A DNA stretch of 64,000 bases from Pseudomonadota bacterium (GTDB lineage: Bacteria > Pseudomonadota > Alphaproteobacteria > Sphingomonadales > Sphingomonadaceae). Positions 1 to 64,000 of the stretch are shown one piece after another. Position numbers and translations under genes: made by a program. The notes under the pieces were generated by a model, which was given only the letters and a program-made list of their open reading frames with translations, had not been told where the DNA came from and did no database searches. Location of the stretch: contig JAFECL010000007.1 in the NCBI GenBank assembly GCA_018242165.1, forward strand, positions 18,904-82,903. The letters run 5' to 3'. Position 1 is the first letter of the stretch, and every line of letters begins with the position of its first letter.

Positions 1-162
1 GCGCTGCTGGTGCTCGATCGCCCGCCGGGCTCGCCGCTGCGCCAGACCCGGCTGCCGGCGCCGTTCATGGCGGCGATCCGGGCCAATTACCACGTGGTCC
101 GCCGGCTGGACGACGGGATCACCGAATGGGCCCCGGACCGGGCGCCGCCGCGCCACGGCTGA
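1..162 (+). CDS. C-terminal fragment of an unidentified protein
   Basis: An open frame enters from the left edge and ends at a TGA at 160-162, giving the last 53 residues of a protein (starts ALLVLDRPPG, ends APPRHG). Codon use is GC-rich like the neighbouring genes. No motif is recognised in this fragment. The N-terminus lies outside the window, so no function is assigned. Confidence 0.5.
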   Translation, partial: ALLVLDRPPGSPLRQTRLPAPFMAAIRANYHVVRRLDDGITEWAPDRAPPRHG

Positions 163-214
163 GGCGCATCACGGGCCTTGGCGGGGCTGTTTCGGCAACA
201 AAATTGCGCGCCCC

Positions 215-620
215 GATTCCATTGCTGTCAAGCCGGCCAGGGCGCCCTCCACCGCCTGTCCACTGCCAAAAATTTTTTCACAGATTCACTTTGACTCTTG
301 CGCCGCGGGACAGTCACGCAAATCCAGCGCGTCGCGGTGGCGGGGCATGGCGGGGCTGCGCCGAAGCGAGTCGCCGACAGGGTAAACCGTACATTCACCC
401 TCTTGCGCCGGACTCGGCTTGCCAGCACTATCACTAGTGGCCGGGAGATCGGGGGGCCTCAAGACCTAGTCGGAACAACACTTTGGCCGCCATGGCGCGG
501 CAGGGGCGATTCGGGATGGTCGGCAGGGCCTGGTGCATGGCGCGGCGGCGCGGATGGGGGCAAGCAACGTTCCCGCTTTGATCCGTCCGTGCTATTGTCC
601 CGATCGCCCGATTCGGAATC
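215..620. promoter_or_regulatory. Cluster of eight GANTC sites upstream of nrdA
   Basis: GANTC occurs at 215, 283, 293, 368, 411, 508, 610 and 616. This fills most of the gene-free stretch 163-655. About 1.6 sites would be expected by chance in 406 bp. In alphaproteobacteria GANTC is the CcrM methylation site, and promoters rich in it are often GcrA/CcrM cell-cycle controlled (established knowledge). The link to nrdA is inference. The rest of the stretch holds the NrdR-like box and no credible gene. Confidence 0.5.
425..440 (+). promoter_or_regulatory. NrdR-box-like palindrome upstream of nrdA
   Basis: The 16-mer GCACTATCACTAGTGG matches the bacterial NrdR box ACACTATATATAGTGT at 11 of 16 positions, with CACTAT and TAGTG arms intact. 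A weaker half-matching copy (8 of 16) begins 32 bp downstream at 457-472. NrdR boxes normally occur as pairs about three helical turns apart. NrdR represses ribonucleotide reductase genes when dNTPs are plentiful. The second box is uncertain. Confidence 0.5.
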
Positions 621-655
621 GCCCAGGGGGCAAGGTATTTCAGGGGGCAGTACAA

Positions 656-2677
656 GTGGAATTCAGCAGCAGGGACGAGACTGCACCGGTGGATGGCTCG
701 GATGTGGCGGTGAAGGCCCCCAAGGCCTCCAGGGCAAAGGAAGCAACCAAGGCGGCAGTAGCGATGGCACAGGCAGACCAGGGTTCGGATGCGCTGGTGG
801 CGGCAGCCGGGGCGGCCATGGCCGGCGCGGCGGCAGCGGCGAAGGCGGCCGAGCGCGAGGATTCGAAGGCGGTGCACGATCGCCGTTTCGCCATCGTCAC
901 CGACGCCAGCCGTGACGCCCTGCTGACCCTGTTCGGCAAGGACACGCTCGACGATCGCTACCTGCTGCCCGGCGAGACCTATCAGGATCTGTTCGCCCGC
1001 GTCGCCGATGCCTATGCCGATGATCAGGATCACGCACAGCGGATCTATGACTATATCAGCAAGCTGTGGTTCATGCCCGCCACCCCGGTCCTGTCGAACG
1101 GCGGCACCGGGCGCGGCCTGCCGATCAGCTGCTATCTCAATTCGGTCGACGACAGCCTCGAAGGCATCGTCAACACCTGGAACGAGAACGTCTGGCTGGC
1201 CAGCCGGGGCGGCGGGATCGGCACCTATTGGGGCAACGTGCGCGGGATCGGCGAGCCGGTGGGGCTCAATGGCAAGACCAGCGGGATCATCCCCTTCGTC
1301 CGGGTGATGGATTCGCTCACTCTGGCGATCAGCCAGGGCAGCCTGCGCCGTGGTTCGGCCGCCTGCTATCTCGACATCAGCCACCCCGAGATCGAGGAAT
1401 TCCTCGAGATCCGCAAGCCCAGCGGCGACTTCAACCGCAAGGCGCTGAACCTGCACCACGGCGTGCTGGTGACCGACGAATTCATGGAAGCCGTGCGCGA
1501 TGGCGCCGAATTCGCGCTGCGTAGCCCGAAGGACGGCTCGGTGCGCGGCAAGGTCGATGCCCGCAGCCTGTTCCAGAAGCTGGTCGAAACCCGCCTCGCC
1601 ACGGGCGAGCCCTACATCGTCTTCAACGATACCGTGAACCGGATGATGCCGCAGCATCACCGCGACCTGGGGCTGAAGGTTTCCACCTCGAACCTCTGCT
1701 CGGAAATCACCCTGCCGACGGGCCGCGACCACCTCGGCAACGATCGCACCGCGGTCTGCTGCCTCTCGTCGCTGAACCTCGAGACCTGGGACGAGTGGTA
1801 CGGCGATGAACGCTTCGTCGAAGACGTGCTGCGCTTCCTCGACAACGTGCTGCAGGATTACATCGATCGCGCGCCCCCCGAAATGGCCCGCGCGGTCTAT
1901 TCGGCCAGCCGCGAACGCTCGGTCGGCATGGGGGTGATGGGCTTCCACTCGTTCCTGCAGAAGAAGGGCATCGCCTTCGAAAGCGCCATGGCCAAGGCGT
2001 GGAACCTCAAGATGTTCCGCCACGTCGCCGCCAAGGCGGATGAGGCCAGCCTGCTGCTCGCGCAGGAACGCGGCGCCTGCCCCGATGCCGCCGACATGGG
2101 CGTGATGCAGCGCTTCAGCTGCAAGATGGCCATCGCCCCCACCGCCAGCATCAGCATCATCTGCGGCGGCACCAGCGCCTGCATCGAGCCGATCCCGGCC
2201 AACATCTACACCCACAAGACCCTGTCGGGCTCCTTCGTGGTCAAGAACCCCTACCTGGAGGCACTGCTCCAGGCCAAGGCCAAGGATTCGACCAACGTCT
2301 GGAACTCGATCCTCGAGATGGGCGGCTCGGTCCAGCACCTCGATTTCCTCTCGCCGGAGGAAAAGGCCGTCTACAAGACCAGCTTCGAGATCGACCAGCG
2401 CTGGCTGCTCGAATTCGCCGCCGATCGCACCCCCTATATCGATCAGGCCCAGTCGCTGAACCTCTACATCCCCGCCGATGTCGACAAGTGGGATCTGATG
2501 ATGCTCCACTTCCAGGCGTGGGAACGCGGGATCAAGTCGCTCTACTACCTGCGCTCGAAGTCGGTGCAGCGCGCCGGGTTCGCCGGCGGGGTCGAGGCCG
2601 ACAATACGGCGGATGCCCCCAAGATCGAACTCTCCGCCGGCCAGACCGATTACGAGGAATGCCTGGCGTGCCAGTAG
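656..2677 (+). CDS. nrdA: Ribonucleoside-diphosphate reductase, alpha subunit (class I)
   Basis: Catalytic subunit of class I ribonucleotide reductase, which converts NDPs to dNDPs with NrdB (encoded at 3167). A GTG start at 656 is chosen because an AGGGGG ribosome site lies about 8 nt upstream; the frame is open further upstream to 533. The protein is 673 residues. Visible hallmarks are the active-site NLCSE (N346, C348, E350), the substrate-site cysteines in GLPISCYLN and TAVCCLSSLN, the radical-transfer tyrosine pair Y630-Y631, and a C-terminal redox pair CLACQ. The first ~70 residues are Ala/Lys-rich and low-complexity; no N-terminal ATP-cone is visible, so the usual overall-activity allosteric site appears absent. 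The promoter carries an NrdR-like box and many GANTC sites. Confidence 0.93.
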   Translation: MEFSSRDETAPVDGSDVAVKAPKASRAKEATKAAVAMAQADQGSDALVAAAGAAMAGAAAAAKAAEREDSKAVHDRRFAIVTDASRDALLTLFGKDTLDDRYLLPGETYQDLFARVADAYADDQDHAQRIYDYISKLWFMPATPVLSNGGTGRGLPISCYLNSVDDSLEGIVNTWNENVWLASRGGGIGTYWGNVRGIGEPVGLNGKTSGIIPFVRVMDSLTLAISQGSLRRGSAACYLDISHPEIEEFLEIRKPSGDFNRKALNLHHGVLVTDEFMEAVRDGAEFALRSPKDGSVRGKVDARSLFQKLVETRLATGEPYIVFNDTVNRMMPQHHRDLGLKVSTSNLCSEITLPTGRDHLGNDRTAVCCLSSLNLETWDEWYGDERFVEDVLRFLDNVLQDYIDRAPPEMARAVYSASRERSVGMGVMGFHSFLQKKGIAFESAMAKAWNLKMFRHVAAKADEASLLLAQERGACPDAADMGVMQRFSCKMAIAPTASISIICGGTSACIEPIPANIYTHKTLSGSFVVKNPYLEALLQAKAKDSTNVWNSILEMGGSVQHLDFLSPEEKAVYKTSFEIDQRWLLEFAADRTPYIDQAQSLNLYIPADVDKWDLMMLHFQAWERGIKSLYYLRSKSVQRAGFAGGVEADNTADAPKIELSAGQTDYEECLACQ

Positions 2678-2720
2678 TTTCGATCAAGGCGACCCTTTGA
2701 TCGCGTGGGATGAAGCACCG

Positions 2721-3113
2721 ATGCTCCGCATCTATCACCGCTGGCTCAGCCTCTTCTTCGCCCCCTTTCTCATCTGGGTGGCGGTGACGGGGCTGGTGAT
2801 CCAGTACAACCACGTGCTGGGCACCGATGAACGCAAGGGGCCCTCGGCGGCGGAACTGGCCGCCACCCATCCGGGCTTTGTCTGCCCGCCCGATCTCACC
2901 TGCCGGCCCAGAACACGGCCCGGGCAGATGGATTGGCGGATGCAGATCAAGCACCTCCACGCCGGCCAGCCCTTCGGCCCTGTCGGCACCGCGCTGTCGA
3001 TCCTCTCGGGGCTCTCGCTGGCCTTCTTCGCCGGCTCGGGCCTGTGGCTCTATATCCAGATGTGGCGCAATCGCGCCGCCCGCGCCCTTTCTCCCCGGTG
3101 GTTCTGGAAATAG
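2721..3113 (+). CDS. PepSY-type two-helix membrane protein
   Basis: A 130-residue protein with two predicted membrane helices: residues ~6-26 (core LFFAPFLIWVAVTGLVIQY) and ~95-117 (core LSILSGLSLAFFAGSGLWLY). Between them lies a ~60-residue loop with two cysteines. The N-terminal pattern (YHRW, then a helix) resembles PepSY-associated transmembrane proteins. The ATG at 2721 is used; the frame is open upstream into the nrdA end. It sits between nrdA (43 bp upstream) and nrdB (53 bp downstream) and is probably cotranscribed with them. A role in ribonucleotide reduction is not known; an iron- or redox-related membrane role is only a guess. Confidence 0.72.
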   Translation: MLRIYHRWLSLFFAPFLIWVAVTGLVIQYNHVLGTDERKGPSAAELAATHPGFVCPPDLTCRPRTRPGQMDWRMQIKHLHAGQPFGPVGTALSILSGLSLAFFAGSGLWLYIQMWRNRAARALSPRWFWK

Positions 3114-3166
3114 GCCACCGCCCGCTTTTCGTGTTAAACTAGCCCTACGCTGACAGGACCACGCCG

Positions 3167-4225
3167 ATGCCCCTTCTCGAAGCCCGCAAAACCTACAAGC
3201 CCTTCGAATACCCCTGGGCCTACGAGTTCTGGAAGCGCCAGCAGCAGATCCACTGGATGCCCGAGGAAGTGCCGCTGGGCGAGGATTGCCGTGACTGGGC
3301 GCAGAAGATCAGCGACCATGAACGCAACCTGCTGACCCAGATCTTCCGCTTCTTCACCCAGGCGGATGTCGAGGTGCAGGATTGCTATCACGAGAAATAC
3401 GGCCGCGTCTTCAAACCCACCGAGATCAAGATGATGCTGGCGGCGTTCAGCAACATGGAAACCGTCCACATCGCGGCCTATTCCCACCTGCTTGACACCA
3501 TCGGCATGCCCGAAAGCGAATACGGCATGTTCCTTGAGTACGAGGAGCTGAAGGCCAAGCACGATTACCTGCACACCTTCGGCGTCGAAACCGATCAGGA
3601 TATCGCCCGCACCCTCGCCATGTTCGGCGGCTTTACCGAAGGGCTGCAGCTGTTCGCCTCCTTCGCCATGCTGATGAACTTCCCGCGCTTCAACAAGATG
3701 AAGGGCATGGGCCAGATCGTCTCATGGTCGGTGCGCGATGAATCGCTCCACTGCGAAGGCATCACCAAGCTGTTCCACACCTTCGTCAAGGAACGCGGCT
3801 GCCTGACCAAGTCGGTCAAGGAAGACATCATCGATTGCTGCCAGAAAACCGTGCGGCTGGAAGATGCCTTCATCGATCTCGCCTTCGAACAGGGCCCCGT
3901 GCCGGGGATGAGCGCCAAGGAAATCAAGCGCTACATCCGCTACATCGCCGATTGGCGCCTCGGCCAGCTCGGCCTGCCCGCGATCTACATGATCGAGGAT
4001 CACCCCCTGCCCTGGCTCGCCCCGCTGCTCAACGGGGTGGAACACGCCAACTTCTTCGAAACCCGCGCGACGGAGTATTCGAAGGGCGCCACCCGCGGCA
4101 ACTGGCAGGACGTCTGGTCCAGCTTCGACAGCCGCCGCAAAGCCAAGGACGCCGCCAACGGCGATGCGCCGGTGGCGGGGGACGAGGCCGATATGTTCAA
4201 GGCAGCGGGGATCGCGGCGGAGTAA
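3167..4225 (+). CDS. nrdB: Ribonucleoside-diphosphate reductase, beta subunit (class I)
   Basis: Small subunit of class I ribonucleotide reductase, a ferritin-like diiron protein that supplies the tyrosyl radical to NrdA. It has 352 residues. The metal ligands can be placed by spacing with E. coli NrdB: D67, E98 and H101 (in METVH), then a Glu in FTEGLQLF and Glu/His in RDESLHCEG. The radical tyrosine is conserved as Y105, in the same position after EXXH, so this is a tyrosyl-radical enzyme rather than a Tyr-less variant. The ATG at 3167 follows AGGA at a suitable distance. No ATP-cone is seen at its N-terminus. A strong hairpin begins 27 bp after the stop. Confidence 0.95.
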   Translation: MPLLEARKTYKPFEYPWAYEFWKRQQQIHWMPEEVPLGEDCRDWAQKISDHERNLLTQIFRFFTQADVEVQDCYHEKYGRVFKPTEIKMMLAAFSNMETVHIAAYSHLLDTIGMPESEYGMFLEYEELKAKHDYLHTFGVETDQDIARTLAMFGGFTEGLQLFASFAMLMNFPRFNKMKGMGQIVSWSVRDESLHCEGITKLFHTFVKERGCLTKSVKEDIIDCCQKTVRLEDAFIDLAFEQGPVPGMSAKEIKRYIRYIADWRLGQLGLPAIYMIEDHPLPWLAPLLNGVEHANFFETRATEYSKGATRGNWQDVWSSFDSRRKAKDAANGDAPVAGDEADMFKAAGIAAE

Positions 4226-4252
4226 GGTTCAAGGTAGTGAAGGGATAGATAT

Positions 4253-4278
4253 GCGAGGGGGTTACCCCCTCGCGCTCC
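4253..4278 (+). repeat. 26-bp hairpin repeat, left copy
   Basis: GCGAGGGGG-TTA-CCCCCTCGC is a perfect 9-bp-arm hairpin at 4253-4273, followed by GCTCC. The full 26 bp recurs exactly, inverted, at 4954-4979, so the two copies bracket the AT-rich gene at 4304. The hairpin lies just after nrdB and could also terminate that operon. It behaves like a REP-type element. Confidence 0.75.
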
Positions 4279-4303
4279 CATGCCATTTTAGGATGTTTCA
4301 CCA

Positions 4304-4954
4304 TTGGCAATGTCGCGCATGAAGCGATGTTTGCGCCGTGTCCCGTTCGTACGGTGGGCAGCGCTTCTTCACGCGCAACAGCTAAGATCTGAGCGCGCCA
4401 AAATCCGGCAAGACTATGTGCTATCGGTTCTCGCCACCGTTGGGAACGTGACGATAACTTGGGCGGGTATCGAGCGTATGCTTGACGAGCTTATCGCTTG
4501 GTATCAGCAAAATTGTATCGAAATCCGCAAGGATCACCCGATATCGCTCTCGGGAAAGCTCGATTACCTCAAAATAATGGAAAAAGATGATCGGCTGACA
4601 GAAGGCGCAGTAGATTTCATTCGTGATTTAAGAATAAAAACAAAAATTCTGGGGGAAAAGCGTCACGCTATAATTCACTCCCTTCTTTCACACAATGGTG
4701 GCTATTCGCTTAAATGGACGGCACAAAGAGTGAAATATGAAGGCCCGCACGCGAAACTCGAAATACATACTTACCATAATGATGATTTACAAAAAATAAG
4801 TTCTGAAATATCAGATCATTCAAATCATATTGCGCCAAGAATATGGGTTCTAGTCGGCCATGATCCGAAAAAATTTCCAGAACAGAAAATTGCAGCGGCC
4901 CTAAAGGAATTTGGGTTCGAAAATGGCGGCCTTGTTGATTTAGAGTCAGTCTAG
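4304..4954 (+). CDS. Hypothetical protein with HEPN-like RX4H motif
   Basis: A 216-residue protein of no family I can name with confidence. Its DNA is visibly richer in A+T than all neighbours and uses AT-ending codons freely, which suggests transfer. Helical and charged, it carries R120-HAII-H125, fitting the RX4-6H motif of HEPN nucleases and HEPN partner proteins, inside a helix (LGEKRHAIIHS). Start choice: TTG at 4304 follows AGGA by about 10 nt; ATG at 4310 is the alternative. It is bracketed by exact inverted copies of a 26-bp hairpin and followed by a dispersed repeat, so it looks like a cargo gene. No toxin or antitoxin partner is adjacent. HEPN assignment rests on one motif and is tentative. 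Confidence 0.7.
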   Translation: MAMSRMKRCLRRVPFVRWAALLHAQQLRSERAKIRQDYVLSVLATVGNVTITWAGIERMLDELIAWYQQNCIEIRKDHPISLSGKLDYLKIMEKDDRLTEGAVDFIRDLRIKTKILGEKRHAIIHSLLSHNGGYSLKWTAQRVKYEGPHAKLEIHTYHNDDLQKISSEISDHSNHIAPRIWVLVGHDPKKFPEQKIAAALKEFGFENGGLVDLESV

Positions 4955-4979
4955 GAGCGCGAGGGGGTAACCCCCTCGC
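4954..4979 (-). repeat. 26-bp hairpin repeat, right (inverted) copy
   Basis: Exact reverse complement of 4253-4278. The hairpin core is 4959-4979 (GCGAGGGGG-TAA-CCCCCTCGC). It overlaps the last base of the stop codon of the HEPN-like gene and is followed directly by the longer dispersed repeat at 4984. Confidence 0.75.
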
Positions 4980-4983
4980 ATTC

Positions 4984-5148
4984 ACCCTCCTCCCCTTCAC
5001 TCCACCCTAAAAACCCCTTTCCTACACGCCCGCACGGTGCCAGCCATGGCGCCGTTCTTTGACATGGGTGAAGCTCTTGATTCGCAACGGAAAAGTTGCA
5101 GGGAAATTCGCATTGCATCACGCGATACGGGTGAAGTTTGTGAACATG
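4984..5148 (+). repeat. Dispersed ~155-165 bp repeat, copy 1
   Basis: This stretch is homologous, in opposite orientation, to 50002-50156. A 35-bp block at 5039-5073 is identical to the reverse complement of 50076-50110. Further identical blocks include AACCCCTTTCCTACAC near 5012-5027 and CGCGATACGGGTGAAGTTT at 5121-5139. Small open frames inside diverge between the copies, so it is treated as a non-coding repeat. It lies upstream of the region between the HEPN-like gene and the Lrp gene. Confidence 0.8.
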
Positions 5149-5242
5149 CCGCCTTTTCAAGGGCTTGGCCGCCGCCTTCGCCGCGCAAGCGGGCCATTTG
5201 GGACGCTTCGGGCCGGACGGCAGGCCCGTTCCGGCCGCCGTT

Positions 5243-5704
5243 TCAGCCGCGCGGCACCGGATAGCCGGCCATCCGCTTGATCCGCCGGATCGCAAAGCTG
5301 CTGTGCATGGCCGATACCCCCGGCAGGCGGGCCAGGCAGTTGCGGTGGATGCGGTCGTAATGGTCAAGGTCCTCGGCGGCGACGCGCAGGATATAGTCGG
5401 CCTGCCCGCTCATCAGGTGGCATTCGAGGATATCGTCGAAGGCGCCCACGGCCTGCTCGAAGCGGTCCATCGCCTCGCGCGATTGGCTGGTCAGGGTGAT
5501 CTCGACGAACACCTCGACCATCAGCCCCAGCCGGCGCGGATCCAGCCGGGCGGAATAGCCGGCCACCAGCCCGCGTTCCTCCAGCCCCCGCACCCGCCGG
5601 TGGCAGGCCGAGGGCGAGAGGCCGACGCGTTCGGCGAGTTCCGCCAAGGGCCGCGAGGAATCGGCCTGCAACGCTTCCAGCAGGGCGGCATCGGCGCGAT
5701 CCAT
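5243..5704 (-). CDS. Lrp/AsnC-family transcriptional regulator
   Basis: A 153-residue protein of standard Lrp/AsnC length. It has an N-terminal winged helix-turn-helix (residues ~5-50, with the recognition segment VGLSPSACHRRVRGLEERG) and a C-terminal ligand-binding RAM domain (residues ~65-140, including GQADYILRV). It is divergent from alanine dehydrogenase with 134 bp between the start codons. That arrangement is typical of an alanine-responsive activator of ald (AldR-like), so control of ald is a strong inference. I did not find a convincing palindromic operator in the shared promoter region, which contains the A/T-rich run around 5705-5730. Confidence 0.9.
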   Translation of the reverse strand: MDRADAALLEALQADSSRPLAELAERVGLSPSACHRRVRGLEERGLVAGYSARLDPRRLGLMVEVFVEITLTSQSREAMDRFEQAVGAFDDILECHLMSGQADYILRVAAEDLDHYDRIHRNCLARLPGVSAMHSSFAIRRIKRMAGYPVPRG

Positions 5705-5838
5705 GCAATATTCTCCCGCATTTTACCTTAGCAACGCGAAATCCTACCACAATTCCGCCGCCCGGCCAGCGCGAAAGGTGAAAAGCCCCGCCGCCGCGCT
5801 GCTATCCTGCCGCCACACGATAGCTTGGGAGAGAGACC

Positions 5839-6954
5839 ATGCGTGTTGGCACCGTCCGCGAAATCAAGAACCACGAATACCGCGTCGGCCTGACGCCCGA
5901 GAGCGTCCGCGAACTGGCCGCCCATGGCCACGAGATCTGGGTCGAAAGCGGCGCCGGGGCCGGCATCGGCGCCAGCGACGAGGATTACCGCGCCGCCGGG
6001 GCCGCGATCCAGCCCGACGCGGCAACCATTTTCGCCGGCTGCGAAATGGTGGTGAAGGTGAAGGAGCCGCAGGCCGCCGAGCGGGCGATGCTGCGCAAGG
6101 GCCAGGTGCTCTACACCTACCTCCACCTCGCGCCGGACCCGGAGCAGACGGCGGACCTGCTGAAGTCTGGCGTAACGGCCATCGCCTACGAGACGGTGAC
6201 CGGCCGCAACAACACCCTGCCGCTGCTCAAGCCGATGAGCCAGGTCGCCGGCCGGATGAGCGTTCAGGCCGGGGCCGCCGCGCTGGAGAAGGCCCACGGC
6301 GGCCGGGGCGTGCTGCTGGGCGGGGTGCCCGGCGTGGCCCCGGGCAAGGTGGTGGTGATCGGCGGCGGCGTGGTCGGCTTCAACGCCGCGCAGATGGCCG
6401 TTGGCCTCGGCGCCGACGTGACGATCCTCGACCGTGACCCGGATGTGCTGGAGCGCCTGGCGATCCACTTCGAGGCCGGCGCCAAGACCCGCTATGCCAG
6501 CCGCGCCAACCTTGCCGCCTGCGTGGCCGAGGCCGATCTGGTGATCGGCGCGGTGCTGGTGCCGGGCGCCGCCGCGCCCAAGCTGGTGACCCGCGAGATG
6601 CTCGGCACGATGAAGCCGGGCGCGGTGCTGGTCGACGTCGCGATCGATCAGGGCGGCTGCTTCGAAACCAGCCATGCCACCACCCATGCCGAGCCGACCT
6701 ACGTGGTCGATGGCATCGTCCACTATTGCGTCGCCAACATGCCCGGCGCGGTGGCCCGCACCAGCACCTATGCGCTGAACAACGTCACCCTGCCCCACGC
6801 CCTGCGCATCGCCGACATGGGCTGGAAGGAAGCGCTGAAGGCCGACCCGCACCTTGCCGCCGGGCTGAACGTCCACGAAGGCCAGGTGACCTACGAGGCC
6901 GTGGCGCGCGAGCTGGGTTACGCCCACGTGCCGGTGGAAGCGGTGCTGGGTTAG
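5839..6954 (+). CDS. ald: Alanine dehydrogenase
   Basis: NAD-dependent L-alanine dehydrogenase, interconverting alanine and pyruvate plus ammonia in the cytosol. At 371 residues it has the family's usual length and N-terminus ([20 protein letters not shown]). The Rossmann nucleotide-binding motif [20 protein letters not shown] is clear near residues 170-190, and the substrate-side region has [19 protein letters not shown] ribosome site precedes the ATG. It is divergent from an Lrp-family gene. Its stop codon overlaps the stop of the convergent thioesterase gene by 3 bp, leaving no room for a terminator between them. Confidence 0.96.
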
Positions 6955-7361
6955 GCCTCGTCGCCAAAGGGGCGGAACGGCGCGGTGATCTCGTCACGGA
7001 CCCGCGCCAGCCGCCCGCTTGCACCATCAAGCAAGGCCCAGGTGGTGCGCGCGCTGACGATCACCTTGCCATCGGCGTTGCGGAAATCGACCCGCCGGTC
7101 GAACCGCGCGCCGGTGGGCGCCGTGGGAATCCACGTTTCCGCCGTCACGCCTTCGCCGGGGCCAATGTTGCCCTTGTAGTCGATCTCGTGCCGGGTCACG
7201 ACCCAGACCCATTGCGCCTGATGCTCCGCGCTGGCCACCTTCTGCCAGTGCGCCGTCGCCACCGCCTCGATCCACTGCACCCAGACCGCGTTGTTGACGT
7301 GGCCCAGCGCATCGATGTGCTGGGGCTCGGCGGTGAAGGCAAGCTTGTGGCGGTTGCTCAC
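6951..7361 (-). CDS. Acyl-CoA thioesterase, 4-hydroxybenzoyl-CoA thioesterase (hotdog) family
   Basis: A single hotdog-fold domain of 136 residues. The signature DALGHVNNAVWVQWIEA near the N-terminus contains the Asp, His and Asn positions typical of the YbgC/FadM thioesterase group. The substrate acyl-CoA cannot be told from sequence. The GTG start at 7361 overlaps the TGA of the upstream oligopeptidase gene (GTGA), so the two are translationally coupled. The 3' end runs into ald on the other strand. Confidence 0.85.
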   Translation of the reverse strand: MSNRHKLAFTAEPQHIDALGHVNNAVWVQWIEAVATAHWQKVASAEHQAQWVWVVTRHEIDYKGNIGPGEGVTAETWIPTAPTGARFDRRVDFRNADGKVIVSARTTWALLDGASGRLARVRDEITAPFRPFGDEA

Positions 7362-9454
7362 CCCTCGACCCCCATCTGCCAGAGGATGAAGGCATATTCC
7401 TCGGCGGTCTCCCTCAGGCTTTCGAACCGCCCGCTCTTGCCGCCGTGGCCGGCGCCCATATTGGTCTTCAGCAGCAGCTCGCTGTCGCCCAGTTTCAGCT
7501 CGCGCAGCTTGGCGACCCATTTGGCCGGCTCCCAATAGGTGACGCGCGGATCGTTCAGCCCGGCGGTGACCAGCAGCGGCGGATAGGCCTGGGGCTTGAC
7601 CTGATCGTAGGGCGAATAGGCCAGCATGTAGTGGAAGGCGTCGGCATCCTCCACCGGGTTGCCCCATTCGGGCCATTCGCCCGGGGTCAGCGGCAGGCTG
7701 GCATCGGACATCGAGTTGACCACGTCGACGAAGGGCACGTGGGCCACCACCGCACCCCACAGTCCGGGGTCGGAATTGATCACCGCGCCCATCAGCTCGC
7801 CCCCGGCGGAACCACCCGCCGCCGCGATCTTCCCCGGCGCGGTCAGCCCTTCGGCCACCAGCCCCTTCGCCACGTCGACGAAATCGTGGAAGGTGTTGGT
7901 GCGGGCCATCAGCTTGCCGGCCTTGTACCAGGCGCGGCCCAGATCATCGCCGCCGCGGATATGGGCGATGGCATAGGCATAGCCCCGGTCGACCAGGCTG
8001 AGCCGGCCGGCGGAAAAGCCCGGCGGCATGGCCATGCCATAGGCGCCGTAGCCATAGAGATAGAGCGGACCCGCCGCCCCGCCGTTCAGCGCATCGCGAT
8101 CCCGCCGCATGACCACGCTGACCGGCACCATGGTGCCATCGCGCGCCTGCACCTCGATCCGCCGGGTTTCGTACTGGCTGGCGTCATAGCCACTGGGAAT
8201 CTCGCGGACCTTGAGCACCTCGAGCTGCCGGGTGCCGACGTGATAGTCATAGACCGTCGAGGGGGTGACCATGCTTTCGTAAGACAGCCGCAGCCGTTCC
8301 ACCGCCCATTCGGGGTTGTCAGCCAGGCCGGCGCTGAAGCTTTCCTCGGGGAACACGATCGGCTCGATCCGCGCCGGATCGTCGTAATAGCGCAGCTCGA
8401 TCCGGTCGAGCCCGCGCAGCCGGCCCTCGAGCACGTAGAAGTCGCGGTAAAGCTCGAAGCCGGTGAGGTAGAAATCCTCCGTCCCCTCGACCAGCGTGGT
8501 CCACTCGCCCGGCGCGGCGAGCGGCGCGGTGGCAAGGCGGAAGTTCTCGTGGCTGTCGTTGGTCAGGATGAACAGCGTCTCGCCATGCAGGTCGACGCTG
8601 TATTCCACCCCCTCGGCACGCGGCTTGACCAGCCGCTGCGGGCCGGTGGGATCCTTGGCGCTGACCAGCCGCACCTCGCTGGTCTGGTGATCGCCCGTGG
8701 CGATGATCAGCCATTCCTCGTTGGCCGAAAGGTCGGCGCCGGCCAGAAAGCCCTCGTCATCCTCGTGATAGAGTTCGATGTCGTTCTCGACCGGCTGACC
8801 GAGCCAGTGGAGGCGGACATTGTCGGTGCGCCAGTGCTCGTTGGCGCGGCTGTAGACCAGCGCCTTGTCATCGGCGCACCAGACGAGGGCCGAGAGGGTA
8901 TCCTCGATCACCTCGGGCAGCGCCTCGCCGGTGGCGATCACCATGATCCGCGCGGTGAACCGTTCCGAGCCATTGTCGTCGACCGCCCAGGCCAGCAGCC
9001 GCCCGTCCTTGCTGACCGACAGCGCGCCGAGCCGGAAATATTCCTTGCCCTGGGCGGCGGCGACCTCGTCGAACAGCAGCTGGTCGGCGCTGCCATCGCC
9101 GGGGGCGCCAACCGGGCGGCGCCACCACTTCTTGTATTCGGCGCCTTCCTCGAACTCGATCCAGTAGAGCCAGTCGCCATCCTTCTGGGGGACCGACTTG
9201 TCAGCCTCCTTCACCCGGCCGCGCATTTCGCCGAACAGGCGATCGATCAGCCCTTGGTGTGGCGCCATGCGGTGCTCGAACCAGGCGTTTTCGGCCTCGA
9301 GATGGGCAAGGATCTCGGGATCGGAGACCTTGGGATAGCCCGGATCGCGCAGCCAGGCATAGTCGTCCGCCACCGTCACCCCGTGGCGGGTGTAGGGGGC
9401 CGGGCGCTTGGCGGCGACTGGGGGGGCGGCGGGGGGAGTGGTGGCATTAGGCAT
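7358..9454 (-). CDS. ptrB: Oligopeptidase B-type S9 serine peptidase
   Basis: A 698-residue S9A-family peptidase that cleaves short peptides. The N-terminal two-thirds form the beta-propeller region; the C-terminal third is the alpha/beta-hydrolase domain. Catalytic serine is in GGSAGGELMG, Asp in GLNDPRVTYWEP and His in GAGHGGKSG. The stretch DASLPLTPGEWPEWGNP matches oligopeptidase B rather than prolyl oligopeptidase, so basic-residue specificity is expected. No signal peptide is seen; it begins with an Ala/Pro-rich tail and is probably cytosolic. The ATG at 9454 lies 36 bp from the divergent start of the aminopeptidase P gene. The frame stays open far upstream, but that part is antisense to the neighbour and is not coding. 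Confidence 0.92.
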   Translation of the reverse strand: MPNATTPPAAPPVAAKRPAPYTRHGVTVADDYAWLRDPGYPKVSDPEILAHLEAENAWFEHRMAPHQGLIDRLFGEMRGRVKEADKSVPQKDGDWLYWIEFEEGAEYKKWWRRPVGAPGDGSADQLLFDEVAAAQGKEYFRLGALSVSKDGRLLAWAVDDNGSERFTARIMVIATGEALPEVIEDTLSALVWCADDKALVYSRANEHWRTDNVRLHWLGQPVENDIELYHEDDEGFLAGADLSANEEWLIIATGDHQTSEVRLVSAKDPTGPQRLVKPRAEGVEYSVDLHGETLFILTNDSHENFRLATAPLAAPGEWTTLVEGTEDFYLTGFELYRDFYVLEGRLRGLDRIELRYYDDPARIEPIVFPEESFSAGLADNPEWAVERLRLSYESMVTPSTVYDYHVGTRQLEVLKVREIPSGYDASQYETRRIEVQARDGTMVPVSVVMRRDRDALNGGAAGPLYLYGYGAYGMAMPPGFSAGRLSLVDRGYAYAIAHIRGGDDLGRAWYKAGKLMARTNTFHDFVDVAKGLVAEGLTAPGKIAAAGGSAGGELMGAVINSDPGLWGAVVAHVPFVDVVNSMSDASLPLTPGEWPEWGNPVEDADAFHYMLAYSPYDQVKPQAYPPLLVTAGLNDPRVTYWEPAKWVAKLRELKLGDSELLLKTNMGAGHGGKSGRFESLRETAEEYAFILWQMGVEG

Positions 9455-9490
9455 CGCTTGCCTGTATGGTGCCCCCTCAAGGAGAGCAAT

Positions 9491-11296
9491 ATGTTGATGC
9501 CCACCCACGAGGCGCGCCTGTCGGCGCTGCGCGAGGAATTGAAGCGCCGCAACCTGACCGGCTTCGTCGTGCCGATTTCCGACGAGCACATGAGCGAATA
9601 TGTCGGCGCCTATGCCCAGCGGCTGGAATGGCTGACCGGGTTCGGCGGCTCTGCGGGAACGGCGGTGGTGCTGCTCGACCGGGCGGCGATCTTCGTCGAC
9701 GGGCGCTATACCCTGCAGGTGCGCGATCAGGTCGACGGGCGGCTGTTCGACTATCAGTCGGTCCCGGCCACCAGCCCGGCGGCATGGCTGGCTGGCCATG
9801 CCGGCGCGGGGGCGCGGATCGGCTACGATCCCTGGCTGCATGGCCAGCCCTGGGTCGAGGCGACGGCCAAGCTGCTGGACGAGGCGGGCGCCGCGCTGGT
9901 GGCAACGCAAGGCAATCCGATCGACGCGGTCTGGGCCGACCAGCCGGCGCAGAGCCTGGCCCCCGCCGTGCCCCATGCGCTGGAACATGCCGGCGAGGGC
10001 AGCGAGGCCAAGCGCGCCCGGGTGGCCGAATGGCTGGGCGAGCAGGGCCTTGACGCGGCGGTGGTTTCGGCGCTTGATTCGGTGGCCTGGCTGCTCAACG
10101 TGCGGGGCGAGGATGTCGCGCGCACGCCCGTCGCACTCAGCTTCGTGCTCGCCCATGCCGACGGCACGGCGGAACTGTTCATCGCCCCCGAAAAGGTCAC
10201 GCCGGAACTGGCCCAGCACCTCGGCAATTCGGTGCGGATCGCCCCGCGCGAGGCTTTCGCCCCGGCGCTGGCCGCGCTGGCGGGGAAGAAAGTGGCGGTC
10301 GACCCAGAACGGTCGGTCGCGGCGGTGTTTGCCGCGCTGGAAGGGGCGGGGGCCAAGGTGGTCCGCCGGCTGGACCCGACCGTGCTGCCGCGTGCCACCA
10401 AAAATCCGGTCGAACAGGCTGGCCACCGCGCCGCGCAGGCCCGCGACGGGGCGGCGATGGCGCGCTTCCTCCACTGGCTGGAGGGCGAGGGGCCGAAGGG
10501 CACGGTGACCGAACTGTCGGCAGCTGCGCAATTGCAGGCCTTCCGCGCCGCCGATCCGATGCTGCGCGACCTGTCGTTCGACACGATCAGCGGCGCCGGG
10601 CCAAACGGCGCGCAGTGCCACTATCGCGTCTGTGAAGAGACCAACCGCCGGCTCGATCCGGGCAGCGTCTATCTGGTCGATTCGGGCGGGCAATATGCCG
10701 ATGGCACCACCGACATCACCCGCACCGTATGGATCGGCCCCGGTGAGGCCCCGGCCGAGGTGAAGGACCGTTTCACCCGCGTGCTGAAGGGCCACATCGC
10801 GCTCGACCGGATTGTCTTCCCGCAGGGCACGGTCGGCGCCCAGCTCGATACCCTGGCGCGGCAATACCTGTGGGCCGCGGGGCTCGACTATGCCCATGGC
10901 ACCGGCCACGGGGTGGGCAGCTTCCTTTCGGTGCATGAAGGGCCGCAGCGGATCGCCAAGTCCGCCGGCGGGCAGGCCGGCACCGGGCAGGAACTGCTGG
11001 CCGGCATGATCCTCTCGAACGAGCCGGGCTATTACAAGGCCGGCGAATACGGCATCCGGATCGAGAACCTGGTGCTGGTGGAAGAGCGCGCGATCGCCGG
11101 GGCTGAAGGGCGCTATCTCGGCTTCGAGACGCTGACTTTCGTGCCGATTGCCCGCGATCTGGTCGACACCACCCTGCTGACCCGCGACGAGGTGGCCTGG
11201 TGGAACGACTACCACGCCAAGGTCCGCAAGGTGCTGGCGCCGCAGCTGGATGGCGCCGCGCTGGCCTGGCTGGAGGCGGCCTGCACGCCCTTGTAG
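9491..11296 (+). CDS. Xaa-Pro aminopeptidase (M24B, aminopeptidase P)
   Basis: A 601-residue metallopeptidase removing N-terminal residues that precede proline. It has the long three-domain M24B layout: two creatinase-like N-terminal domains (residues ~1-310) and the pita-bread catalytic domain. Metal ligands are visible as Asp/Asp in LVDSGGQYADGTTDITRT, His in GTGHGVGSF, Glu in NEPGYYKAGEYGIRIEN and a further Glu near GFETLTF. The ATG at 9491 follows AAGGAG. It is divergent from the oligopeptidase gene with only 36 bp between start codons, so the two peptide-degrading enzymes likely share a promoter region. Confidence 0.94.
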   Translation: MLMPTHEARLSALREELKRRNLTGFVVPISDEHMSEYVGAYAQRLEWLTGFGGSAGTAVVLLDRAAIFVDGRYTLQVRDQVDGRLFDYQSVPATSPAAWLAGHAGAGARIGYDPWLHGQPWVEATAKLLDEAGAALVATQGNPIDAVWADQPAQSLAPAVPHALEHAGEGSEAKRARVAEWLGEQGLDAAVVSALDSVAWLLNVRGEDVARTPVALSFVLAHADGTAELFIAPEKVTPELAQHLGNSVRIAPREAFAPALAALAGKKVAVDPERSVAAVFAALEGAGAKVVRRLDPTVLPRATKNPVEQAGHRAAQARDGAAMARFLHWLEGEGPKGTVTELSAAAQLQAFRAADPMLRDLSFDTISGAGPNGAQCHYRVCEETNRRLDPGSVYLVDSGGQYADGTTDITRTVWIGPGEAPAEVKDRFTRVLKGHIALDRIVFPQGTVGAQLDTLARQYLWAAGLDYAHGTGHGVGSFLSVHEGPQRIAKSAGGQAGTGQELLAGMILSNEPGYYKAGEYGIRIENLVLVEERAIAGAEGRYLGFETLTFVPIARDLVDTTLLTRDEVAWWNDYHAKVRKVLAPQLDGAALAWLEAACTPL

Positions 11297-11350
11297 GGCG
11301 GATGATGTTCGCGTAATGTTCTGAAACGACTCACAAGCGGGAGAACGGCG

Positions 11351-11725
11351 ATGATCGGTTACGTTACGCTTGGCACCAATGACCTGCCGCGCGCCGCGGC
11401 CTTCTACGATGCCATCGCCGCCGAAATGGGGGTGGGGCGGATGGGCGGCGATGATCGTTTCATCGCCTGGGGGGTGCCGGGTGGCGCCGCCGGAATCGGG
11501 GTTACCCTGCCGTTCGATGGCCAGCCGGCCACGGTGGGCAACGGGGTGATGGTGGCGCTGGAAGCGAAGGACCGGGCGCAGGTCGACCGGCTCCATGCGC
11601 TGGCGCTGGCCAGCGGCGGCAGCTGCGAAGGCCCCCCGGGCGAACGCTTTCCCGGGTTCTATGCCGCCTATTTCCGCGATCTTGACGGCAACAAGCTGAA
11701 CGCCTTCATCATGGAAACGCCGTGA
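11351..11725 (+). CDS. VOC (glyoxalase/bleomycin-resistance) family protein
   Basis: A small 124-residue protein with a VOC fold: it begins MIGYVTLGTNDLPRAAAFYD, the usual first beta-alpha unit, and ends with FRDLDGNKLNAF, the usual last metal-side strand. Such proteins range from glyoxalases to dioxygenases and binding proteins, so substrate is unknown. GGGAG precedes the ATG. Its TGA overlaps the GTG of the next gene, a cupin, so the pair is an operon. Confidence 0.85.
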   Translation: MIGYVTLGTNDLPRAAAFYDAIAAEMGVGRMGGDDRFIAWGVPGGAAGIGVTLPFDGQPATVGNGVMVALEAKDRAQVDRLHALALASGGSCEGPPGERFPGFYAAYFRDLDGNKLNAFIMETP

Positions 11726-12120
11726 GCGGCCCCATCGACCTCGCCCGCACCCCGCTGCACCTTGGCCTTGGCGCCAGCGCGGTGGTCGAGCCCGAATTCA
11801 CCGGGATGGAATGGTACGAGGGCTATGTCGCGCGGCATGCCGCCGACGGGGCAGAGGGGCGGCTGGTCAGTTTCTACACCTTCTCGGCAAGCTGGGACTC
11901 GTGGGAATGCCACCCCGCCGGGGCCGAGGTGGTGGCCTGCACCGCCGGGCGGATCACCCTGCACCAGGAATTCCCCGACGGGCATGTCGAGACCACCACG
12001 CTCGGCCCGGGGCAGGCGGTGATCAACCCGCCCGGGGTTTGGCACACCGCCGATGTGGCGGGCCAAGCCACGGCGCTGTTCATCACCGCCGGGCTGGGGA
12101 CAATGCATCGCCCCCGCTAG
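11722..12120 (+). CDS. Cupin-domain protein
   Basis: A 132-residue single-domain cupin. The start GTG (GTGA overlap with the VOC gene) is supported by coupling. The second cupin motif region reads PPGVWHTADV. The first motif region (around WECHPAGAEVVACTAG) has the glycine pattern with fewer metal ligands than usual. Likely a small-molecule-binding or isomerase-type protein. It shares an operon with the VOC protein; no pathway can be assigned. Confidence 0.82.
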   Translation: MSGPIDLARTPLHLGLGASAVVEPEFTGMEWYEGYVARHAADGAEGRLVSFYTFSASWDSWECHPAGAEVVACTAGRITLHQEFPDGHVETTTLGPGQAVINPPGVWHTADVAGQATALFITAGLGTMHRPR

Positions 12121-12308
12121 GCGGGAGGGATGACAATTGGCGACAAAATCGCCCGCCGCGGGCATAATTGCGCGACAGGTGGGGGCTAGACCCGGGATTG
12201 AAGGTCGCGCCCCAACGGCATACACCCATCCCCCCGGGGCCGGTGGGGCGCGGCTTTCATCGCCACCCCGGCGCCCTGGCCACATCCCGGCCACGATGGA
12301 GCAAACCC

Positions 12309-12920
12309 ATGAAACGCATTCCCCTTGCGATTGCCGCTGCCGCGCTGGTGGCCGCCGGTGCGGCCTGGGCCGCCGAGGAACACGGCCACGACATGGCCCC
12401 TGACGCCGGCAAGACCGAGACCCGGGCCGAGGCGCAGGCCAAGGCCGAGGCGCTGTTCGCCCAGATGGACGCCAACCACGACGGCAAGCTGGATGCCACC
12501 GATCACGAAGCGATGCGCGCCCAGCACGAGGGCAAGGCCTTCGACCGGATGGATGCCAACCACGATGGCGCCGTCTCGCGCGATGAATTCATGGCCGCGC
12601 ACAAGGATGGCCCGCCCAAGCCCGAGCATGGCCGGATGGGCGATCATATGCGCCAGATGGGCATGGCGATGATGATCATGCACAAGGCCGATCCCAGCCA
12701 TACCGGCGTGGTCAGCAAGGATGCCTTCGTTGGCGCCGCCCTCAGCCTGTTCGATCAGGCCGATACCAACCACGATGGCAAGCTGTCCCCGGAAGAGCGC
12801 AAGGCCGCGCATGAGAAGATGCGGGCGATGATGGGCGCCCGGATGGGCCGGCACGGTGGCCATGGTGGCCCGGGCGGCCCCGGCGATATGCCCCCGCCGC
12901 CGCCCCCGCCGGGCCAGTAA
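12309..12920 (+). CDS. Secreted EF-hand calcium-binding protein
   Basis: A 203-residue exported protein. Residues 1-21 are a signal peptide (MKRIPLAIAAAALVAAGAAW, cleavage near AWA). Three canonical EF-hand loops are visible: DANHDGKLDATD, DANHDGAVSRDE and DTNHDGKLSPEE, plus a degenerate one, DPSHTGVVSKDA. The tail is Gly/His-rich then a run of prolines. It lies 16 bp before a response-regulator gene and may be cotranscribed with it; a metal- or Ca-linked sensing role with the adjacent two-component system is inference. The ATG at 12309 is chosen because the signal peptide starts there, though the frame is open upstream. Confidence 0.88.
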   Translation: MKRIPLAIAAAALVAAGAAWAAEEHGHDMAPDAGKTETRAEAQAKAEALFAQMDANHDGKLDATDHEAMRAQHEGKAFDRMDANHDGAVSRDEFMAAHKDGPPKPEHGRMGDHMRQMGMAMMIMHKADPSHTGVVSKDAFVGAALSLFDQADTNHDGKLSPEERKAAHEKMRAMMGARMGRHGGHGGPGGPGDMPPPPPPPGQ

Positions 12921-12936
12921 GGTCCTGCCCGGCAGC

Positions 12937-13671
12937 ATGACCGAGCCCGTCCCCACCCGGCTGCTGCTGGTCGATGACGAAGCGGCGCTGCGCGAACCCC
13001 TGGCGGCCTACCTTGCCCGCCAGGGGTTTGCCGTGCACGAGGCGGCCAGCGCCGCCGAGGCCCGCACCCTGCTGAAGACCGTCAGCCCCGAACTGGTGCT
13101 GCTCGACATCATGATGCCGGGCGAGGACGGACTGTCGCTGTGCCGCCACCTGGTCGAGACCCATGCGGTGCCGACCATCTTCCTGACCGCGCGGGGCGAG
13201 CCGACCGACCGGATCGTCGGGCTCGAGATCGGCGCCGACGACTATGTGGTCAAGCCGTTCGAACCGCGCGAGCTGGTCGCCCGGATCCGTTCGGTGCTGC
13301 GCCGCGCCGCGCGCGGTGGGGCCGAGCCGGCGGGGCAGCTCGATTTCCTGTTCGAGGGCTGGCGCCTGTCGCCGCTCAAGCGCCGGCTGGTCGATCCCGA
13401 AGGGGCGGTGGTGGCGATCTCCTCGGTCGAATTCCGCCTGCTGATGGCCTTTCTCGAGCACCCCCGCCAGGTGCTCGATCGCGACCGGCTGCTCGACATG
13501 GTGCAGGGCCGCGAGGCCCACCTGTTTGACCGTGCGGTCGACAACCAGGTCAGCCGCCTGCGCCGCAAGATCGAGATCGACAGCCGCAACCCCCAGCTGA
13601 TCCAGACGGTGTGGGGTGGCGGCTACATGCTTGCCGCCGAGGTCCGCCGCCTGCCCGCCGAGGCCGAGTGA
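12937..13671 (+). CDS. OmpR-family response regulator
   Basis: A 244-residue two-domain response regulator. The receiver domain (residues ~8-120) has acidic D13-D14, phosphoacceptor D57 (in LVLLDIMMPGEDG), T84 and K106. The C-terminal winged helix (residues ~145-240) ends with DNQVSRLRRKIE and the GGGYML wing typical of OmpR/PhoB. The ATG at 12937 gives a normal N-terminus. Its TGA overlaps the GTG start of the histidine kinase, so the pair is coupled. The target genes are unknown; the EF-hand gene directly upstream is a candidate. Confidence 0.94.
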   Translation: MTEPVPTRLLLVDDEAALREPLAAYLARQGFAVHEAASAAEARTLLKTVSPELVLLDIMMPGEDGLSLCRHLVETHAVPTIFLTARGEPTDRIVGLEIGADDYVVKPFEPRELVARIRSVLRRAARGGAEPAGQLDFLFEGWRLSPLKRRLVDPEGAVVAISSVEFRLLMAFLEHPRQVLDRDRLLDMVQGREAHLFDRAVDNQVSRLRRKIEIDSRNPQLIQTVWGGGYMLAAEVRRLPAEAE

Positions 13672-15116
13672 ACCCGCTGCGCCGCCTGTGGCCGCGCAGC
13701 CTGCAGGGCCAGGTGCTGCTGGCGCTGGCGCTGGCGCTGCTGCTGGCCCAGGCGATCAGCATCACCCTGCTGTTCCGGATGGGCACCCGCCACCGCGACG
13801 ACAACCTGACTCACACGCTGGCCTTCCGCCTGCTCAACACGGTGCACCGCCACCCCGCGCCGCCGGCCCCGCCGCCCGGCGCGGATGGCGAAGGCGGTGG
13901 CGGGCCGCCGCCGGGCAACGAACACGCCCCGCTGCGCCCGCAGCAGGTTGCCGCCTTTGCACCGATGGCCGGCGATCACCGCTGGCCCGGCGCCGAACTG
14001 CAACTGCGCGAAATTCTGGCCGAGCAGGACATGCCGGTGGCCGAGGTGCTGGTGCTTGATCGCGCCGTGGCGGCCGATCCGCCGGCGCTGGCCCAGGCCG
14101 AACGGCGCGAGGCGGTGCTCGGGCGCAGCCACCCCCCGCGCCCCGAACGGGTGCTGATCGGGGCGCTGCGCAGCACCCCCGGCGGGCCCTGGCTGGTGGT
14201 GCGAACGCTGATCCCGCACGGTGATGGCGGCCCCCGCGTGCTGGGTTCGCTGCTGCTGCAGACCCTGGTGATCTACCTGGTGCTGGTGGGGGTGATGGCG
14301 CTGGTCTTGCGCCGCATCGTCCGTCCGCTGGCGGACTTGACCGCCCGGGTCGAGGCCTTTGCCCGCCGGCCCGGCAGCGCCGGGGCGCTGGCGCCGCAGG
14401 GGCCGGACGACCTGCGCCGCCTGATCGAGGCGCACAATGCGATGGAGGCGCGGATTTCCGCGCTGCTCGATGAAAAGGACGTGATGCTCGGCGCGATCGG
14501 TCACGATCTGAAGACCCCGCTGGCCGCGCTGCGGGTGCGGATCGAATCGGTCGAGGACGAGGGCGAACGATCGCGCATGGCGGCGACCATCGAGGACATC
14601 GTCCGCTCGCTTGACGATCTGCTGTCGCTGGCCCGGGTGGGCCGGCCGAGCGATCCGCTCGAGGTGACCGAACTGGGCGCGCTGGTCGCCGCGGTGGTCG
14701 AGGAATTCGAGGACATGGGCGAGCCGGTGACGATCGAGGCCAGCACCCGCATCGCCCTGCCGCTGCGCGCCACCTGGCTGCGCCGGGCGCTGCGCAACCT
14801 GATCGGCAATGCGCTGCGCTATGGCGCGGTGGCGCGGGTATCGCTGGCGCGCGAAAGCCATGGCGGGCAGGCGCGGGCCGTGGTGCGGATCGAGGACGAA
14901 GGCCCGGGCATCCCGCCCGGCGAGATCGCGGCGATGATGGCCCCGTTCACCCGCGGCGAACCCTCGCGCAACAGTGGCACCGGCGGCGCCGGGCTGGGGC
15001 TGACCCTGGCGCGGGCGATTGCCGAACAACACGGCGGCGCACTCGATCTGGCCAACCGCGTCGGCCCCGACGGGCAGGTGGCCGGGCTGGTAGCGACCTT
15101 CAGCCTGCCGCTCTGA
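13668..15116 (+). CDS. Membrane sensor histidine kinase
   Basis: A 482-residue kinase partner of the preceding regulator. Predicted helix 1 is residues ~15-36, followed by a ~160-residue periplasmic domain with a Pro/Gly-rich insert, then helix 2 (core LVIYLVLVGVMALVL), a HAMP domain, and a HisKA domain with the phosphorylated H279 (AIGHDLKTPLAALR). The ATPase domain has the N box (LRNLIGNALRYG), G1 (EDEGPGIP) and G2 (GTGGAGLGLTLA). The signal sensed is unknown. The GTG start overlaps the regulator's TGA. Confidence 0.93.
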   Translation: MNPLRRLWPRSLQGQVLLALALALLLAQAISITLLFRMGTRHRDDNLTHTLAFRLLNTVHRHPAPPAPPPGADGEGGGGPPPGNEHAPLRPQQVAAFAPMAGDHRWPGAELQLREILAEQDMPVAEVLVLDRAVAADPPALAQAERREAVLGRSHPPRPERVLIGALRSTPGGPWLVVRTLIPHGDGGPRVLGSLLLQTLVIYLVLVGVMALVLRRIVRPLADLTARVEAFARRPGSAGALAPQGPDDLRRLIEAHNAMEARISALLDEKDVMLGAIGHDLKTPLAALRVRIESVEDEGERSRMAATIEDIVRSLDDLLSLARVGRPSDPLEVTELGALVAAVVEEFEDMGEPVTIEASTRIALPLRATWLRRALRNLIGNALRYGAVARVSLARESHGGQARAVVRIEDEGPGIPPGEIAAMMAPFTRGEPSRNSGTGGAGLGLTLARAIAEQHGGALDLANRVGPDGQVAGLVATFSLPL

Positions 15117-15173
15117 CGCGGTTCGCGTCGCGCGCTTTGCATGGCGCAGGCCAAGCGGCTATGCCGCCCGCCC

Positions 15174-17039
15174 ATGCCTGCCGCGTCGCCATCTGCCGAG
15201 CTGCCCGCCCTGCCCGTTGCCGAGCCCAGCCGGCCCTTCGTGCTGCTTGACGATGCGCGCGGTGCGGGTGCGGCGCCGGCGCGGCTCTACACCGATCCGC
15301 GCGCGGTGGTGGTGGCGCGGCGCCCGGATCAGCTGGCCGCCGCGCTGGACCGGGCCGAGGCACTGCGCGCCGAGGGCCTGGTGCTGGCCGGGCACATCGC
15401 CTACGAGGCCGGGCTGGCGCTCGAGCCGCGCCTCGCCGGGCTGGCTGCCGCGCGCAGCGGGGCCGACAGGCCACTGCTGTGGCTGGGGGCCTTTGCCGGC
15501 CATGCCGAGATCCCCGCCGCCGGGGTATCCGCCTGGCTGGGCGGGGCCAGTGCCGCCGGCCGGCTGGGCCCGCTCGACCCGCAGCTTTCGCCGGGCGCCT
15601 ACGTGGCGCGCTTTACCGAATTGCACGAGGCGATCCGCGCCGGCGACATCTATCAGGCCAACTTTACCCTGCCGCTGGCGGGCAGCTGGCGCGGCGATCC
15701 GCTGGCGCTCTACGCGGCGCTGCGTGCGGCCGGTGGCGGCGGCCATGGCGGGGTGATCTGGGATGGCGCGGGCTGGTTGCTGTCATGCTCGCCCGAGCTG
15801 TTCTTCCAGATCGAGGCCGGCGCGCTGACCCTGCGGCCGATGAAGGGGACCCGCCCGCGCGGTGCCACCCCCGATGAAGACGCCGCCCTGGCCGCCGACC
15901 TTGCCGCCAGCACCAAGGACCGGGCCGAGAACCTGATGATCCTGGATCTGATGCGCAACGATGCCTCGCGGCTGGCCGTGCCCGGCAGCGTCAGGGTCGA
16001 GGCGCCCTTTGCCATCGAGAGCTATCCGGCGGTGCACCAGATGGTCTCCACCGTGCAGGCGCGGCTGGCCCCCGGGCTGACCCTCGCCGCGCTGTTGCGC
16101 GCGCTGTTCCCCTGCGGATCGGTCACCGGAACGCCCAAGATCCGCGCGATGGAACTGCTGGGCGGGGCCGAGCGCGATCCGCGCGGCACCTATTGCGGCG
16201 CGATCGGGCGGATCGACCCGCCGGGCAGCGCCGATGGCACTGGCGATGCCGCGTTCAATGTGGCAATCCGCACCTTGCGGCTGGCGCCCGATGGTACCGG
16301 CGGCGGGCGGGCCGTGCTGGGGGTAGGCTCGGCCATCGTGGCGGATTCGGGCGCGCTGCCCGAATGGCGCGAATGCATGGTGAAAGGGGGCTTCGTGCGG
16401 CAGGCGGCGGCAGGCGGGATGCTGGCAGGTTTCGACCTGATCGAAACCATGCATTTCGCCCCCGACAGCGGCATCGCCCTGATCGAGGCGCACCTTGAGC
16501 GGCTGAAGGCCAGCGCCGGCACCTTCGGTTTCGCTTTCGACCGCCATGCCGCGCGCAACGCGATCCAGGCGCTGTGTTTCGAGCTCGATGCCCCGGCGCG
16601 GGTGCGGCTGGTGGTCAGCCCTTCGGGCGCCTATGCGCTTGAAGCCGCCGATCTGCCAGCCGCGCTGCCCGATCCCGTGCCCTGCGTGGTGCTGCCCCAC
16701 CCGCTCGATCCGGGCGACTGGCGGCTGGCGCACAAGACCAGCGATCGCGGCTTTTACGAGGCGGGGCTGAAGGTAGCGCGCGGCGCCGGCGCGGCCGAGG
16801 CGCTGCTGATCCGCGACGATGGCCTGTTGACCGAGGGCTGCTTCACCAACCTGTTCGTCGAGCGCGATGGCCGGCTGCTGACCCCGCCGGCCCGGCTGGG
16901 CCTGTTGCCCGGGGTGCTGCGCCGCAGCCTGCTCGACGCCGGCCGCGCGGTCGAGGCCGAGCTGCGGCTGGAGGATCTGGCCGGTGGCTTCCTGATCGGC
17001 AATGCCCTGCGCGGGCTGGTCGCGGCGCGGCTGGCATGA
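15174..17039 (+). CDS. pabBC: Fused aminodeoxychorismate synthase component I and aminodeoxychorismate lyase
   Basis: A bifunctional folate-pathway enzyme of 621 residues making p-aminobenzoate from chorismate. The N-terminal PabB domain has PMKGTRPRG, AENLMILDLMRND, GSVTGTPKIRAMEL and YCGAIG. The C-terminal PabC domain (from ~residue 400, starting FDLIETM) is a fold-type IV PLP enzyme whose lysine is likely the K in LAHKTSDRGFYEAG, with TEGCFTNLF further on. Start is uncertain: ATG 15174 is used, ATG 15141 is in frame, and neither has a strong ribosome site. The stop overlaps the next start (ATGA). The glutaminase PabA is not in the window. Confidence 0.92.
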   Translation: MPAASPSAELPALPVAEPSRPFVLLDDARGAGAAPARLYTDPRAVVVARRPDQLAAALDRAEALRAEGLVLAGHIAYEAGLALEPRLAGLAAARSGADRPLLWLGAFAGHAEIPAAGVSAWLGGASAAGRLGPLDPQLSPGAYVARFTELHEAIRAGDIYQANFTLPLAGSWRGDPLALYAALRAAGGGGHGGVIWDGAGWLLSCSPELFFQIEAGALTLRPMKGTRPRGATPDEDAALAADLAASTKDRAENLMILDLMRNDASRLAVPGSVRVEAPFAIESYPAVHQMVSTVQARLAPGLTLAALLRALFPCGSVTGTPKIRAMELLGGAERDPRGTYCGAIGRIDPPGSADGTGDAAFNVAIRTLRLAPDGTGGGRAVLGVGSAIVADSGALPEWRECMVKGGFVRQAAAGGMLAGFDLIETMHFAPDSGIALIEAHLERLKASAGTFGFAFDRHAARNAIQALCFELDAPARVRLVVSPSGAYALEAADLPAALPDPVPCVVLPHPLDPGDWRLAHKTSDRGFYEAGLKVARGAGAAEALLIRDDGLLTEGCFTNLFVERDGRLLTPPARLGLLPGVLRRSLLDAGRAVEAELRLEDLAGGFLIGNALRGLVAARLA

Positions 17040-18205
17040 GCGAGCTGTCGACCGCACTGGCGCGGATTGCCCCCTCGCGCACCACGGCGATGACCGATCG
17101 CGCCACCGCGCTGCGGGCCGAAGGGCGCGACATCATTTCGCTTTCGGTCGGCGAGCCCGATTTCGCCACCCCGCCGCATGTCGTGGCGGCAACGAAGGCG
17201 GCGCTCGACGCGGACGAGACCAAATATACCCCGGTGGGCGGCACCGCCCGGCTGAAGACGGCGGCGGCGCTGCATTTCCACCGCGACCTGGGGATCGACG
17301 TTCCCGCCACGCAGATCACCGTCTCGGCCGGGGGCAAGCAGGCGATCTTCCACGCCCTGCTGGCCACGCTCGATCCGGGCGATCAGGTGCTGATCCCGGC
17401 GCCGTGGTGGGTGTCCTATCCCGAAATCGTCCGCTTTGCCGGGGCCGAAGTGGTGGCCCTGCCCACCGCTGCGGCTGGCGGCTTTCGCATCACGGCGGCG
17501 CAACTGGGCGCCGCGATCACCCCGGCCACCCGCTGGCTGCTGCTCAATTCGCCCGGCAACCCGACCGGGGCCTGCTATTCCGCCGAGGAACTGTGCGCGC
17601 TGGGCGCGGTGCTGCGCGATCACCCGCGCGTGCTGGTGATGAGCGACGATATCTACGCCCCGCTGCGCTATGGGGCCGGCGCCCATGCCACCCTGGCGGT
17701 GGAGTGCCCGGACCTCGCGCAGCGGGTGCTGACCATTTCGGGCGTGTCGAAAAGCCATGCGATGACCGGCTTCCGCATCGGTGTCGCGGCGGGGCCCGAA
17801 TGGCTGATCCGGGCGATGGAAAAGCTCCAGTCGCATTCGTCGGGCAATCCCTGCTCGCTGTCGCAGGCGGCGGCGGTGGCGGCCTTCGAGGGGCCGCAGG
17901 ACTTTCTGGCCGAATGGCGCGAACGGTTCCGCGCGCGGCGCGACATGGTGGTCGCGGCGATCAACGCGGTGCCCGGCCTGCACTGCCCGGTGCCCGACGG
18001 GGCCTTTTACTGCATGGTTGATGCCGCACCGCTGATGGCCCGGTTCGGCGATGACGAGGCGCTGTGCCTGCATCTGCTGGAGCACGGCGTGGCCTTGGTT
18101 GCCGCCTCGGCCTTCGGGGGGCAGGCGGGCTTCCGCATCAGCTTTGCCGCTGACGAGGCGCGGCTGGCCGAGGCGCTGCGGCGGATCGCGGCGGCGCTGG
18201 CATGA
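17036..18205 (+). CDS. Class I/II pyridoxal-phosphate aminotransferase
   Basis: A 389-residue fold-type I aminotransferase similar to aspartate aminotransferases. Visible features are the N-terminal SVGEPDFATP, LNSPGNPTGA around the PLP-binding Asn, a conserved Asp/Tyr in MSDDIYAPL, and the PLP-binding lysine in ISGVSKSHAMTGFRIG. The amino-acid specificity cannot be decided. The start overlaps the pabBC stop (ATGA), and its own stop overlaps the pseudouridine synthase start, so 15.2-19.3 kb reads as one operon. Confidence 0.92.
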   Translation: MSELSTALARIAPSRTTAMTDRATALRAEGRDIISLSVGEPDFATPPHVVAATKAALDADETKYTPVGGTARLKTAAALHFHRDLGIDVPATQITVSAGGKQAIFHALLATLDPGDQVLIPAPWWVSYPEIVRFAGAEVVALPTAAAGGFRITAAQLGAAITPATRWLLLNSPGNPTGACYSAEELCALGAVLRDHPRVLVMSDDIYAPLRYGAGAHATLAVECPDLAQRVLTISGVSKSHAMTGFRIGVAAGPEWLIRAMEKLQSHSSGNPCSLSQAAAVAAFEGPQDFLAEWRERFRARRDMVVAAINAVPGLHCPVPDGAFYCMVDAAPLMARFGDDEALCLHLLEHGVALVAASAFGGQAGFRISFAADEARLAEALRRIAAALA

Positions 18206-18861
18206 CCGAGCTGCCGATCCTGTTCGAGGATGCCGAAGCGCTGGTGATCGACAAGCCTGCGGGCCTGCCGCTGACCCGCCCGCGCGCTGGCGGCCTGTGC
18301 CTGGAAGACCGGCTGGACATGCTGCGGCTGGGCTTTCATCGCGCGCCCATGCCGGTTCACCGGCTCGACACCGATACCTCGGGATGCCTGCTGCTGGCGC
18401 GCAACCCGCGCGCGCTGAAGCGCTTTGCCGCCGCCTTCGAGGCGCGTCAGGTCGAGAAACGCTACCTCGGGGTGGTGGCGGGCGACCTGCCCGGCGAGGC
18501 GGGGACGATCGAACTGGCGCTGGCCAAGGTTTCCACCGCCGCTGCCGGCTGGCGGATGATCGCGGCGAAGAAGGGCAAGCCGGCGCTGACCCATTGGCGG
18601 CTGGTGGCGCGGGCCGGCGCTCTTGCGCTGGTCGAATTCCGCCCCGAGACCGGACGGACCCATCAGATCAGGGTTCATGCCGCACATGGCCTTGGCTGCG
18701 CGCTGCTGGGCGATCCGGTCTATGGCGACGGCAAGGGCGCGCCCCGCACCATGCTCCACGCCGCCGGGCTGGTGGTGCCGCGCGAGGGCAAGGCGGCCAT
18801 CGTGGCGCAGGCGCCGCTGCCCGCCGATTTCGCCGTGCTGGGCCTGGGCGATGCGTGCTGA
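18202..18861 (+). CDS. RluA-family RNA pseudouridine synthase
   Basis: A 219-residue pseudouridine synthase with the catalytic-Asp motif HRLDTDTSGCLLLA and the later FRPETGRTHQIRVHAA motif. There is no N-terminal S4 domain, so it resembles RluA or TruC rather than RluC/RluD. Whether it modifies rRNA or tRNA cannot be told. It overlaps the aminotransferase stop (ATGA), and the next gene, arfB, begins inside its last codons. Confidence 0.9.
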   Translation: MTELPILFEDAEALVIDKPAGLPLTRPRAGGLCLEDRLDMLRLGFHRAPMPVHRLDTDTSGCLLLARNPRALKRFAAAFEARQVEKRYLGVVAGDLPGEAGTIELALAKVSTAAAGWRMIAAKKGKPALTHWRLVARAGALALVEFRPETGRTHQIRVHAAHGLGCALLGDPVYGDGKGAPRTMLHAAGLVVPREGKAAIVAQAPLPADFAVLGLGDAC

Positions 18862-19264
18862 CGAGGCGGTTGGCCGGGCGATGGCGCTGGCCAGCGAAAG
18901 CTTCATCCAGGCCACCGGGCCGGGGGGGCAGAACGTCAACAAGGTGGCGACGGCAGTGCAGCTGCGGCTGGACGTCTTTGCGCTGCGGCTGGCGCCCGAG
19001 GTCTTCGCCCGGCTCAAGGTGCTGGCCGGCAGCCGGATGACCGCGCGGGGCGAGCTGGTGCTGACCGCGCGGCGGTTCCGCACCCAGGAAGCCAACCGCG
19101 CCGATGCCCGCGAGCGACTGGCCGAGCTGCTGGTGGAGGCGCACCGCCTGCCCGAAAAGCGCGCCAAGAGCCGGCTGAACCGGGTAGGCAAGGCCGAGCG
19201 ATTGGCCGGCAAGAAGCGCCGCGCCACGGTCAAGGCCGGGCGCGGGCGGGTCAGCCTAGATTAG
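18851..19264 (+). CDS. arfB: Alternative ribosome-rescue factor B (peptidyl-tRNA hydrolase, class I RF-like)
   Basis: A 137-residue protein with the release-factor GGQ motif (QATGPGGQNVNKVATAVQ) near the N-terminus and a basic C-terminal tail (RLAGKKRRATVKAGRGR) that in this family enters the empty mRNA channel of stalled ribosomes. Length matches ArfB/YaeJ and is far shorter than RF1/RF2. The ATG at 18851 overlaps the upstream stop, placing it in the operon with the pseudouridine synthase. The stop codon abuts a palindromic repeat that may serve as terminator. Confidence 0.92.
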   Translation: MRADEAVGRAMALASESFIQATGPGGQNVNKVATAVQLRLDVFALRLAPEVFARLKVLAGSRMTARGELVLTARRFRTQEANRADARERLAELLVEAHRLPEKRAKSRLNRVGKAERLAGKKRRATVKAGRGRVSLD

Positions 19265-19313
19265 AGCATCGCGCCCAAAAGTGGGAACCGGTTTTGGGCT
19301 TTTCGCGATGCGA
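19264..19313. repeat. Alphaproteobacterial palindromic intergenic repeat (RIME-like), likely bidirectional terminator
   Basis: GCATCGCG (19266-19273) pairs with CGCGATGC (19304-19311) and CCCAAAA (19274-19280) pairs with TTTTGGG (19292-19298), with GTGGGAACC in the loop. The arrangement, including AAAAGTGGGAACCGGTTTT, is that of a common alphaproteobacterial mosaic repeat. It sits exactly between the converging arfB and lipoprotein genes. Confidence 0.75.
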
Positions 19314-19331
19314 CAGCCAAGGACTCTGATC

Positions 19332-19610
19332 TTACATCCGGATCGGGGTGGACGAGGGTTTCGGAGCCGGCTTGGCGCTGGCTGTCGAGGCGGGCTCGGC
19401 CGCGGGGGCCGCCGGTGCGGCGGCACCATCATCGGCGCTTGCCGTGGCATCGGCGTCGGGTGCGGGGGTGGCTTCGGCATCGAGCGGGCGCAGCGCTTCT
19501 TCCGCCGGCATTTCGACATTCTCGGCGCCCGAACCGGCGCCGCCCTTGCTGCCATGGCCACAGCCGGCCAGCAGCATCACGGCGGCAAGGACGGGAAACA
19601 GGGGTTTCAT
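19332..19610 (-). CDS. Small Ala/Pro-rich lipoprotein
   Basis: A 92-residue protein with a lipoprotein signal (MKPLFPVLAAVMLLAGCGHG, lipobox LAGC). The mature part is low-complexity, rich in Ala, Pro, Asp and Ser, with no recognisable domain. The ATG at 19610 is chosen because the signal sequence begins there. It is convergent with arfB and divergent from the ArsR-methyltransferase gene. Function unknown. Confidence 0.75.
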   Translation of the reverse strand: MKPLFPVLAAVMLLAGCGHGSKGGAGSGAENVEMPAEEALRPLDAEATPAPDADATASADDGAAAPAAPAAEPASTASAKPAPKPSSTPIRM

Positions 19611-19716
19611 CGGCGGGCTCCGCAGCGTAACGGGGTGGGACGATTGATGGCGTCTGGGCCTAGGTAACGCCTGCCCGCGCCACCGCAAGAGGCAGGCGCA
19701 AGCATTCGCCATTGCA

Positions 19717-19750
19717 ATCACATAAAGATATGTTTATGTCTTTATGTGAT
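19717..19750 (+). promoter_or_regulatory. ArsR-type operator of the methionine operon
   Basis: A perfect 12-bp inverted repeat, ATCACATAAAGA (19717-19728) and TCTTTATGTGAT (19739-19750), lies 8 bp before the ATG of the ArsR-methyltransferase gene. A nested palindrome CATAAA-N6-TTTATG (19721-19738) is present as well. It probably serves autoregulation of the regulator-metF-metH operon. Confidence 0.75.
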
Positions 19751-19758
19751 GTGAGGCC

Positions 19759-20748
19759 ATGACCATGCGGATCGATCCCCTGCTGCGCGCCCTGGCGGAC
19801 CCGACCCGCCTGCGGATCATGCGCCTGCTTGCCACGATGGAACTGGCGGTGGGCGAATTGGCGCAGGTGCTGGGGCAAAGCCAGCCGCGCGTCTCGCGCC
19901 ACATCCGCATCCTGGTCGATGCGGCCCTCGCCGAACGGCGCAAGGAAGGCAGCTGGGTGTTCCTCAAGGCTGCGGTGGCCGAGGGCGGGGCGCCATCGCT
20001 GGGGCAGGCGGCGGCGCAGCTGCTGGCCCGGGCCGAAGCCGACGATCCGGCCTTTTCGGCCCGCTGCGCCGAAGACCGGCGCCACCTCGCCGCGATCCGT
20101 GCCGCCCGCGAAGCGACGGCGGCGGCCTATTTCGCCCGGCACGCCGGGGAATGGGATTCGATCCGCTCGCTGCATTGCCCCGATGCCCCGGTCGAGGCGG
20201 CGCTGGCCGAGGCGCTGGCCAGCGCCGGGATCGGCCACCTGCTCGACATCGGCACCGGCACCGGGCGGATGGCCGAACTTTTTGCCGCCCGCGCCGATCA
20301 CGTTACCGGCCTCGACATGAGCCCGGAAATGCTGCGGATCGCCCGCGCCCGGCTGCAGCATCTGCCGGCCGACCGCTTCGACCTGGTCCAGGGCGATTTC
20401 GCCTCGCTGCCCTTTGCCGCCGCCAGTTTCGATACCGTGCTGTTCCATCAGGTGCTGCACTATGCCCAGGCCCCCGAACTGGTCCTGGCCGAGGCGGCGC
20501 GGGTGACGCGCGCCGGCGGGCGGATCGCGGTGGTGGACTTCGCCGCGCATGACCGGGAGGAACTGCGCACCGCCCACGCCCACGCCCGCCTTGGCTTCAC
20601 CGACGAGCAGATGCTGGCGCTGCTGGGCGAAGCGGGCTTTGCGCCCGCGCTGCCGGTGGCGCTGCCCGGCACGCCCCTGACGGTCAAGATCTGGACCGGA
20701 CAGCGCGCCTCCGCCCCTGCCCCCACCGCCGCGAAGGTAGCCGCATGA
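19759..20748 (+). CDS. ArsR-family regulator fused to a SAM-dependent methyltransferase domain
   Basis: A 329-residue two-domain protein. Residues ~1-75 are an ArsR/SmtB winged helix (LADPTRLRIMRLL, then QVLGQSQPRVSRHIRIL). Residues ~130-310 are a class I methyltransferase fold with motif I LLDIGTGTGRMAEL and VTGLDMSPEMLRIAR. Such fusions commonly sit in front of methionine-cycle genes, where binding SAM or SAH could control repression (inference). It is the first gene of the operon with metF and metH, its stop overlaps the metF start (ATGA), and a strong palindrome covers its promoter. No metal-binding cysteine pair of classical ArsR is seen. Confidence 0.9.
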   Translation: MTMRIDPLLRALADPTRLRIMRLLATMELAVGELAQVLGQSQPRVSRHIRILVDAALAERRKEGSWVFLKAAVAEGGAPSLGQAAAQLLARAEADDPAFSARCAEDRRHLAAIRAAREATAAAYFARHAGEWDSIRSLHCPDAPVEAALAEALASAGIGHLLDIGTGTGRMAELFAARADHVTGLDMSPEMLRIARARLQHLPADRFDLVQGDFASLPFAAASFDTVLFHQVLHYAQAPELVLAEAARVTRAGGRIAVVDFAAHDREELRTAHAHARLGFTDEQMLALLGEAGFAPALPVALPGTPLTVKIWTGQRASAPAPTAAKVAA

Positions 20749-21689
20749 TCACCAGCTATGATGCCCTGCGCGAGGCGCGCACCGCGCTCGATACCCCGCT
20801 GTTCGCCGGGCTGCCGGGCGATATCCGGGTCAGTTTCGAATTCTTCCCGCCCAAGAGCGAGGCGATGAAGGAGCAGCTGTGGGAGGTGGTGACCACGCTG
20901 GCCCCGCTGGCCCCGCAATTCGTCTCGGTGACTTATGGCGCGGGTGGCTCGACCCGCGACCGGACCCACGAGACCGTGGCGCGGATCATTGCCGAGGCAC
21001 GCCTGCCCGCCGCCGCGCACCTGACCTGTGTCGATGCCAGCAAGGCCGAGATCGCCCGCGTGGCCGAGGCCTATTGGGCCGCCGGGGTGCGCCACATCGT
21101 CGCGCTGCGGGGTGACATGGGCCAGCCCGGGGTGCCCTTCGTGCCGCACCCGGACGGCTATGCCAATGCCGCCGAACTGGTCGCCGGGCTGAAGGCGATC
21201 GCCCCCTTTCAGATTTCGGTCGCCGCCTATCCGCAGGGCCATCCGGATTCGCCCAGCCCCGAGGCGGATATCGACAACCTCAAGCGCAAGCTCGATGCCG
21301 GGGCGGAGCAGGCCGTCACCCAGTTCTTCTTCGAGCCTGAAACCTTCTTCCGCTTCCGCGACCGGCTGGCCAAGGCGGGGATCGACGCGCCGATCCTGCC
21401 GGGCATCCTGCCAGTCTCGAACGTTGCGCAAACGCGGCTGTTCGCCGCCGCTTGCGGGGCGACCATTCCGCAATGGATGGACGGGCTGTTCGAAGGGCTC
21501 GATCAGCGCCCGGCCAGCCGCGCGCTGGTGGCGGCAACCATCGCCGCCGAATTCGCCCGGCGGCTCTATGCCGGCGGCGTGCGCGATTTCCATTTCTATA
21601 CCCTCAACCGCGCGGAGCTGAGCTACGCGATCTGTCACCTGCTGGGGCTGCGTCCGCGCCGCGCCGGCGATCTGGAGCAAGCGGCATGA
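20745..21689 (+). CDS. metF: 5,10-Methylenetetrahydrofolate reductase
   Basis: FAD-dependent enzyme making 5-methyl-tetrahydrofolate for methionine synthase. It has 314 residues, the bacterial MetF length. Characteristic segments are VSFEFFPPKSEAM, FVSVTYGAGGSTRDRT, HLTCVDAS, IVALRGD and AVTQFFFEPETFFRFRD. It overlaps the regulator upstream and the first metH gene downstream (ATGA), so product and consumer enzymes are coupled in one transcript. Confidence 0.96.
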   Translation: MITSYDALREARTALDTPLFAGLPGDIRVSFEFFPPKSEAMKEQLWEVVTTLAPLAPQFVSVTYGAGGSTRDRTHETVARIIAEARLPAAAHLTCVDASKAEIARVAEAYWAAGVRHIVALRGDMGQPGVPFVPHPDGYANAAELVAGLKAIAPFQISVAAYPQGHPDSPSPEADIDNLKRKLDAGAEQAVTQFFFEPETFFRFRDRLAKAGIDAPILPGILPVSNVAQTRLFAAACGATIPQWMDGLFEGLDQRPASRALVAATIAAEFARRLYAGGVRDFHFYTLNRAELSYAICHLLGLRPRRAGDLEQAA

Positions 21690-22750
21690 CGGCCCTCACC
21701 CCCTCTCCGGCGCGTGCCGCCTTCCTGGCCGAGGCGGCCAAACGCATCCTGATGAACGACGGCGGCTTCGGCACCGAAATCCAGCAGCTCAAGCTGACCG
21801 AGGCCGACTTCGCGGGCACGCTGGGCCTGTCGCACGACCAGAAGGGCAACAACGACATCCTGGCGCTGACCCGCCCCGATGTGCCCGCTGGCATCCACCG
21901 CGCCTACTTCGAGGCCGGGGCCGACATTGCCTCGGTCAATACCTTCTCCGCCAACCGGATCAGCCAGGCCGACTATGGCGCCGAGCATCTGGTGCGCGAA
22001 ATCAACCAGGCCAGCGCGGGCCTCGCGCGGCAGGTCGCCGATGAATTCGCTGCCAGGGACGGGCGCCCGCGCTTTGTCTGCGGCTCGGTCGGGCCGACCA
22101 ACAAGACGCTGTCGCTCTCGCCCGATGTCAACGATCCGGGCTACCGCGAGATCGACTGGGACTTTCTGGTTTCGGTCTATCAAGAGCAGGTCGAGGCGCT
22201 GGTCGAGGGCGGATCCGACTTCATCCTGATCGAAACGGTGTTCGATACGCTGAACGCCAAGGCCGGTATCATGGCGGTGCGCAAGGCCGAAGCCGCGCTG
22301 GGCCGCGAGATCCCGATCATGCTGTCGATGACCCTGACCGACCTGTCGGGCCGCAACCTCTCGGGCCACACGGTCGAGGCCTTCTGGCACGCGGTGCGCC
22401 ATGCCCGGCCGCTGACGGTGGGGCTGAACTGCAGCTTCGGCGCGCAGCAGCTGCGCCCGCATGTCAAGGTGCTGAGCCAGATCGCCGACGCCGCGATCAT
22501 GGTCTATCCCAACGCCGGCCTGCCCAACGAGCTGGGCCAGTATGACGAGCTGCCCGAACAGACCGCCGCGCTGGTCAGGGAATGGGCCGATGCGGGGCAG
22601 GTCAATGTGCTGGGTGGCTGCTGCGGCAGCACTCCGGCGCATATCGCGGCCATGGCCCGCGCGGTGGCCGGGCTGAAGCCGCGGGTCATCCCGACGCTGC
22701 CCCCCGTCACCCGCCTTGCCGGGCTCGAACCCTTTACCCTGGCCGCCTGA
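21686..22750 (+). CDS. metH: Methionine synthase, homocysteine-binding module (MetH N-terminal part)
   Basis: A 354-residue protein equal to the first module of cobalamin-dependent methionine synthase. It starts with ILMNDGGFGTEIQQLKL and carries the zinc cysteines in GLNCSFGA and GGCCGSTP. It ends cleanly at TGA; the pterin, B12 and activation modules are encoded separately 18 bp downstream. Splitting MetH this way is common in alphaproteobacteria and each gene has its own start, so it is not a frameshift. Confidence 0.94.
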   Translation: MTALTPSPARAAFLAEAAKRILMNDGGFGTEIQQLKLTEADFAGTLGLSHDQKGNNDILALTRPDVPAGIHRAYFEAGADIASVNTFSANRISQADYGAEHLVREINQASAGLARQVADEFAARDGRPRFVCGSVGPTNKTLSLSPDVNDPGYREIDWDFLVSVYQEQVEALVEGGSDFILIETVFDTLNAKAGIMAVRKAEAALGREIPIMLSMTLTDLSGRNLSGHTVEAFWHAVRHARPLTVGLNCSFGAQQLRPHVKVLSQIADAAIMVYPNAGLPNELGQYDELPEQTAALVREWADAGQVNVLGGCCGSTPAHIAAMARAVAGLKPRVIPTLPPVTRLAGLEPFTLAA

Positions 22751-22768
22751 GCCGCACGGAACCTTGCC

Positions 22769-25357
<2,589 letters not shown>

Positions 25358-25388
25358 CCTTGGTGCAGCGGCGGGTGATGCTGGCGGG

Positions 25389-26573
25389 ATGATCCGCCGC
25401 CTCGCCGCCCTGCTGCTGATCCTTGCCGCCGCCCCGGTGCATGCCGGGGTAGCGGCCAGCGTCGCGGTTGCGTTCGACCGCAACCAGGCCCGCGTGGTGC
25501 TGGCCGAGGGCGAGGCCGACCGGGCCAGCCATCGCCTGGTGACGGCGGATGATCCGGTGCGGATCGCCTCGGTCTCCAAGCTGGTCACCGCGCTGGGCGT
25601 GTTACGGCTGGTCGATGCCGGCAAGCTCAACCTCGACCGTGACGTGTCGGACTATCTGGGCTGGCCGCTGCGCCACCCAGGCTTCCCCGACCGGCCGATC
25701 ACCCTGCGCCTGTTGCTCTCGCACCAGTCGGGCCTGCTTGATGGCGAGGATCGCTACATCATCCCGCTGGGCACCACGCTGCGCCAGCGGCTGGCCGAGC
25801 CGGCGCTGTGGGACATGGCCCATGCCCCGGGATCCGGCTGGTTCCACTACACCAACCTCAATTTCCCGGTGGTGGCGAGCGTGATGGAAGCGGCCAGCGG
25901 TGAGCGCTTTGACCGATTGATGGCGCGCCTGGTGCTGCGCCCGCTGCGGCTGGATGCCTGCTACAACTGGTCGGGCTGCGCGCCCGGCACGGCGGCCCGC
26001 GCGGTGGTGCTGTACCGGGCGAGTGGCGAAGTGGCGAAGGATGACCTGAAGGGAGTGATCCCGCCCTGCCCGGTGGTGACCGGGGTGGGGGCACCGTGCG
26101 ACCTCGGCACCTATCGCCCCGGCGACAACGGCGCGTTGTTCTCGCCACAAGGCGGCCTCAGGATCTCGATGCGTGACCTGGCCCGGATCGGTCAGCTGCT
26201 GGCGCGACGCGGGCGGGGCTTCCTCAGCCGCCGCGCCTTTGCCGAGCTGACCCGCCCGGCCTGGCGCTATGATGGCCGCAATGGCCTTGGCGAAGGCGGC
26301 GGGAACGACGGGATGATCTGCGCCTATGGCCTGGCCCTGCAGATCATCGGCGGCGCCCCGGGGCCGGCCTGCCACGATGCCCTGTTCGCCGATGGACGGC
26401 GGCGGATTGGCCACCCGGGCAGCGCCTACGGCCTGCGTTCGGGCCTGTGGCTCGATCCGGCCAGCGGGCGCGGCCTGGCCTTCTTCACCACGGCCGTGCC
26501 CGACGATGCCCCCGCCGGGCGCAGCGCCTTCTCGCAACCCGAGGAAGCGCTTGTGGAGAGAGCCACGCGCTGA
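25389..26573 (+). CDS. Exported beta-lactamase-family serine hydrolase
   Basis: A 394-residue penicillin-binding-protein-like hydrolase. Residues 1-19 form a signal peptide ([16 protein letters not shown]). The SXXK motif is SVSK (in [14 protein letters not shown]) and the YXN motif is YTN (in WFHYTNLNF). An insertion with two CP/CD segments lies in the middle. It could be a class C-like esterase, a D-Ala peptidase or a lactonase-type enzyme; the substrate is unknown. It lies 31 bp after metH and 37 bp before recQ on the same strand. Confidence 0.85.
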
Positions 26574-26610
26574 ACTTGGCGGGTGGCCGCCTATCGGCCA
26601 TGGCGGGGCA

Positions 26611-28380
26611 ATGCTCGAGGCCGCACGCGATACCCTGCATGCCACTTTCGGCTTCTCGGCCTTTCGCGGGGTGCAGGAGCAGGTGGTGGCGCGGGTGCTG
26701 GCGGGCGAGAGCACGCTGGCGATCATGCCGACCGGCGCGGGCAAGAGCCTGACCTACCAGCTGCCGGCGGTGATGCTGGCCGGCACCTGTGTGGTGATCA
26801 GCCCGCTGATCGCGCTGATGCACGACCAGCTGCGCGCCGCCCGGGCCAACGGCATTCGCGCCGCCAGCCTGACCAGTGCCGATGCTGACCGCGCGGCGAC
26901 GCTGGAGGCCTTCCGCGCCGGCCTGCTCGATCTGCTCTACGTCGCCCCCGAACGCGCCAGCCAGTCGCACTTCCGCGAACTGCTCGAGGCCGCGCCGATC
27001 AGCCTCTTCGCGATCGACGAAGCGCATTGCGTTTCCGAGTGGGGGCACGATTTCCGCCCGGACTATCGCGCACTGCGCCCGCTGATGGATCAGTTTCCGA
27101 CGGTGCCGCGCCTTGCGCTGACCGCCACCGCCGATGCCCATACCCGCGCCGACATCCTCACCCAGCTGGGCATCGGGCAGGAGGGGCTGATCGTCGCCGG
27201 GTTTGACCGGCCCAATATCCGCTATGCGATTGCGCCGCGCGACAATGCGCTGGCCCAGCTGAAGCGGCTGCTGGCCGCCGAACCGGGGCCGGGGATCGTC
27301 TATGCCCCGACGCGCGCTGCGGTCGAACGGCTGGCCGCAGCGCTGGCCGCCACCGGGCGCCCCACGCTGCCCTATCACGCCGGGCTGGCGCCGGACGAGC
27401 GCGCGGCCAACCAGGCCGCCTTCGTCGCCAGCGAGGAAATGGTGATGGTCGCGACGGTGGCCTTCGGGATGGGGATCGACAAGCCCGATGTACGCTTCGT
27501 CGCTCATGCCGGCCTGCCCAAGTCGATCGAGGCCTATTACCAGGAAACCGGCCGCGCCGGGCGCGATGGCGATCCGGCGCAGGCGCTGATGCTGTGGGGG
27601 GCCGACGATTTCGCCCGCGCCCGCGCCCGCCTGGCCGAGGTGGACGAGGCCCGGCAGGCGGGTGAGCGCACCCGGCTGGATGCCCTGGCCACGCTGGTCG
27701 AAACACCGGGCTGCCGCCGCGCCCTGTTGCTCCGCCATTTCGGCGAAGATCCGGCCGAGCATTGCGGCAATTGTGACAATTGCCTCGAAGCGCCCGGGCT
27801 GGCCGATGCCACTGACGTGGCGCGCAAGCTGCTCTCGGCGGTTTATCGCACCGGGCAATCCTATGGCCTCGGCCATCTCGAAAAGGTGCTGAGTGGCACC
27901 AGCGACGAGCGGGTTCTGGCGCGCGGGCACGATGGCCTCAGCGTCTTCGGCATCCTGGGGGCGGATGAAGCGCCGTTGCTGCGCCCGGTGGCGCGCGCGC
28001 TGCAAGCCCGCGGCGTGCTGGTGCCGACCGAGCACGGCGGCCTGGCGCTGGGCCCGGCCGCCCGCGCGATCCTCAAGGGCGAGGAGGCGGTCGCGGTGGC
28101 GATTCCGCCGCGCCGGATCGCGGGCGGGAGCAAGCGCGGCCGCAACCAGGCCGCCAACCCCAGCGGCGATCCGCTGTTCGAGGCGCTGCGGACCTGGCGG
28201 CGCGACACCGCAAAAGAGGCCGGGGTGCCGCCTTACGTGGTGTTCCACGATGCCACCTTGCGCGAAGTCGCCGCGCGGCGCCCCGCCAGCCTCGACGAAC
28301 TGGGCGAGATTGGCGGGATGGGCGCGCGCAAGCTGGGCGAGTGGGGCGAGGCGCTGCTGGCGCTGGTCAGGCAGCATTAG
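26611..28380 (+). CDS. recQ: ATP-dependent DNA helicase RecQ
   Basis: A 589-residue 3'-5' superfamily 2 helicase of recombination and repair. Motifs seen in order: Walker [13 protein letters not shown], motif Ia [15 protein letters not shown]-like [18 protein letters not shown], motif III LALTATA, motif [14 protein letters not shown]. The zinc-binding cysteines of the RQC region are in CGNCDNC with an upstream Cys, and a C-terminal HRDC-like domain contains [14 protein letters not shown]. The ATG at 26611 gives the normal N-terminus; the frame is open upstream into the hydrolase gene. Confidence 0.95.
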
Positions 28381-28427
28381 CCAAGTCGCTTGGCTTGGGC
28401 TTAAACGCCGCCTAGTATCAGGTGGCC

Positions 28428-29378
28428 ATGAACCGCACCCGTCTTGCCGCGCTGGCGGCGCTCGCGCTGGTTGCCGGCCCCGCCCCGGCCCAGCAGAACT
28501 ATGTTTCCGGCAACCCCTATCTGGTGGTCGAGAGTGGGCAGCGCTTCAATCGCCTGCAGGACGCGATCTTCGCCATCGGTGACGGCAAGGGGACGATCCG
28601 CATCGACCCCGGCCACTGGGACGATTGCGGGGTGCAGATCGCCGGCGATGTCACCTACGAGGCGGCGGTGCCGGGCAAGACGATCTTCTCGGGCCCGCGC
28701 AATTGCGAAGGCAAGGCGGCGCTGGTGCTGCGCGGGCGCGCCGCGAAAGTCACCGGCTTCATCTTCACCGACGAGCGCTCAGGCGAGGGCAACCAGGCCG
28801 GAATCCGCCTTGAAAAGGGCAACCTTGCGGTTTCGCAGGTGTGGTTCAAGGACAGCGACGAGGGGATCCTGGCGGCCAACGACCCGAACGGCCACATCAC
28901 GGTCGAACAATCGACCTTCACCCGGCTGGGCCGCTGCGGTGGCTATGCCGCCTGCGCCCACTCGATCTACGTCAACTTCTACGCCAGCGTCACCGTGCGC
29001 CACTGCCGCTTCGAAGCCGGGCGCGGCGGGCATTACCTGAAAAGCCGCGCCGCGCGGATCGAGGCCAGCGACAACAGCTTTGACGACAGCCAGGGCACGG
29101 CCACCAATTACATGATCGACCTTCCAGCCGGGGCGAAGGGCCGGGTCAGCGGCAACTGGTTCGTGCAGGGGGCGCACAAGGAGAACGGCACGGCGATGAT
29201 CGCGGTGGCGGCCGAGGAACACCACAACAGTTCCGCCGGGCTGGTAATCGAAGGCAATGTCGCCCGCCTTGCCCCGGGTGCCTCAGGCACGGTCTGGGTG
29301 GCCGACTGGTCGGGCGAACAACTGGCGCTGGGCGCGAACGAACTGGCCAGCGGGATCGCGAAGTACCAGCGGCGCTAG
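28428..29378 (+). CDS. Exported right-handed beta-helix protein
   Basis: A 316-residue protein with a signal peptide (residues 1-21, ending APA-QQ) and a body of repeating short beta-strand turns (for example VTVRHCRFEAGRGGHYLKS, ARIEASDNSFDD, RVSGNWFVQGAHKENG), the pattern of pectate-lyase-like parallel beta-helix folds. No catalytic residues of a known lyase were recognised, so it may bind or cleave a polysaccharide in the periplasm. It follows recQ by 47 bp and converges with the end of the flagellar operon. Confidence 0.8.
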   Translation: MNRTRLAALAALALVAGPAPAQQNYVSGNPYLVVESGQRFNRLQDAIFAIGDGKGTIRIDPGHWDDCGVQIAGDVTYEAAVPGKTIFSGPRNCEGKAALVLRGRAAKVTGFIFTDERSGEGNQAGIRLEKGNLAVSQVWFKDSDEGILAANDPNGHITVEQSTFTRLGRCGGYAACAHSIYVNFYASVTVRHCRFEAGRGGHYLKSRAARIEASDNSFDDSQGTATNYMIDLPAGAKGRVSGNWFVQGAHKENGTAMIAVAAEEHHNSSAGLVIEGNVARLAPGASGTVWVADWSGEQLALGANELASGIAKYQRR

Positions 29379-29443
29379 CGCGGGATCGCCAGATCCAGCC
29401 TCCCTGACGATGCCGGCTGGCGGTCAGCTGTCCATAAAGCACG

Positions 29444-29791
29444 TCATGGGTTATGCGCCGAGAGCGCGGAGATCGCCTGGTCCAGCAGGGCGCTGAGTTC
29501 GGCGTCGGCAGCCATCATCCGTTCAACATCGGCGATGATCTGCTGGAATTTTGGCTCGTTGGTGAAGCCTTTCCCGAAGCGATCGCACAGCATTTCTTCA
29601 ATCATCGCCTGCCGGATCGCCCGCTGCGTGCCCCCCGCCCGGGCGATCTCGGCTGCCACGGGATCGGCGGACGCATCCGCCGTTGGCAGGCCGCCCTGGA
29701 TCCGGGCCTTCGCCCCTTGCCGCCGCGCCTGTTCGGCGAAACGCTGGCGAAGCAGCGCAACCAGCCGATCCGCCTGGCATAAAGGTTCCAC
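29444..29791 (-). CDS. Small hypothetical protein, last gene of the flagellar operon
   Basis: A 115-residue, mostly alpha-helical protein of no recognised family. It is Ala/Arg-rich at the start and ends in an acidic helix (ADVERMMAADAELSALLDQA). It starts 1 bp after the TPR gene stop and so is clearly part of the operon. FlgJ (rod-binding) was considered because it is missing elsewhere, but the FlgJ signature is absent. Possibly a flagellar chaperone; this is only context. Confidence 0.65.
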   Translation of the reverse strand: MEPLCQADRLVALLRQRFAEQARRQGAKARIQGGLPTADASADPVAAEIARAGGTQRAIRQAMIEEMLCDRFGKGFTNEPKFQQIIADVERMMAADAELSALLDQAISALSAHNP

Positions 29792-29792
29792 C

Positions 29793-30404
29793 TCAGTTCA
29801 GCCGGCGGTTGGATTCGCGAAGCCGCGACTGGCGAAGCAACATGTCCACCGCACTCGACGCACCATCGGCAGCTGCCACATCGACGCCGCTCTTTCCGGC
29901 GGGCATGGCGGCCGCAGCCCGCTTGTCGATTTCATCGACGATCAGCTGCATATCGGCATTGACCAGGGGGTGCTCGTGATTGAGGGCCATACCCCGCTCA
30001 AGCTGGCGCCGTGCCTCCGGAAAATCGTCGGCAGCCAGACTGGCCAGACCTTCGGCGAATATCCGCAACGGAGCCTCTGGCGGAAGGGCACCCAGCGCCG
30101 ACCAAACCCCCAGTGCATCCATCGGCCGACCTGACGTAAGGTCAAGGAACCCCAGCTGGAAACGGGCCAGGGCAAAGTCCGGCGCGATCTCGACAGCGCG
30201 TGCCATATCCGCACGTCCTTCATCGTAGCGCTGCAGCCCGGCGAGGACCGATCCGCGCAGAAAGTGCAAACGCGGATCAAGCGGCCACTGCCTCAGACTT
30301 TCATCAAGGGCCTGCAAACCCAGCGCACCATCCTGACGCAAGCTGGCAACCAGGGTGTCGAGCCGGTCAGGTGAGCAATATGTATCTGCCGCTTCCACCA
30401 TCAC
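29793..30404 (-). CDS. TPR-like protein of the flagellar operon
   Basis: A 203-residue protein built of helix-turn-helix repeats of TPR type (for example PRLHFLRGSVLAGLQRYDEG and FALARFQLGFLDLTSGRPMD), followed by a disordered Ala/Asp-rich tail with VDMLLRQSRLRESNRRLN. Six bp after fliA. A second, larger TPR protein opens the same operon at 49808. It may be an assembly factor or regulator of FliA; function is not known. Confidence 0.75.
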   Translation of the reverse strand: MMVEAADTYCSPDRLDTLVASLRQDGALGLQALDESLRQWPLDPRLHFLRGSVLAGLQRYDEGRADMARAVEIAPDFALARFQLGFLDLTSGRPMDALGVWSALGALPPEAPLRIFAEGLASLAADDFPEARRQLERGMALNHEHPLVNADMQLIVDEIDKRAAAAMPAGKSGVDVAAADGASSAVDMLLRQSRLRESNRRLN

Positions 30405-30410
30405 AGGCGC

Positions 30411-31166
30411 CTATCCGGTAAGAGAAAAGTGGCCAATAACAGACAATCGCTTGCGAAGTAAGCTTATCGCCCCCTTGTGGATTTGCGAAATCCGGCCCTT
30501 GCTGAGACCGCGCAGCTTAGCGATCTCCTCGAAAGCGACACCTTCAAGATAGTGCAGACGGATGACCGATTGCTCTGCCTCAGGCAAGGTCGCCAGGGTT
30601 TCGAGGAGATGGTTCAGCGCTTGACGCCAGGCCGCTGTTTCATAGCTGGATCGCCCCGGCTCTATTGGTTCACGCTGTGACTGCGCCGCGTCGTCCAGCA
30701 TCAGGCCGAGAGCCAGCTCAGCGACAATGTCGCCAATCTGACTGAGCATACCCGCCAGATCGCCGCCGGACGCCTTTTGGCTCAGAGAGCGCACCCGTTC
30801 GCGCTCGATCCGCCGTCGCGTGGCAATCTGTTGGCTCGCATCGCTCGACCGCGCGATTCCATCCAGAATCGCACCCGTGATGCGGCGAGTGGAGTAGTAA
30901 CGGAACGGCACCCCCAACTCGGGGCGATATTGGTCAATTGCCTCGAGCAAGCCAACATGCGCCAATTGGTCGATATCGCGGGCGTCGATTGGCGCGGAAG
31001 CGTAATCTCGTCGCAAGCGCCAGGCAATGCGCCGCGCGACGGGCAGGTATCGGGAGAACAGTTGCTCGCGCGCGGAGCGGCTTTGTTGCTGCTTGCACTC
31101 GTGCCACAGTGCGATCTCGTCGGGCGACATTACGGAATCGCGCGGGCCGGAAGCTCCCCCGAGCAT
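30411..31166 (-). CDS. fliA: RNA polymerase sigma factor for flagellar genes (sigma-28)
   Basis: A 251-residue sigma-70-family protein with FliA-type regions 2 (SRYLPVARRIAWRLRRDY, DIDQLAHVGLLEAIDQYRPE, PFRYYSTRRITGAILDGIA), 3, and 4 (LPEAEQSVIRLHYLEGVAFEEIAKLRGLSKGRISQIHKGA). It would direct late flagellar genes such as filament and motor genes, none of which are in this window. The ATG at 31166 overlaps the fliP stop (TGATG), so its synthesis is coupled to the export-gate genes rather than separately promoted. No flgM is seen nearby. Confidence 0.94.
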   Translation of the reverse strand: MLGGASGPRDSVMSPDEIALWHECKQQQSRSAREQLFSRYLPVARRIAWRLRRDYASAPIDARDIDQLAHVGLLEAIDQYRPELGVPFRYYSTRRITGAILDGIARSSDASQQIATRRRIERERVRSLSQKASGGDLAGMLSQIGDIVAELALGLMLDDAAQSQREPIEPGRSSYETAAWRQALNHLLETLATLPEAEQSVIRLHYLEGVAFEEIAKLRGLSKGRISQIHKGAISLLRKRLSVIGHFSLTG

Positions 31167-31894
31167 CAGTGGAAGCTTCCAACCAGCCCCTCCAGGATCA
31201 GGGCCCAGCCGTCGATCAGGACGAACATCAGGATCTTGAGCGGGAGGGAAATGGTCGCCGGAGGCACCATCAACATGCCCAGCGAGAGCAGAATCGACGA
31301 TACGACCAGGTCGATCAGCAGGAACGGCAGCAGCACGACAAAGCCAATCGTAAAGGCCACCCGCAATTCGTTGAACATAAAGGCGGGGGTCAACTGCATC
31401 AGGCCCACCTCTGCGGCGCTATGGGGTAACGGCTTGCGGGCAATGGCGTAAACCGCCTTCAGGTCGCGATCCGCCACCTGGCGCAGCATGAAGGTCTTGA
31501 GCGGCTGGCTGCCCTGATCGACCGCCTGTTCGATCGAACTTTGCCCGCTCAGGAAGGGCATCAGCCCGCGCCCCGCCACCTGCTCCAGCGTGTTGCCCAT
31601 GGTCAGCCCGGTGAGGAACAGTGCAAGGGTGGCAATGGCGATATTCGGCGGCGTTTCCGGCATGCCAATGGCGTGCCGGATCATCGACAGGACCACGACG
31701 ATGCGCAGGAACGCCGTCATGCACACCACCAGGGCCGGCAACAGGGCAAGCAACCCGATGATCAGCGAGGTTCTGACCAGCGAGGCGGAGTCCGCGTTGA
31801 GCGCGCTGGATGGCGCCGTCGTCGCCCACGCCGCAGGCGGCGCCATCAGCGCCAGGATCGTCGCCCTGCGCAGCCAGGGTCTGGCGCCAGCCAT
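31166..31894 (-). CDS. fliP: Flagellar export-gate protein FliP
   Basis: Core membrane protein of the type III export gate. At 242 residues it has a cleavable N-terminal signal-like segment (ILALMAPPAAWA) and the FliP signature FLRIVVVLSMIRHAIGMPETPPN, then LTPAFMFNELRVAFTIGF and a C-terminal helix pair. The ATG at 31894 gives the usual N-terminus. The fliO frame upstream does not stop before this start but overlaps it out of frame for hundreds of bases, which is unusual. FliP stop overlaps the fliA start. Confidence 0.94.
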   Translation of the reverse strand: MAGARPWLRRATILALMAPPAAWATTAPSSALNADSASLVRTSLIIGLLALLPALVVCMTAFLRIVVVLSMIRHAIGMPETPPNIAIATLALFLTGLTMGNTLEQVAGRGLMPFLSGQSSIEQAVDQGSQPLKTFMLRQVADRDLKAVYAIARKPLPHSAAEVGLMQLTPAFMFNELRVAFTIGFVVLLPFLLIDLVVSSILLSLGMLMVPPATISLPLKILMFVLIDGWALILEGLVGSFH

Positions 31895-32264
31895 TCCCGA
31901 CCTCGCTTGGCGGCTCTCCTGACGGCACCGCGACCAGGCATGCAGCCTGGCCCGAGACCAGCGCGGCATAGGTCCGCCCGTCGATTTCAACCAGACTCAG
32001 TCCACGTTGCGGACCCAACGCAAGGTGCTCGATCAGACGCAAGCGGCGGTCGGTCGTCAGGGCAGACGGAAACAGCCGGCCACCTTTCAGCCGGGTGCGC
32101 AACAGCAGAATCGCACCCACGCCCAAGGCGAGGCATGTCACCAGAGCGAACAGCAGGCGCCAGATCGGCACGGCCGGATCGGTGCCGCTGGCCAGCACCG
32201 ATCCGGTCTGGGTGGCTTGCGTCGCCATGTCCGCGACAAGCAGGGCAATGGCCACGCCGCTCAC
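31419..32264 (-). CDS. fliO: FliO-like export protein with an extended frame overlapping fliP
   Basis: The N-terminal ~120 residues look like FliO: one membrane helix (PIWRLLFALVTCLALGVGAILLL) and a small cytoplasmic domain (LRLIEHLALGPQRGLSLVEIDGRTYAALVSG). The GTG at 32264 overlaps the fliN stop. The frame does not end there but continues to 31419, overlapping fliP by 476 nt in another phase, and this extension looks like out-of-frame fliP sequence rather than protein. Either FliO truly has a long tail, or a sequencing error or frameshift removed its stop near 31900. Confidence applies to the FliO part. Confidence 0.6.
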   Translation of the reverse strand: MSGVAIALLVADMATQATQTGSVLASGTDPAVPIWRLLFALVTCLALGVGAILLLRTRLKGGRLFPSALTTDRRLRLIEHLALGPQRGLSLVEIDGRTYAALVSGQAACLVAVPSGEPPSEVGNGWRQTLAAQGDDPGADGAACGVGDDGAIQRAQRGLRLAGQNLADHRVACPVAGPGGVHDGVPAHRRGPVDDPARHWHAGNAAEYRHCHPCTVPHRADHGQHAGAGGGARADALPERAKFDRTGGRSGQPAAQDLHAAPGGGSRPEGGLRHCPQAVTP

Positions 32265-32572
32265 TCCTCGCGGGCGAAGACATCGGTGATGCGCAGGCCC
32301 AGCTGGTCACCCACCGCCACGATCTCGCCACGGGCCACGGTTGCCTCGTTGAAGATCAGCTCGACCTGTCCGTTCAGCGGCGTGTCCAGCGTAACAATGG
32401 CCCCCTGCTTCATGCCCGCCAGATCGGCCAGGGTCATCCGTCCTCGCCCCAGCCGGGCCTCAAGCTCAAGCTCCACCCCGCCGAACAACTTTGGATCCAG
32501 CAGCGCGCCTTGCCGATCCAATACTGGCGCGGCACCGGAACCTTCGGTCCGGCCATTACCCTTCCCCGTCAC
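32261..32572 (-). CDS. fliN: Flagellar motor switch protein FliN
   Basis: A 103-residue SpoA-domain protein: VELELEARLGRGRMTLADLA, GAIVTLDTPLNGQVELIFN and ARGEIVAVGDQLGLRITDVF form the C-ring fold. It overlaps the preceding fliM-like gene (ATGA) and fliO (GTGA). FliN builds the base of the C-ring together with FliM and binds FliH during export. Confidence 0.92.
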   Translation of the reverse strand: MTGKGNGRTEGSGAAPVLDRQGALLDPKLFGGVELELEARLGRGRMTLADLAGMKQGAIVTLDTPLNGQVELIFNEATVARGEIVAVGDQLGLRITDVFAREE

Positions 32573-33357
32573 GCTTTCCCCCGTTGGAATTGCAAGGCGA
32601 GTTGATCCCCGCCGAGCGCCAGCCGCGCCCGACCGAGCATCGCGCCACCCGGCACCGTAATCAGTTCGACGCTATCCGGCGCATCGTGGTCGAGCACCAG
32701 AACATCGCCCACCGCCAAATCCGCCAACTCCGCAGCACTCAGGCGCACCATACCGAGCTTGGCCGCGAAATCGGCCTGGCTGCCACCAGCCAGACAGGCC
32801 AATGACACTGCCTGCGGGGCCCGCAGCTTCTGAACCGGGCAGAGCTGCTTGCGCAGCGCCGTCGCGGCTGCCCGGCCAATCCACAGGGTCAGGTTCGCGC
32901 CGCGCGCCGCACCGGCCTGGGCCAAGGGCAAGTCGGCCACCACCCGGGGGGTGCCCGATTGCGCCGCGCGAACCTGCAAAGCACAACCGATCCCTGAAGC
33001 GTCGCGATCAGCCGCCGCCACGGGAAGGCACTGCATAACCCCCTCACGCAGGTCGCCGATCAGATGGGCAAAAAAACGATCAAGCAGCTGATCATCGCCA
33101 TCATGGCCTGGCGGCAATGCACCCGACAGCCCCAGGGCCTGGCCCAGCAGGCTCTGCCGCGCCGGCTCCGCCGCAACCGACACTACCGAACCAGCGGTGG
33201 CGGGCTTGGGTGCAACAATCCAGGGCGTACGATGGACGCATCGGTGCGCGCCGAACCAGCGTTCAGCCCAGCCTTCGATCGCCTGGTCTAAGGCTGCCGC
33301 AACCTTGTCGTCCGTCAGCGCACGGTCAGGAATCCAGTCTAGAACCGTTTCGGTCAC
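32569..33357 (-). CDS. fliM: Reduced FliM/SctQ-like switch protein
   Basis: A 262-residue protein in the fliM position. Only the C-terminal ~80 residues match a SpoA domain (SQADFAAKLGMVRLSAAELADLAVGDVLVL, split here in reading; ends LGGDQLALQFQRG). The usual FliM N-terminal CheY-binding helix (EIDALL type) is absent, and the CheC-like middle domain with its GGXG signature cannot be recognised. FliM is normally ~330 residues. The GTG at 33357 overlaps the flgE stop. It resembles injectisome SctQ-type proteins as much as FliM. The symbol is given by position. Confidence 0.7.
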   Translation of the reverse strand: MTETVLDWIPDRALTDDKVAAALDQAIEGWAERWFGAHRCVHRTPWIVAPKPATAGSVVSVAAEPARQSLLGQALGLSGALPPGHDGDDQLLDRFFAHLIGDLREGVMQCLPVAAADRDASGIGCALQVRAAQSGTPRVVADLPLAQAGAARGANLTLWIGRAAATALRKQLCPVQKLRAPQAVSLACLAGGSQADFAAKLGMVRLSAAELADLAVGDVLVLDHDAPDSVELITVPGGAMLGRARLALGGDQLALQFQRGKA

Positions 33358-34547
33358 CCCTGGCCCCGGATACCGAACAGTTGCTGGATCATGTCATTGG
33401 TCGCGCTGACTACCTGCGAGCTGGCCTGGAAGCCACGCTGAATCAGGATCAATTCGCCGAACTGCTCGGAAAGGTTGGTGTTCGACGCTTCGAGCTGCTT
33501 GGACAGCAGCTGCCCGACCCCTTCGGTTTGACTGGCAACCACGCGCGTCGGCCCGTTGCCATCGTTGACGAACAGGCCGCCGCTGACCCGGCGCAGCTGC
33601 TGCGGATCGCGGAAATCGGCCAGTGCCACCGCGCCCAGCGTCTGGGTCTGCGAATTGCTGTAGTTCAGCACCACGTGGCCCTGCGCATCGATCGTCACCG
33701 TGGTCAGCGCGCCAACCGCGTTGCCGTCGACCGACGAGGTGCGCAGCGTCGAGGTGGTGCCAGCGGAGAACGAGGTGACCCCGCTGGAAAAATCGAGCAC
33801 CACGCTGAGCGGATCGGCGCCGCTCGGACTGGAATTGATGGTGAGCGTCTGGGTTGTCGGGTCAACAGTGCTGCCGCTGAACTTCAGTGTCGATGTACCC
33901 ACTGTGGCTCCGGTGTCATCGGTGACCGTCACACCCCAGTCCGAGGCGCTGCCCGACACCTTGTCGAACTTGATCGTCCAGGTATGCTTGCCACCCATCG
34001 AATCATAGACCGCAACATCGGCGATGCTGTCGGTCGTCGCGGTGGACGAAAGATTGTCGGCGAATTTGATGGTGGTGGTCGGCGTGGGCTTGCTGGTGCG
34101 CTGGGCATCGATGTTCAGCGCCACCGCCTTGCCGCTGCCGTCGAGCACCGCCAGCCGCGACTGCGTGTCGCTTTGCAGCGAGATATAGCCATCCTTGTCG
34201 ACGGCGAACTGGCCGGTGCGGGTGTAATAGGTCTTCCCGTTGTTATTCAGCACCAGGAAGCCGCTGCCCTGGATCGCCAGATCGAGGTTCCCGCTGGTCT
34301 GGCGGAGATCGCCTTGCGCGAAGTCCACCCGGGTCGCATCGAACCGCACCCCGTTGCCCAGCGAGGCCGAGCCCTTGTTGTCGTAGAAAGTCAGCCCCCC
34401 GCCGCCATAGGTGAACACATCGCTGAACGTGGTGCTGGTCGCCTTGTAGCCCAGGGTGTTCAGGTTGGTGACGTTGTTACTGATCGTCTGCAGCCCGGCG
34501 CTGAACGCATTTAGCCCGCTAAGGCCGGTGAAAATTGCTCCGAGCAT
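33354..34547 (-). CDS. flgE: Flagellar hook protein FlgE
   Basis: A 397-residue hook subunit. The N-terminus MLGAIFTGLSGLNAFSAGLQ with the SNNVTNLNTLGYKA motif and the C-terminal coiled region (SNTNLSEQFGELILIQRGFQ) are typical of rod/hook axial proteins. The middle is Ser/Thr-rich hook body sequence. GAGGAGG lies 6 nt before the ATG. It follows flgD by 10 bp, the assembly order hook-cap then hook. Confidence 0.94.
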   Translation of the reverse strand: MLGAIFTGLSGLNAFSAGLQTISNNVTNLNTLGYKATSTTFSDVFTYGGGGLTFYDNKGSASLGNGVRFDATRVDFAQGDLRQTSGNLDLAIQGSGFLVLNNNGKTYYTRTGQFAVDKDGYISLQSDTQSRLAVLDGSGKAVALNIDAQRTSKPTPTTTIKFADNLSSTATTDSIADVAVYDSMGGKHTWTIKFDKVSGSASDWGVTVTDDTGATVGTSTLKFSGSTVDPTTQTLTINSSPSGADPLSVVLDFSSGVTSFSAGTTSTLRTSSVDGNAVGALTTVTIDAQGHVVLNYSNSQTQTLGAVALADFRDPQQLRRVSGGLFVNDGNGPTRVVASQTEGVGQLLSKQLEASNTNLSEQFGELILIQRGFQASSQVVSATNDMIQQLFGIRGQG

Positions 34548-34557
34548 CGGGTCCTCC

Positions 34558-34965
34558 TCAGCGTACTTGGGCGATGTTGGTGATCGACAGGTTGGCGATG
34601 GTCTGGCCCGCTGCCGTGCGGATCGTGATGGTCGGCTGGCCGGTGGTGAACGAGACCGACTGGACAGCGCCACTGATCGTCGCGCCTCCGGCATCGGTGA
34701 TATCCACCGTCTTGCCCAGCAGGGCCGTAGCCTGCATCGCCGATTGGGCCGAAAGCAGCGAGGTCATCTGATCGTTGAGCGACTGGGTCTGCTGAAGCTG
34801 CGAAAACTGCGCCAGCTGCGAGACGAACTGGGTGTTGTCGAGCGGCTTGAGCGGATCCTGATAGGTCAGCTGGGTGAGGATGATCTTGAGCAGCGACTGG
34901 AAGTCGAGCCCATAGGCGCTCTGCGCATTGGCGCTGGTTGCGGAAGAAACTGCCGAAGTCGCCAC
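34558..34965 (-). CDS. flgD: Hook-capping protein FlgD (short form)
   Basis: The FlgD signature LDFQSLLKIILTQLTYQDPL and the continuation LDNTQFVSQLAQFSQLQQTQ are unmistakable, followed by a small beta domain. At 135 residues it is much shorter than usual (~220); the Ig-like/tudor part is reduced. The GTG start at 34965 is chosen because a GGAGG lies 10 nt upstream, overlapping the end of the preceding gene. Confidence 0.9.
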   Translation of the reverse strand: MATSAVSSATSANAQSAYGLDFQSLLKIILTQLTYQDPLKPLDNTQFVSQLAQFSQLQQTQSLNDQMTSLLSAQSAMQATALLGKTVDITDAGGATISGAVQSVSFTTGQPTITIRTAAGQTIANLSITNIAQVR

Positions 34966-34969
34966 GCGT

Positions 34970-35686
34970 TCAATACCTCCCCGTAAACTGGGACGCGGAA
35001 CTTTTCGAAGTTCCGGCAATTAACAATTTTCTAACAATAACTTCCATGACTGTCACGCCATATTCAGTGGCCAGATCATGAACTGCCGCGGCAATCCGCT
35101 GATCGTCGCGATCAGGCAAAGCGGCGTCGATCTGGACTACCCAGCCAGGGCCCTGTCGCAGCAATCGCACTCTTGCCATCAACCGTGCGCGCAGCGCCGC
35201 GGCCAGCGCGATCGTCGGACCATGCGCGGCGCTGGTATCGACACCGTCCGGCTCGATCGAGGCTACCTGAATGTTCGCCGGATCAGCGTTGACCACGTCG
35301 CCGCTAGGACCCGAATCGTCTCGCCAGATGGCGGGACCCGTCGCGTCCCCTTCCTGCGCCGACTGCCGCGATGCGCCTTCCGGCTCCGGCCCGAACGGCG
35401 GGCCGAACTGTATCGATGGCTCTTCACCGACAGCAGCCGACCCATCCGCATCGGGCGCCGGTTCAGTTCGGCCTGATGATCGCATCCGGGGGCCGCTGCG
35501 ATCCGCTCCGCCAAAGTGCAGGCCAAGCAGGCCTGTCTCGTCAAAACCCAGCGCCCGGTCGGAGACAATCCGAGCGGCACTTGCCCCGCCTTCGAGCAAT
35601 TGGGCGAATTTTGCCCCGCCCGGCGGAACGCGCGCCGCGGACCGATGCCCTGGGTCGAGCGAAGGCGGGTGTGCGCCAACCTTCAT
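34970..35686 (-). CDS. fliK: FliK-like hook-length control protein
   Basis: A 238-residue protein with a long disordered Pro/Gly/Asp-rich N-terminal part and a compact C-terminal ~80 residues (LRARLMARVRLLRQGPGWVV onward) that could be the FliK switch domain. The order fliJ-this gene-flgD-flgE is where fliK is normally found. Sequence similarity to FliK is weak by eye, so position carries most of the weight. It is shorter than typical FliK (~400). Its ATG overlaps the fliJ stop. Confidence 0.65.
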   Translation of the reverse strand: MKVGAHPPSLDPGHRSAARVPPGGAKFAQLLEGGASAARIVSDRALGFDETGLLGLHFGGADRSGPRMRSSGRTEPAPDADGSAAVGEEPSIQFGPPFGPEPEGASRQSAQEGDATGPAIWRDDSGPSGDVVNADPANIQVASIEPDGVDTSAAHGPTIALAAALRARLMARVRLLRQGPGWVVQIDAALPDRDDQRIAAAVHDLATEYGVTVMEVIVRKLLIAGTSKSSASQFTGRY

Positions 35687-36135
35687 GGCCGGCCGCCTCC
35701 TACCTGCATTGCCTCCAACAGTTCATCGATCTGGCGCTCCTCGCGCTCCGCAATCAGGCGCCGCGCCACGTCGCGCTCAATCTGACGCGCGCAGCGCAGC
35801 TGGGCACCCGCCCGGGCATAACGCAGCTGGCAATCCGCCTCGCCGAGCCGCGCCCCAGCCAGATCAGTTTCCGCGCGCTTGAGTCCGTCGCTCGCCAGCA
35901 GCACCGAGGTCTGCCACATCGAAGTCAAGGCCGGATCGAACAGGGGCGCGAAAATTCCGGCTTCCCACGCCTCGACCTTGCCACGCAGCACGACTCCCGC
36001 CTCGTCGCGCAACGCCTCGGCCTGCAAGGTTGCCGCTGCCGCGCGCAACGCCGCTGCCTCAGCCTGCCACTCCGCCAGACCACTGAGTGCGGCAATCTGG
36101 CGCAGGGCCTCGCGACGCCGGGCGCGACGACTCAT
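35683..36135 (-). CDS. fliJ: FliJ-like export chaperone
   Basis: A 150-residue, highly charged, almost entirely coiled-coil protein (for example WQAEAAALRAAAATLQAEAL and RQIERDVARRLIAEREERQI), matching FliJ in size and position directly after fliI. FliJ inserts into the FliI hexamer and couples ATP hydrolysis to the export gate. Both ends overlap neighbours (ATGA). Confidence 0.8.
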   Translation of the reverse strand: MSRRARRREALRQIAALSGLAEWQAEAAALRAAAATLQAEALRDEAGVVLRGKVEAWEAGIFAPLFDPALTSMWQTSVLLASDGLKRAETDLAGARLGEADCQLRYARAGAQLRCARQIERDVARRLIAEREERQIDELLEAMQVGGGRP

Positions 36136-37448
36136 CGTCCCGCACCAAGCAGGGCCAAGGCAGCCTGCGTTGCCTCCGGGCGGATCGCTTCATCGGCGCC
36201 CTGCATCAGGAACCGGTCGATCGCGGGCTTGGCCGCGATGGCCTGATCCAGCGCCGGATTGCCCCCGGAGGTATAGAGCCCGGATTCAACCAGCAGCCGC
36301 GAGGTATCATAGTCTGCCAGCATGGTCCGCACCGCCCGCGCCTGCGCATGGTGTTCGGTGGACACCAGGCGATCGAAATTGCGACTGACCGACCGGGGAA
36401 CATCAATCGCCGGAAAGTGGCCGCGCTCGGCTAGTGCACGCGACAGGACAAGGTGCCCGTCGAGCAGCGATTTCATCAGCTCGGAAATCGGATCATCGAT
36501 TTCGTCGGTCTCGCTCAGCACCGTGAAAAGGGCGGTGATCGCGCCGCCATCGCGCAGCGCCCCGCACTGCTCCACAATGCGCGGCAGGGTGGCAAATGTG
36601 CTGGGCGGATAGGCCCGCACCGTGGGCGGTTCCCCGGCGTCAAGCCCGGTCTCGCGGATCGCCATGGCCAGCCGCGTCGCTGAATCGACGATCAGCAAAA
36701 CGTGCTGCCCCACCGCCCGCCAATGGCGCGCGAGGGCCAGTGCCTGATAGACCGCGCGCACTCGCAATGCCGCGGGCTGATCCGAGGTGGCCACAACCAT
36801 GGTGGTGTGCGCGCGCGCATCGGCATCCAATTCGCGCATCCACAGATGCTCAACCTCACGCCCGCGCTCGCCCACCAGGCACAGGATCGTGCAATCCGCC
36901 TCGGCCTGCCGGGCGATCTGCGTAATCAGGCTGGTCTTGCCAACGCCGCTGGCAGCGAAAATGCCAACCCGCTGCCCGCGCCCCACGGTCAACAGGCCGT
37001 CAATCGCTCGCAGCCCGGTATTCAGAGGCTCGGCGGGGGTAGTGCGTGCCAAGGGCGGCGGGGGATCGACGTGAACCGGTTCGTACCGGATCCCCGAAAT
37101 TGGGCCACCCTCGTCGATCGGCCGGCCCAAGGCATCCACCACCCGCCCCAGCGTCGCATCGCCGACCGGGCACTGGCCACCCCCGCCAAGCGCCCGAACC
37201 GGCATCCCGGTGGCAAGGCTCGCAACCTCACCATAGGGAGCAAGAGCGATATGGGCAGTATCGACCTTGATCACCTCGGCGATCAGCGCGGCACGCCCCG
37301 GCGCCTCGGGCCCGACCGAACAGAGGGTTCCGATCGCGACATTGGGGCCATCGGCCTCCAGCGCGCCGGGCAGGATGCGGGTCAGCCTGCCAGTACGGGC
37401 AATCGTGTCCGTGGCCGCAATGGCTTCGACCACCCCCGCTCTGTTCAT
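36132..37448 (-). CDS. fliI: Flagellum-specific export ATPase
   Basis: A 438-residue hexameric ATPase related to the F1 beta subunit. Walker A is GIFAASGVGKTSL, Walker B is VLLIVDSATRLAMAIRE, and other family segments are ALGRPIDEGGP, VGERGREVEHLW and GGAITALFTVLSETDEIDDP. It powers or primes flagellar type III export in the cytoplasm. It overlaps fliH upstream and fliJ downstream. Confidence 0.95.
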   Translation of the reverse strand: MNRAGVVEAIAATDTIARTGRLTRILPGALEADGPNVAIGTLCSVGPEAPGRAALIAEVIKVDTAHIALAPYGEVASLATGMPVRALGGGGQCPVGDATLGRVVDALGRPIDEGGPISGIRYEPVHVDPPPPLARTTPAEPLNTGLRAIDGLLTVGRGQRVGIFAASGVGKTSLITQIARQAEADCTILCLVGERGREVEHLWMRELDADARAHTTMVVATSDQPAALRVRAVYQALALARHWRAVGQHVLLIVDSATRLAMAIRETGLDAGEPPTVRAYPPSTFATLPRIVEQCGALRDGGAITALFTVLSETDEIDDPISELMKSLLDGHLVLSRALAERGHFPAIDVPRSVSRNFDRLVSTEHHAQARAVRTMLADYDTSRLLVESGLYTSGGNPALDQAIAAKPAIDRFLMQGADEAIRPEATQAALALLGAGR

Positions 37449-38152
37449 GCGCCTACCCCGGAGTCGGCAGCCTCATGGTTGGTCAGGAGTTCACGGAGCA
37501 CACCCCACTGCTGGTCCAGTCCGCATTCCATCGCGCCCAACGTCAGCCGCAATTCGCACGCCCCCTGGTCGAGATCGTCGCGCACCAGGATTGCCGCCCG
37601 CTCGATCCCGACTTCCGCCGCCAGCTGTGCGACTTCCCGGGTATCCGGAAAGTCGGCGCGCGCCACCTCGACCCGGATCACGGCCGCCCGCCCAAGTTCG
37701 GCACGTTGCCGGCGGATCAGGTCGGCCATGGCTTCGCGCCGGGCCTCGGCCGGGCCGAACAGCTTGTCGAGTGCGGCAATTGCAATGCTCAGGCCGGCCA
37801 TCTCGGCCCGTTCCCCGAATGCGATCAAGGCCTTTTCGGCGGCCAGCGCCATCGCCGCGAGCCGTTCGAGCGCCGCACTGCGGTCCTCCTCGTACTCCAT
37901 CTCAGCCGCCAGGCGACCTTGCTGCTCACCTTCGCGCCGCGCCGCTTCGACCGCCGTTTCAAGCTCGGCAAGGCGAGCTTCGGCCGCCTGCAGCCGGGCC
38001 AGCGCCTCACCCAGTGCATCCGGCTCTGCCGCCGGTATCGGCTCTGGCTCCCGCTCGCTGGCCGGCGCGCCATCGATCAGCGCAAGCGCGCCGGCCAGCG
38101 CGCTCAGGTCATGGTCATGCGGCAGCGATGCCGCTTTGATAAGCCGGGTCAT
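37445..38152 (-). CDS. fliH: FliH-like export ATPase stator
   Basis: A 235-residue protein with an Ala/Glu-rich coiled-coil centre (EALARLQAAEARLAELETAV) and a C-terminal domain (VRDDLDQGACELRLTLGAME) that resembles the V/F-ATPase stator-like part of FliH. It normally regulates FliI and docks it on FliN. The ATG at 38152 overlaps the upstream stop (ATGA); an in-frame ATG at 38176 is a weaker choice. Confidence 0.82.
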   Translation of the reverse strand: MTRLIKAASLPHDHDLSALAGALALIDGAPASEREPEPIPAAEPDALGEALARLQAAEARLAELETAVEAARREGEQQGRLAAEMEYEEDRSAALERLAAMALAAEKALIAFGERAEMAGLSIAIAALDKLFGPAEARREAMADLIRRQRAELGRAAVIRVEVARADFPDTREVAQLAAEVGIERAAILVRDDLDQGACELRLTLGAMECGLDQQWGVLRELLTNHEAADSGVGA

Positions 38153-38493
38153 TGCCCGATGCTCCGGCGCAGCCATGCCAGCACCCCCGGGCGCGGGGCA
38201 AGCTCTGCGGCATCGTGCTGGGGCACGCGAAGCTCGGCGGCACAGCGCTTGAGAACGGCGCGCGCATGATCCGTCATGGCGCCTTCCGCACCGCGTATCC
38301 GCCCCGCCAGCCAGGGTGAGAATGCCGCCTCATGGGCGGCCTCCGCGCGATCAGCGGCCAGACTCTCAACCCGGGCAAGCAATTTGCGCCGGTGTTCGTC
38401 GGGCAACAGGCGCAGAATCTGCTGCTGGTCAGCCTTGGCCAGCACGGCGAACCGCCGGAGCAGCTGGGGCAGATCCGCCTCAGGCCGGGCCAT
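38149..38493 (-). CDS. Unidentified 114-residue protein in the fliG position
   Basis: This gene lies between fliF and fliH, where fliG (~330 residues, torque ring) is expected. It encodes only 114 residues, basic and helical: FAVLAKADQQQILRLLPDEHRRKLLARVES, in two parts here, vaguely recalls FliG armadillo helices, but none of the FliG middle EHPQ or C-terminal charged torque-helix motifs is visible. It overlaps fliF by 14 nt and fliH by 4 nt, so it is a true operon member. It could be a minimal FliG substitute linking FliF to the reduced FliM, or an unrelated chaperone. Confidence 0.75.
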   Translation of the reverse strand: MARPEADLPQLLRRFAVLAKADQQQILRLLPDEHRRKLLARVESLAADRAEAAHEAAFSPWLAGRIRGAEGAMTDHARAVLKRCAAELRVPQHDAAELAPRPGVLAWLRRSIGQ

Positions 38494-39679
38494 CGCTCAC
38501 CTGATCATCGGCATCCAGCAGTTCGCGCAACCGGGCAGCAAAAGAAGCATGGTCCGGCGCCGCACGATCGCGCAGCCGCAGCATTGCCAACAGCAGGGCC
38601 GCCGCAACCAGCATCGCCGCCCCCACAGCCAGTGCGGCGGTCAGTGCCGCGGGCCAGGTCGCCTCGGCCCGCTCGGGCAAGGGAACGCGGGTTGCGCTGG
38701 CCACCGGTTGCCCGACCGCATAGGGCGCCCCGTCGGTGATCCGCCCGATGGTCAGGGCATCACCGCGCTGCTCGTCATAACCGATTGCCGGCCTCAATGC
38801 GGCGATGATCCGCTCTCGCAGGTCGTTCGCCGGCGGCGCTCCCAGGCTGATCGCAACGTGCAGGGGAAGGGCGCGCTTGCCCTCTGGGGCAGGCAATCGC
38901 CCGGCTGCACCGCCGGGATCAACCGTCACCACCACCCGAAGCGCCGGATCGGCAACCAGCCCGCTGATGGCGTTGCGCACCTGCTCCGCATAATAGGGCT
39001 CACCCGCGCCGGTCGAATCGCGCGGCGGCTGCGGCGCATCGGCGCTGAGCTGCCGCCCACTGCCATCCAGCACGACCACATTGGCCGCTTCAAGGTCATT
39101 GACCGCCGAGGCAACCAGACGCTGGATCCCGATTACCGTGCGTCCGTCGATCGCCGCACCGGGCTTGGGCGTGACGGTAACCGAGGCCTTGGCCGGCCGG
39201 TGGTCTTCCTGAAAGATCCCGGTTTCGGGCAGGGTAATGTGCACGCGGGCCGAATCCACATTGGCCATCGACATCAGGGTTCGCGCAAGTTCACCCTGCA
39301 ACGCGCGCTGATAATTGATCTTCTGGGCAAATTCGGTGAGCCCGATGTCGGATTTGCTGAACAGCTCGAAGCCGACCGTTCCCTTGAGCGGGAGATCGCC
39401 GCCCAGCACTGCCACCCGGGTGGCATCCACCACGTCGCGCGGCACGAGGATCGCGGTGCCGTTGTCAGCCAGTTCGTACGGCGTTTTTTGCCGTTTGAGC
39501 TCATCGACAATCAGTACCGCATCGCCCGGCTTGAGCGCGGTGAAGGCCGGCACCATTGGGGTTCGCACCACGAAGTACCACAGCAGCGAGAGCAGCAGGG
39601 CCACGGCCACGGTCGCACCCAGGATCAGCCCGATCTGGCGGGAGGCAAAGGGCAGGGCGGAATCCTGAGGGTCAGCCAT
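38480..39679 (-). CDS. fliF: Compact flagellar MS-ring protein FliF
   Basis: A FliF of about 400 residues, against 520-570 usually. Membrane helix 1 is near residues 18-40 (ILGATVAVALLLSLLWYFVV), followed by RBM1 and RBM2 (VDATRVAVLGGDLPLKG, then LARTLMSMANVDSARVHITLP, a FliF hallmark). RBM3 is present but lacks the long beta-collar insertion: ALRVVVTVDPGG is followed within ~60 residues by IGYDEQRGDALTI. Helix 2 (ALAVGAAMLVAAALLLAML) is followed by a short FliG-binding-like tail. ATG 39679 is used; GTG 39694 is in frame just after the fliE stop. Confidence 0.9.
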   Translation of the reverse strand: MADPQDSALPFASRQIGLILGATVAVALLLSLLWYFVVRTPMVPAFTALKPGDAVLIVDELKRQKTPYELADNGTAILVPRDVVDATRVAVLGGDLPLKGTVGFELFSKSDIGLTEFAQKINYQRALQGELARTLMSMANVDSARVHITLPETGIFQEDHRPAKASVTVTPKPGAAIDGRTVIGIQRLVASAVNDLEAANVVVLDGSGRQLSADAPQPPRDSTGAGEPYYAEQVRNAISGLVADPALRVVVTVDPGGAAGRLPAPEGKRALPLHVAISLGAPPANDLRERIIAALRPAIGYDEQRGDALTIGRITDGAPYAVGQPVASATRVPLPERAEATWPAALTAALAVGAAMLVAAALLLAMLRLRDRAAPDHASFAARLRELLDADDQVSDGPA

Positions 39680-39694
39680 CGGCCTGGGCGTCAC

Positions 39695-40006
39695 TTACAG
39701 TTGCAGGTTGGTAAGCTGCTGGGTCGCGTCGACCAGCCGGTTACGCACCTGGATCATCATTTCGAAGGCGATCCGCGCCTCTTCCAGCGCGAAGGTTACC
39801 TGGTGCAGCGGCACCGAACTGTCGACCGCAGCGCGGGCGGCCAGCTGGTCGGCGGCGGCCAGCTTGGTGGTGGTCGTATCGATGCCCTGCATCAGCACCT
39901 GGGCGAAGCTGGGACCGGCGGTAGGGCCTGCGGGCTGCGGCGCACCGGCCAGCATCGCGCCGCGAACCGGGCCGATGTGCGCCAGCGGGGGGATGATCTG
40001 GCTCAT
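39695..40006 (-). CDS. fliE: Flagellar hook-basal body protein FliE
   Basis: A 103-residue rod-base adaptor with the FliE C-terminal pattern LHQVTFALEEARIAFEMMIQ then VRNRLVDATQQLTNLQL. FliE links the MS ring and export gate to the FlgB rod. Start ATG overlaps the flgC stop. Confidence 0.92.
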   Translation of the reverse strand: MSQIIPPLAHIGPVRGAMLAGAPQPAGPTAGPSFAQVLMQGIDTTTTKLAAADQLAARAAVDSSVPLHQVTFALEEARIAFEMMIQVRNRLVDATQQLTNLQL

Positions 40007-40428
40007 GCGCGCTTGCCGATCTGGAGCGCGGTGGCGAACATCTGCCGCGCCGCGTTCATCGCCACGACATTGGCCTCGTAGGCGCGCGTGGTCTTGACCA
40101 TCAGCGCCATTTCAGCGGCATGATCAAAGCCCGAATAGGCCACATAGCCATGGGCGTCGGCCTGCGGGTTCCCCGGCTCGTAGACCTTGCGCGGGGCCAC
40201 GTTCTGCGGTTCGACCGCATAGACCGCCACGCCGCGCAGCGCCCCTGCCGCCGCCGGCCCGTCGAGCGCTCCGGCGAAAGTTGCCGGGCCCGAGATCAAT
40301 TGCTCGGGCCGGTAGGCTTCACCGTTGGCCGTTATCGTCGAATTGGCATTGGCAATGTTCTGGGCGATGACCTCAAGCCGCCGCCATTCAACGTCAAGCC
40401 CGGTCCGGCTGATTTCCATAGCGTTCAT
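40003..40428 (-). CDS. flgC: Flagellar proximal rod protein FlgC
   Basis: A 141-residue rod subunit with an N-terminal axial motif (ISRTGLDVEWRRLEVIAQNI followed by ANANS) and the C-terminal FlgC helix MALMVKTTRAYEANVVAMNA. The length is typical. It follows flgB by 2 bp and overlaps fliE, giving the normal flgB-flgC-fliE order. Confidence 0.94.
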   Translation of the reverse strand: MNAMEISRTGLDVEWRRLEVIAQNIANANSTITANGEAYRPEQLISGPATFAGALDGPAAAGALRGVAVYAVEPQNVAPRKVYEPGNPQADAHGYVAYSGFDHAAEMALMVKTTRAYEANVVAMNAARQMFATALQIGKRA

Positions 40429-40430
40429 GT

Positions 40431-40775
40431 TCAGCGGGTCCCCGATACGGCCAGCGCCTCAAGCTGCAGGCGGCGGTTGAGCAATTCGGCCAGTGCGGCA
40501 TAGCGCCCCGAGGTGGTGCTGGCGTCGGCCAGCTCGAGGTCGATCCGCACCCCGGATTGGCCAAAGGCGCGCGGTTCGGGCACGATCTGCGGGGTCACGG
40601 CAGCAACCGCTTCGGGCCCCTGGGCCGCCGCGCGGGCCAGCGCGTCCTCGAAGGTTACCGCCATGGGCCGGTACCGGGGGGAGCTGGCATTGGCGATGTT
40701 CTGGGCGATCGCCTGCGCCCGCAGCGCCAGCCCATCCATCGCCTTCAGCATCAAGGTGGCCGACATGGCCGTCAT
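40431..40775 (-). CDS. flgB: Flagellar proximal rod protein FlgB
   Basis: A 114-residue rod subunit: LALRAQAIAQNIANASSPRY is the axial-protein motif and LAELLNRRLQLEALAVSGTR closes the protein. It begins 12 bp after flgI. FlgB is the first rod subunit assembled on FliE. Confidence 0.92.
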   Translation of the reverse strand: MTAMSATLMLKAMDGLALRAQAIAQNIANASSPRYRPMAVTFEDALARAAAQGPEAVAAVTPQIVPEPRAFGQSGVRIDLELADASTTSGRYAALAELLNRRLQLEALAVSGTR

Positions 40776-40787
40776 CGCACGATCCCC

Positions 40788-41909
40788 CTATTGGACAATG
40801 ATATCGGCATGAAGCGCGCCTGCCGCCTTCATCGCCTGCAGAATGTCGATCATGGTGCGGGTGGGCACCTGTTCGCGCGCCAGGCCCTGGGCCAGATCAG
40901 CCACGGTCGCCTCGGGAAAATGGACCACCGCGTTGCGATCCTCGGCCACATCGAGACGGGTGTTGGTGATCACCAGCCCGCTGGCGTCGTGGGTATAGCC
41001 GCCATAGATCCCGCTCTGCGTGGCGCTGCGATCGATCGAGACCGCGACCCGGATATCGCCCTGCGCGATCACCACGTCGGAAATTCGGACCTGCCCCCCG
41101 GCGACAATCGTGCCCGAGCGTTCGTTGACCACGATCCTCGCAACGCTGTCGGGCTGGACCGCCAGGTTTTCAATCCGGCTGAGCAGGCTGTTGAGCGACC
41201 CCGCCCAGCTGCGCGTGGTGATCCGCACCCGATCAGCCGACAGCACCGAGGCAACCGCGCCGCCAAGCTCGGCATTGACGCCCGCCGCCACCTTTTCAGC
41301 CGTGGTGTGGTCACCCTGGCGCAGCACGAAGGTGATCGCACCATCGCCATCGGCAAGGTCGGACGTAACCGGCCGTTCGACCGTGGCGCCGCCGGGCAGC
41401 ACGCCCGAGGTGGGGATATTCTTCTGCCGGACGTTCTGGTCGGCCTCGAACCGATAGCCGCTGACCACCAGCGTTCCCTGGGCCAGGGCATAAACCTGCT
41501 GGTCGGGGCCGAGCAGCGGAGTCATCAGCAGGGTGCCGCCGGCCAGGCTGCGCGCATCCCCCGCCGAGGCGACGTTGACATCGATCCGGTCACCCTTGCC
41601 CGCCGAAGGCGGCAGGCTGGCGGTGACCATCACCACCGCAACATTGCGGCTTTGCACCTGATCCGTGGTGACATTCATGCCCAGGCGCGCCAGCACGTTG
41701 CGCAGCGCCTGGCGGGTAACCTCGTTGCGGGCGGTATCGCCCGTGCCCGAGAGGCCGGTGACCACCCCATAGCCAACCAGCGGGTTTTCCCGCGCGCCCT
41801 GGAACCGGCCCAGATCCTTCAGCCGCACCTGCTCAGCCCCGGCCGGGGCCAGGCCGGCTAGCGCACTGGCGATGAGGGCCACGACCCAAAGGCGGATTCC
41901 CGCGATCAC
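40788..41909 (-). CDS. flgI: Flagellar P-ring protein FlgI
   Basis: A 373-residue periplasmic ring protein with a signal peptide (LWVVALIASALAGLAPAGAE). Family segments include LVGYGVVTGLSGTGD, VAVVMVTASLPP and a C-terminal LQAMKAAGALHADIIVQ. The length is normal. The GTG start overlaps the flgH stop (GTGA). Confidence 0.95.
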   Translation of the reverse strand: MIAGIRLWVVALIASALAGLAPAGAEQVRLKDLGRFQGARENPLVGYGVVTGLSGTGDTARNEVTRQALRNVLARLGMNVTTDQVQSRNVAVVMVTASLPPSAGKGDRIDVNVASAGDARSLAGGTLLMTPLLGPDQQVYALAQGTLVVSGYRFEADQNVRQKNIPTSGVLPGGATVERPVTSDLADGDGAITFVLRQGDHTTAEKVAAGVNAELGGAVASVLSADRVRITTRSWAGSLNSLLSRIENLAVQPDSVARIVVNERSGTIVAGGQVRISDVVIAQGDIRVAVSIDRSATQSGIYGGYTHDASGLVITNTRLDVAEDRNAVVHFPEATVADLAQGLAREQVPTRTMIDILQAMKAAGALHADIIVQ

Positions 41910-42505
41910 AGAATCCCCAGCAGGCTGAAGATCTGGGTCACCACACCGGGGAGAGCTCCACGGCTGGTAAAGCCCTTGCCATCGTATTCGATCCGGGCAT
42001 CAGCCAGGCGCGACGACAGCACCGCATTATCGGCGCTGATATCTTCCTGGCGCACCCGCCCGGTCACCTTGATATTGGTCTTCTCGCCGCTGATGTTCAG
42101 CATCTGCCAGCCCGACACGATCATGTCGCCGTTCGGCAGCACCTCGCCCACCGTCGCGCTGAGCTGCGCCGCCATCCGGTTGGCCCGGCCACTGGTGCCC
42201 TGGCCATCGTACTGCCCGGCGAAATCGACCCCGCCAGACCGCGCCAGATCGCTGCTGCCAGCCGATCGCGAGGCATTCAGCCCGGCGCCGGCGGTGGTCG
42301 ATTTCTTGGTGCCCTGGGTCACCGAATTCGACGCGGAATTGTTCGCCACCACCTGGATCGTCAGCAGATCGCCGACCCGCGAGGCCTTGCGATCCGACGC
42401 CATCGCCGGCCAGTTGCCACCCTTGTAGAGGTTGTCGGCCCGCGCCGGCCCGGCCAATGCCGATCCGATCAGCGCAAGTGCCGCCCAGCCCGAAGCCCGC
42501 ATCAT
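41906..42505 (-). CDS. flgH: Flagellar L-ring protein FlgH without lipobox
   Basis: A 199-residue L-ring subunit. The conserved core NGDMIVSGWQMLNISGEKTN and GRVRQEDISADNAVLSSRLA identify it. FlgH is normally a lipoprotein with a cysteine at +1. Here the export signal reads ALIGSALAGPARADN and no cysteine is present near the cleavage site, so it should be a soluble periplasmic precursor cut by signal peptidase I. Overlaps flgA and flgI. Confidence 0.92.
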   Translation of the reverse strand: MMRASGWAALALIGSALAGPARADNLYKGGNWPAMASDRKASRVGDLLTIQVVANNSASNSVTQGTKKSTTAGAGLNASRSAGSSDLARSGGVDFAGQYDGQGTSGRANRMAAQLSATVGEVLPNGDMIVSGWQMLNISGEKTNIKVTGRVRQEDISADNAVLSSRLADARIEYDGKGFTSRGALPGVVTQIFSLLGIL

Positions 42506-42987
42506 TGTCCGCCCCCCTGATAGAGCGCGGAGATCACCGAGCCATCACGTGCGCTCACGAACAGGTGCTGCCCCAGGCTGGCCTCGCCCAGCGCAAGCCC
42601 GCCCCGGCGGATGATGACCGGCCCCGCGCTGACCTGAACAACCACCGCCGTGCCGCGATGGATCGGCCCGCCACCGGCGATTGCCACCGGCTGCATCGCC
42701 GCCACCGGGCGGCGCACCACAACCACCCCGCCCTGCCGCTCAGCCGGCAGCCAGGCCGCCAGTGCGGGCAGGCGCGCGCGCGCCTGCGCCGCCAGAAAGG
42801 CCCGCGGGATCGTGGCAGTTGCCGCATCCCGCCGAACCCGGGCGAGCTCAAGCCGTGCGGCAGCATCACGCAGCGACGGGGGCAGCGCCGCCACATCGGC
42901 CACATCGCCCAGCCGGATCACCTCGGCCCGGGTGCGAACCTCATCCGCCAGCATCAGTCCGGCAGCCAGAACCAACACCAGCGCCAT
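42502..42987 (-). CDS. flgA: P-ring assembly chaperone FlgA
   Basis: A 161-residue exported protein (signal MALVLVLAAGLMLADE) with a SAF-like C-terminal domain (VAIAGGGPIHRGTAVVVQVS, SARDGSVISALYQ). It is shorter than the usual FlgA (~220), lacking part of the N-terminal domain. Position beside flgH and flgI supports its role in P-ring assembly. Overlaps flgG and flgH starts and stops. Confidence 0.85.
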   Translation of the reverse strand: MALVLVLAAGLMLADEVRTRAEVIRLGDVADVAALPPSLRDAAARLELARVRRDAATATIPRAFLAAQARARLPALAAWLPAERQGGVVVVRRPVAAMQPVAIAGGGPIHRGTAVVVQVSAGPVIIRRGGLALGEASLGQHLFVSARDGSVISALYQGGGQ

Positions 42988-43760
42988 CAGCGGCGCAGCC
43001 CGTTGGCAATGGCCATCAGCTGATCGCCTGCCTGCACCACCTGGGCATTGGCGCCATAGGCGCGCTGGGCCAGCAGCAGCCCGACCATTTCGGTCGACAG
43101 GTCAACGTTCGATGCCTCGAGCGAGCCCTGGAGCAGCACGCCCTTGTTACCATCGCCGGGAACGAAGCTCTGCACCGCCGCGCCTTCCGGCAGGCGGAAA
43201 TACCCACCCTCAACCGGAACCAGCCGAGTAACATCATCGGGCATGGCGACGTCGAGCTGGCCCAGGTCCGCATAGGCGGTATTGCCCGGCACCAGTGCGC
43301 GCACCCGCCCGTCACGCTCGACCCTGAGATCGGTCGCGTCCTGCGGCACGCTGATCTGGGTCTTGAGCGACAGGCCATCGGCCGTCTGCAACTGACCATC
43401 GGCGCCGATCTTCAGGGTGCCGCCACGCCACAGGTAGGTCTGCCCGCCGGGGCCCAGCACTTCGAGAAAACCGTCGCCGCTGATCGCGAGATCATAGGGG
43501 CGGTTGGTCTGGCGCAGATCGCCCTGGGCAAAAACCCGCCCGATCGTGGCCACCGTGACCCCCGAGGCAAGATCCGAGGCGGGCAGGGCGACGGGCGCGA
43601 CATCGTTCGCGACAGCGGGCGTGGCGACCAGTTCGGCGAACCGCATTTCGGCGCGCTTGTAGGCATTCGTGTTGAGGTTGGCGACATTCTGCGCGACCAG
43701 TTCAAGGCCGCGCTGCTGGGTCTCCAGCCCGGTTGCCCCGATGTAGAAAACACCATTCAT
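42987..43760 (-). CDS. flgG: Flagellar distal rod protein FlgG
   Basis: A 257-residue axial protein with IGATGLETQQRGLELVAQNV, NLNTNAYKRAEM, the FAQGDLRQTNRPYDLAISGD segment and a C-terminal EASNVDLSTEMVGLLLAQRA. The length equals typical FlgG (260). It overlaps flgF by 4 nt. Confidence 0.92.
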   Translation of the reverse strand: MNGVFYIGATGLETQQRGLELVAQNVANLNTNAYKRAEMRFAELVATPAVANDVAPVALPASDLASGVTVATIGRVFAQGDLRQTNRPYDLAISGDGFLEVLGPGGQTYLWRGGTLKIGADGQLQTADGLSLKTQISVPQDATDLRVERDGRVRALVPGNTAYADLGQLDVAMPDDVTRLVPVEGGYFRLPEGAAVQSFVPGDGNKGVLLQGSLEASNVDLSTEMVGLLLAQRAYGANAQVVQAGDQLMAIANGLRR

Positions 43761-44464
43761 CGCACCGACTCCCCAAACGCGGTAATCGCCCGGCCAAGGG
43801 CATCGTCGTAACCAAGCATCACCCGCTGCCCCGCCTCGGCCTGGCGCAGTGCCTGCATCAGCTGCACCATCTCGTGGCCGGTGGAGACATTCGAGGCTTC
43901 GTAAGCGCCCTGGACCAGGTGAACCTCGGCCACCGGATGCAGACCGGCGCCTGCATCGACGAAGGCATTGCCGGCAACGCCAAGGCCCTGCGGCAGGGCC
44001 GCCTCCATCACCGCGATCCGCCCGGCCGGCTGGCCAGCGGCAATGATGGTGCCGTCGGGCCGCACCGAAAAATCGGGATCGTTGACGACCACGTCGCCAC
44101 CGCCCGCCAGCTGCAGAACCCCGCCAGCGGCATCGACCAACCGCCCATCGCCCCGCCGGTTGAAGCGCCCCGCCCGCGTATAGCGCAGGCCATCTTCCTG
44201 CCGGACGACGAACAGCCCTCCGCCCGTCAGCGCAAGGTCATAGGGGTTGCCGGTCTGCACCAGTTTGCCGGGGGTGAGATCGGGCACTTCGCCAACCGCA
44301 GGGCCGGCCGCCGCCCCGCTGACATCGGCCGTTACAGCGACGACAAAGGGTACGCGGCGCTTGTAGGCGGGAAGGTTAACATTGGCGATATTGCGCGCTG
44401 CAATTTCGGCCCGAGACTGGGCCTGCGCCAGAATGCGCGTAACGCTCTCAACCAAGTCGGCCAC
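43757..44464 (-). CDS. flgF: Flagellar proximal/distal rod protein FlgF
   Basis: A 235-residue axial protein (ARNIANVNLPAYKRRVPFVV, VQTGNPYDLALTGGGLFVVR, YEASNVSTGHEMVQLMQALR). It is slightly short for FlgF. The GTG start lies in the 3' arm of a predicted hairpin with a G-rich loop that may serve as the ribosome site. It is preceded by the only sizeable gap inside the operon, 75 bp after flhA. Confidence 0.88.
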   Translation of the reverse strand: MADLVESVTRILAQAQSRAEIAARNIANVNLPAYKRRVPFVVAVTADVSGAAAGPAVGEVPDLTPGKLVQTGNPYDLALTGGGLFVVRQEDGLRYTRAGRFNRRGDGRLVDAAGGVLQLAGGGDVVVNDPDFSVRPDGTIIAAGQPAGRIAVMEAALPQGLGVAGNAFVDAGAGLHPVAEVHLVQGAYEASNVSTGHEMVQLMQALRQAEAGQRVMLGYDDALGRAITAFGESVR

Positions 44465-44481
44465 AAAACCCCCGTTTGTGG
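44461..44481 (-). promoter_or_regulatory. Hairpin over the flgF start codon
   Basis: On the coding strand CCACAAA and TTTGTGG pair around a loop ACGGGGG-type (CGGGGGT). The run of G in the loop could be the ribosome site, and the GTG start of flgF is in the 3' arm. The flanking gap 44482-44539 is strongly A/T-rich and may hold a promoter; no clear sigma-28 or sigma-54 site is seen. Confidence 0.5.
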
Positions 44482-44539
44482 CGCTGCACGCTCGCGCCTG
44501 AAAATCATTATTTTGCTTTTATTTATTCACGAACAGCTA

Positions 44540-46567
44540 TCAATCGACGCGGAGCACGTCAAACGAATTGAGATCGATCGAGGTCGGTACTTCGTTGACC
44601 GAGACAATCGCCAGACGCGGGGCGCTGCGGCGCAGGAAAGCACGCAGATGGCGGCGTACTGCCGGACCACACAACAAGACCGGGGCCAGACCGGCCTGGA
44701 GCATAGCATCGACCATGGGGATCACCTTGCGGATCAGCGATTCGGCCAGGCGCGGCTCGATCACCAGGGCGGCGGCGCCATCGGCACGCGCCACCGCCTC
44801 GGTGATCTGGGCTTCGATCCGGGGGTCCAGGCTAAGCACCGCAAGCTGCTCGTGCCGCCCCTTGAGGTCGCTGCAGATCACATGGCTCAGCCGGCGACGG
44901 ACCAGTTCGACCAGTTCGCTATGATCGCGCGTTGTCCGTCCGACATCGACCAGAATGTCGCAGATCAGATCGATGGGCCGGATCGAAACTTCCTCGTCGA
45001 GCAGGCACTGCAACACCCGCTGGATATCGGAGACGGACAGGACGTTCGGCACCAGCTCCTCGATCAGCCCCGGCTGGCGCGACCGCACACCCTCCAGCAG
45101 GCTGGTGACATCGTTGCGCGCCAGCAGCATCGCCGCCTCCGAACGCACAATCTCGCCCAGGTGGGTCATCAGCACGGTAATCGGATCGACCAGCGTATAG
45201 CCAAGATCGCGGGCCCGATCCTTCTGCTGATCCTCAACCCAGTGCCCGGGCAGCCCAAAGGCCGGATCGCGCACCTCCTCACCCTCGAGGCCCTCGCGCG
45301 CAGCGGCCGAACGGATCGCCAGGGTCTGGTCGGGCCGGATCATCCCCCGGCCATAGGCGCTGCCATGCAGGGCGATCTCGTAGGCGAAAGCGCCCAGGCC
45401 CTCACCATCCTCGATCACCACCGGCGGAACGACAAAGCCGGTTTGGTCCGCCCGTTGCCTGCGCAATGCGGCGATCCGCTCGGCCAGCACGGGCCTGAGC
45501 GGCAACCAGGCCCGTGCGAGATCAGCGCCCAACGCCACGCTGATCGCCCCGGTGGCCCTGCGTTCGACCTCCTGACTGGGAGCGGTGGAGGCATCTTTGG
45601 CCGTTGCCCCGCTTTCGCCTTCGCGCCGCCGCATCCCGAACCACACCGTCGCCAGCAGGCCCAGCAGGATGACAATCGGCCACTTCGGCATCCCCGGCAG
45701 CAGTAGCAACAGCAGCAGCGCGGTCATCACGATCAGCGGGATCTTCGGCACCGAGCCGAGCTGGGCAACCACCTCGGTGCTCAGCTCCCGGTCCGCAGCC
45801 GAACGGGTGACGATGATCCCGGTGGCGATCGAGATGACCAGCGCCGGCACCTGGGTGACGATGCCATCGCCGATGGTCAGCAGGGTGTACTGCTGCAGGG
45901 CCTCGGACCAGTCGAGCCCGCGCTGCGAAATCCCGACGATCCAGCCCGCGATGATATTGATCAGCACGATGATGATGCCAGCAATGGCATCACCCTTCAC
46001 GAATTTCGAGGCGCCATCCATCGCCCCGTAGAAGGCCGCCTCGCGCTCCAAGGTGCGCCGCCGGGCCTTGGCCTCGTCCTGATCGATAAGCCCCATGTTG
46101 AGATCGGCATCGATGCTCATCTGCTGGCCCGGCACCGCATCGAGGGTAAAGCGCGCCGCCACTTCAGAAACCCGCTGCGCGCCTGCGGTGACCACCACGT
46201 ATTGCACCACGATCAGGATGAAGAATACCACCAGCCCGATCACGAAATTGCCCTGGATGGCGAAGGAACCAACCGCACCGATCACCTTGCCGGCATCGCC
46301 CTGGGTGAGGATCAGTCGCGTTGCCGCGACGTTGAGCGAAAGGCGGAACAGGGTGGCGACGAGCAGCAGCGAGGGGAAGGTCGAAAACTCGACCGGCTTG
46401 CGCACATAGAAGGTGAGCATCAGCATGGTGAGCCCGAACGACACGTTCAGGATGATCAGGAAATCGAGCAGGGCGGTCGGGATCGGCGCGAACAGCACCA
46501 ACAGAATCCCGACCATGCCCGCCACCAAGGCCAGGTCGGCATTGTTCTTCAGCAGGCGGCGCAGCAT
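44540..46567 (-). CDS. flhA: Flagellar export-gate protein FlhA
   Basis: A 675-residue nonameric export-gate protein. The N-terminal half has eight predicted helices with the family signature VRKPVEFSTFPSLLLVATLF and the conserved FHIPEP-type loop (QQMSIDADLNMGLIDQDEAK). The C-terminal cytoplasmic domain follows after ~residue 330. The ATG at 46567 overlaps the flhB stop (TGATG). It is the last gene before the 75-bp gap. Confidence 0.95.
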   Translation of the reverse strand: MLRRLLKNNADLALVAGMVGILLVLFAPIPTALLDFLIILNVSFGLTMLMLTFYVRKPVEFSTFPSLLLVATLFRLSLNVAATRLILTQGDAGKVIGAVGSFAIQGNFVIGLVVFFILIVVQYVVVTAGAQRVSEVAARFTLDAVPGQQMSIDADLNMGLIDQDEAKARRRTLEREAAFYGAMDGASKFVKGDAIAGIIIVLINIIAGWIVGISQRGLDWSEALQQYTLLTIGDGIVTQVPALVISIATGIIVTRSAADRELSTEVVAQLGSVPKIPLIVMTALLLLLLLPGMPKWPIVILLGLLATVWFGMRRREGESGATAKDASTAPSQEVERRATGAISVALGADLARAWLPLRPVLAERIAALRRQRADQTGFVVPPVVIEDGEGLGAFAYEIALHGSAYGRGMIRPDQTLAIRSAAAREGLEGEEVRDPAFGLPGHWVEDQQKDRARDLGYTLVDPITVLMTHLGEIVRSEAAMLLARNDVTSLLEGVRSRQPGLIEELVPNVLSVSDIQRVLQCLLDEEVSIRPIDLICDILVDVGRTTRDHSELVELVRRRLSHVICSDLKGRHEQLAVLSLDPRIEAQITEAVARADGAAALVIEPRLAESLIRKVIPMVDAMLQAGLAPVLLCGPAVRRHLRAFLRRSAPRLAIVSVNEVPTSIDLNSFDVLRVD

Positions 46568-47634
46568 CAATCGCCCCTCTTCTGGCTTGCCCGCCGCCGC
46601 CGGTAGTGTCCGGCCACGGCATCATAGAACTGCGCCGGGATCTCGTGATCCAGCCGCACGAAACGGTAGAGCGCGCGCGCCAGTGCCGGATCACTGATCA
46701 GCGGTACGCCGTGGATCCCGGCCACCGCCCGGATCCGCCGCGCCATATCGCCGCTGCCGCGGGCGATCACCTGCGGTGCCGCGTCGGGGCTATCGGCCAG
46801 ATAGCGCAGCGCCACCGCGAAATGGGTGGGGTTGGTGATGATCATGTCCGCCTCGCGCACCGCACGGAGCGCCTTCACCGCCTTGGCGAACTCCGCATGC
46901 AGCTGCTTGCGGCGCTGCTTGAGGCGCGGTTCGCCCTCGTGCTCGCGATGCTCGCGCTTGCGCTCGCGCCGGCTCATCCGCATCCGCCTGGCGAAGGTGC
47001 GGCGAACATAAAGCTGATCGAGCACCGCAAAGGCCAGCGCGGCTAGCGCGAAAAACATCACCAGCCGGGCAACCTCACCCGCCAGCGTCGTCCCCAGGGA
47101 GGCCGGATCGGCCATCGCCATGGCATGCACCCGCACCATCCGCCGGATGACCAGCCAGGCAATCGCGGCATAGATCGCGAACTTCAGCGATGCCTTCAGC
47201 GCTTCGACCAGCAGCCGAGCGGTGAATAGCCGCTTGAACCCCTGGACCGGGTTGATCCGGGTGAAGTCAGGCTTGAGCGGCGCCGCGCTGAACACCGGGC
47301 CAACCTGGACGAAATCGAGCACCAGCGCGATCAGGAACAGCGCCCCGGCAAAGGTCAGCAAGGGCATGGTGACCGGGGCGAGCAGCCGCTGGGTCAATGC
47401 CGGCAGCGCGTGCGGGTTGCGGCCCAGCAGCCCGGCGGAAGCCAGCACCCCGGCCGATCCATGGGCCACGGCGATGGCGAAGGCCCCTCCCCCCACGGCC
47501 AGAAAGCCCAGCGCGGCGCTGAGCGCGGCGAAAAACCCGAGATCGAGGCTGCGGGCCACGGCGCCCTTTTCCCGCGCCTTGCGCAGCTTGTAGGGCGTGG
47601 CATCTTCGCTCTTGTCGGTCTCGGTTTCGGCCAT
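46567..47634 (-). CDS. flhB: Flagellar export switch protein FlhB
   Basis: A 355-residue membrane protein with four N-terminal helices and a cytoplasmic domain carrying the autocleavage motif NPTH in ADMIITNPTHFAVALRY. FlhB switches export from rod/hook to filament substrates after hook completion. The N-terminus begins MAETETDKSEDATPYKLRKA, the usual FlhB start. It begins 3 bp after the fliR stop. Confidence 0.95.
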   Translation of the reverse strand: MAETETDKSEDATPYKLRKAREKGAVARSLDLGFFAALSAALGFLAVGGGAFAIAVAHGSAGVLASAGLLGRNPHALPALTQRLLAPVTMPLLTFAGALFLIALVLDFVQVGPVFSAAPLKPDFTRINPVQGFKRLFTARLLVEALKASLKFAIYAAIAWLVIRRMVRVHAMAMADPASLGTTLAGEVARLVMFFALAALAFAVLDQLYVRRTFARRMRMSRRERKREHREHEGEPRLKQRRKQLHAEFAKAVKALRAVREADMIITNPTHFAVALRYLADSPDAAPQVIARGSGDMARRIRAVAGIHGVPLISDPALARALYRFVRLDHEIPAQFYDAVAGHYRRRRASQKRGD

Positions 47635-47637
47635 GGG

Positions 47638-48399
47638 TCAGATCAGCCCGGGCATAGCCTGAAGCGCCAGCGCGATCAGCCGCAGGAACAACCCGCCCGA
47701 CAGCCCCAGCGCGATCGGCACGGTGGCGAGCATCACCGCCGACTTGACCTGCACCCCGATCAGCAGCGCATTCATCTGCGGCACGGTGCGCGACAGCATG
47801 GCGATAACGATGTCGCACATCAGCAAGGCTGCCAGCGCCACGCCGGCCACCCCCAGAGCAATCAGCGCGGTACCGCTGGCCAGGGCGCCAAGCGCCGCCA
47901 GGCTGCCCCAGTGGTGCGGCGCCCCCAGCGGGATGGTATGGAGCGAGGCGACCAGAAACCGCAGCAGCTCCAGCGGGCCCTGCACCGCAAAGAACGAGAT
48001 CGCCGCAACAAAGCCGAACAGCGTGCCGATCAGCGGAACCTGGCCACGGGTCGTTGGATCGATCATCATCGCCAGCCCGTAACCGGCCTGCATGTCGATC
48101 GTCCGCCCGGCGATGTTCAGCGCCGCGAAGGCCAGCTGCAGCGCCACCACCGGCACCAGCCCGACGAACAGTTCACGCAGGCCGCCGATCGCCACCGCAC
48201 CCGCGTCGAACGAGGCAAGGCGGGTCTGCTCGGGGCACAGATCTTCCAGCAGCATCGCCAGCACGAGGCCGATCATGGCCGCGATCAGCCGGGGCACCCG
48301 CGCCATGTTGAAGGGCGGGGCGAACATCAGCACCGGCATGGTCCGCAGGCTGAGCAACAGGCAGGTCGCCAGCCAGATCAGCACCCGATCGCCCCCCAT
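47638..48399 (-). CDS. fliR: Flagellar export-gate protein FliR
   Basis: A 253-residue polytopic membrane protein of the FliPQR gate. It starts with a helix (VLIWLATCLLLSLRTMPVLM) and has FAALNIAGRTIDMQAGYGLA, the FliR signature. Order fliQ-fliR-flhB-flhA is the common export-gate block. It lies 6 bp after fliQ. Confidence 0.93.
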   Translation of the reverse strand: MGGDRVLIWLATCLLLSLRTMPVLMFAPPFNMARVPRLIAAMIGLVLAMLLEDLCPEQTRLASFDAGAVAIGGLRELFVGLVPVVALQLAFAALNIAGRTIDMQAGYGLAMMIDPTTRGQVPLIGTLFGFVAAISFFAVQGPLELLRFLVASLHTIPLGAPHHWGSLAALGALASGTALIALGVAGVALAALLMCDIVIAMLSRTVPQMNALLIGVQVKSAVMLATVPIALGLSGGLFLRLIALALQAMPGLI

Positions 48400-48405
48400 G
48401 CCGGT

Positions 48406-48672
48406 TCAACCCAGGCTGGGGATGGTCCGGATCAGGGTGATCGCGAACTGCATCATCCGGCCGATCATCCACGGGCCGAGGAAGATCAGCATCAGCGCCG
48501 CGACCAGCATCTTGGGCACATAGCTGAGGGTCATTTCCTGCAACTGGGTGGTGGCCTGCAGCACCGAGATCAGCAGCCCAACCAGCAGCACCGCGCCCAG
48601 CAGCGGGCCGGCGGTAACCATCGCCTCCCACAGCAGGCGGTTGAGCATGTCGATCGCCTGCCCCTGGGTCAT
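48406..48672 (-). CDS. fliQ: Flagellar export-gate protein FliQ
   Basis: An 88-residue protein with two membrane helices (VTAGPLLGAVLLVGLLISVL and VAALMLIFLGPWMIGRMMQF) separated by QATTQLQEMTLSYVPK, the classical FliQ layout. Start overlaps the stop of the upstream TPR gene (ATGA). Confidence 0.94.
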   Translation of the reverse strand: MTQGQAIDMLNRLLWEAMVTAGPLLGAVLLVGLLISVLQATTQLQEMTLSYVPKMLVAALMLIFLGPWMIGRMMQFAITLIRTIPSLG

Positions 48673-49808
48673 GCGCGCCGCCGGCCCGGCACGGCGCCCG
48701 TGTTCAGCCCGGCCAGCGCCTGGGCCAGCGTCTTGCCGTTGACCCCGGCCGGAAGCGTCATGGCCTTTTCGCGGATCCGCGCCGCAAGTTCGGGCTTGCC
48801 ATCGTGTTCAAGCAGCAGGCTGCGCGCCAGCGCCCCGCCAAAGCAGTTGCGATCCAGCCGCAGGGCGACATCGGTGCGGCGCCGGGCGCTGTCGAAGGCG
48901 CCGGCGGCAATGTCGAGCACCGCCAGGCCGCCATGGGTCTCGGCGAAATTCTCGTCGTGGCCCAGCGCGGTTTCGAAATTGCGCCGCGCCGCCGCCAGAT
49001 CGCCCCGGACGAATTGCGCCCAGCCCGCCGCGATCCACGAGCCGAGGTGGTTGCCGAACAAAGCGGCGCCCTGCTCCAGGCATGGCGCAGCGGCATTGGC
49101 ATCGCCGGCGGCGAGCAGGCCCAGCCCCTTGCCCAGCCAGGCGCGCGGGGCCTGCGGTGCCTCGGCCAAGGCGCGGTCGAACAGGGCCAGCGCGGCGCCG
49201 GTATGGTCTTCGTTCAGCGCTACCAGTCCCTGCGTCGTCAGCGCATCGGCGCCACCACGGGCGCGGCCGGCCAGGTCTGCGGCAAGGGCGTAGTCGCCGG
49301 CGTCCATCGCCGCGACCGAGGCGGCGCCCAGCAGCGCATCGTTATCCGGCTGGCGCGCGGCCAGCTCGCGCCCCAGCGCCACGGCCCCGTCATAATCGCC
49401 GAGGTGGTGCAGCGCCTGAACCTTCAGCGCGGCGGCCTGCGGCAGGGCGGCAACCACGGCATCGTCCAGCAGCGGGCCGACATCGGCCCAGCGCCCCTCG
49501 AGCGCGGCGAGCCAGGCGAGGTTGAAGCACAGGGCCGGTGCATCGTGCCCGCCGGCGCGCAGCGCTTCGAACATGGCGCGGGCGCTGGGATAGTTCCCCC
49601 CGCGCATCCTGGCGAGGCCGATCAGGTTGGCCGCCTCTGGCCCGGGCTGGCCCAGCGCGGCGAGCCGATCGGCCAGGCCCTGCGCTTCCTCCACCCGGTT
49701 TTCGCTCAGGGCGGCGTCCAGCGCATCGGTCAGCAGCGCTGGGTTGGCGGGATCATGGCCGAGAAAGCCGGTCAGGCGATCAAGCCGCGATGCCTGCCCC
49801 GATGCCAA
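48669..49808 (-). CDS. TPR-repeat protein, first gene of the flagellar operon
   Basis: A 379-residue protein of about ten helix-pair repeats of TPR type (for example LGRELAARQPDNDALLGAAS and ALALFDRALAEAPQAPRAWL). A TTG start at 49808 is chosen because GGGGAG lies about 9 nt upstream and the repeats begin soon after; the frame is open to 49985 but that part has unlikely composition. It overlaps fliQ and so opens the operon. Role unknown; possibly an assembly or regulatory scaffold. Confidence 0.82.
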   Translation of the reverse strand: MASGQASRLDRLTGFLGHDPANPALLTDALDAALSENRVEEAQGLADRLAALGQPGPEAANLIGLARMRGGNYPSARAMFEALRAGGHDAPALCFNLAWLAALEGRWADVGPLLDDAVVAALPQAAALKVQALHHLGDYDGAVALGRELAARQPDNDALLGAASVAAMDAGDYALAADLAGRARGGADALTTQGLVALNEDHTGAALALFDRALAEAPQAPRAWLGKGLGLLAAGDANAAAPCLEQGAALFGNHLGSWIAAGWAQFVRGDLAAARRNFETALGHDENFAETHGGLAVLDIAAGAFDSARRRTDVALRLDRNCFGGALARSLLLEHDGKPELAARIREKAMTLPAGVNGKTLAQALAGLNTGAVPGRRRA

Positions 49809-50001
49809 AGCCCTATACTCCCCCGATTTTCTGCCCGACGCCTTGTGTGCCGCCCGGCGGTGCCGGTGTCCAGCGCCGAGTTGCCGGCGGTGTGACGCGG
49901 CGCACGCAAGGCACCAGGGCGGCGCGGTGCAGCGGGCGGGTTTAGCCTGCCCCGGGGCCGCGTTTTCGCAAATGCCCGCTGCCAAGGTATTGATATATTA
50001 A

Positions 50002-50156
50002 CATCTTCATAAACTTCACCCGTATCGCGCGTGGAGGAAAAGTTTTTCTGAAACTTTTCCCTTGCGAATCAAGGCCTTCACCCATGTCAAAGAACGGCGC
50101 CATGGCTGGCATGGGGCGGGGGTGTAGGAAAGGGGTTTTGTGGGTGGGAGGGGAGA
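50002..50156 (-). repeat. Dispersed ~155-bp repeat, copy 2
   Basis: This is the inverted partner of 4984-5148. It contains the same 35-bp block (50076-50110). It also holds a strong hairpin at 50036-50060 with arms GGAAAAGTTT and AAACTTTTCC around a 5-nt loop; this hairpin is poorly kept in copy 1. It fills most of the gene-free stretch 49809-50326, whose remaining bases (49809-50001, 50223-50326) hold no feature I recognise apart from one REP sequence. Confidence 0.8.
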
Positions 50157-50193
50157 TACGTGGCGGGGCGACTGCGCGTGATTTTACAAGCTC

Positions 50194-50222
50194 GCGTCAA
50201 TTAAGTGCACTGTCACCGTAAT
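50194..50222 (+). repeat. Solo REP sequence of the RAYT family
   Basis: GCGTCAATT at 50194 is followed by AAGTGCACTGTCACCGTAAT, almost identical to the right end of the RAYT element at 51569 (one base differs). It sits between the dispersed repeat and the TPR-like gene, 660 bp away from the element's left end, and may be a leftover end of a second element. Confidence 0.8.
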
Positions 50223-50326
50223 CCGTAATCCGCTCGGTCGTCATGGGGCTCGATCAGGATAGGGGCGGGCGCTGACATGGCCGCAGTCTGGGGTTTACGC
50301 AGCTGGCACCGTAATTCGTAGCGAAG

Positions 50327-50713
50327 CTACCGAATGAGTTGCACATACTTCTTGTCTTCACCTTCGAAAATCCGCCCTTCTGATTTGGCATTGGAAATCA
50401 GGAACCACTCCTTTGCTGTCGCTAGGTCTCCACGTTCAAAAGCCACCTTGCCGACCAAGAACTCCACCTCTCCGCGATCTTGACGTTTTTGAGCAAAGTC
50501 AGGAGCGAAGGCCGCCCACCGCTGAGCCTCATCGAGGTTCCCGCTCTTTAGCGAAAAGGCAACTCCATATTCCAAAACCAGATATGCGTTGGCAGTATCG
50601 ACCTTTGGCTCAGGGATTTCATCCCAGATTTCTCGAAGACGCTCTAATCCATTTTGAAAATCATTTGACCTAAAGAGGACTGAAACCTCCCTAAGCTCAG
50701 CCATAACTTCCAT
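50327..50713 (-). CDS. TPR-like hypothetical protein, possible immunity protein
   Basis: A 128-residue helical-repeat protein (AYLVLEYGVAFSLKSGNLDE, VEFLVGKVAFERGDLATAKE resemble TPR helices). AGGAAGAG precedes the ATG at 50713. The DNA is A/T-richer than the surrounding genes. It is flanked on both sides by REP sequences of the neighbouring RAYT element and lies near a SUKH gene. Small TPR-type proteins of this kind are often immunity proteins of polymorphic toxin systems, but no toxin gene is present, so this is an inference from context. Confidence 0.68.
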   Translation of the reverse strand: MEVMAELREVSVLFRSNDFQNGLERLREIWDEIPEPKVDTANAYLVLEYGVAFSLKSGNLDEAQRWAAFAPDFAQKRQDRGEVEFLVGKVAFERGDLATAKEWFLISNAKSEGRIFEGEDKKYVQLIR

Positions 50714-50854
50714 GATAGCTCTTCCTAATTACCAGGCGGCAAATATTTTACGCCCGAATTTCCTAACTTCGCACCAGCTGAACGGTTTATGCTAAACAGA
50801 TCAATTGTATAGTTCTCCGATGAAAGCATCCAGCTTCGAACTTCGGGGGCCTTA

Positions 50855-51598
50855 GATTACGGTGACAGTGCACTTAACTCTCCCTGTTTTTTGGCCCACG
50901 CTTGCCTGGGCGGGCATCGCGGCCGAGAATTGCCAGGACCCGGTCGAGGAACGCACTTTCGCCCAGCGGGCGGCCGATCGACTCCGCTTTGCGCAGCGCG
51001 GCAGACAGCGCCGCATCCTCGCCACTCGCCACCAATGCGGCAAAATCCGGCACGCGGGCCAGCACCGGCGCGGTCTCGGTCAAGCCATCGCCCCTTGCCG
51101 GATCGAGCAGGGCATGAATGCTCGACCATGTCCACGCTTCCGCCCGGGCCACTAGCCCCGCACGAACCGGGTTGAGCGCAACATAGCGCAGTGCGGCAAG
51201 CAAGTGCGGCTCGTCCATCGCGACGCACCCGAACCGGCCCTGCCAGAAATGCCCCGTGCGTCGCTCGCGCGCATGAATGCGCCCCGCATAGGCGCGGTGC
51301 ACCTTGCTGAGTGCCGCGCGCAGCGCATCGATGTGTTCAGGAACCACAATCAGGTGCACGTGGTTGGGCATCAGCACCCAGCTCCACACCGCCACGCCGT
51401 GCGCCGCGCAATGTTCGGCCAACAAGTCACGGTACGCGGCATAGTCGGCGTCGCCAAAGAAGGTCTGCTGCCGTCCGTTGCCGCGCTGGGTGACATGATG
51501 CGGGCATCCGGGAAGAACATATCGAGCAAGGCGTGCCATCCCCGATGGCCTAACGGCGCACAGCCAGCGCGTCAATTATGTGCACTGTCACCGTAATC
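50855..51598 (-). mobile_element. RAYT element bounded by inverted REP sequences
   Basis: The left end GATTACGGTGACAGTGCAC (50855-50873) and the right end (51569-51598, containing the reverse complement GTGCACTGTCACCGTAATC) form inverted repeats around a REP-associated tyrosine transposase. The transposase stop codon lies inside the left REP. The unit is probably immobile but its REP sequences have spread locally (see 50194 and 51610). Confidence 0.8.
50874..51539 (-). CDS. REP-associated tyrosine transposase (RAYT, Y1/HUH family)
   Basis: A 221-residue single-strand DNA transposase/nuclease of the IS200-like RAYT group. It has the HUH motif (MPNHVHLIV, H60 and H62), the N-terminal CPHHVTQRGNGRQQTFF signature, FWQGRFGCVAMDE, and the catalytic tyrosine Y119 in LRYVALNPVRAGLV. 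The ATG at 51539 is the usual start; a TTG at 51575 is in frame within the REP. RAYTs cut and move REP hairpins. The stop codon TAA is in the flanking REP. Confidence 0.92.
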   Translation of the reverse strand: MARLARYVLPGCPHHVTQRGNGRQQTFFGDADYAAYRDLLAEHCAAHGVAVWSWVLMPNHVHLIVVPEHIDALRAALSKVHRAYAGRIHARERRTGHFWQGRFGCVAMDEPHLLAALRYVALNPVRAGLVARAEAWTWSSIHALLDPARGDGLTETAPVLARVPDFAALVASGEDAALSAALRKAESIGRPLGESAFLDRVLAILGRDARPGKRGPKNRES

Positions 51599-51632
51599 TC
51601 GTAATCTCGCTGTCACCGTAATCCCGTAATCC
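51569..51632 (+). repeat. Right REP end with tandem partial copy
   Basis: The REP at 51569-51598 is followed by a second CTGTCACCGTAAT beginning at 51610, so the 25-bp unit CTGTCACCGTAATCTCGTAA plus five bases is repeated in tandem. The SUKH gene's 3' end runs through this repeat. Confidence 0.75.
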
Positions 51633-52057
51633 TTAAAGCACCAATCAAGGATGAAGTGCTCAAAGCCAGGTGCCAAAATCTCTGTATCTCCGCTATCGTG
51701 GTCAAACCGCGAGATAGTCCCCATCTCGTCCAGCATTATGGCATTTCCGGCATGGTCCATGGATACGACCAGATTGTTTTCGCTGCCCGGCCAAAGATCC
51801 GCTCGAAATCGATTTGTGACTGCGATTGCCGAGTCTTCATTCGAGCCCATGGCCTCCGAAGCCCCCCACCCGAATACACTGTATGGTCCGACGATTGCCC
51901 CTCCGTAGCGTTCCACGAACTCTTTGTATGCCGCAGGCAGCCGGAATCCGGCGAAATCCTCCAATTCACTAATCCGCCCAGCATTCGCTGCACCCGCCAC
52001 CAACACAGGACACTTTTCAAACTTGGCATCCAACACGGAAATCATCTTGTCTTTCAT
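51572..52057 (-). CDS. SMI1/KNR4 (SUKH) family immunity-type protein
   Basis: A 161-residue SUKH-domain protein. Typical segments are LEDFAGFRLPAAYKEFVERY with GGAIVG, NRFRADLW, VSMDHAGNAIMLDEMGTISRFDHDSG and FEHFILDWCF. SUKH proteins are common immunity proteins of contact-dependent and other polymorphic toxins. The last ~19 residues (after WCFKDYG) are translated from the REP repeat, so the natural C-terminus was replaced or extended by REP insertion. The ATG at 52057 is used; a longer frame to 52120 is less likely. No cognate toxin is in the window. Confidence 0.82.
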   Translation of the reverse strand: MKDKMISVLDAKFEKCPVLVAGAANAGRISELEDFAGFRLPAAYKEFVERYGGAIVGPYSVFGWGASEAMGSNEDSAIAVTNRFRADLWPGSENNLVVSMDHAGNAIMLDEMGTISRFDHDSGDTEILAPGFEHFILDWCFKDYGITVTARLRDYGDSAHN

Positions 52058-52173
52058 TGTCCCGCTGCCCTTCGCTGCAACTCGGCCTGTGCGCGGACCT
52101 TCCAATAGTCCACACGCCACGGTTGCGGTGCCAGTTTACTAAATACACCAAATTGATCGGTGTGGCCTCGAGA

Positions 52174-52197
52174 GAATTCCGGGGACACTATACCTAA
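52174..52197 (+). repeat. Solo REP-like end of a second family
   Basis: GAATTCCGGGGACACTATAC followed by CTAA resembles terminal sequences often found beside a different RAYT group. No matching partner was found in this window. It lies in the 174-bp gap between the SUKH gene and the emrB gene. Confidence 0.4.
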
Positions 52198-52231
52198 CCC
52201 CTCACCTTCGGCTCCGGCTTCATCGGCCCGG

Positions 52232-53791
52232 TCATTCGCTGACGACGTGTCGCTCGCCGGGGCGGCCGCGGGCGCGTTTGAGCAGCCAGGGGAGCGGCAC
52301 CACCGCGAGCAGCACCCAGCCGAGCATGTAGAAGCTGTCGAGATAGGCGATGAAGGCAGCCTGGCGCGAGACCTCGCCGTTGAGCAGGCCCAGCATCGCG
52401 GCGCCGAAATCGCCCAGCTGGGCGGCGGTGGTGGCCGGATCGAGCGCGGGCAGCTTGAACGAGGTGACGTTGCCGGCGATGTCGGAATGGCTGGTCTGGG
52501 TGTTGCGGGCCAGCTGGTCGACGATCACCGAGATCCCGAAGCTGCTGCCGATATTGCGGAACAGGGTCATCAGCGTGCTACCATCGGTGCGATAATGCGG
52601 CGCCAGCTGGGCAAAGGCGATCAGGTTGATCGGCATGAACACCAGCCCCAGCCCCAGCCCCTGGATCAGCCCGGAGAGCACGATCGGGCGGTAATCCATG
52701 TCGATCGACCAGCGGGTCATGGTCCACAGCGAAAAGGCGGCGATGGTATAGCCCACCGAAATCAGCCAGCGGCCATCGATGCGGGCAATGATCCGGTTGG
52801 CCAGCAGCATGGTCAGCAGCAGGCCGATGCCGCGTGGCGCCATCAGCAGCCCGGTGGTCAGCACCGGATAGTCGTAAACCGATTCAAGCAGGGTGGGCAG
52901 CACCGAGGACAGCCCGACATTGGTAATGCCAAGGATCACCATGAAGGCCAGCCCGCCCAGGAAATTGGCGTTGAACACCATTTCGCCCTTGAACAGCGGA
53001 TGGGCCACCCAGCGGCTGTGCACCAGGAAGATCCACAGCGCGCTGAGCGCAACGAGCAGCTCGATCACGCTTTCCTGCGATTCGAACCAGTCGTTCTGGT
53101 GCCCCCGGTCAAGCAGCAGCTGCATCCCCACCAGGGCGGTGCCCAGCATCACCGCGCCGAAGATGTCCAGCCGGCGCCGCACGATCGGGCGCGACGGCAG
53201 CAGCCACCACAGCACCGCCAGCGCGGGAATGCCGATCGGCAGGTTGACGTAGAACACCCAGCGCCAGTTCAGGGCATCGGTAAGGTAGCCGCCGATGAAC
53301 GGGCCGCTGATCGGCGCGACCATCACCGTTGCCCCCCACACCGACAGCGCCCCGGCCTGCCGGCTGGGGCGATTGATGTCGAACAGGAAGGTCTGCGACA
53401 TCGGGCCAAGGAAGGCCGCCGCCATCCCCTGCAGCGCCCGGAAGACAACCATCTGCGGCAGCGAGGTGGCCGCGCCGCACAGCATCGAGGTCAGCAGGAA
53501 CATTGCGGTGGCGCCGATGAACAGGTTGCGCGAGCCGATCCGGTCGCTCAGCCAGCCGGTCAGCGGCAGCACCAGCACGCCCGAGATGATGAAGCTGGTC
53601 AGCACCCAGGTGATCGTATCGGGCGAGGCGCCAAGGCTGGCGCGCATGTGCGGCAGCGCGACGTTGGCGATGGTGGCATCGAGGAACTGGACGATCGACA
53701 CGCCCATCAGCGCGGCCATCAGGAGGCCGGTGTGGCGCGTTTCGAGCAGCGGCCGGTCGGCCGGATCAGCGGCTGGTATCGACCCGGACAT
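52232..53791 (-). CDS. emrB: DHA2-family MFS multidrug efflux transporter (EmrB type)
   Basis: A 519-residue inner-membrane drug/proton antiporter with about 14 predicted helices. Motif D1-like VQFLDATIANVALPHM, motif A-type GWLSDRIGSRN, and APISGPFIGGYL are typical of the DHA2 family. The N-terminus overlaps the 3' end of the membrane-fusion gene by 26 nt. With EmrA and an outer-membrane channel encoded elsewhere it would form a tripartite pump. Confidence 0.94.
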   Translation of the reverse strand: MSGSIPAADPADRPLLETRHTGLLMAALMGVSIVQFLDATIANVALPHMRASLGASPDTITWVLTSFIISGVLVLPLTGWLSDRIGSRNLFIGATAMFLLTSMLCGAATSLPQMVVFRALQGMAAAFLGPMSQTFLFDINRPSRQAGALSVWGATVMVAPISGPFIGGYLTDALNWRWVFYVNLPIGIPALAVLWWLLPSRPIVRRRLDIFGAVMLGTALVGMQLLLDRGHQNDWFESQESVIELLVALSALWIFLVHSRWVAHPLFKGEMVFNANFLGGLAFMVILGITNVGLSSVLPTLLESVYDYPVLTTGLLMAPRGIGLLLTMLLANRIIARIDGRWLISVGYTIAAFSLWTMTRWSIDMDYRPIVLSGLIQGLGLGLVFMPINLIAFAQLAPHYRTDGSTLMTLFRNIGSSFGISVIVDQLARNTQTSHSDIAGNVTSFKLPALDPATTAAQLGDFGAAMLGLLNGEVSRQAAFIAYLDSFYMLGWVLLAVVPLPWLLKRARGRPGERHVVSE

Positions 53792-54812
53792 TGGTCGAAA
53801 GCCCGGCGATCAGCTGGCGCGTGGCCGGGCTGTCGATCGCGATGCGCACCGGCACCCGCTGGGTCACCTTCACCCAGTTGCCATTGGCGTTCTGCGCCGG
53901 CAGCACCGAGAATTCCGATCCGGTGCCCGCGCCGATGCTGGCAACATGGCCCTTCAGCCGCAGCCCCGGATAGGCATCGAACCACAGCTCGGCCGGCTGG
54001 CCGACCCGCATGTGCGACAGGTCGGTTTCCTTGAAATTGGCCTCGACCCAGCTCTTGTCGGAAACCACGATGGTCACCGCCGGCAGGCCGGTCAGCATCA
54101 GTTGCCCGGTCAGCAGCCGGTCGGCCTGGCTGACCGTGCCCGAAACCGGCGCACGCACTTCGGTGCGGGCGAGATTGTAGAGCGCCTGACGCTTCTGCGC
54201 TTGGGCGGCCAGAACCGTCGGATTGACCCCGGGCGCGACCGACGAGGTGGCCAGCGCGGCGCGGGCCTTGATCGCCGCGCCCTCGGCATTGCTCAGCGCA
54301 CCCCGGGCCGCCGCCAGCGACTGGGTGGCCGCATCCATCTGCGCCTTGGTGGCAAAGCCGCGCTGGATCAGCGCCGCGGTGCGGTTGTACTGCTCTTGCG
54401 CGTAGGCAAGGCCTGAGCGGGCGGTGGCGATATCGGCGCCCTTGGTCGAAAGATCGGCCTCCATCCCCACCACCTTGACGTCGGCGGCGGCGAGCGCGGC
54501 ATCGGCCTGCGCCACGGCGATGCGGTAGGGTTCCGGGTCGAGCCGGAACAGCAGGTCGCCCGCCTTGACCGACTGGTTTTCACGCACCCCGACCGCGACG
54601 ATCCGCCCGGTCAGTTCGGCGCTGACCGAAACCTTGTCCTGCCGGATGAAGGCATTGTCGGTCGACACATAGTGATCGGTGGCCAGGTAATAGACCAGCG
54701 CCGCGCCGATCAGCACCACTGGCCCGGCCACCATCAGGGCCAGCCGCCGCCAGCGTGCGGGGGCGCCCGGGCCGGCCAGATCGGCGGCAAGCTGCGGATC
54801 GCGTTCAGCCAT
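53766..54812 (-). CDS. emrA: HlyD/EmrA-family membrane fusion protein
   Basis: A 348-residue periplasmic adaptor anchored by one helix (ALMVAGPVVLIGAALVYYLA). The lipoyl half-motifs are VSAELTGRIVAVGVRENQSV and VRAPVSGTVSQ, with a coiled-coil hairpin between. The ATG at 54812 overlaps the end of marR by 8 nt, and its stop lies within emrB. Confidence 0.94.
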   Translation of the reverse strand: MAERDPQLAADLAGPGAPARWRRLALMVAGPVVLIGAALVYYLATDHYVSTDNAFIRQDKVSVSAELTGRIVAVGVRENQSVKAGDLLFRLDPEPYRIAVAQADAALAAADVKVVGMEADLSTKGADIATARSGLAYAQEQYNRTAALIQRGFATKAQMDAATQSLAAARGALSNAEGAAIKARAALATSSVAPGVNPTVLAAQAQKRQALYNLARTEVRAPVSGTVSQADRLLTGQLMLTGLPAVTIVVSDKSWVEANFKETDLSHMRVGQPAELWFDAYPGLRLKGHVASIGAGTGSEFSVLPAQNANGNWVKVTQRVPVRIAIDSPATRQLIAGLSTNVRVDTSR

Positions 54813-55257
54813 GGTCCTGCCCTCCGGCACGAGCCGCCGGACGGCGGATAAGGTTGGCGCGCACCCGTTCCAGCACCACGCCCAGCGCGGCCTGCTCGGC
54901 CAGCGAGACCCCCTCGAACGCCTCGGCCTGGATCACTTCGACCAGCGGGCGCAGCTGGGCGATGATCGCCTGGCCACGATCGGTAAGATGGAGCCGCCAC
55001 GAGCGCCGGTCGGCCGGATCGGGGCGGCGTTCGACCAGTTCGGCCTCCTGCAGCCGATCGACCATCCGGCAGACGGTGATCGGTTCCACCTCCAGCAGAT
55101 CGGCCAGGCCGCCCTGGTTGACCCCTTCATGCCGGGCCAGCACCGACAGCACCTGCCACTGCGGCCGGGTAATGCCGATATCGCGGGCGCGGGCATCGAA
55201 ACTGCGCCGCACGAGCCGCGCAACATCCGACAGCAGGGGCACCAGAGCCGTATTCAT
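54805..55257 (-). CDS. MarR-family repressor of the emrAB operon
   Basis: A 150-residue MarR winged-helix protein (ARDIGITRPQWQVLSVLARH, ADLLEVEPITVCRMVDRLQE, DRRSWRLHLTDRG wing). It is the first gene of the efflux operon, so it most likely represses it until a toxic ligand binds. A TTAATA-N8-TATTAA palindrome lies 11 bp before its ATG, next to a TTGACG -35 element. Confidence 0.92.
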   Translation of the reverse strand: MNTALVPLLSDVARLVRRSFDARARDIGITRPQWQVLSVLARHEGVNQGGLADLLEVEPITVCRMVDRLQEAELVERRPDPADRRSWRLHLTDRGQAIIAQLRPLVEVIQAEAFEGVSLAEQAALGVVLERVRANLIRRPAARAGGQDHG

Positions 55258-55267
55258 AAGAAGGCCC

Positions 55268-55287
55268 TTAATAAGCCTTGCTATTAA
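55268..55287 (-). promoter_or_regulatory. MarR-type operator and promoter of emrAB
   Basis: The perfect inverted repeat TTAATA-AGCCTTGC-TATTAA directly adjoins TTGACG (minus strand, 55288-55293), a good -35 element, so bound regulator would block RNA polymerase. The palindrome length (20 bp) fits a MarR dimer. Confidence 0.6.
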
Positions 55288-55312
55288 CGTCAAGGCTCTG
55301 CCGGCCCCCGCC

Positions 55313-56608
55313 TCAGCCGGCGTCCGAAGCCCCGATTTGCGCCGGTTCAAGGCGCGGGCTGAGCAGCTGGATCGCCGCCAGCGCGGCGAAATAGGCCCCG
55401 GCGGCGATCGCGAACAGCGTGGCATAGCTGTGCGTCGCCTCGAGCACATAGCCGGTGAACTTGGCCATGAACATGCCGCCCACCGCGCCGACCGTGCCGC
55501 CGAAACCCACCACCGTCCCCACCGCCGCCGGGGGGAACAGGTCGGACGGCAGCGTGTAGAGATTGCAGGAAAAGGCCTGGTGCCCGGCCGTGGCCAGCCC
55601 GATCAGCAGCACCGCACCCCACAGGCTGGAGACGTTCTGGGCAAACCAGATCGGCAGGATCAGCACGGCGCAGGCCAGCATGGTCGACTTGCGGGCGAAG
55701 TTCACGCTGCGGCCGGCGGCGATCAGGCGCGATGACAGCCAGCCCCCCGCCACGCTGCCTAGATCGGAGATCAGGTAGATCGCCGCCACCGGCAGGGCGA
55801 AGGTCTTGAGATCGAGGTGATAGCGCTGCCCGAGATAGCCGGGTAGCCAGAACAGGAAGAACCACCAGATCGGGTCGATGAAGAATTTGCCCAGGGCATA
55901 GGCCCAGGTTTCGCGCCGCCCGATCACCGCGCGCAACGGCACCCGCGCGGTTGGCGCCGGGCTGTCCTGCGCGATCCAGGCCGCTTCCTCGGGCGTCAGC
56001 GCGGTGGTTTCGGCGGGGCGGCGATAGCAGGCCCACCAGGCAACCAGCCAGCCCAGCCCCAGCAGCCCGGTCAGGTAAAAGGCCATCCGCCACGAAAAAC
56101 CCCAGTGGTCGATGATCAGCCACAGCAACAGCGGGGTCAGGATCGCCCCGACGTTCGATCCGGCGTTGAACAGGCCGGCGGCAAAGGCCCGCTCGCGCTG
56201 GGGGAACCATTCGGCCACGGCCTTCAGCCCGGCGGGGAAGTTCCCGGCCTCGCCAATGCCAAGGCCGGCCCGGGCCAGCGCGAACTGCGTGGCGCTGCTG
56301 GCCAGGCCATGAGCCATGTGCCCCGCCGTCCAGATGACCACCGCGACGGCATAGCCCAGCCGGGCGCCCAGCGCATCGACCAGCCGGCCGAAGACCAGGT
56401 AGGCCACCGCATAGGCCAGCTGGAACCAGAAGACGATGTCGGCATAGCTGGTCTCGCTCCAGCCCAGCTCGCGCGACAGGGTCGGCTTGAGCAGGCCGAT
56501 CATCTGCCGGTCGACATAGTTGATGGTGCAGGCGGCGAACAGCAGGCCAACCACCAGCCAGCGGCGGCGGCCAGCGGGCGGGGCCGGCGGGATGTTGCTG
56601 TGGCTCAT
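55313..56608 (-). CDS. exuT: MFS transporter, hexuronate/anion-cation symporter type
   Basis: A 431-residue carrier of the ACS family with about 12 helices. NYVDRQMIGLLKPTLSRELG and GLGIGEAGNFPAGLKAVAEW are hallmarks of hexuronate (ExuT) and galactonate carriers. It is 30 bp downstream of the FAH-family gene and within the uronate cluster, so uptake of galacturonate, glucuronate or unsaturated oligouronate products is likely. The exact substrate is inferred from context. Confidence 0.88.
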   Translation of the reverse strand: MSHSNIPPAPPAGRRRWLVVGLLFAACTINYVDRQMIGLLKPTLSRELGWSETSYADIVFWFQLAYAVAYLVFGRLVDALGARLGYAVAVVIWTAGHMAHGLASSATQFALARAGLGIGEAGNFPAGLKAVAEWFPQRERAFAAGLFNAGSNVGAILTPLLLWLIIDHWGFSWRMAFYLTGLLGLGWLVAWWACYRRPAETTALTPEEAAWIAQDSPAPTARVPLRAVIGRRETWAYALGKFFIDPIWWFFLFWLPGYLGQRYHLDLKTFALPVAAIYLISDLGSVAGGWLSSRLIAAGRSVNFARKSTMLACAVLILPIWFAQNVSSLWGAVLLIGLATAGHQAFSCNLYTLPSDLFPPAAVGTVVGFGGTVGAVGGMFMAKFTGYVLEATHSYATLFAIAAGAYFAALAAIQLLSPRLEPAQIGASDAG

Positions 56609-56638
56609 CGGTTATCCTCTTCCCCCAAACGGCCCGGC

Positions 56639-57469
56639 CTACCCCGGCCGTCGTGCCACGATGCGGCAGGCGACCGAGCCATGATCGCCAAAGGCAGCCA
56701 CGGCGCTGCCCCCCGGCGCGATCTCGTGTACCCCGGTGATCGCTCCGGTCGAAACCCACAGGCCGGCGGCGGTCGAGATCCCCCGCCCGGCCAGGTGGGC
56801 GAGCAGGAACCGCACCGCCCCCAGCGGCCCGTCGAGCATGGTGCGGGCGGTGGCGCGGCCAACCTCCCGGCCATCAATCGCCATGGTCACCTCGATCGCG
56901 CAGAGGTCGAGCAACGGCCAGCCAGCCAGCGCCGCACCGATTACCAGCCCGCCGTTGTTGCCGAAATCCGAAGCGGTGACGGTGGGCCCATCGGAATTGA
57001 TCCCCGGATAGGGCGAGCTGGCCACCTCGATGCCCAGCCGCACCTCGTCGATCACCGCCATGGTCCCGGCGTCGTCGGTGGGGACCGGGCCGGCAAAGCC
57101 GGGGCGCACGTGCAGCAGCAGCTCGGCCTCCACCGCGGCGAACCCGTCGGCGAAGACCGGCATGTCCGGGCTTGAACCCGGATCAGCCGCAACGATGTCA
57201 TCTCTGAAGATCGGGCCGGCCAGGCGGTTCGTGCCCAGCCGCAGATCGTCGGGCGGATTGATCCGGCCAACCTTCCAGCCGCCCACCGCGCGGCCATCCA
57301 GCCCCAGCGCCAGATCCTGAATGCAATAGGCCGCGCCAAGATCTTCCGGGATGGGGCCGGGATAGGTCGTCAGCGCCGCACCTGCGCGCCGCGCGCCGAC
57401 AAAGGCGCGGGCGATGGCCTGCGCGTCAGCACTGCCAGACCGCTCCAGTGCTGGATTGTGAACTCCCAT
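56639..57469 (-). CDS. FAH-superfamily 2-keto-4-pentenoate hydratase-like protein
   Basis: A 276-residue member of the fumarylacetoacetate hydrolase fold, hydratase/decarboxylase branch. The metal-site EXE is in AAVEAELLLHV and SDFGNNGGLVIGAALAG follows. In aromatic meta-cleavage this family hydrates 2-hydroxypentadienoate; here it sits with exuT in a uronate cluster, so it may act on a keto-acid from sugar breakdown (inference). An operator lies 36 bp upstream of its start. Confidence 0.85.
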   Translation of the reverse strand: MGVHNPALERSGSADAQAIARAFVGARRAGAALTTYPGPIPEDLGAAYCIQDLALGLDGRAVGGWKVGRINPPDDLRLGTNRLAGPIFRDDIVAADPGSSPDMPVFADGFAAVEAELLLHVRPGFAGPVPTDDAGTMAVIDEVRLGIEVASSPYPGINSDGPTVTASDFGNNGGLVIGAALAGWPLLDLCAIEVTMAIDGREVGRATARTMLDGPLGAVRFLLAHLAGRGISTAAGLWVSTGAITGVHEIAPGGSAVAAFGDHGSVACRIVARRPG

Positions 57470-57504
57470 TCGGCTCGTCCTCTCGTCGTTGCCGGGTGTC
57501 TATA

Positions 57505-57518
57505 GGAAACCGGTGTCA
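57505..57518 (-). promoter_or_regulatory. LacI-type operator 1, before the FAH-exuT unit
   Basis: TGACACCGGTTTCC on the minus strand shares TGACACCGGTT with the sites at 59088 and 60232. A -10-like TATAGA follows closely. Together with the other two sites it defines a small regulon. Confidence 0.7.
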
Positions 57519-57551
57519 TTGACAATCGCCGGGCTGGGCAAATTGTCCGCG

Positions 57552-59060
57552 CTAAAGGGTCACGCCCCGTTTCCACAGGGCGATGGCGCGCTGCCCCGCC
57601 CGCTCGGCGGCGCATGGCTGCCCGCTGGCAATCGCCAGCACCCGTTCGAGGAAGGCCTGATCAGCTGCGGACGGGCCCTGATCCAGCACCACCCCGGCAT
57701 CGAAATCGATCCAGTGCGGCTTGGCCCCGGCCAGCGCGGAATTCGAGCTGACCTTGATGGTCGGCACGGGAAAGCCCAGCGGGGTGCCCCGCCCGGTGGT
57801 GAACAGCACCATGGTGGCCCCTGCCGCCGCCAGTGCGCTAGACGATACCGCGTCGTTGCCGGGCGCCTCCAGCAACACCAGCCCGCCGGGCGGCACCTGC
57901 TGGCCATAGTCGATCACGGCCACCAACGGCGCGGTGCCCGCCTTCTGCACGGCCCCGAGCGACTTTTCCTCCAGCGTGGTGATCCCCCCGGCCAGATTGC
58001 CGGGCGACGGATTCTCGGAAACCGGCAACCCCTGATCGAGGTAATAGCGCTTGAACCGGTTGATCAGGGCTGCACCGGCCGCGAAGGTCTCGCGGCTGGT
58101 GGAACGGGCCAGCAGGGCGGCCTCGGCCCCGAAAATTTCGGGGATTTCGGTCAGCACCGGGGTTCCCCCGGCGCGGGCCAGCCGGTCGCTGAAGCGGCCC
58201 AGCAGCGGATTGGCGGTCAGGCCCGAAAAGCCGTCAGAGCCGCCGCATTTCAGCCCGACCGTCAGCGCGCCCAGCGGCAGAGCCTCGCGCCGGGCGGTGG
58301 CGGCGGCGTCAACCAGTTCATCGATCAGGGCGGCGGCAGCGGCCAGCTCATCGCCCGCAGCTTGCGAGGCCAGGTGGCGCACCTTGCCCCGGGCCGCCTC
58401 CGGCACCGCCGCCAGCAGGGCCTCCAGCTGGTTCGATTCGCAGCCAAGCCCCAGCAGCAGCACCCCGGCGGCGTTGGGGTTGGCCGTCAGCCCGGCCAGC
58501 GCCGCACGGGTTCCGGCCAGATCGTCGCCCAGCTGCGAGCAGCCGTGCGGGTGAGTGAAGGCATGAATCCCGTCGAGCCGCCCGGTGTCAATCGCCGCCG
58601 CGTGGCGGTGCCGCGCCGCTGCGGCAACCTGTTCGGCGGTCAGCCCCACGCAGCCCACCGTGGGAAGGATCCAGATCTCGTTGCGGGTTGCCGCCCGACC
58701 ATCGTCGCGCCGATAGCCGTGCCAGACGGGCGTCGGTTCCGGCACTCCGGCGGGCCCGGGCTTTGCGGCGGCGGGGGTATAGGAGAGTTCGCCCGCCAGT
58801 GCGGTGGCCAGGTTGTGGCTGTGCACATGCTCGCCCGCGCGGATCGCGCGGGTGGCGCGGCCGATCGGCTGGCCATATTTGACGACCACGGCGCCCGGCT
58901 GAAGATCGACCAGCGCCAGCTTGTGCCCGGCGGGCACCGCGCCCGATACCACAAACGCAATGTCCGGCCCGCCCGCACGGCTGCCCGGGGCGAGGTCGCG
59001 CAGCGCCACGGCGACATTGTCAGCGGGATGGATGCGGAGCAGATCGGAGTTGTTCGCCAT
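57552..59060 (-). CDS. uxaA: Altronate dehydratase
   Basis: A 502-residue UxaA-family dehydratase that turns D-altronate into 2-keto-3-deoxygluconate. The N-terminal SAF-type domain (LLRIHPADNVAVALRDL to GEHVHSHNLATAL) is followed by the long catalytic part with TVGCVGLTAEQV, GLGCESNQLEALL and LKCGGSDGFSGLTANP, whose cysteines can hold iron. The ATG at 59060 is used; a longer frame to 59102 overlaps the operator. It is divergent from the LacI gene and upstream of the FAH-exuT pair. Confidence 0.94.
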   Translation of the reverse strand: MANNSDLLRIHPADNVAVALRDLAPGSRAGGPDIAFVVSGAVPAGHKLALVDLQPGAVVVKYGQPIGRATRAIRAGEHVHSHNLATALAGELSYTPAAAKPGPAGVPEPTPVWHGYRRDDGRAATRNEIWILPTVGCVGLTAEQVAAAARHRHAAAIDTGRLDGIHAFTHPHGCSQLGDDLAGTRAALAGLTANPNAAGVLLLGLGCESNQLEALLAAVPEAARGKVRHLASQAAGDELAAAAALIDELVDAAATARREALPLGALTVGLKCGGSDGFSGLTANPLLGRFSDRLARAGGTPVLTEIPEIFGAEAALLARSTSRETFAAGAALINRFKRYYLDQGLPVSENPSPGNLAGGITTLEEKSLGAVQKAGTAPLVAVIDYGQQVPPGGLVLLEAPGNDAVSSSALAAAGATMVLFTTGRGTPLGFPVPTIKVSSNSALAGAKPHWIDFDAGVVLDQGPSAADQAFLERVLAIASGQPCAAERAGQRAIALWKRGVTL

Positions 59061-59087
59061 CGGGGCCCCGAAAGACTTTTCAAGTTG

Positions 59088-59101
59088 GGTAACCGGTGTC
59101 A
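59088..59101 (-). promoter_or_regulatory. LacI-type operator 2, between uxaA and the regulator gene
   Basis: TGACACCGGTTACC (minus strand) lies in the 103-bp divergent promoter region. The same 14-mer, extended to 17 bp with CAA, is found before kduI. It can serve both uxaA and the regulator, giving autoregulation. Confidence 0.75.
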
Positions 59102-59163
59102 CAAGTCCCCGGGCATTGCAACCGGGGTTCTCTCGGGCCTATCGCGTGCAGGTCCGGGGCGTG

Positions 59164-60210
59164 ATGGTCGGCGGAAAAGTGGGGGCAAGGGTGAAACGGC
59201 GCAATTCCAAGCCGACAATCAACGATGTCGCCCGCCTGGCCGGGGTCTCGAAAAAGACCGTCAGCCGGGTGATCAATCGCTCCGCCCTGCTCAACGAGGC
59301 GACTCGCGAGAAGGTCGAAGCGGTGATCGCCGACCTTGGCTATGTGCCCAACCCCCAGGCCCGCGCGCTGGCGCTGCGGCGCAACTTCCTGATCGGACTG
59401 ATCCACGACAACCCCAACGCGCAGATGGTGCTGGGGGTGCAGGAGGGCATTCTCGAGGCGATCCGTGACAGCGAATTCGCCCTGGTCGTCCGCCCGGTGG
59501 ACCGCAAGAGCCCGCGGATGATGGAAGACCTGCGCCAGTTCATCGAGCGCCAGCGGCTTTACGGCGTCCTGATCCTGCCGCCGCTTTCGGAAAGCGACGA
59601 TCTGGCGAAGCTGTGCGCCGATCTTGGCTGCAATTTCGTGCGGATGGGCTCGGCCCGGCTCGACGAACCGGCCCATCTGGTCGAATCCAACGATCGCCAG
59701 GCGGTCGCCGAGGCGGTCAGCTACCTGATCAACCAGGGCCATCGGCGGATCGGCTTCGTCGCCGGGCCCGAAGGCTTCCGCTCGGCGATGGAGCGCGAGG
59801 CGGGCTATCGCGAGGCGCTTGCCGCAGCGGGGCTCAGCCCGGTCGAGGCGCTGATGGCACGGGGCAACTACACTTTCGATTCGGGCTACGCCGCCGCCAA
59901 CCAGCTGCTGCAGCATGCCGAGGCCCCCAGCGCGATCTTCGCCAGCAACGACGAGATGGCCGCCGGCGTGCTCCACGTCGCGCGCGAGCGGGGCATTGCG
60001 GTGCCCGAACAGCTGTCGATCATCGGGTTCGACGATACCGCGATCGCGGCGCATATCTGGCCGCCGCTGACCACGGTGCGCTGGCCGATCCGCTCGATGG
60101 CGCGGGCGGCGGCGCTCAAGCTGGTCCAGCCCGAGACCGCCGCGCAGCAGCCCAGCGTCTTCCTGTCCGACCTGATTCGACGCGCCTCGGTCGCGCCGGC
60201 GCGGCGCTAG
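59164..60210 (+). CDS. LacI-family transcriptional regulator of uronate genes
   Basis: A 348-residue LacI/GalR protein. The DNA-binding head is [20 protein letters not shown] with the hinge [10 protein letters not shown], followed by a periplasmic-binding-protein-like core ending [14 protein letters not shown] 59164 is used; GTG 59191 (VKRRNSKPT) is a shorter alternative. Three copies of its presumed operator, two flanking this gene, suggest control of uxaA, FAH-exuT, kduIDK and itself. The likely inducer is 2-keto-3-deoxygluconate or a uronate, by analogy with KdgR-type regulators. Confidence 0.92.
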
Positions 60211-60231
60211 GGCACCGTTCCAACCCACCAT

Positions 60232-60245
60232 TGACACCGGTTACC
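60232..60245 (+). promoter_or_regulatory. LacI-type operator 3, before kduI
   Basis: TGACACCGGTTACC overlaps a TTGACA -35 element (60231-60236), 40 bp before the kduI start. It is identical to the site at 59088. ACCGGT at the centre is the usual LacI-family core. Confidence 0.75.
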
Positions 60246-60284
60246 CAAGGCGATAGCCAAGCGCGCAGCCAAGGGAGAGAAACG

Positions 60285-61121
60285 GTGTTCGCCAAGACCT
60301 TTCACGCCACCCATCCGGACATGATGGATTGCGTCTCGAACGATGAATTGCGGGATCGCTATCTGGTCGGCGGAATGTTCGAAACCGGCAAGGTGGTGCT
60401 CAACTACAGCCACAACGAACGCTTCGTGATCGGCGGGGCGGTGCCGGCGGGCCAGGTGCTGAAACTGCCCGACCAGACCGAGCCGGCCAGCGCGCAGGGC
60501 CACCCCTTCCTCGAACGGCGCGAGGCGGGCATCGTCAATATCGGCGGGCCGGGCGCCATCACCGTCGATGGCCAGCGGTTTGCCATGGACAACAAGGAAT
60601 GCCTCTACGTGCCGATGGGCAGCCGCGAAGTGCTGTTCGAGGGCGCGGCGGCGCGGTTCTACATTGCCTCGGTTCCGGCGCACAAGGCCTGCCCGATCAG
60701 GCACATCACCCTGGCTCAGGCCAACCCGCTGGCGCGCGGCGATCTGGCCAATTCGAACCAGCGCACGATCTACCAGCTGGTCATCCCCGGGGTCTGCGAG
60801 AGCGCCCAGCTGCTGCTCGGGCTGACGGTGCTGGAAGAAGGCAGCGTGTGGAACACCATGCCGCCGCACCTGCATGACCGGCGCAGCGAGATCTATCTCT
60901 ACTTCGACCTGCCCGAGCAGACCGACCGGGTGTTCCACTACATGGGCGAGCCCGAGGCGATGCGCCACATCGTGATCGCCAACGAGGAGGCGGTGATCAG
61001 CCCGCCGTGGTCGATCCACATGGGTTCGGGCACCAAGAAATATGCCTTCATCTGGGCGATGGGCGGGGAAAACCTCGACTATACCGACATGAAGGTGCTG
61101 GATATCTGCCAGCTGCAATGA
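60285..61121 (+). CDS. kduI: 5-Dehydro-4-deoxy-D-glucuronate isomerase
   Basis: Isomerises 5-keto-4-deoxyuronate from pectin or other polyuronide lyases to 3-deoxy-hexosulosonate. It is 278 residues, the normal KduI length, with the cupin-like metal site [20 protein letters not shown] and [20 protein letters not shown]. The GTG at 60285 follows AAGGGAGAG. Its stop overlaps the kduD start (ATGA). Expression is probably released when the LacI regulator leaves the overlapping operator. Confidence 0.96.
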
Positions 61122-61873
61122 GCATTTCGTTCGACCTGACGGGCCGGGTGGCGCTGGTCACCGGGGCCAATACCGGGATCGGTCAGGCCATTGCCGTGGC
61201 GCTGGCCGAGGCAGGCGCCGATGTCGCGCTGGCCGGGCGCAGCGCGCCGGCCGAAACGCTGGCGCGGCTGGCCGCGACCGGGCGCCGCAGCGCCGACATT
61301 CGCGCCGACCTCGCTTCGACCGAGCCGGTCGCGCGGGTGGTGGCCGAGGCGGAGGCGGCGCTGGGGCCGGTCGATATCCTGGTCAACAATGCCGGGATCA
61401 TCCGCCGCAACGACCTGGCCGACTTTACCGAGGAAGACTGGGACGCGGTGGTCGATACCAACCTCAAGGTGCTGTTCTTCCTCAGCCAGGCGGTGGCGCG
61501 CGGGATGGCGGCGCGCGGGGCCGGCAAGATCATCAACATTGCCTCTCTGCTCAGCTTTCAGGGCGGCATCCGCGTGCCGAGCTATGCCGCCGCCAAGTCG
61601 GGCGTGGCCGGGGTGACCCGCGCCATGGCCAACGAGCTGGCCGCACGGGGGGTGCAGGTCAACGCGATCGCCCCCGGCTATATCGCCACCAACAACACCG
61701 CCGCCCTGCAGGCCGACGCGACCCGCAATCGCCAGATCCTCGAGCGCATTCCGACCGGGCGTTGGGGCCGGCCCGAAGATATCGCCGGGGCGGCCGTGTT
61801 CCTTGCCTCGTCCGCTGCCGACTATGTTACCGGCCAGGTGCTGGCAGTCGATGGCGGCTGGCTGGCCCGCTAG
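61118..61873 (+). CDS. kduD: 2-Dehydro-3-deoxy-D-gluconate 5-dehydrogenase (KduD-type SDR)
   Basis: A 251-residue short-chain dehydrogenase with TGANTGIG cofactor loop, NNAG ([10 protein letters not shown]) and the catalytic SYAAAKSG. It reduces the KduI product to 2-keto-3-deoxygluconate with NAD(H). Directly coupled to kduI, it is firmly placed in this pathway; general SDR sequence alone would not fix the substrate. Confidence 0.93.
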
Positions 61874-61882
61874 GCCACCACG

Positions 61883-62893
61883 ATGGCCGGGCCGGTCACC
61901 TGCTTTGGCGAGCTGCTGATCCGCCTCACACCGCCGGGCAACCGCCTGATCGCGCAGGCCGACCGCCTCGACATGATCGTCGGCGGGGCAGAGGCCAATG
62001 TCGCGGCGGGGTTGGCCAGCCTTGGCCATGCCGTGCGCTTCGTGGGGGCCGTGGCCGATAATCCGCTGGGTGACCGCGCGGTGGCGGCGCTGCGCGCCAC
62101 GGGGGTCGATACCACGTTCCTGAGCCGGGCGCGCGGGCGGATGGGGCTCTACTTTCTCGAGGCCGGCTCCGGTCCGCGCCCATCGGCCATCACCTATGAC
62201 CGGGCCGACAGCGCCTTTGCCCTGGCCGATCCGGCGGCGATCGATTTTGCGGCTGCGCTGGCCGGCGCCCAGCTGTTCCATACCGGCGGGATCACCCCCG
62301 CGCTGGGCCCGGGCGGGGTCGCCCTGGCCCGCGCTGCACAGCGCGCCGCCGTGGCCGCCGGGGTGCCGGTCTGCTTCGATGGCAATTACCGCAGCCAGCT
62401 GTGGGGGGGCTGGGACAGCAACCCCGCCGCCGTGCTGCGCGATCTGGTGGCCGATGCGACGATCCTGATCGGCAACCACCGCGACATTTCGCTGCTGCTG
62501 GGCCGCGCCTTCACCGGTGACGGCGAGGATCGCCGGCGCGAGGCGGCCGAAGCAGCCTTCGCCGCCTTTCCCCAATTACAACTGATCGCCTCGACCGCCC
62601 GCCATATCGTGACGAGCGATCACCATCGCCTTTCCGCGCGGGTCGATGCGCGCGATGCCGCGCACCAGACCGAGGAAATCGACGTTACCGGCATCGTCGA
62701 GCGGATCGGCACCGGCGACGCCTTCGCCACCGGCGTGCTGCACGGCTGGCTGGGGGGTGCCGGCCCGCAGGACATGGTCGAGAGCGGGCTGGCGCTGACC
62801 GCCCTGAAGCATACCCTGCCCGGCGACATGTGCCTGGTAAGCCATGCCGCGCTCTGTGCCTTTGCGCCCGGCGGGGGCGATGTCCGCCGCTGA
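61883..62893 (+). CDS. kdgK: 2-Dehydro-3-deoxygluconokinase
   Basis: A 336-residue PfkB-family sugar kinase phosphorylating 2-keto-3-deoxygluconate to KDPG, the last uronate step before aldolase. Signatures are VGGAEANVAAGLASLG near the start and the ATP/anion-hole motif GTGDAFATGVLHG. It follows kduD by 9 bp and its 3' end overlaps the esterase gene by 14 nt. The KDPG aldolase gene is not in the window. Confidence 0.93.
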   Translation: MAGPVTCFGELLIRLTPPGNRLIAQADRLDMIVGGAEANVAAGLASLGHAVRFVGAVADNPLGDRAVAALRATGVDTTFLSRARGRMGLYFLEAGSGPRPSAITYDRADSAFALADPAAIDFAAALAGAQLFHTGGITPALGPGGVALARAAQRAAVAAGVPVCFDGNYRSQLWGGWDSNPAAVLRDLVADATILIGNHRDISLLLGRAFTGDGEDRRREAAEAAFAAFPQLQLIASTARHIVTSDHHRLSARVDARDAAHQTEEIDVTGIVERIGTGDAFATGVLHGWLGGAGPQDMVESGLALTALKHTLPGDMCLVSHAALCAFAPGGGDVRR

Positions 62894-64000
62894 GGGCCTG
62901 TCCCGCCGCGCCGTGCTGGGTGGCGCGGTGACGGCGGTGGCGCTGGGCGGGCGGGCGCTGGCCGTGCCCGTGGGGCGATGGCGCGGGGTGGCTGGCGAGG
63001 CGGGCAAGGTCGTCGCCTGCCGGGGCATCCGCTATGCCCGGGCCGAACGGTTTCGCGCGCCGGTTCCGGTGCTGGCCGCCGAACAGCAGGCGGGCGACCA
63101 TTTCGGCCCGGCATGCCCGCAGGCGGGCGGCCGCTATGCCCCGTTCAGCGAGGATTGCTTGTTCCTCAATGTCTGGGCCCCGGCGCCGCGCGCCGCCGCA
63201 CCGCGCCCGGTGATGGTCTATATCCATGGCGGCGCCTATGCGAACGGCTCGGTCACCGATCCGCTGAATGACGGGGCCCGGCTGGCCGCAGCGGGCGATG
63301 TGGTGGTGGTCACCGTCAACCACCGCCTGAATGCGCTGGGCTATCTCTACCTGCCCGAACCCTTTCCGGACAGCGGCAATGCCGGGCAGCTCGACCTGAT
63401 CGCGGCGCTGCAATGGGTCCGCCGCAATATCGGCGAGTTTGGCGGCGATGCCGGCAACGTCACCCTGTTCGGCCAATCGGGCGGCGGGGCCAAGATCGCC
63501 ACGCTGATGGCCATGCCCGAGGCTGCCGGCCTGTTTCACAAGGCCATCACCATGAGCGGCCAGCAGTTGACCGCCAGCGGGCCGTTGCACGCCCGTCAGC
63601 GCGCGCGGGCCTTGCTCGATCGGCTGGGGCCGGGGGTGGATCCGGCCACCGTTCCGGTCGAGGCGCTGGTCGCGGCCCTGGCCGCGCGCGATCCGGTGAT
63701 GGGCGGCGCCCTCTACTTCGGCCCGGTGCTCGACATGCGCCACCTGACGCGCCACCCGTTCTGGCCCGATCCTGCGCCCGAGGGGCGGGCGATCCCCCTG
63801 CTGCTGGGCAATACCATTGCCGAAAGCCGCGCCTTCTTCCCGCCCGGCCACCCCCACCTGCAGGGGCTGGACTGGGGCAACCTTGCCGCCCGGGCCGGGC
63901 CGGAGCTGAAGGTCGACATCGATCCCGACTGGGTGGTGGCGCAGTTTCGGGCCCGTTACCCTGAAGACGGGCCCGAACAGATCTTTCACCGGATGGTCAC
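62880..64000 (+). CDS. Exported carboxylesterase (type B), partial at window end
   Basis: An open frame of 373 codons with no stop before the window edge. The N-terminus has a twin-arginine type signal (SRRAVLGGAVTAVALGGRAL). The hydrolase has SEDCLFLNVWAP, the oxyanion segment YIHGGAYANGS, and the nucleophile GQSGGG, all typical of cholinesterase/para-nitrobenzyl-esterase proteins. Its position after kdgK suggests removal of ester groups (methyl, acetyl or feruloyl) from pectic substrates; that is context only. The frame was assembled from the nucleotide sequence. Confidence 0.85.
   Translation, partial: MSAAEGLSRRAVLGGAVTAVALGGRALAVPVGRWRGVAGEAGKVVACRGIRYARAERFRAPVPVLAAEQQAGDHFGPACPQAGGRYAPFSEDCLFLNVWAPAPRAAAPRPVMVYIHGGAYANGSVTDPLNDGARLAAAGDVVVVTVNHRLNALGYLYLPEPFPDSGNAGQLDLIAALQWVRRNIGEFGGDAGNVTLFGQSGGGAKIATLMAMPEAAGLFHKAITMSGQQLTASGPLHARQRARALLDRLGPGVDPATVPVEALVAALAARDPVMGGALYFGPVLDMRHLTRHPFWPDPAPEGRAIPLLLGNTIAESRAFFPPGHPHLQGLDWGNLAARAGPELKVDIDPDWVVAQFRARYPEDGPEQIFHRMV

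What the first reader, a model, noticed from the sequence alone, without database searches (positions are those of the whole stretch)
38149..38493. No recognisable FliG: a 114-residue protein takes its place between fliF and fliH
The operon carries all export, rod, hook and ring genes, yet the torque-ring gene fliG is absent and a small basic helical protein overlaps both fliF and fliH. If the flagellum is functional, this protein may be a minimal FliG substitute or the switch is built differently.
Basis: partly seen in the sequence, partly recalled or inferred. Interest (0 to 1): 0.75.

Follow-up and report, generated by a model that had tools for sequence, protein, structure and literature searches.

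The report
Motorless flagellum with a stunted FliG
The gene sits in a second set of flagellum genes that seems to lack a motor and probably works as a protein-export machine for giant toxin-like proteins, and it may encode a cut-down remnant of FliG that could join two rings of the base without turning anything.

Summary
In detail: the 27-gene flagellar cluster at 29793-49985 (minus) has no fliG, and a 114-residue ORF lies between fliF and fliH. But the genome has a full-length FliG in a separate ordinary operon. The cluster is a distinct system of Alphaproteobacteria and Burkholderiales (FlhA clade 100/100). All 25 loci examined have an ORF in the slot. Its betaproteobacterial profile matches FliG from the N-terminus on, in the twilight zone (hhalign probability 31%, first of 22 profiles); the window's own subgroup alone does not single out FliG. 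In Sphingomonas formosensis the cluster holds the only FlhA, and no FliG, MotB or flagellin was found. Unexpectedly, 19 of 23 cluster-bearing genomes encode giant proteins with one conserved N-terminus, against 0 of 61 controls; the two scanned whole are RHS-repeat proteins, and 3 of 8 C-termini reach a toxin family. Best reading: a flagellum-derived exporter of giant polymorphic toxins, with the 114-residue protein as a stator-blind FliG-like adapter. The window's own genome showed no giant gene (83.6% complete); secretion is untested.

The parts
38149..38493 (-). X, 114 aa: FliG-like adapter candidate between fliF and fliH
   Evidence: ORF; an ORF in the same slot in 25 of 25 loci examined; no family hit; profile match of relatives to FliG
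38480..39694 (-). fliF, short MS-ring protein (404 aa)
   Evidence: Pfam YscJ_FliF 8.7e-54, YscJ_FliF_C only 0.086; TIGR00206
37445..38152 (-). fliH-like (start re-assigned to 38152, ATGA overlap with X)
   Evidence: weak HrpE/YscL hit, E 2e-4; no Pfam hit; relatives start alike
36132..37448 (-). fliI, export ATPase
35683..36135 (-). fliJ-like (by position)
   Evidence: no family hit; relatives in the same place
34970..35686 (-). fliK-like (by position)
   Evidence: no credible family hit; relatives in the same place
34558..35019 (-). flgD, hook cap (start uncertain)
   Evidence: PF03963 3e-19
33354..34547 (-). flgE, hook protein (ORF listed to 34694; start re-assigned)
32569..33357 (-). fliM-like, 262 aa
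   Evidence: FliMN_C 3.8e-6; model (pLDDT 64) aligns to C-ring chains of Salmonella, E 1e-6 but TM-score only 0.2-0.3
32261..32572 (-). fliN
   Evidence: FliMN_C 3e-18
31992..32264 (-). fliO-like (by position; frame runs on into fliP)
   Evidence: no credible family hit
31166..31990 (-). fliP
   Evidence: TIGR01103 7.8e-66
30411..31166 (-). FliA-like sigma factor
29793..30404 (-). TPR protein, relatives in 8 of 10 loci (weak SctY chaperone hit)
39695..40006 (-). fliE
   Evidence: TIGR00205
40003..40428 (-). flgC
   Evidence: TIGR01395
40431..40775 (-). flgB
   Evidence: TIGR01396, under its cut-off
40788..41909 (-). flgI, P ring
41906..42505 (-). flgH, L ring
   Evidence: PF02107 1.5e-41
42502..42987 (-). 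flgA-like (by position)
   Evidence: no Pfam hit; relatives in the same place; FlgA annotated there in L112 and L113
42987..43760 (-). flgG, rod
43757..44464 (-). flgF, rod
44540..46570 (-). flhA
   Evidence: TIGR01398 732 bits (under its cut-off of 772) against SctV 558; tree
46567..47634 (-). flhB
   Evidence: TIGR00328 278 bits against SctU 272, both under cut-off
47638..48399 (-). fliR
48406..48672 (-). fliQ
48669..49985 (-). TPR-repeat protein, relatives in 6 of 10 loci

Best explanation
The 114-residue protein X is a severely reduced FliG-like adapter. Inferred role: it links the cytoplasmic tail of the short FliF ring to the FliM-like/FliN part and so holds the export platform in place, without the C-terminal torque domain. 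It belongs to a flagellum-derived, non-rotary type III export machine: MS ring, export gate, ATPase, rod, P and L rings, hook and hook cap, but no FliG, stator or filament of its own. The machine most likely exports a giant, almost cysteine-free RHS/YD-repeat protein with a conserved N-terminus and a variable C-terminus, i.e. a polymorphic toxin used against other bacteria. Shown here: gene content, conservation of the slot, one FlhA clade, absence of FliG, MotB and flagellin matches in the one genome where this is the sole FlhA-bearing system, and co-occurrence with the giant gene. Inferred: FliG ancestry of X, its binding partners, and export of the giant protein through this machine.
For: Same gene order, apart from parts cut off or not recognised, in 10 loci and two annotated plasmids. 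An ORF in the X slot in 25 of 25 loci examined. Cluster FlhA is one clade across classes, 100/100, 13 against 8 ordinary rows. X profile (18 betaproteobacterial copies) against FliG: X 5-147 on FliG 6-180, probability 31%, P 5e-4, 0 of 100 shuffled decoys as good; 31.9 against 19.4 for the best of 21 cluster families; FliG_N 26.8, FliG_M 19.4, FliG_C 15.8. Cluster-bearing genomes: 18 of 23 have one FliG, 1 has two, 4 have none; every copy is on another contig or over 600 kb away. S. formosensis: one FlhA, no FliG_C, MotB_plug or Flagellin_N. Giant N-terminus: 19 of 23 cluster genomes, 0 of 61 controls that I picked among genomes without a cluster-type FliF; without the 4 genomes that helped to build the profile 15 of 19, Fisher p 6e-13. 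In G149 giant and cluster are on different contigs with the giant some 80 kb from the nearer contig end, so there they are not neighbours. C-termini: Col-Pyo_DNase 8.8e-27, CDI_toxin_EC869_like 7.6e-48, Tox-REase-7 2e-15.
Against: The window's own genome gave no giant gene, and the only frames of 900 aa or more in the window hold ordinary peptidases. Three more cluster genomes lack it (G180, G492, G229). The FliG match is twilight-zone and rests on FliG_N; FliG_M alone is at decoy level (19.39, FliF 19.42), and with all 25 copies below FliF and FliQ. For the alphaproteobacterial copies alone FliE scores as high as FliG (21.8, 21.5) and 1 of 100 shuffled decoys scores higher. No Pfam FliG domain reached its cut-off. 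FlhB and FliI score about as well with injectisome models as with flagellar ones. Flavisphingomonas (S. formosensis) is described as motile. In most other genomes, the window's included (1 MotB, 3 Flagellin_N matches), X could work with MotAB and FliG of the ordinary flagellum. 5 of 8 giants scanned had no C-terminal toxin family above cut-off. Apart from G149, giants on other contigs may still be near the cluster: some lie close to a contig end (G033). The genomes are related, so Fisher p is too small. MotA, FliD and FlgK were not searched for. No direct evidence of secretion.
Confidence: 0.55

Rival explanations
1. X is a true minimal FliG of a rotating second flagellum that borrows MotAB and flagellin from the ordinary flagellum of the same cell.
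For: 19 of 23 cluster genomes have a FliG outside the cluster, and 9 of the 11 searched have a MotB and flagellin-family matches; L and P rings, hook and hook cap are kept; Flavisphingomonas is called motile.
Against: FliG_C, the stator-facing domain, is missing from X. S. formosensis has the cluster but no FliG, MotB or flagellin match. The FliM-like protein starts without a recognisable CheY-binding FliM N-terminus (by eye; the motif is recalled). It does not explain the giant genes.
Confidence: 0.12
2. X is not related to FliG. It is an unrelated small helical adapter that plays the part SctK plays in injectisomes, between the MS ring and a FliM/FliN sorting platform.
For: Weak sequence signal (hhalign probability 31% at best, FliG_M at decoy level); low-confidence all-helical model without a significant structural match; like injectisomes, the system seems to have no motor.
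Against: FliG is the best of the 22 profiles compared for the betaproteobacterial and for the joint profile, co-linear from the N-terminus, in the fliG place. SctK itself was not compared: no profile was at hand.
Confidence: 0.3
3. The cluster is a decaying second flagellum and X a remnant with no function.
For: X is short and variable (24-36% identity of six relatives to the window copy); the window genome shows no giant gene.
Against: Open frames, order and tight overlaps are kept in two classes, in one clade; a sigma factor (9 of 10 loci) and TPR genes (8 and 6 of 10) travel with it; it is found on plasmids.
Confidence: 0.05
4. The giant RHS proteins are exported by another system and merely travel with the cluster.
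For: RHS toxins are known to leave by type VI and other routes (passages of PMC13018210 and PMC3482391). Giant and cluster are near each other in many genomes, so they may simply be inherited together. Other secretion systems were not searched for in these genomes.
Against: 0 of 61 control genomes have the N-terminus; in G149 the two are not neighbours yet both present; no secretion signal is evident in the shared N-terminus (by eye; no predictor was run).
Confidence: 0.2

Closest known systems
FliG (flagellar motor switch protein)
   Same: Place between fliF and fliH; weak profile match of the betaproteobacterial copies, co-linear from the N-terminus; a FliF tail and a FliM-like protein to bind.
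   Different: About a third of the length (114 against 338 aa); no FliG_C; no Pfam FliG domain reached; the EHPQ motif (recalled) is absent from the window copy.
Flagellar hook-basal body / flagellar type III export
   Same: FlhA, FlhB, FliP, FliQ, FliR, FliF, FliE, FlgB, FlgC, FlgF, FlgG, FlgH, FlgI, FlgE, FlgD, FliI by family hits.
   Different: No FliG, stator, filament or HAP gene seen in the cluster; short FliF; separate FlhA clade; several proteins below the curated cut-offs.
Non-flagellar T3SS (injectisome)
   Same: Non-rotary export with an adapter in place of FliG (inferred); FlhB and FliI score nearly as well with the injectisome models.
   Different: Keeps flagellar rod, P and L rings and hook; FlhA, FliP, FliQ and FliR score closer to the flagellar models.
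RHS/YD-repeat polymorphic toxins
   Same: RHS repeats and LysM in the two scanned whole, toxin family at 3 of 8 C-termini, small ORF close behind some.
   Different: About 3,200 to 12,948 residues, a shared N-terminus, and found only with the flagellar-type cluster among 84 genomes searched.

Membership tests
FliG | FliG_C torque domain | tested here: not met
   no hit for X in Pfam or NCBIfam or for six relatives in Pfam; FliG_C the weakest of the three FliG domains in profile comparison
FliG | FliG_N and FliG_M domains | tested here: inconclusive
   hhalign probability against full FliG 31% for 18 betaproteobacterial copies, 9% for all 25, 3% for the seven alphaproteobacterial copies; FliG_M alone at decoy level; Pfam FliG_N on one relative, E 0.065
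FliG | encoded between fliF and fliH | tested here: met
   window and relatives; in L113 the slot is before fliI because fliH is displaced
FliG | binds FliF tail and FliM | not testable with these tools
   no co-folding tool
Rotary flagellum | stator MotA/MotB | tested here: inconclusive
   none seen in the cluster; MotB_plug absent from S. formosensis and G154 but present in 9 of 11 cluster genomes, one copy in the window's; MotA not searched
Rotary flagellum | flagellin filament | tested here: inconclusive
   none seen in the cluster; Flagellin_N absent from S. formosensis and G154 but present in 9 of 11 cluster genomes, three copies in the window's, one of them beside the ordinary operon
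Rotary flagellum | rod, hook, P and L rings | tested here: met
Non-flagellar T3SS | SctV-type export gate | tested here: not met
   FlhA 732 bits with the flagellar model against 558 with SctV
Non-flagellar T3SS | secretin SctC | not tested
   none among the named cluster genes; not searched for in the genome
Non-flagellar T3SS | SctK adapter | not tested
   no SctK profile compared
RHS polymorphic toxin (giant partner) | RHS repeats with variable C-terminal toxin domain | tested here: met
   RHS_repeat about 1e-82 in 2 of 2 whole proteins scanned; toxin family above cut-off at 3 of 8 C-termini
RHS polymorphic toxin (giant partner) | present in the window's own genome | tested here: not met
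   genome 83.6% complete, 115 contigs

The most novel reading that the evidence does not exclude
A third kind of type III machine, besides the rotary flagellum and the injectisome: a flagellum that lost its motor by shrinking FliG to a stator-blind stub and became a dedicated exporter of giant RHS polymorphic toxins through rod, rings and hook, shared between classes of Proteobacteria and carried on plasmids.
Probability: 0.42. Interest if true: 0.93.

Novelty: new variant of a known kind. Interest (0 to 1): 0.8.

Why it matters
It would give a use for 'half a motor', a question posed in print (PMC12199754, passages), and show how a rotary machine could turn into a secretion machine by losing part of one protein. 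It would also supply a delivery route for giant RHS-repeat proteins. A recent paper on the related teneurin-like toxins leaves their delivery open for want of obvious machinery (PMC13018210, passages).

Tried and rejected
X alone against 148 relatives: besides itself five chance-level hits, and it missed the orthologues in G055 and G033, which is why FliF was used as the anchor. Pfam, NCBIfam and PADLOC gave nothing credible for X (ASXH 0.02, IPP isomerase 0.06); PHROGs was not searched. The PDB sequence search with the X profile was led by designed proteins, with MgtE at E 1.1; rejected as evidence. Foldseek of the X model: 19 hits, none significant; a chain of the H. pylori FliG-FliM complex 4fq0 first (that it is the FliG chain is recalled), 3hjl and 5tdy also FliG entries; a hint only. 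The beta-helix gene beside the cluster (28422-29378) was tested as a partner and not found in 13 related stretches. Basic pI as a trait of X: rejected. Paper searches for such a system or parts of it (listings, the best 8 of 27) showed no description of a FliG-less flagellar cluster with RHS proteins; one search was spoiled, because 'flig' matched 'flight'. The library lacks most subscription journals and bioRxiv. Seen of papers: PMC12210278 passages and section 92; PMC3482391, PMC12199754 and PMC13018210 passages; the rest listings. G254 (FliF 249 bits, 458-aa frame) may be one more member; left out of all counts. Decoy families with fewer than five members were left out.

Full report
What is there. 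The 114-aa ORF (38149-38493, minus) is real and sits between fliF and fliH in a cluster that runs from a TPR gene at 49985 to another ending at 29793: 27 genes as I count them, 25 of which were used to label relatives, plus flgD and a fliO-like frame. Family hits support FlhA, FlhB, FliP, FliQ, FliR, FliI, FliF, FliE, FlgB, FlgC, FlgF, FlgG, FlgH, FlgI, FlgE, FlgD, a FliM-like protein, FliN and a FliA-like sigma factor, several below the curated cut-off. FliH has one weak hit. FliJ, FliK, FliO and FlgA are named from position or relatives. There is no fliG. No filament or stator gene was seen in the cluster or among the 20 flanking ORFs scanned, most of which are housekeeping genes.

The genome does have a FliG. 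A 338-residue protein with FliG_N, FliG_M and FliG_C lies on contig C113 in an ordinary operon with fliE, a fliF frame of 553 aa, fliH (by position) and fliI, near a flagellin gene. The genome also has one MotB and three Flagellin_N matches.

The system is a kind of its own. It is annotated on plasmids of Burkholderia ubonensis and Undibacterium; a Variovorax plasmid carries a matching FliF, a cluster-type FlhA and a giant gene. FlhA of 13 cluster members is one clade with 100/100 support against 8 other flagellar FlhA; one of the 8 is from a cluster-bearing genome (G153) and is a long branch, and no injectisome SctV was in the tree. In 399 Burkholderiales genomes, 14 have the cluster-type FliF (344-535 bits, frames of 470-523 aa), set apart from ordinary FliF (at most 268 bits); 12 were new. 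By contrast, of six same-genus relatives with a different second system five have two FliG and one (G028) has one, and in all six a FliG lies within 3 kb of the FliF of that system.

FliG in cluster genomes. Of 23 cluster-bearing genomes, 18 have one FliG_C, one has two and four have none: G148, G154, G155 and G543. Every copy is on another contig than the cluster or more than 600 kb away. G148 and G154 are MAGs with two FlhA, so their lack may be a gap. G155, S. formosensis (6.9 Mb; completeness not told), has a single FlhA, in the cluster, and no MotB_plug or Flagellin_N match. G543 has a single FliF above threshold. So in S. formosensis the machine as sequenced seems to have neither FliG nor stator nor flagellin. 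The genus that now holds this species is nevertheless described as motile (PMC12210278, section 92); I cannot resolve that conflict.

What X is. All 25 loci examined have an ORF in the slot, usually overlapping the fliF stop. The alphaproteobacterial copies are 110-138 aa, the others 151-206 aa. They share an N-terminal helical module. Profile comparison puts FliG first for the 18 betaproteobacterial copies (31.9; best of 21 cluster families FliF 19.4) and for all 25 (FliG_N 24.7, FliG 24.6; FliF 18.3). The alignment starts at the first residues of both proteins; for the 18 it runs through FliG_N and FliG_M. Taken apart, FliG_N carries the signal (26.8); FliG_M (19.39) is level with the best decoy family, and FliG_C is worst (15.8). 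Shuffled decoys reach at most 20.3 and 16.0. For the seven alphaproteobacterial copies alone the match is not distinguishable from FliE, and one shuffled decoy of 100 is better, so the window copy is tied to FliG only through its relatives. The structure model is helical but weak (pLDDT 65); its top Foldseek hit is a chain of a FliG-FliM complex at E 1.6, not significant. The FliM-like partner's model (pLDDT 64) aligns over about its whole length with C-ring chains of Salmonella (E 1e-6) but with TM-scores of only 0.2-0.3. The simplest reading is a FliG cut down to its FliF-facing, and perhaps FliM-facing, part.

The partner. Giant ORFs lie near the cluster in S. formosensis, B. intermedia, P. 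lemoignei, a Burkholderiaceae MAG and three plasmids. All seven share an N-terminus (MVA-x-x-x-G-x-x-LG), are 3,665-12,948 aa and hold 1-6 cysteines. The nine giants measured include one cut by a contig end (G154) and one with seven cysteines (G149). A profile of the first 110 residues finds 10 of 11 cluster genomes and 0 of 37 controls, and 9 of 12 new Burkholderiales cluster genomes and 0 of 24 controls. I picked the controls among genomes without a cluster-type FliF. Four of the 19 positives helped to build the profile; without them it is 15 of 19 against 0 of 61 (Fisher p 6e-13, not corrected for relatedness). The misses are G000 itself (83.6% complete), G180, G492 and G229. In five cluster genomes the giant is on another contig; only for G149, where it lies some 80 kb from the nearer contig end, is that proof that the two are apart. 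The two whole giants scanned carry RHS repeats and LysM. Of eight C-termini scanned, three reach a toxin family cut-off: Col-Pyo_DNase in S. formosensis, CDI_toxin_EC869_like in P. lemoignei and Tox-REase-7 in a Novosphingobium; Tox-REase-5 in Asticcacaulis falls short; four show none. Small ORFs follow some giants closely, as immunity genes would.

How it most likely works. Inferred: X clamps FliF to FliM/FliN so that FliH-FliI can feed FlhA; without FliG_C and stators nothing turns; the TPR proteins act as chaperones; the giant protein leaves through rod and hook and carries its toxin domain to neighbouring cells. None of these steps is shown experimentally.

Known or new. Paper searches (listings) showed no such system in the library held. 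Zhang et al. 2012 (PMC3482391, passages) note one RNase encoded in flagellar operons of Firmicutes and ask whether the flagellum delivers it. I rate the find as a new variant of a known kind, with a fair chance of being a third type of type III machine.

Noticed in passing
window 28422-29378: Right-handed beta-helix protein with a signal-peptide-like start (by eye) beside the cluster; not found in 13 related stretches.
   Followed up: partly
window 50874-51575: IS200-like transposase domain just beyond the other end of the cluster, which may mark how the cluster arrived.
   Followed up: no
L142 784-39630 (Undibacterium plasmid pUYM01): A single gene of 12,948 codons next to the FliG-less cluster; in the same plasmid flgI is annotated as two pieces and fliH is displaced and inverted.
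   Followed up: partly
giants, e.g. L158, L159, L165, L166: The giants have few cysteines; 7 of 9 have one in a shared C-G-x-x-G motif before a hydrophobic stretch.
   Followed up: no
G006, G024, G028, G031, G056, G069: Same-genus relatives have a different second flagellar system with a FliG beside its FliF.
   Followed up: partly
L073 / G155: Flavisphingomonas (S. formosensis) is described as motile, but no FliG, MotB or flagellin match was found in its genome.
   Followed up: partly
L112 (Burkholderia ubonensis plasmid pMSMB2035): The cluster and its giant gene lie on a plasmid typed as conjugative.
   Followed up: no
G211:C1:1174993 and 1189164; G232; G434; G176: Four of the 12 new genomes carry two to four matches to the giant N-terminus.
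   Followed up: no
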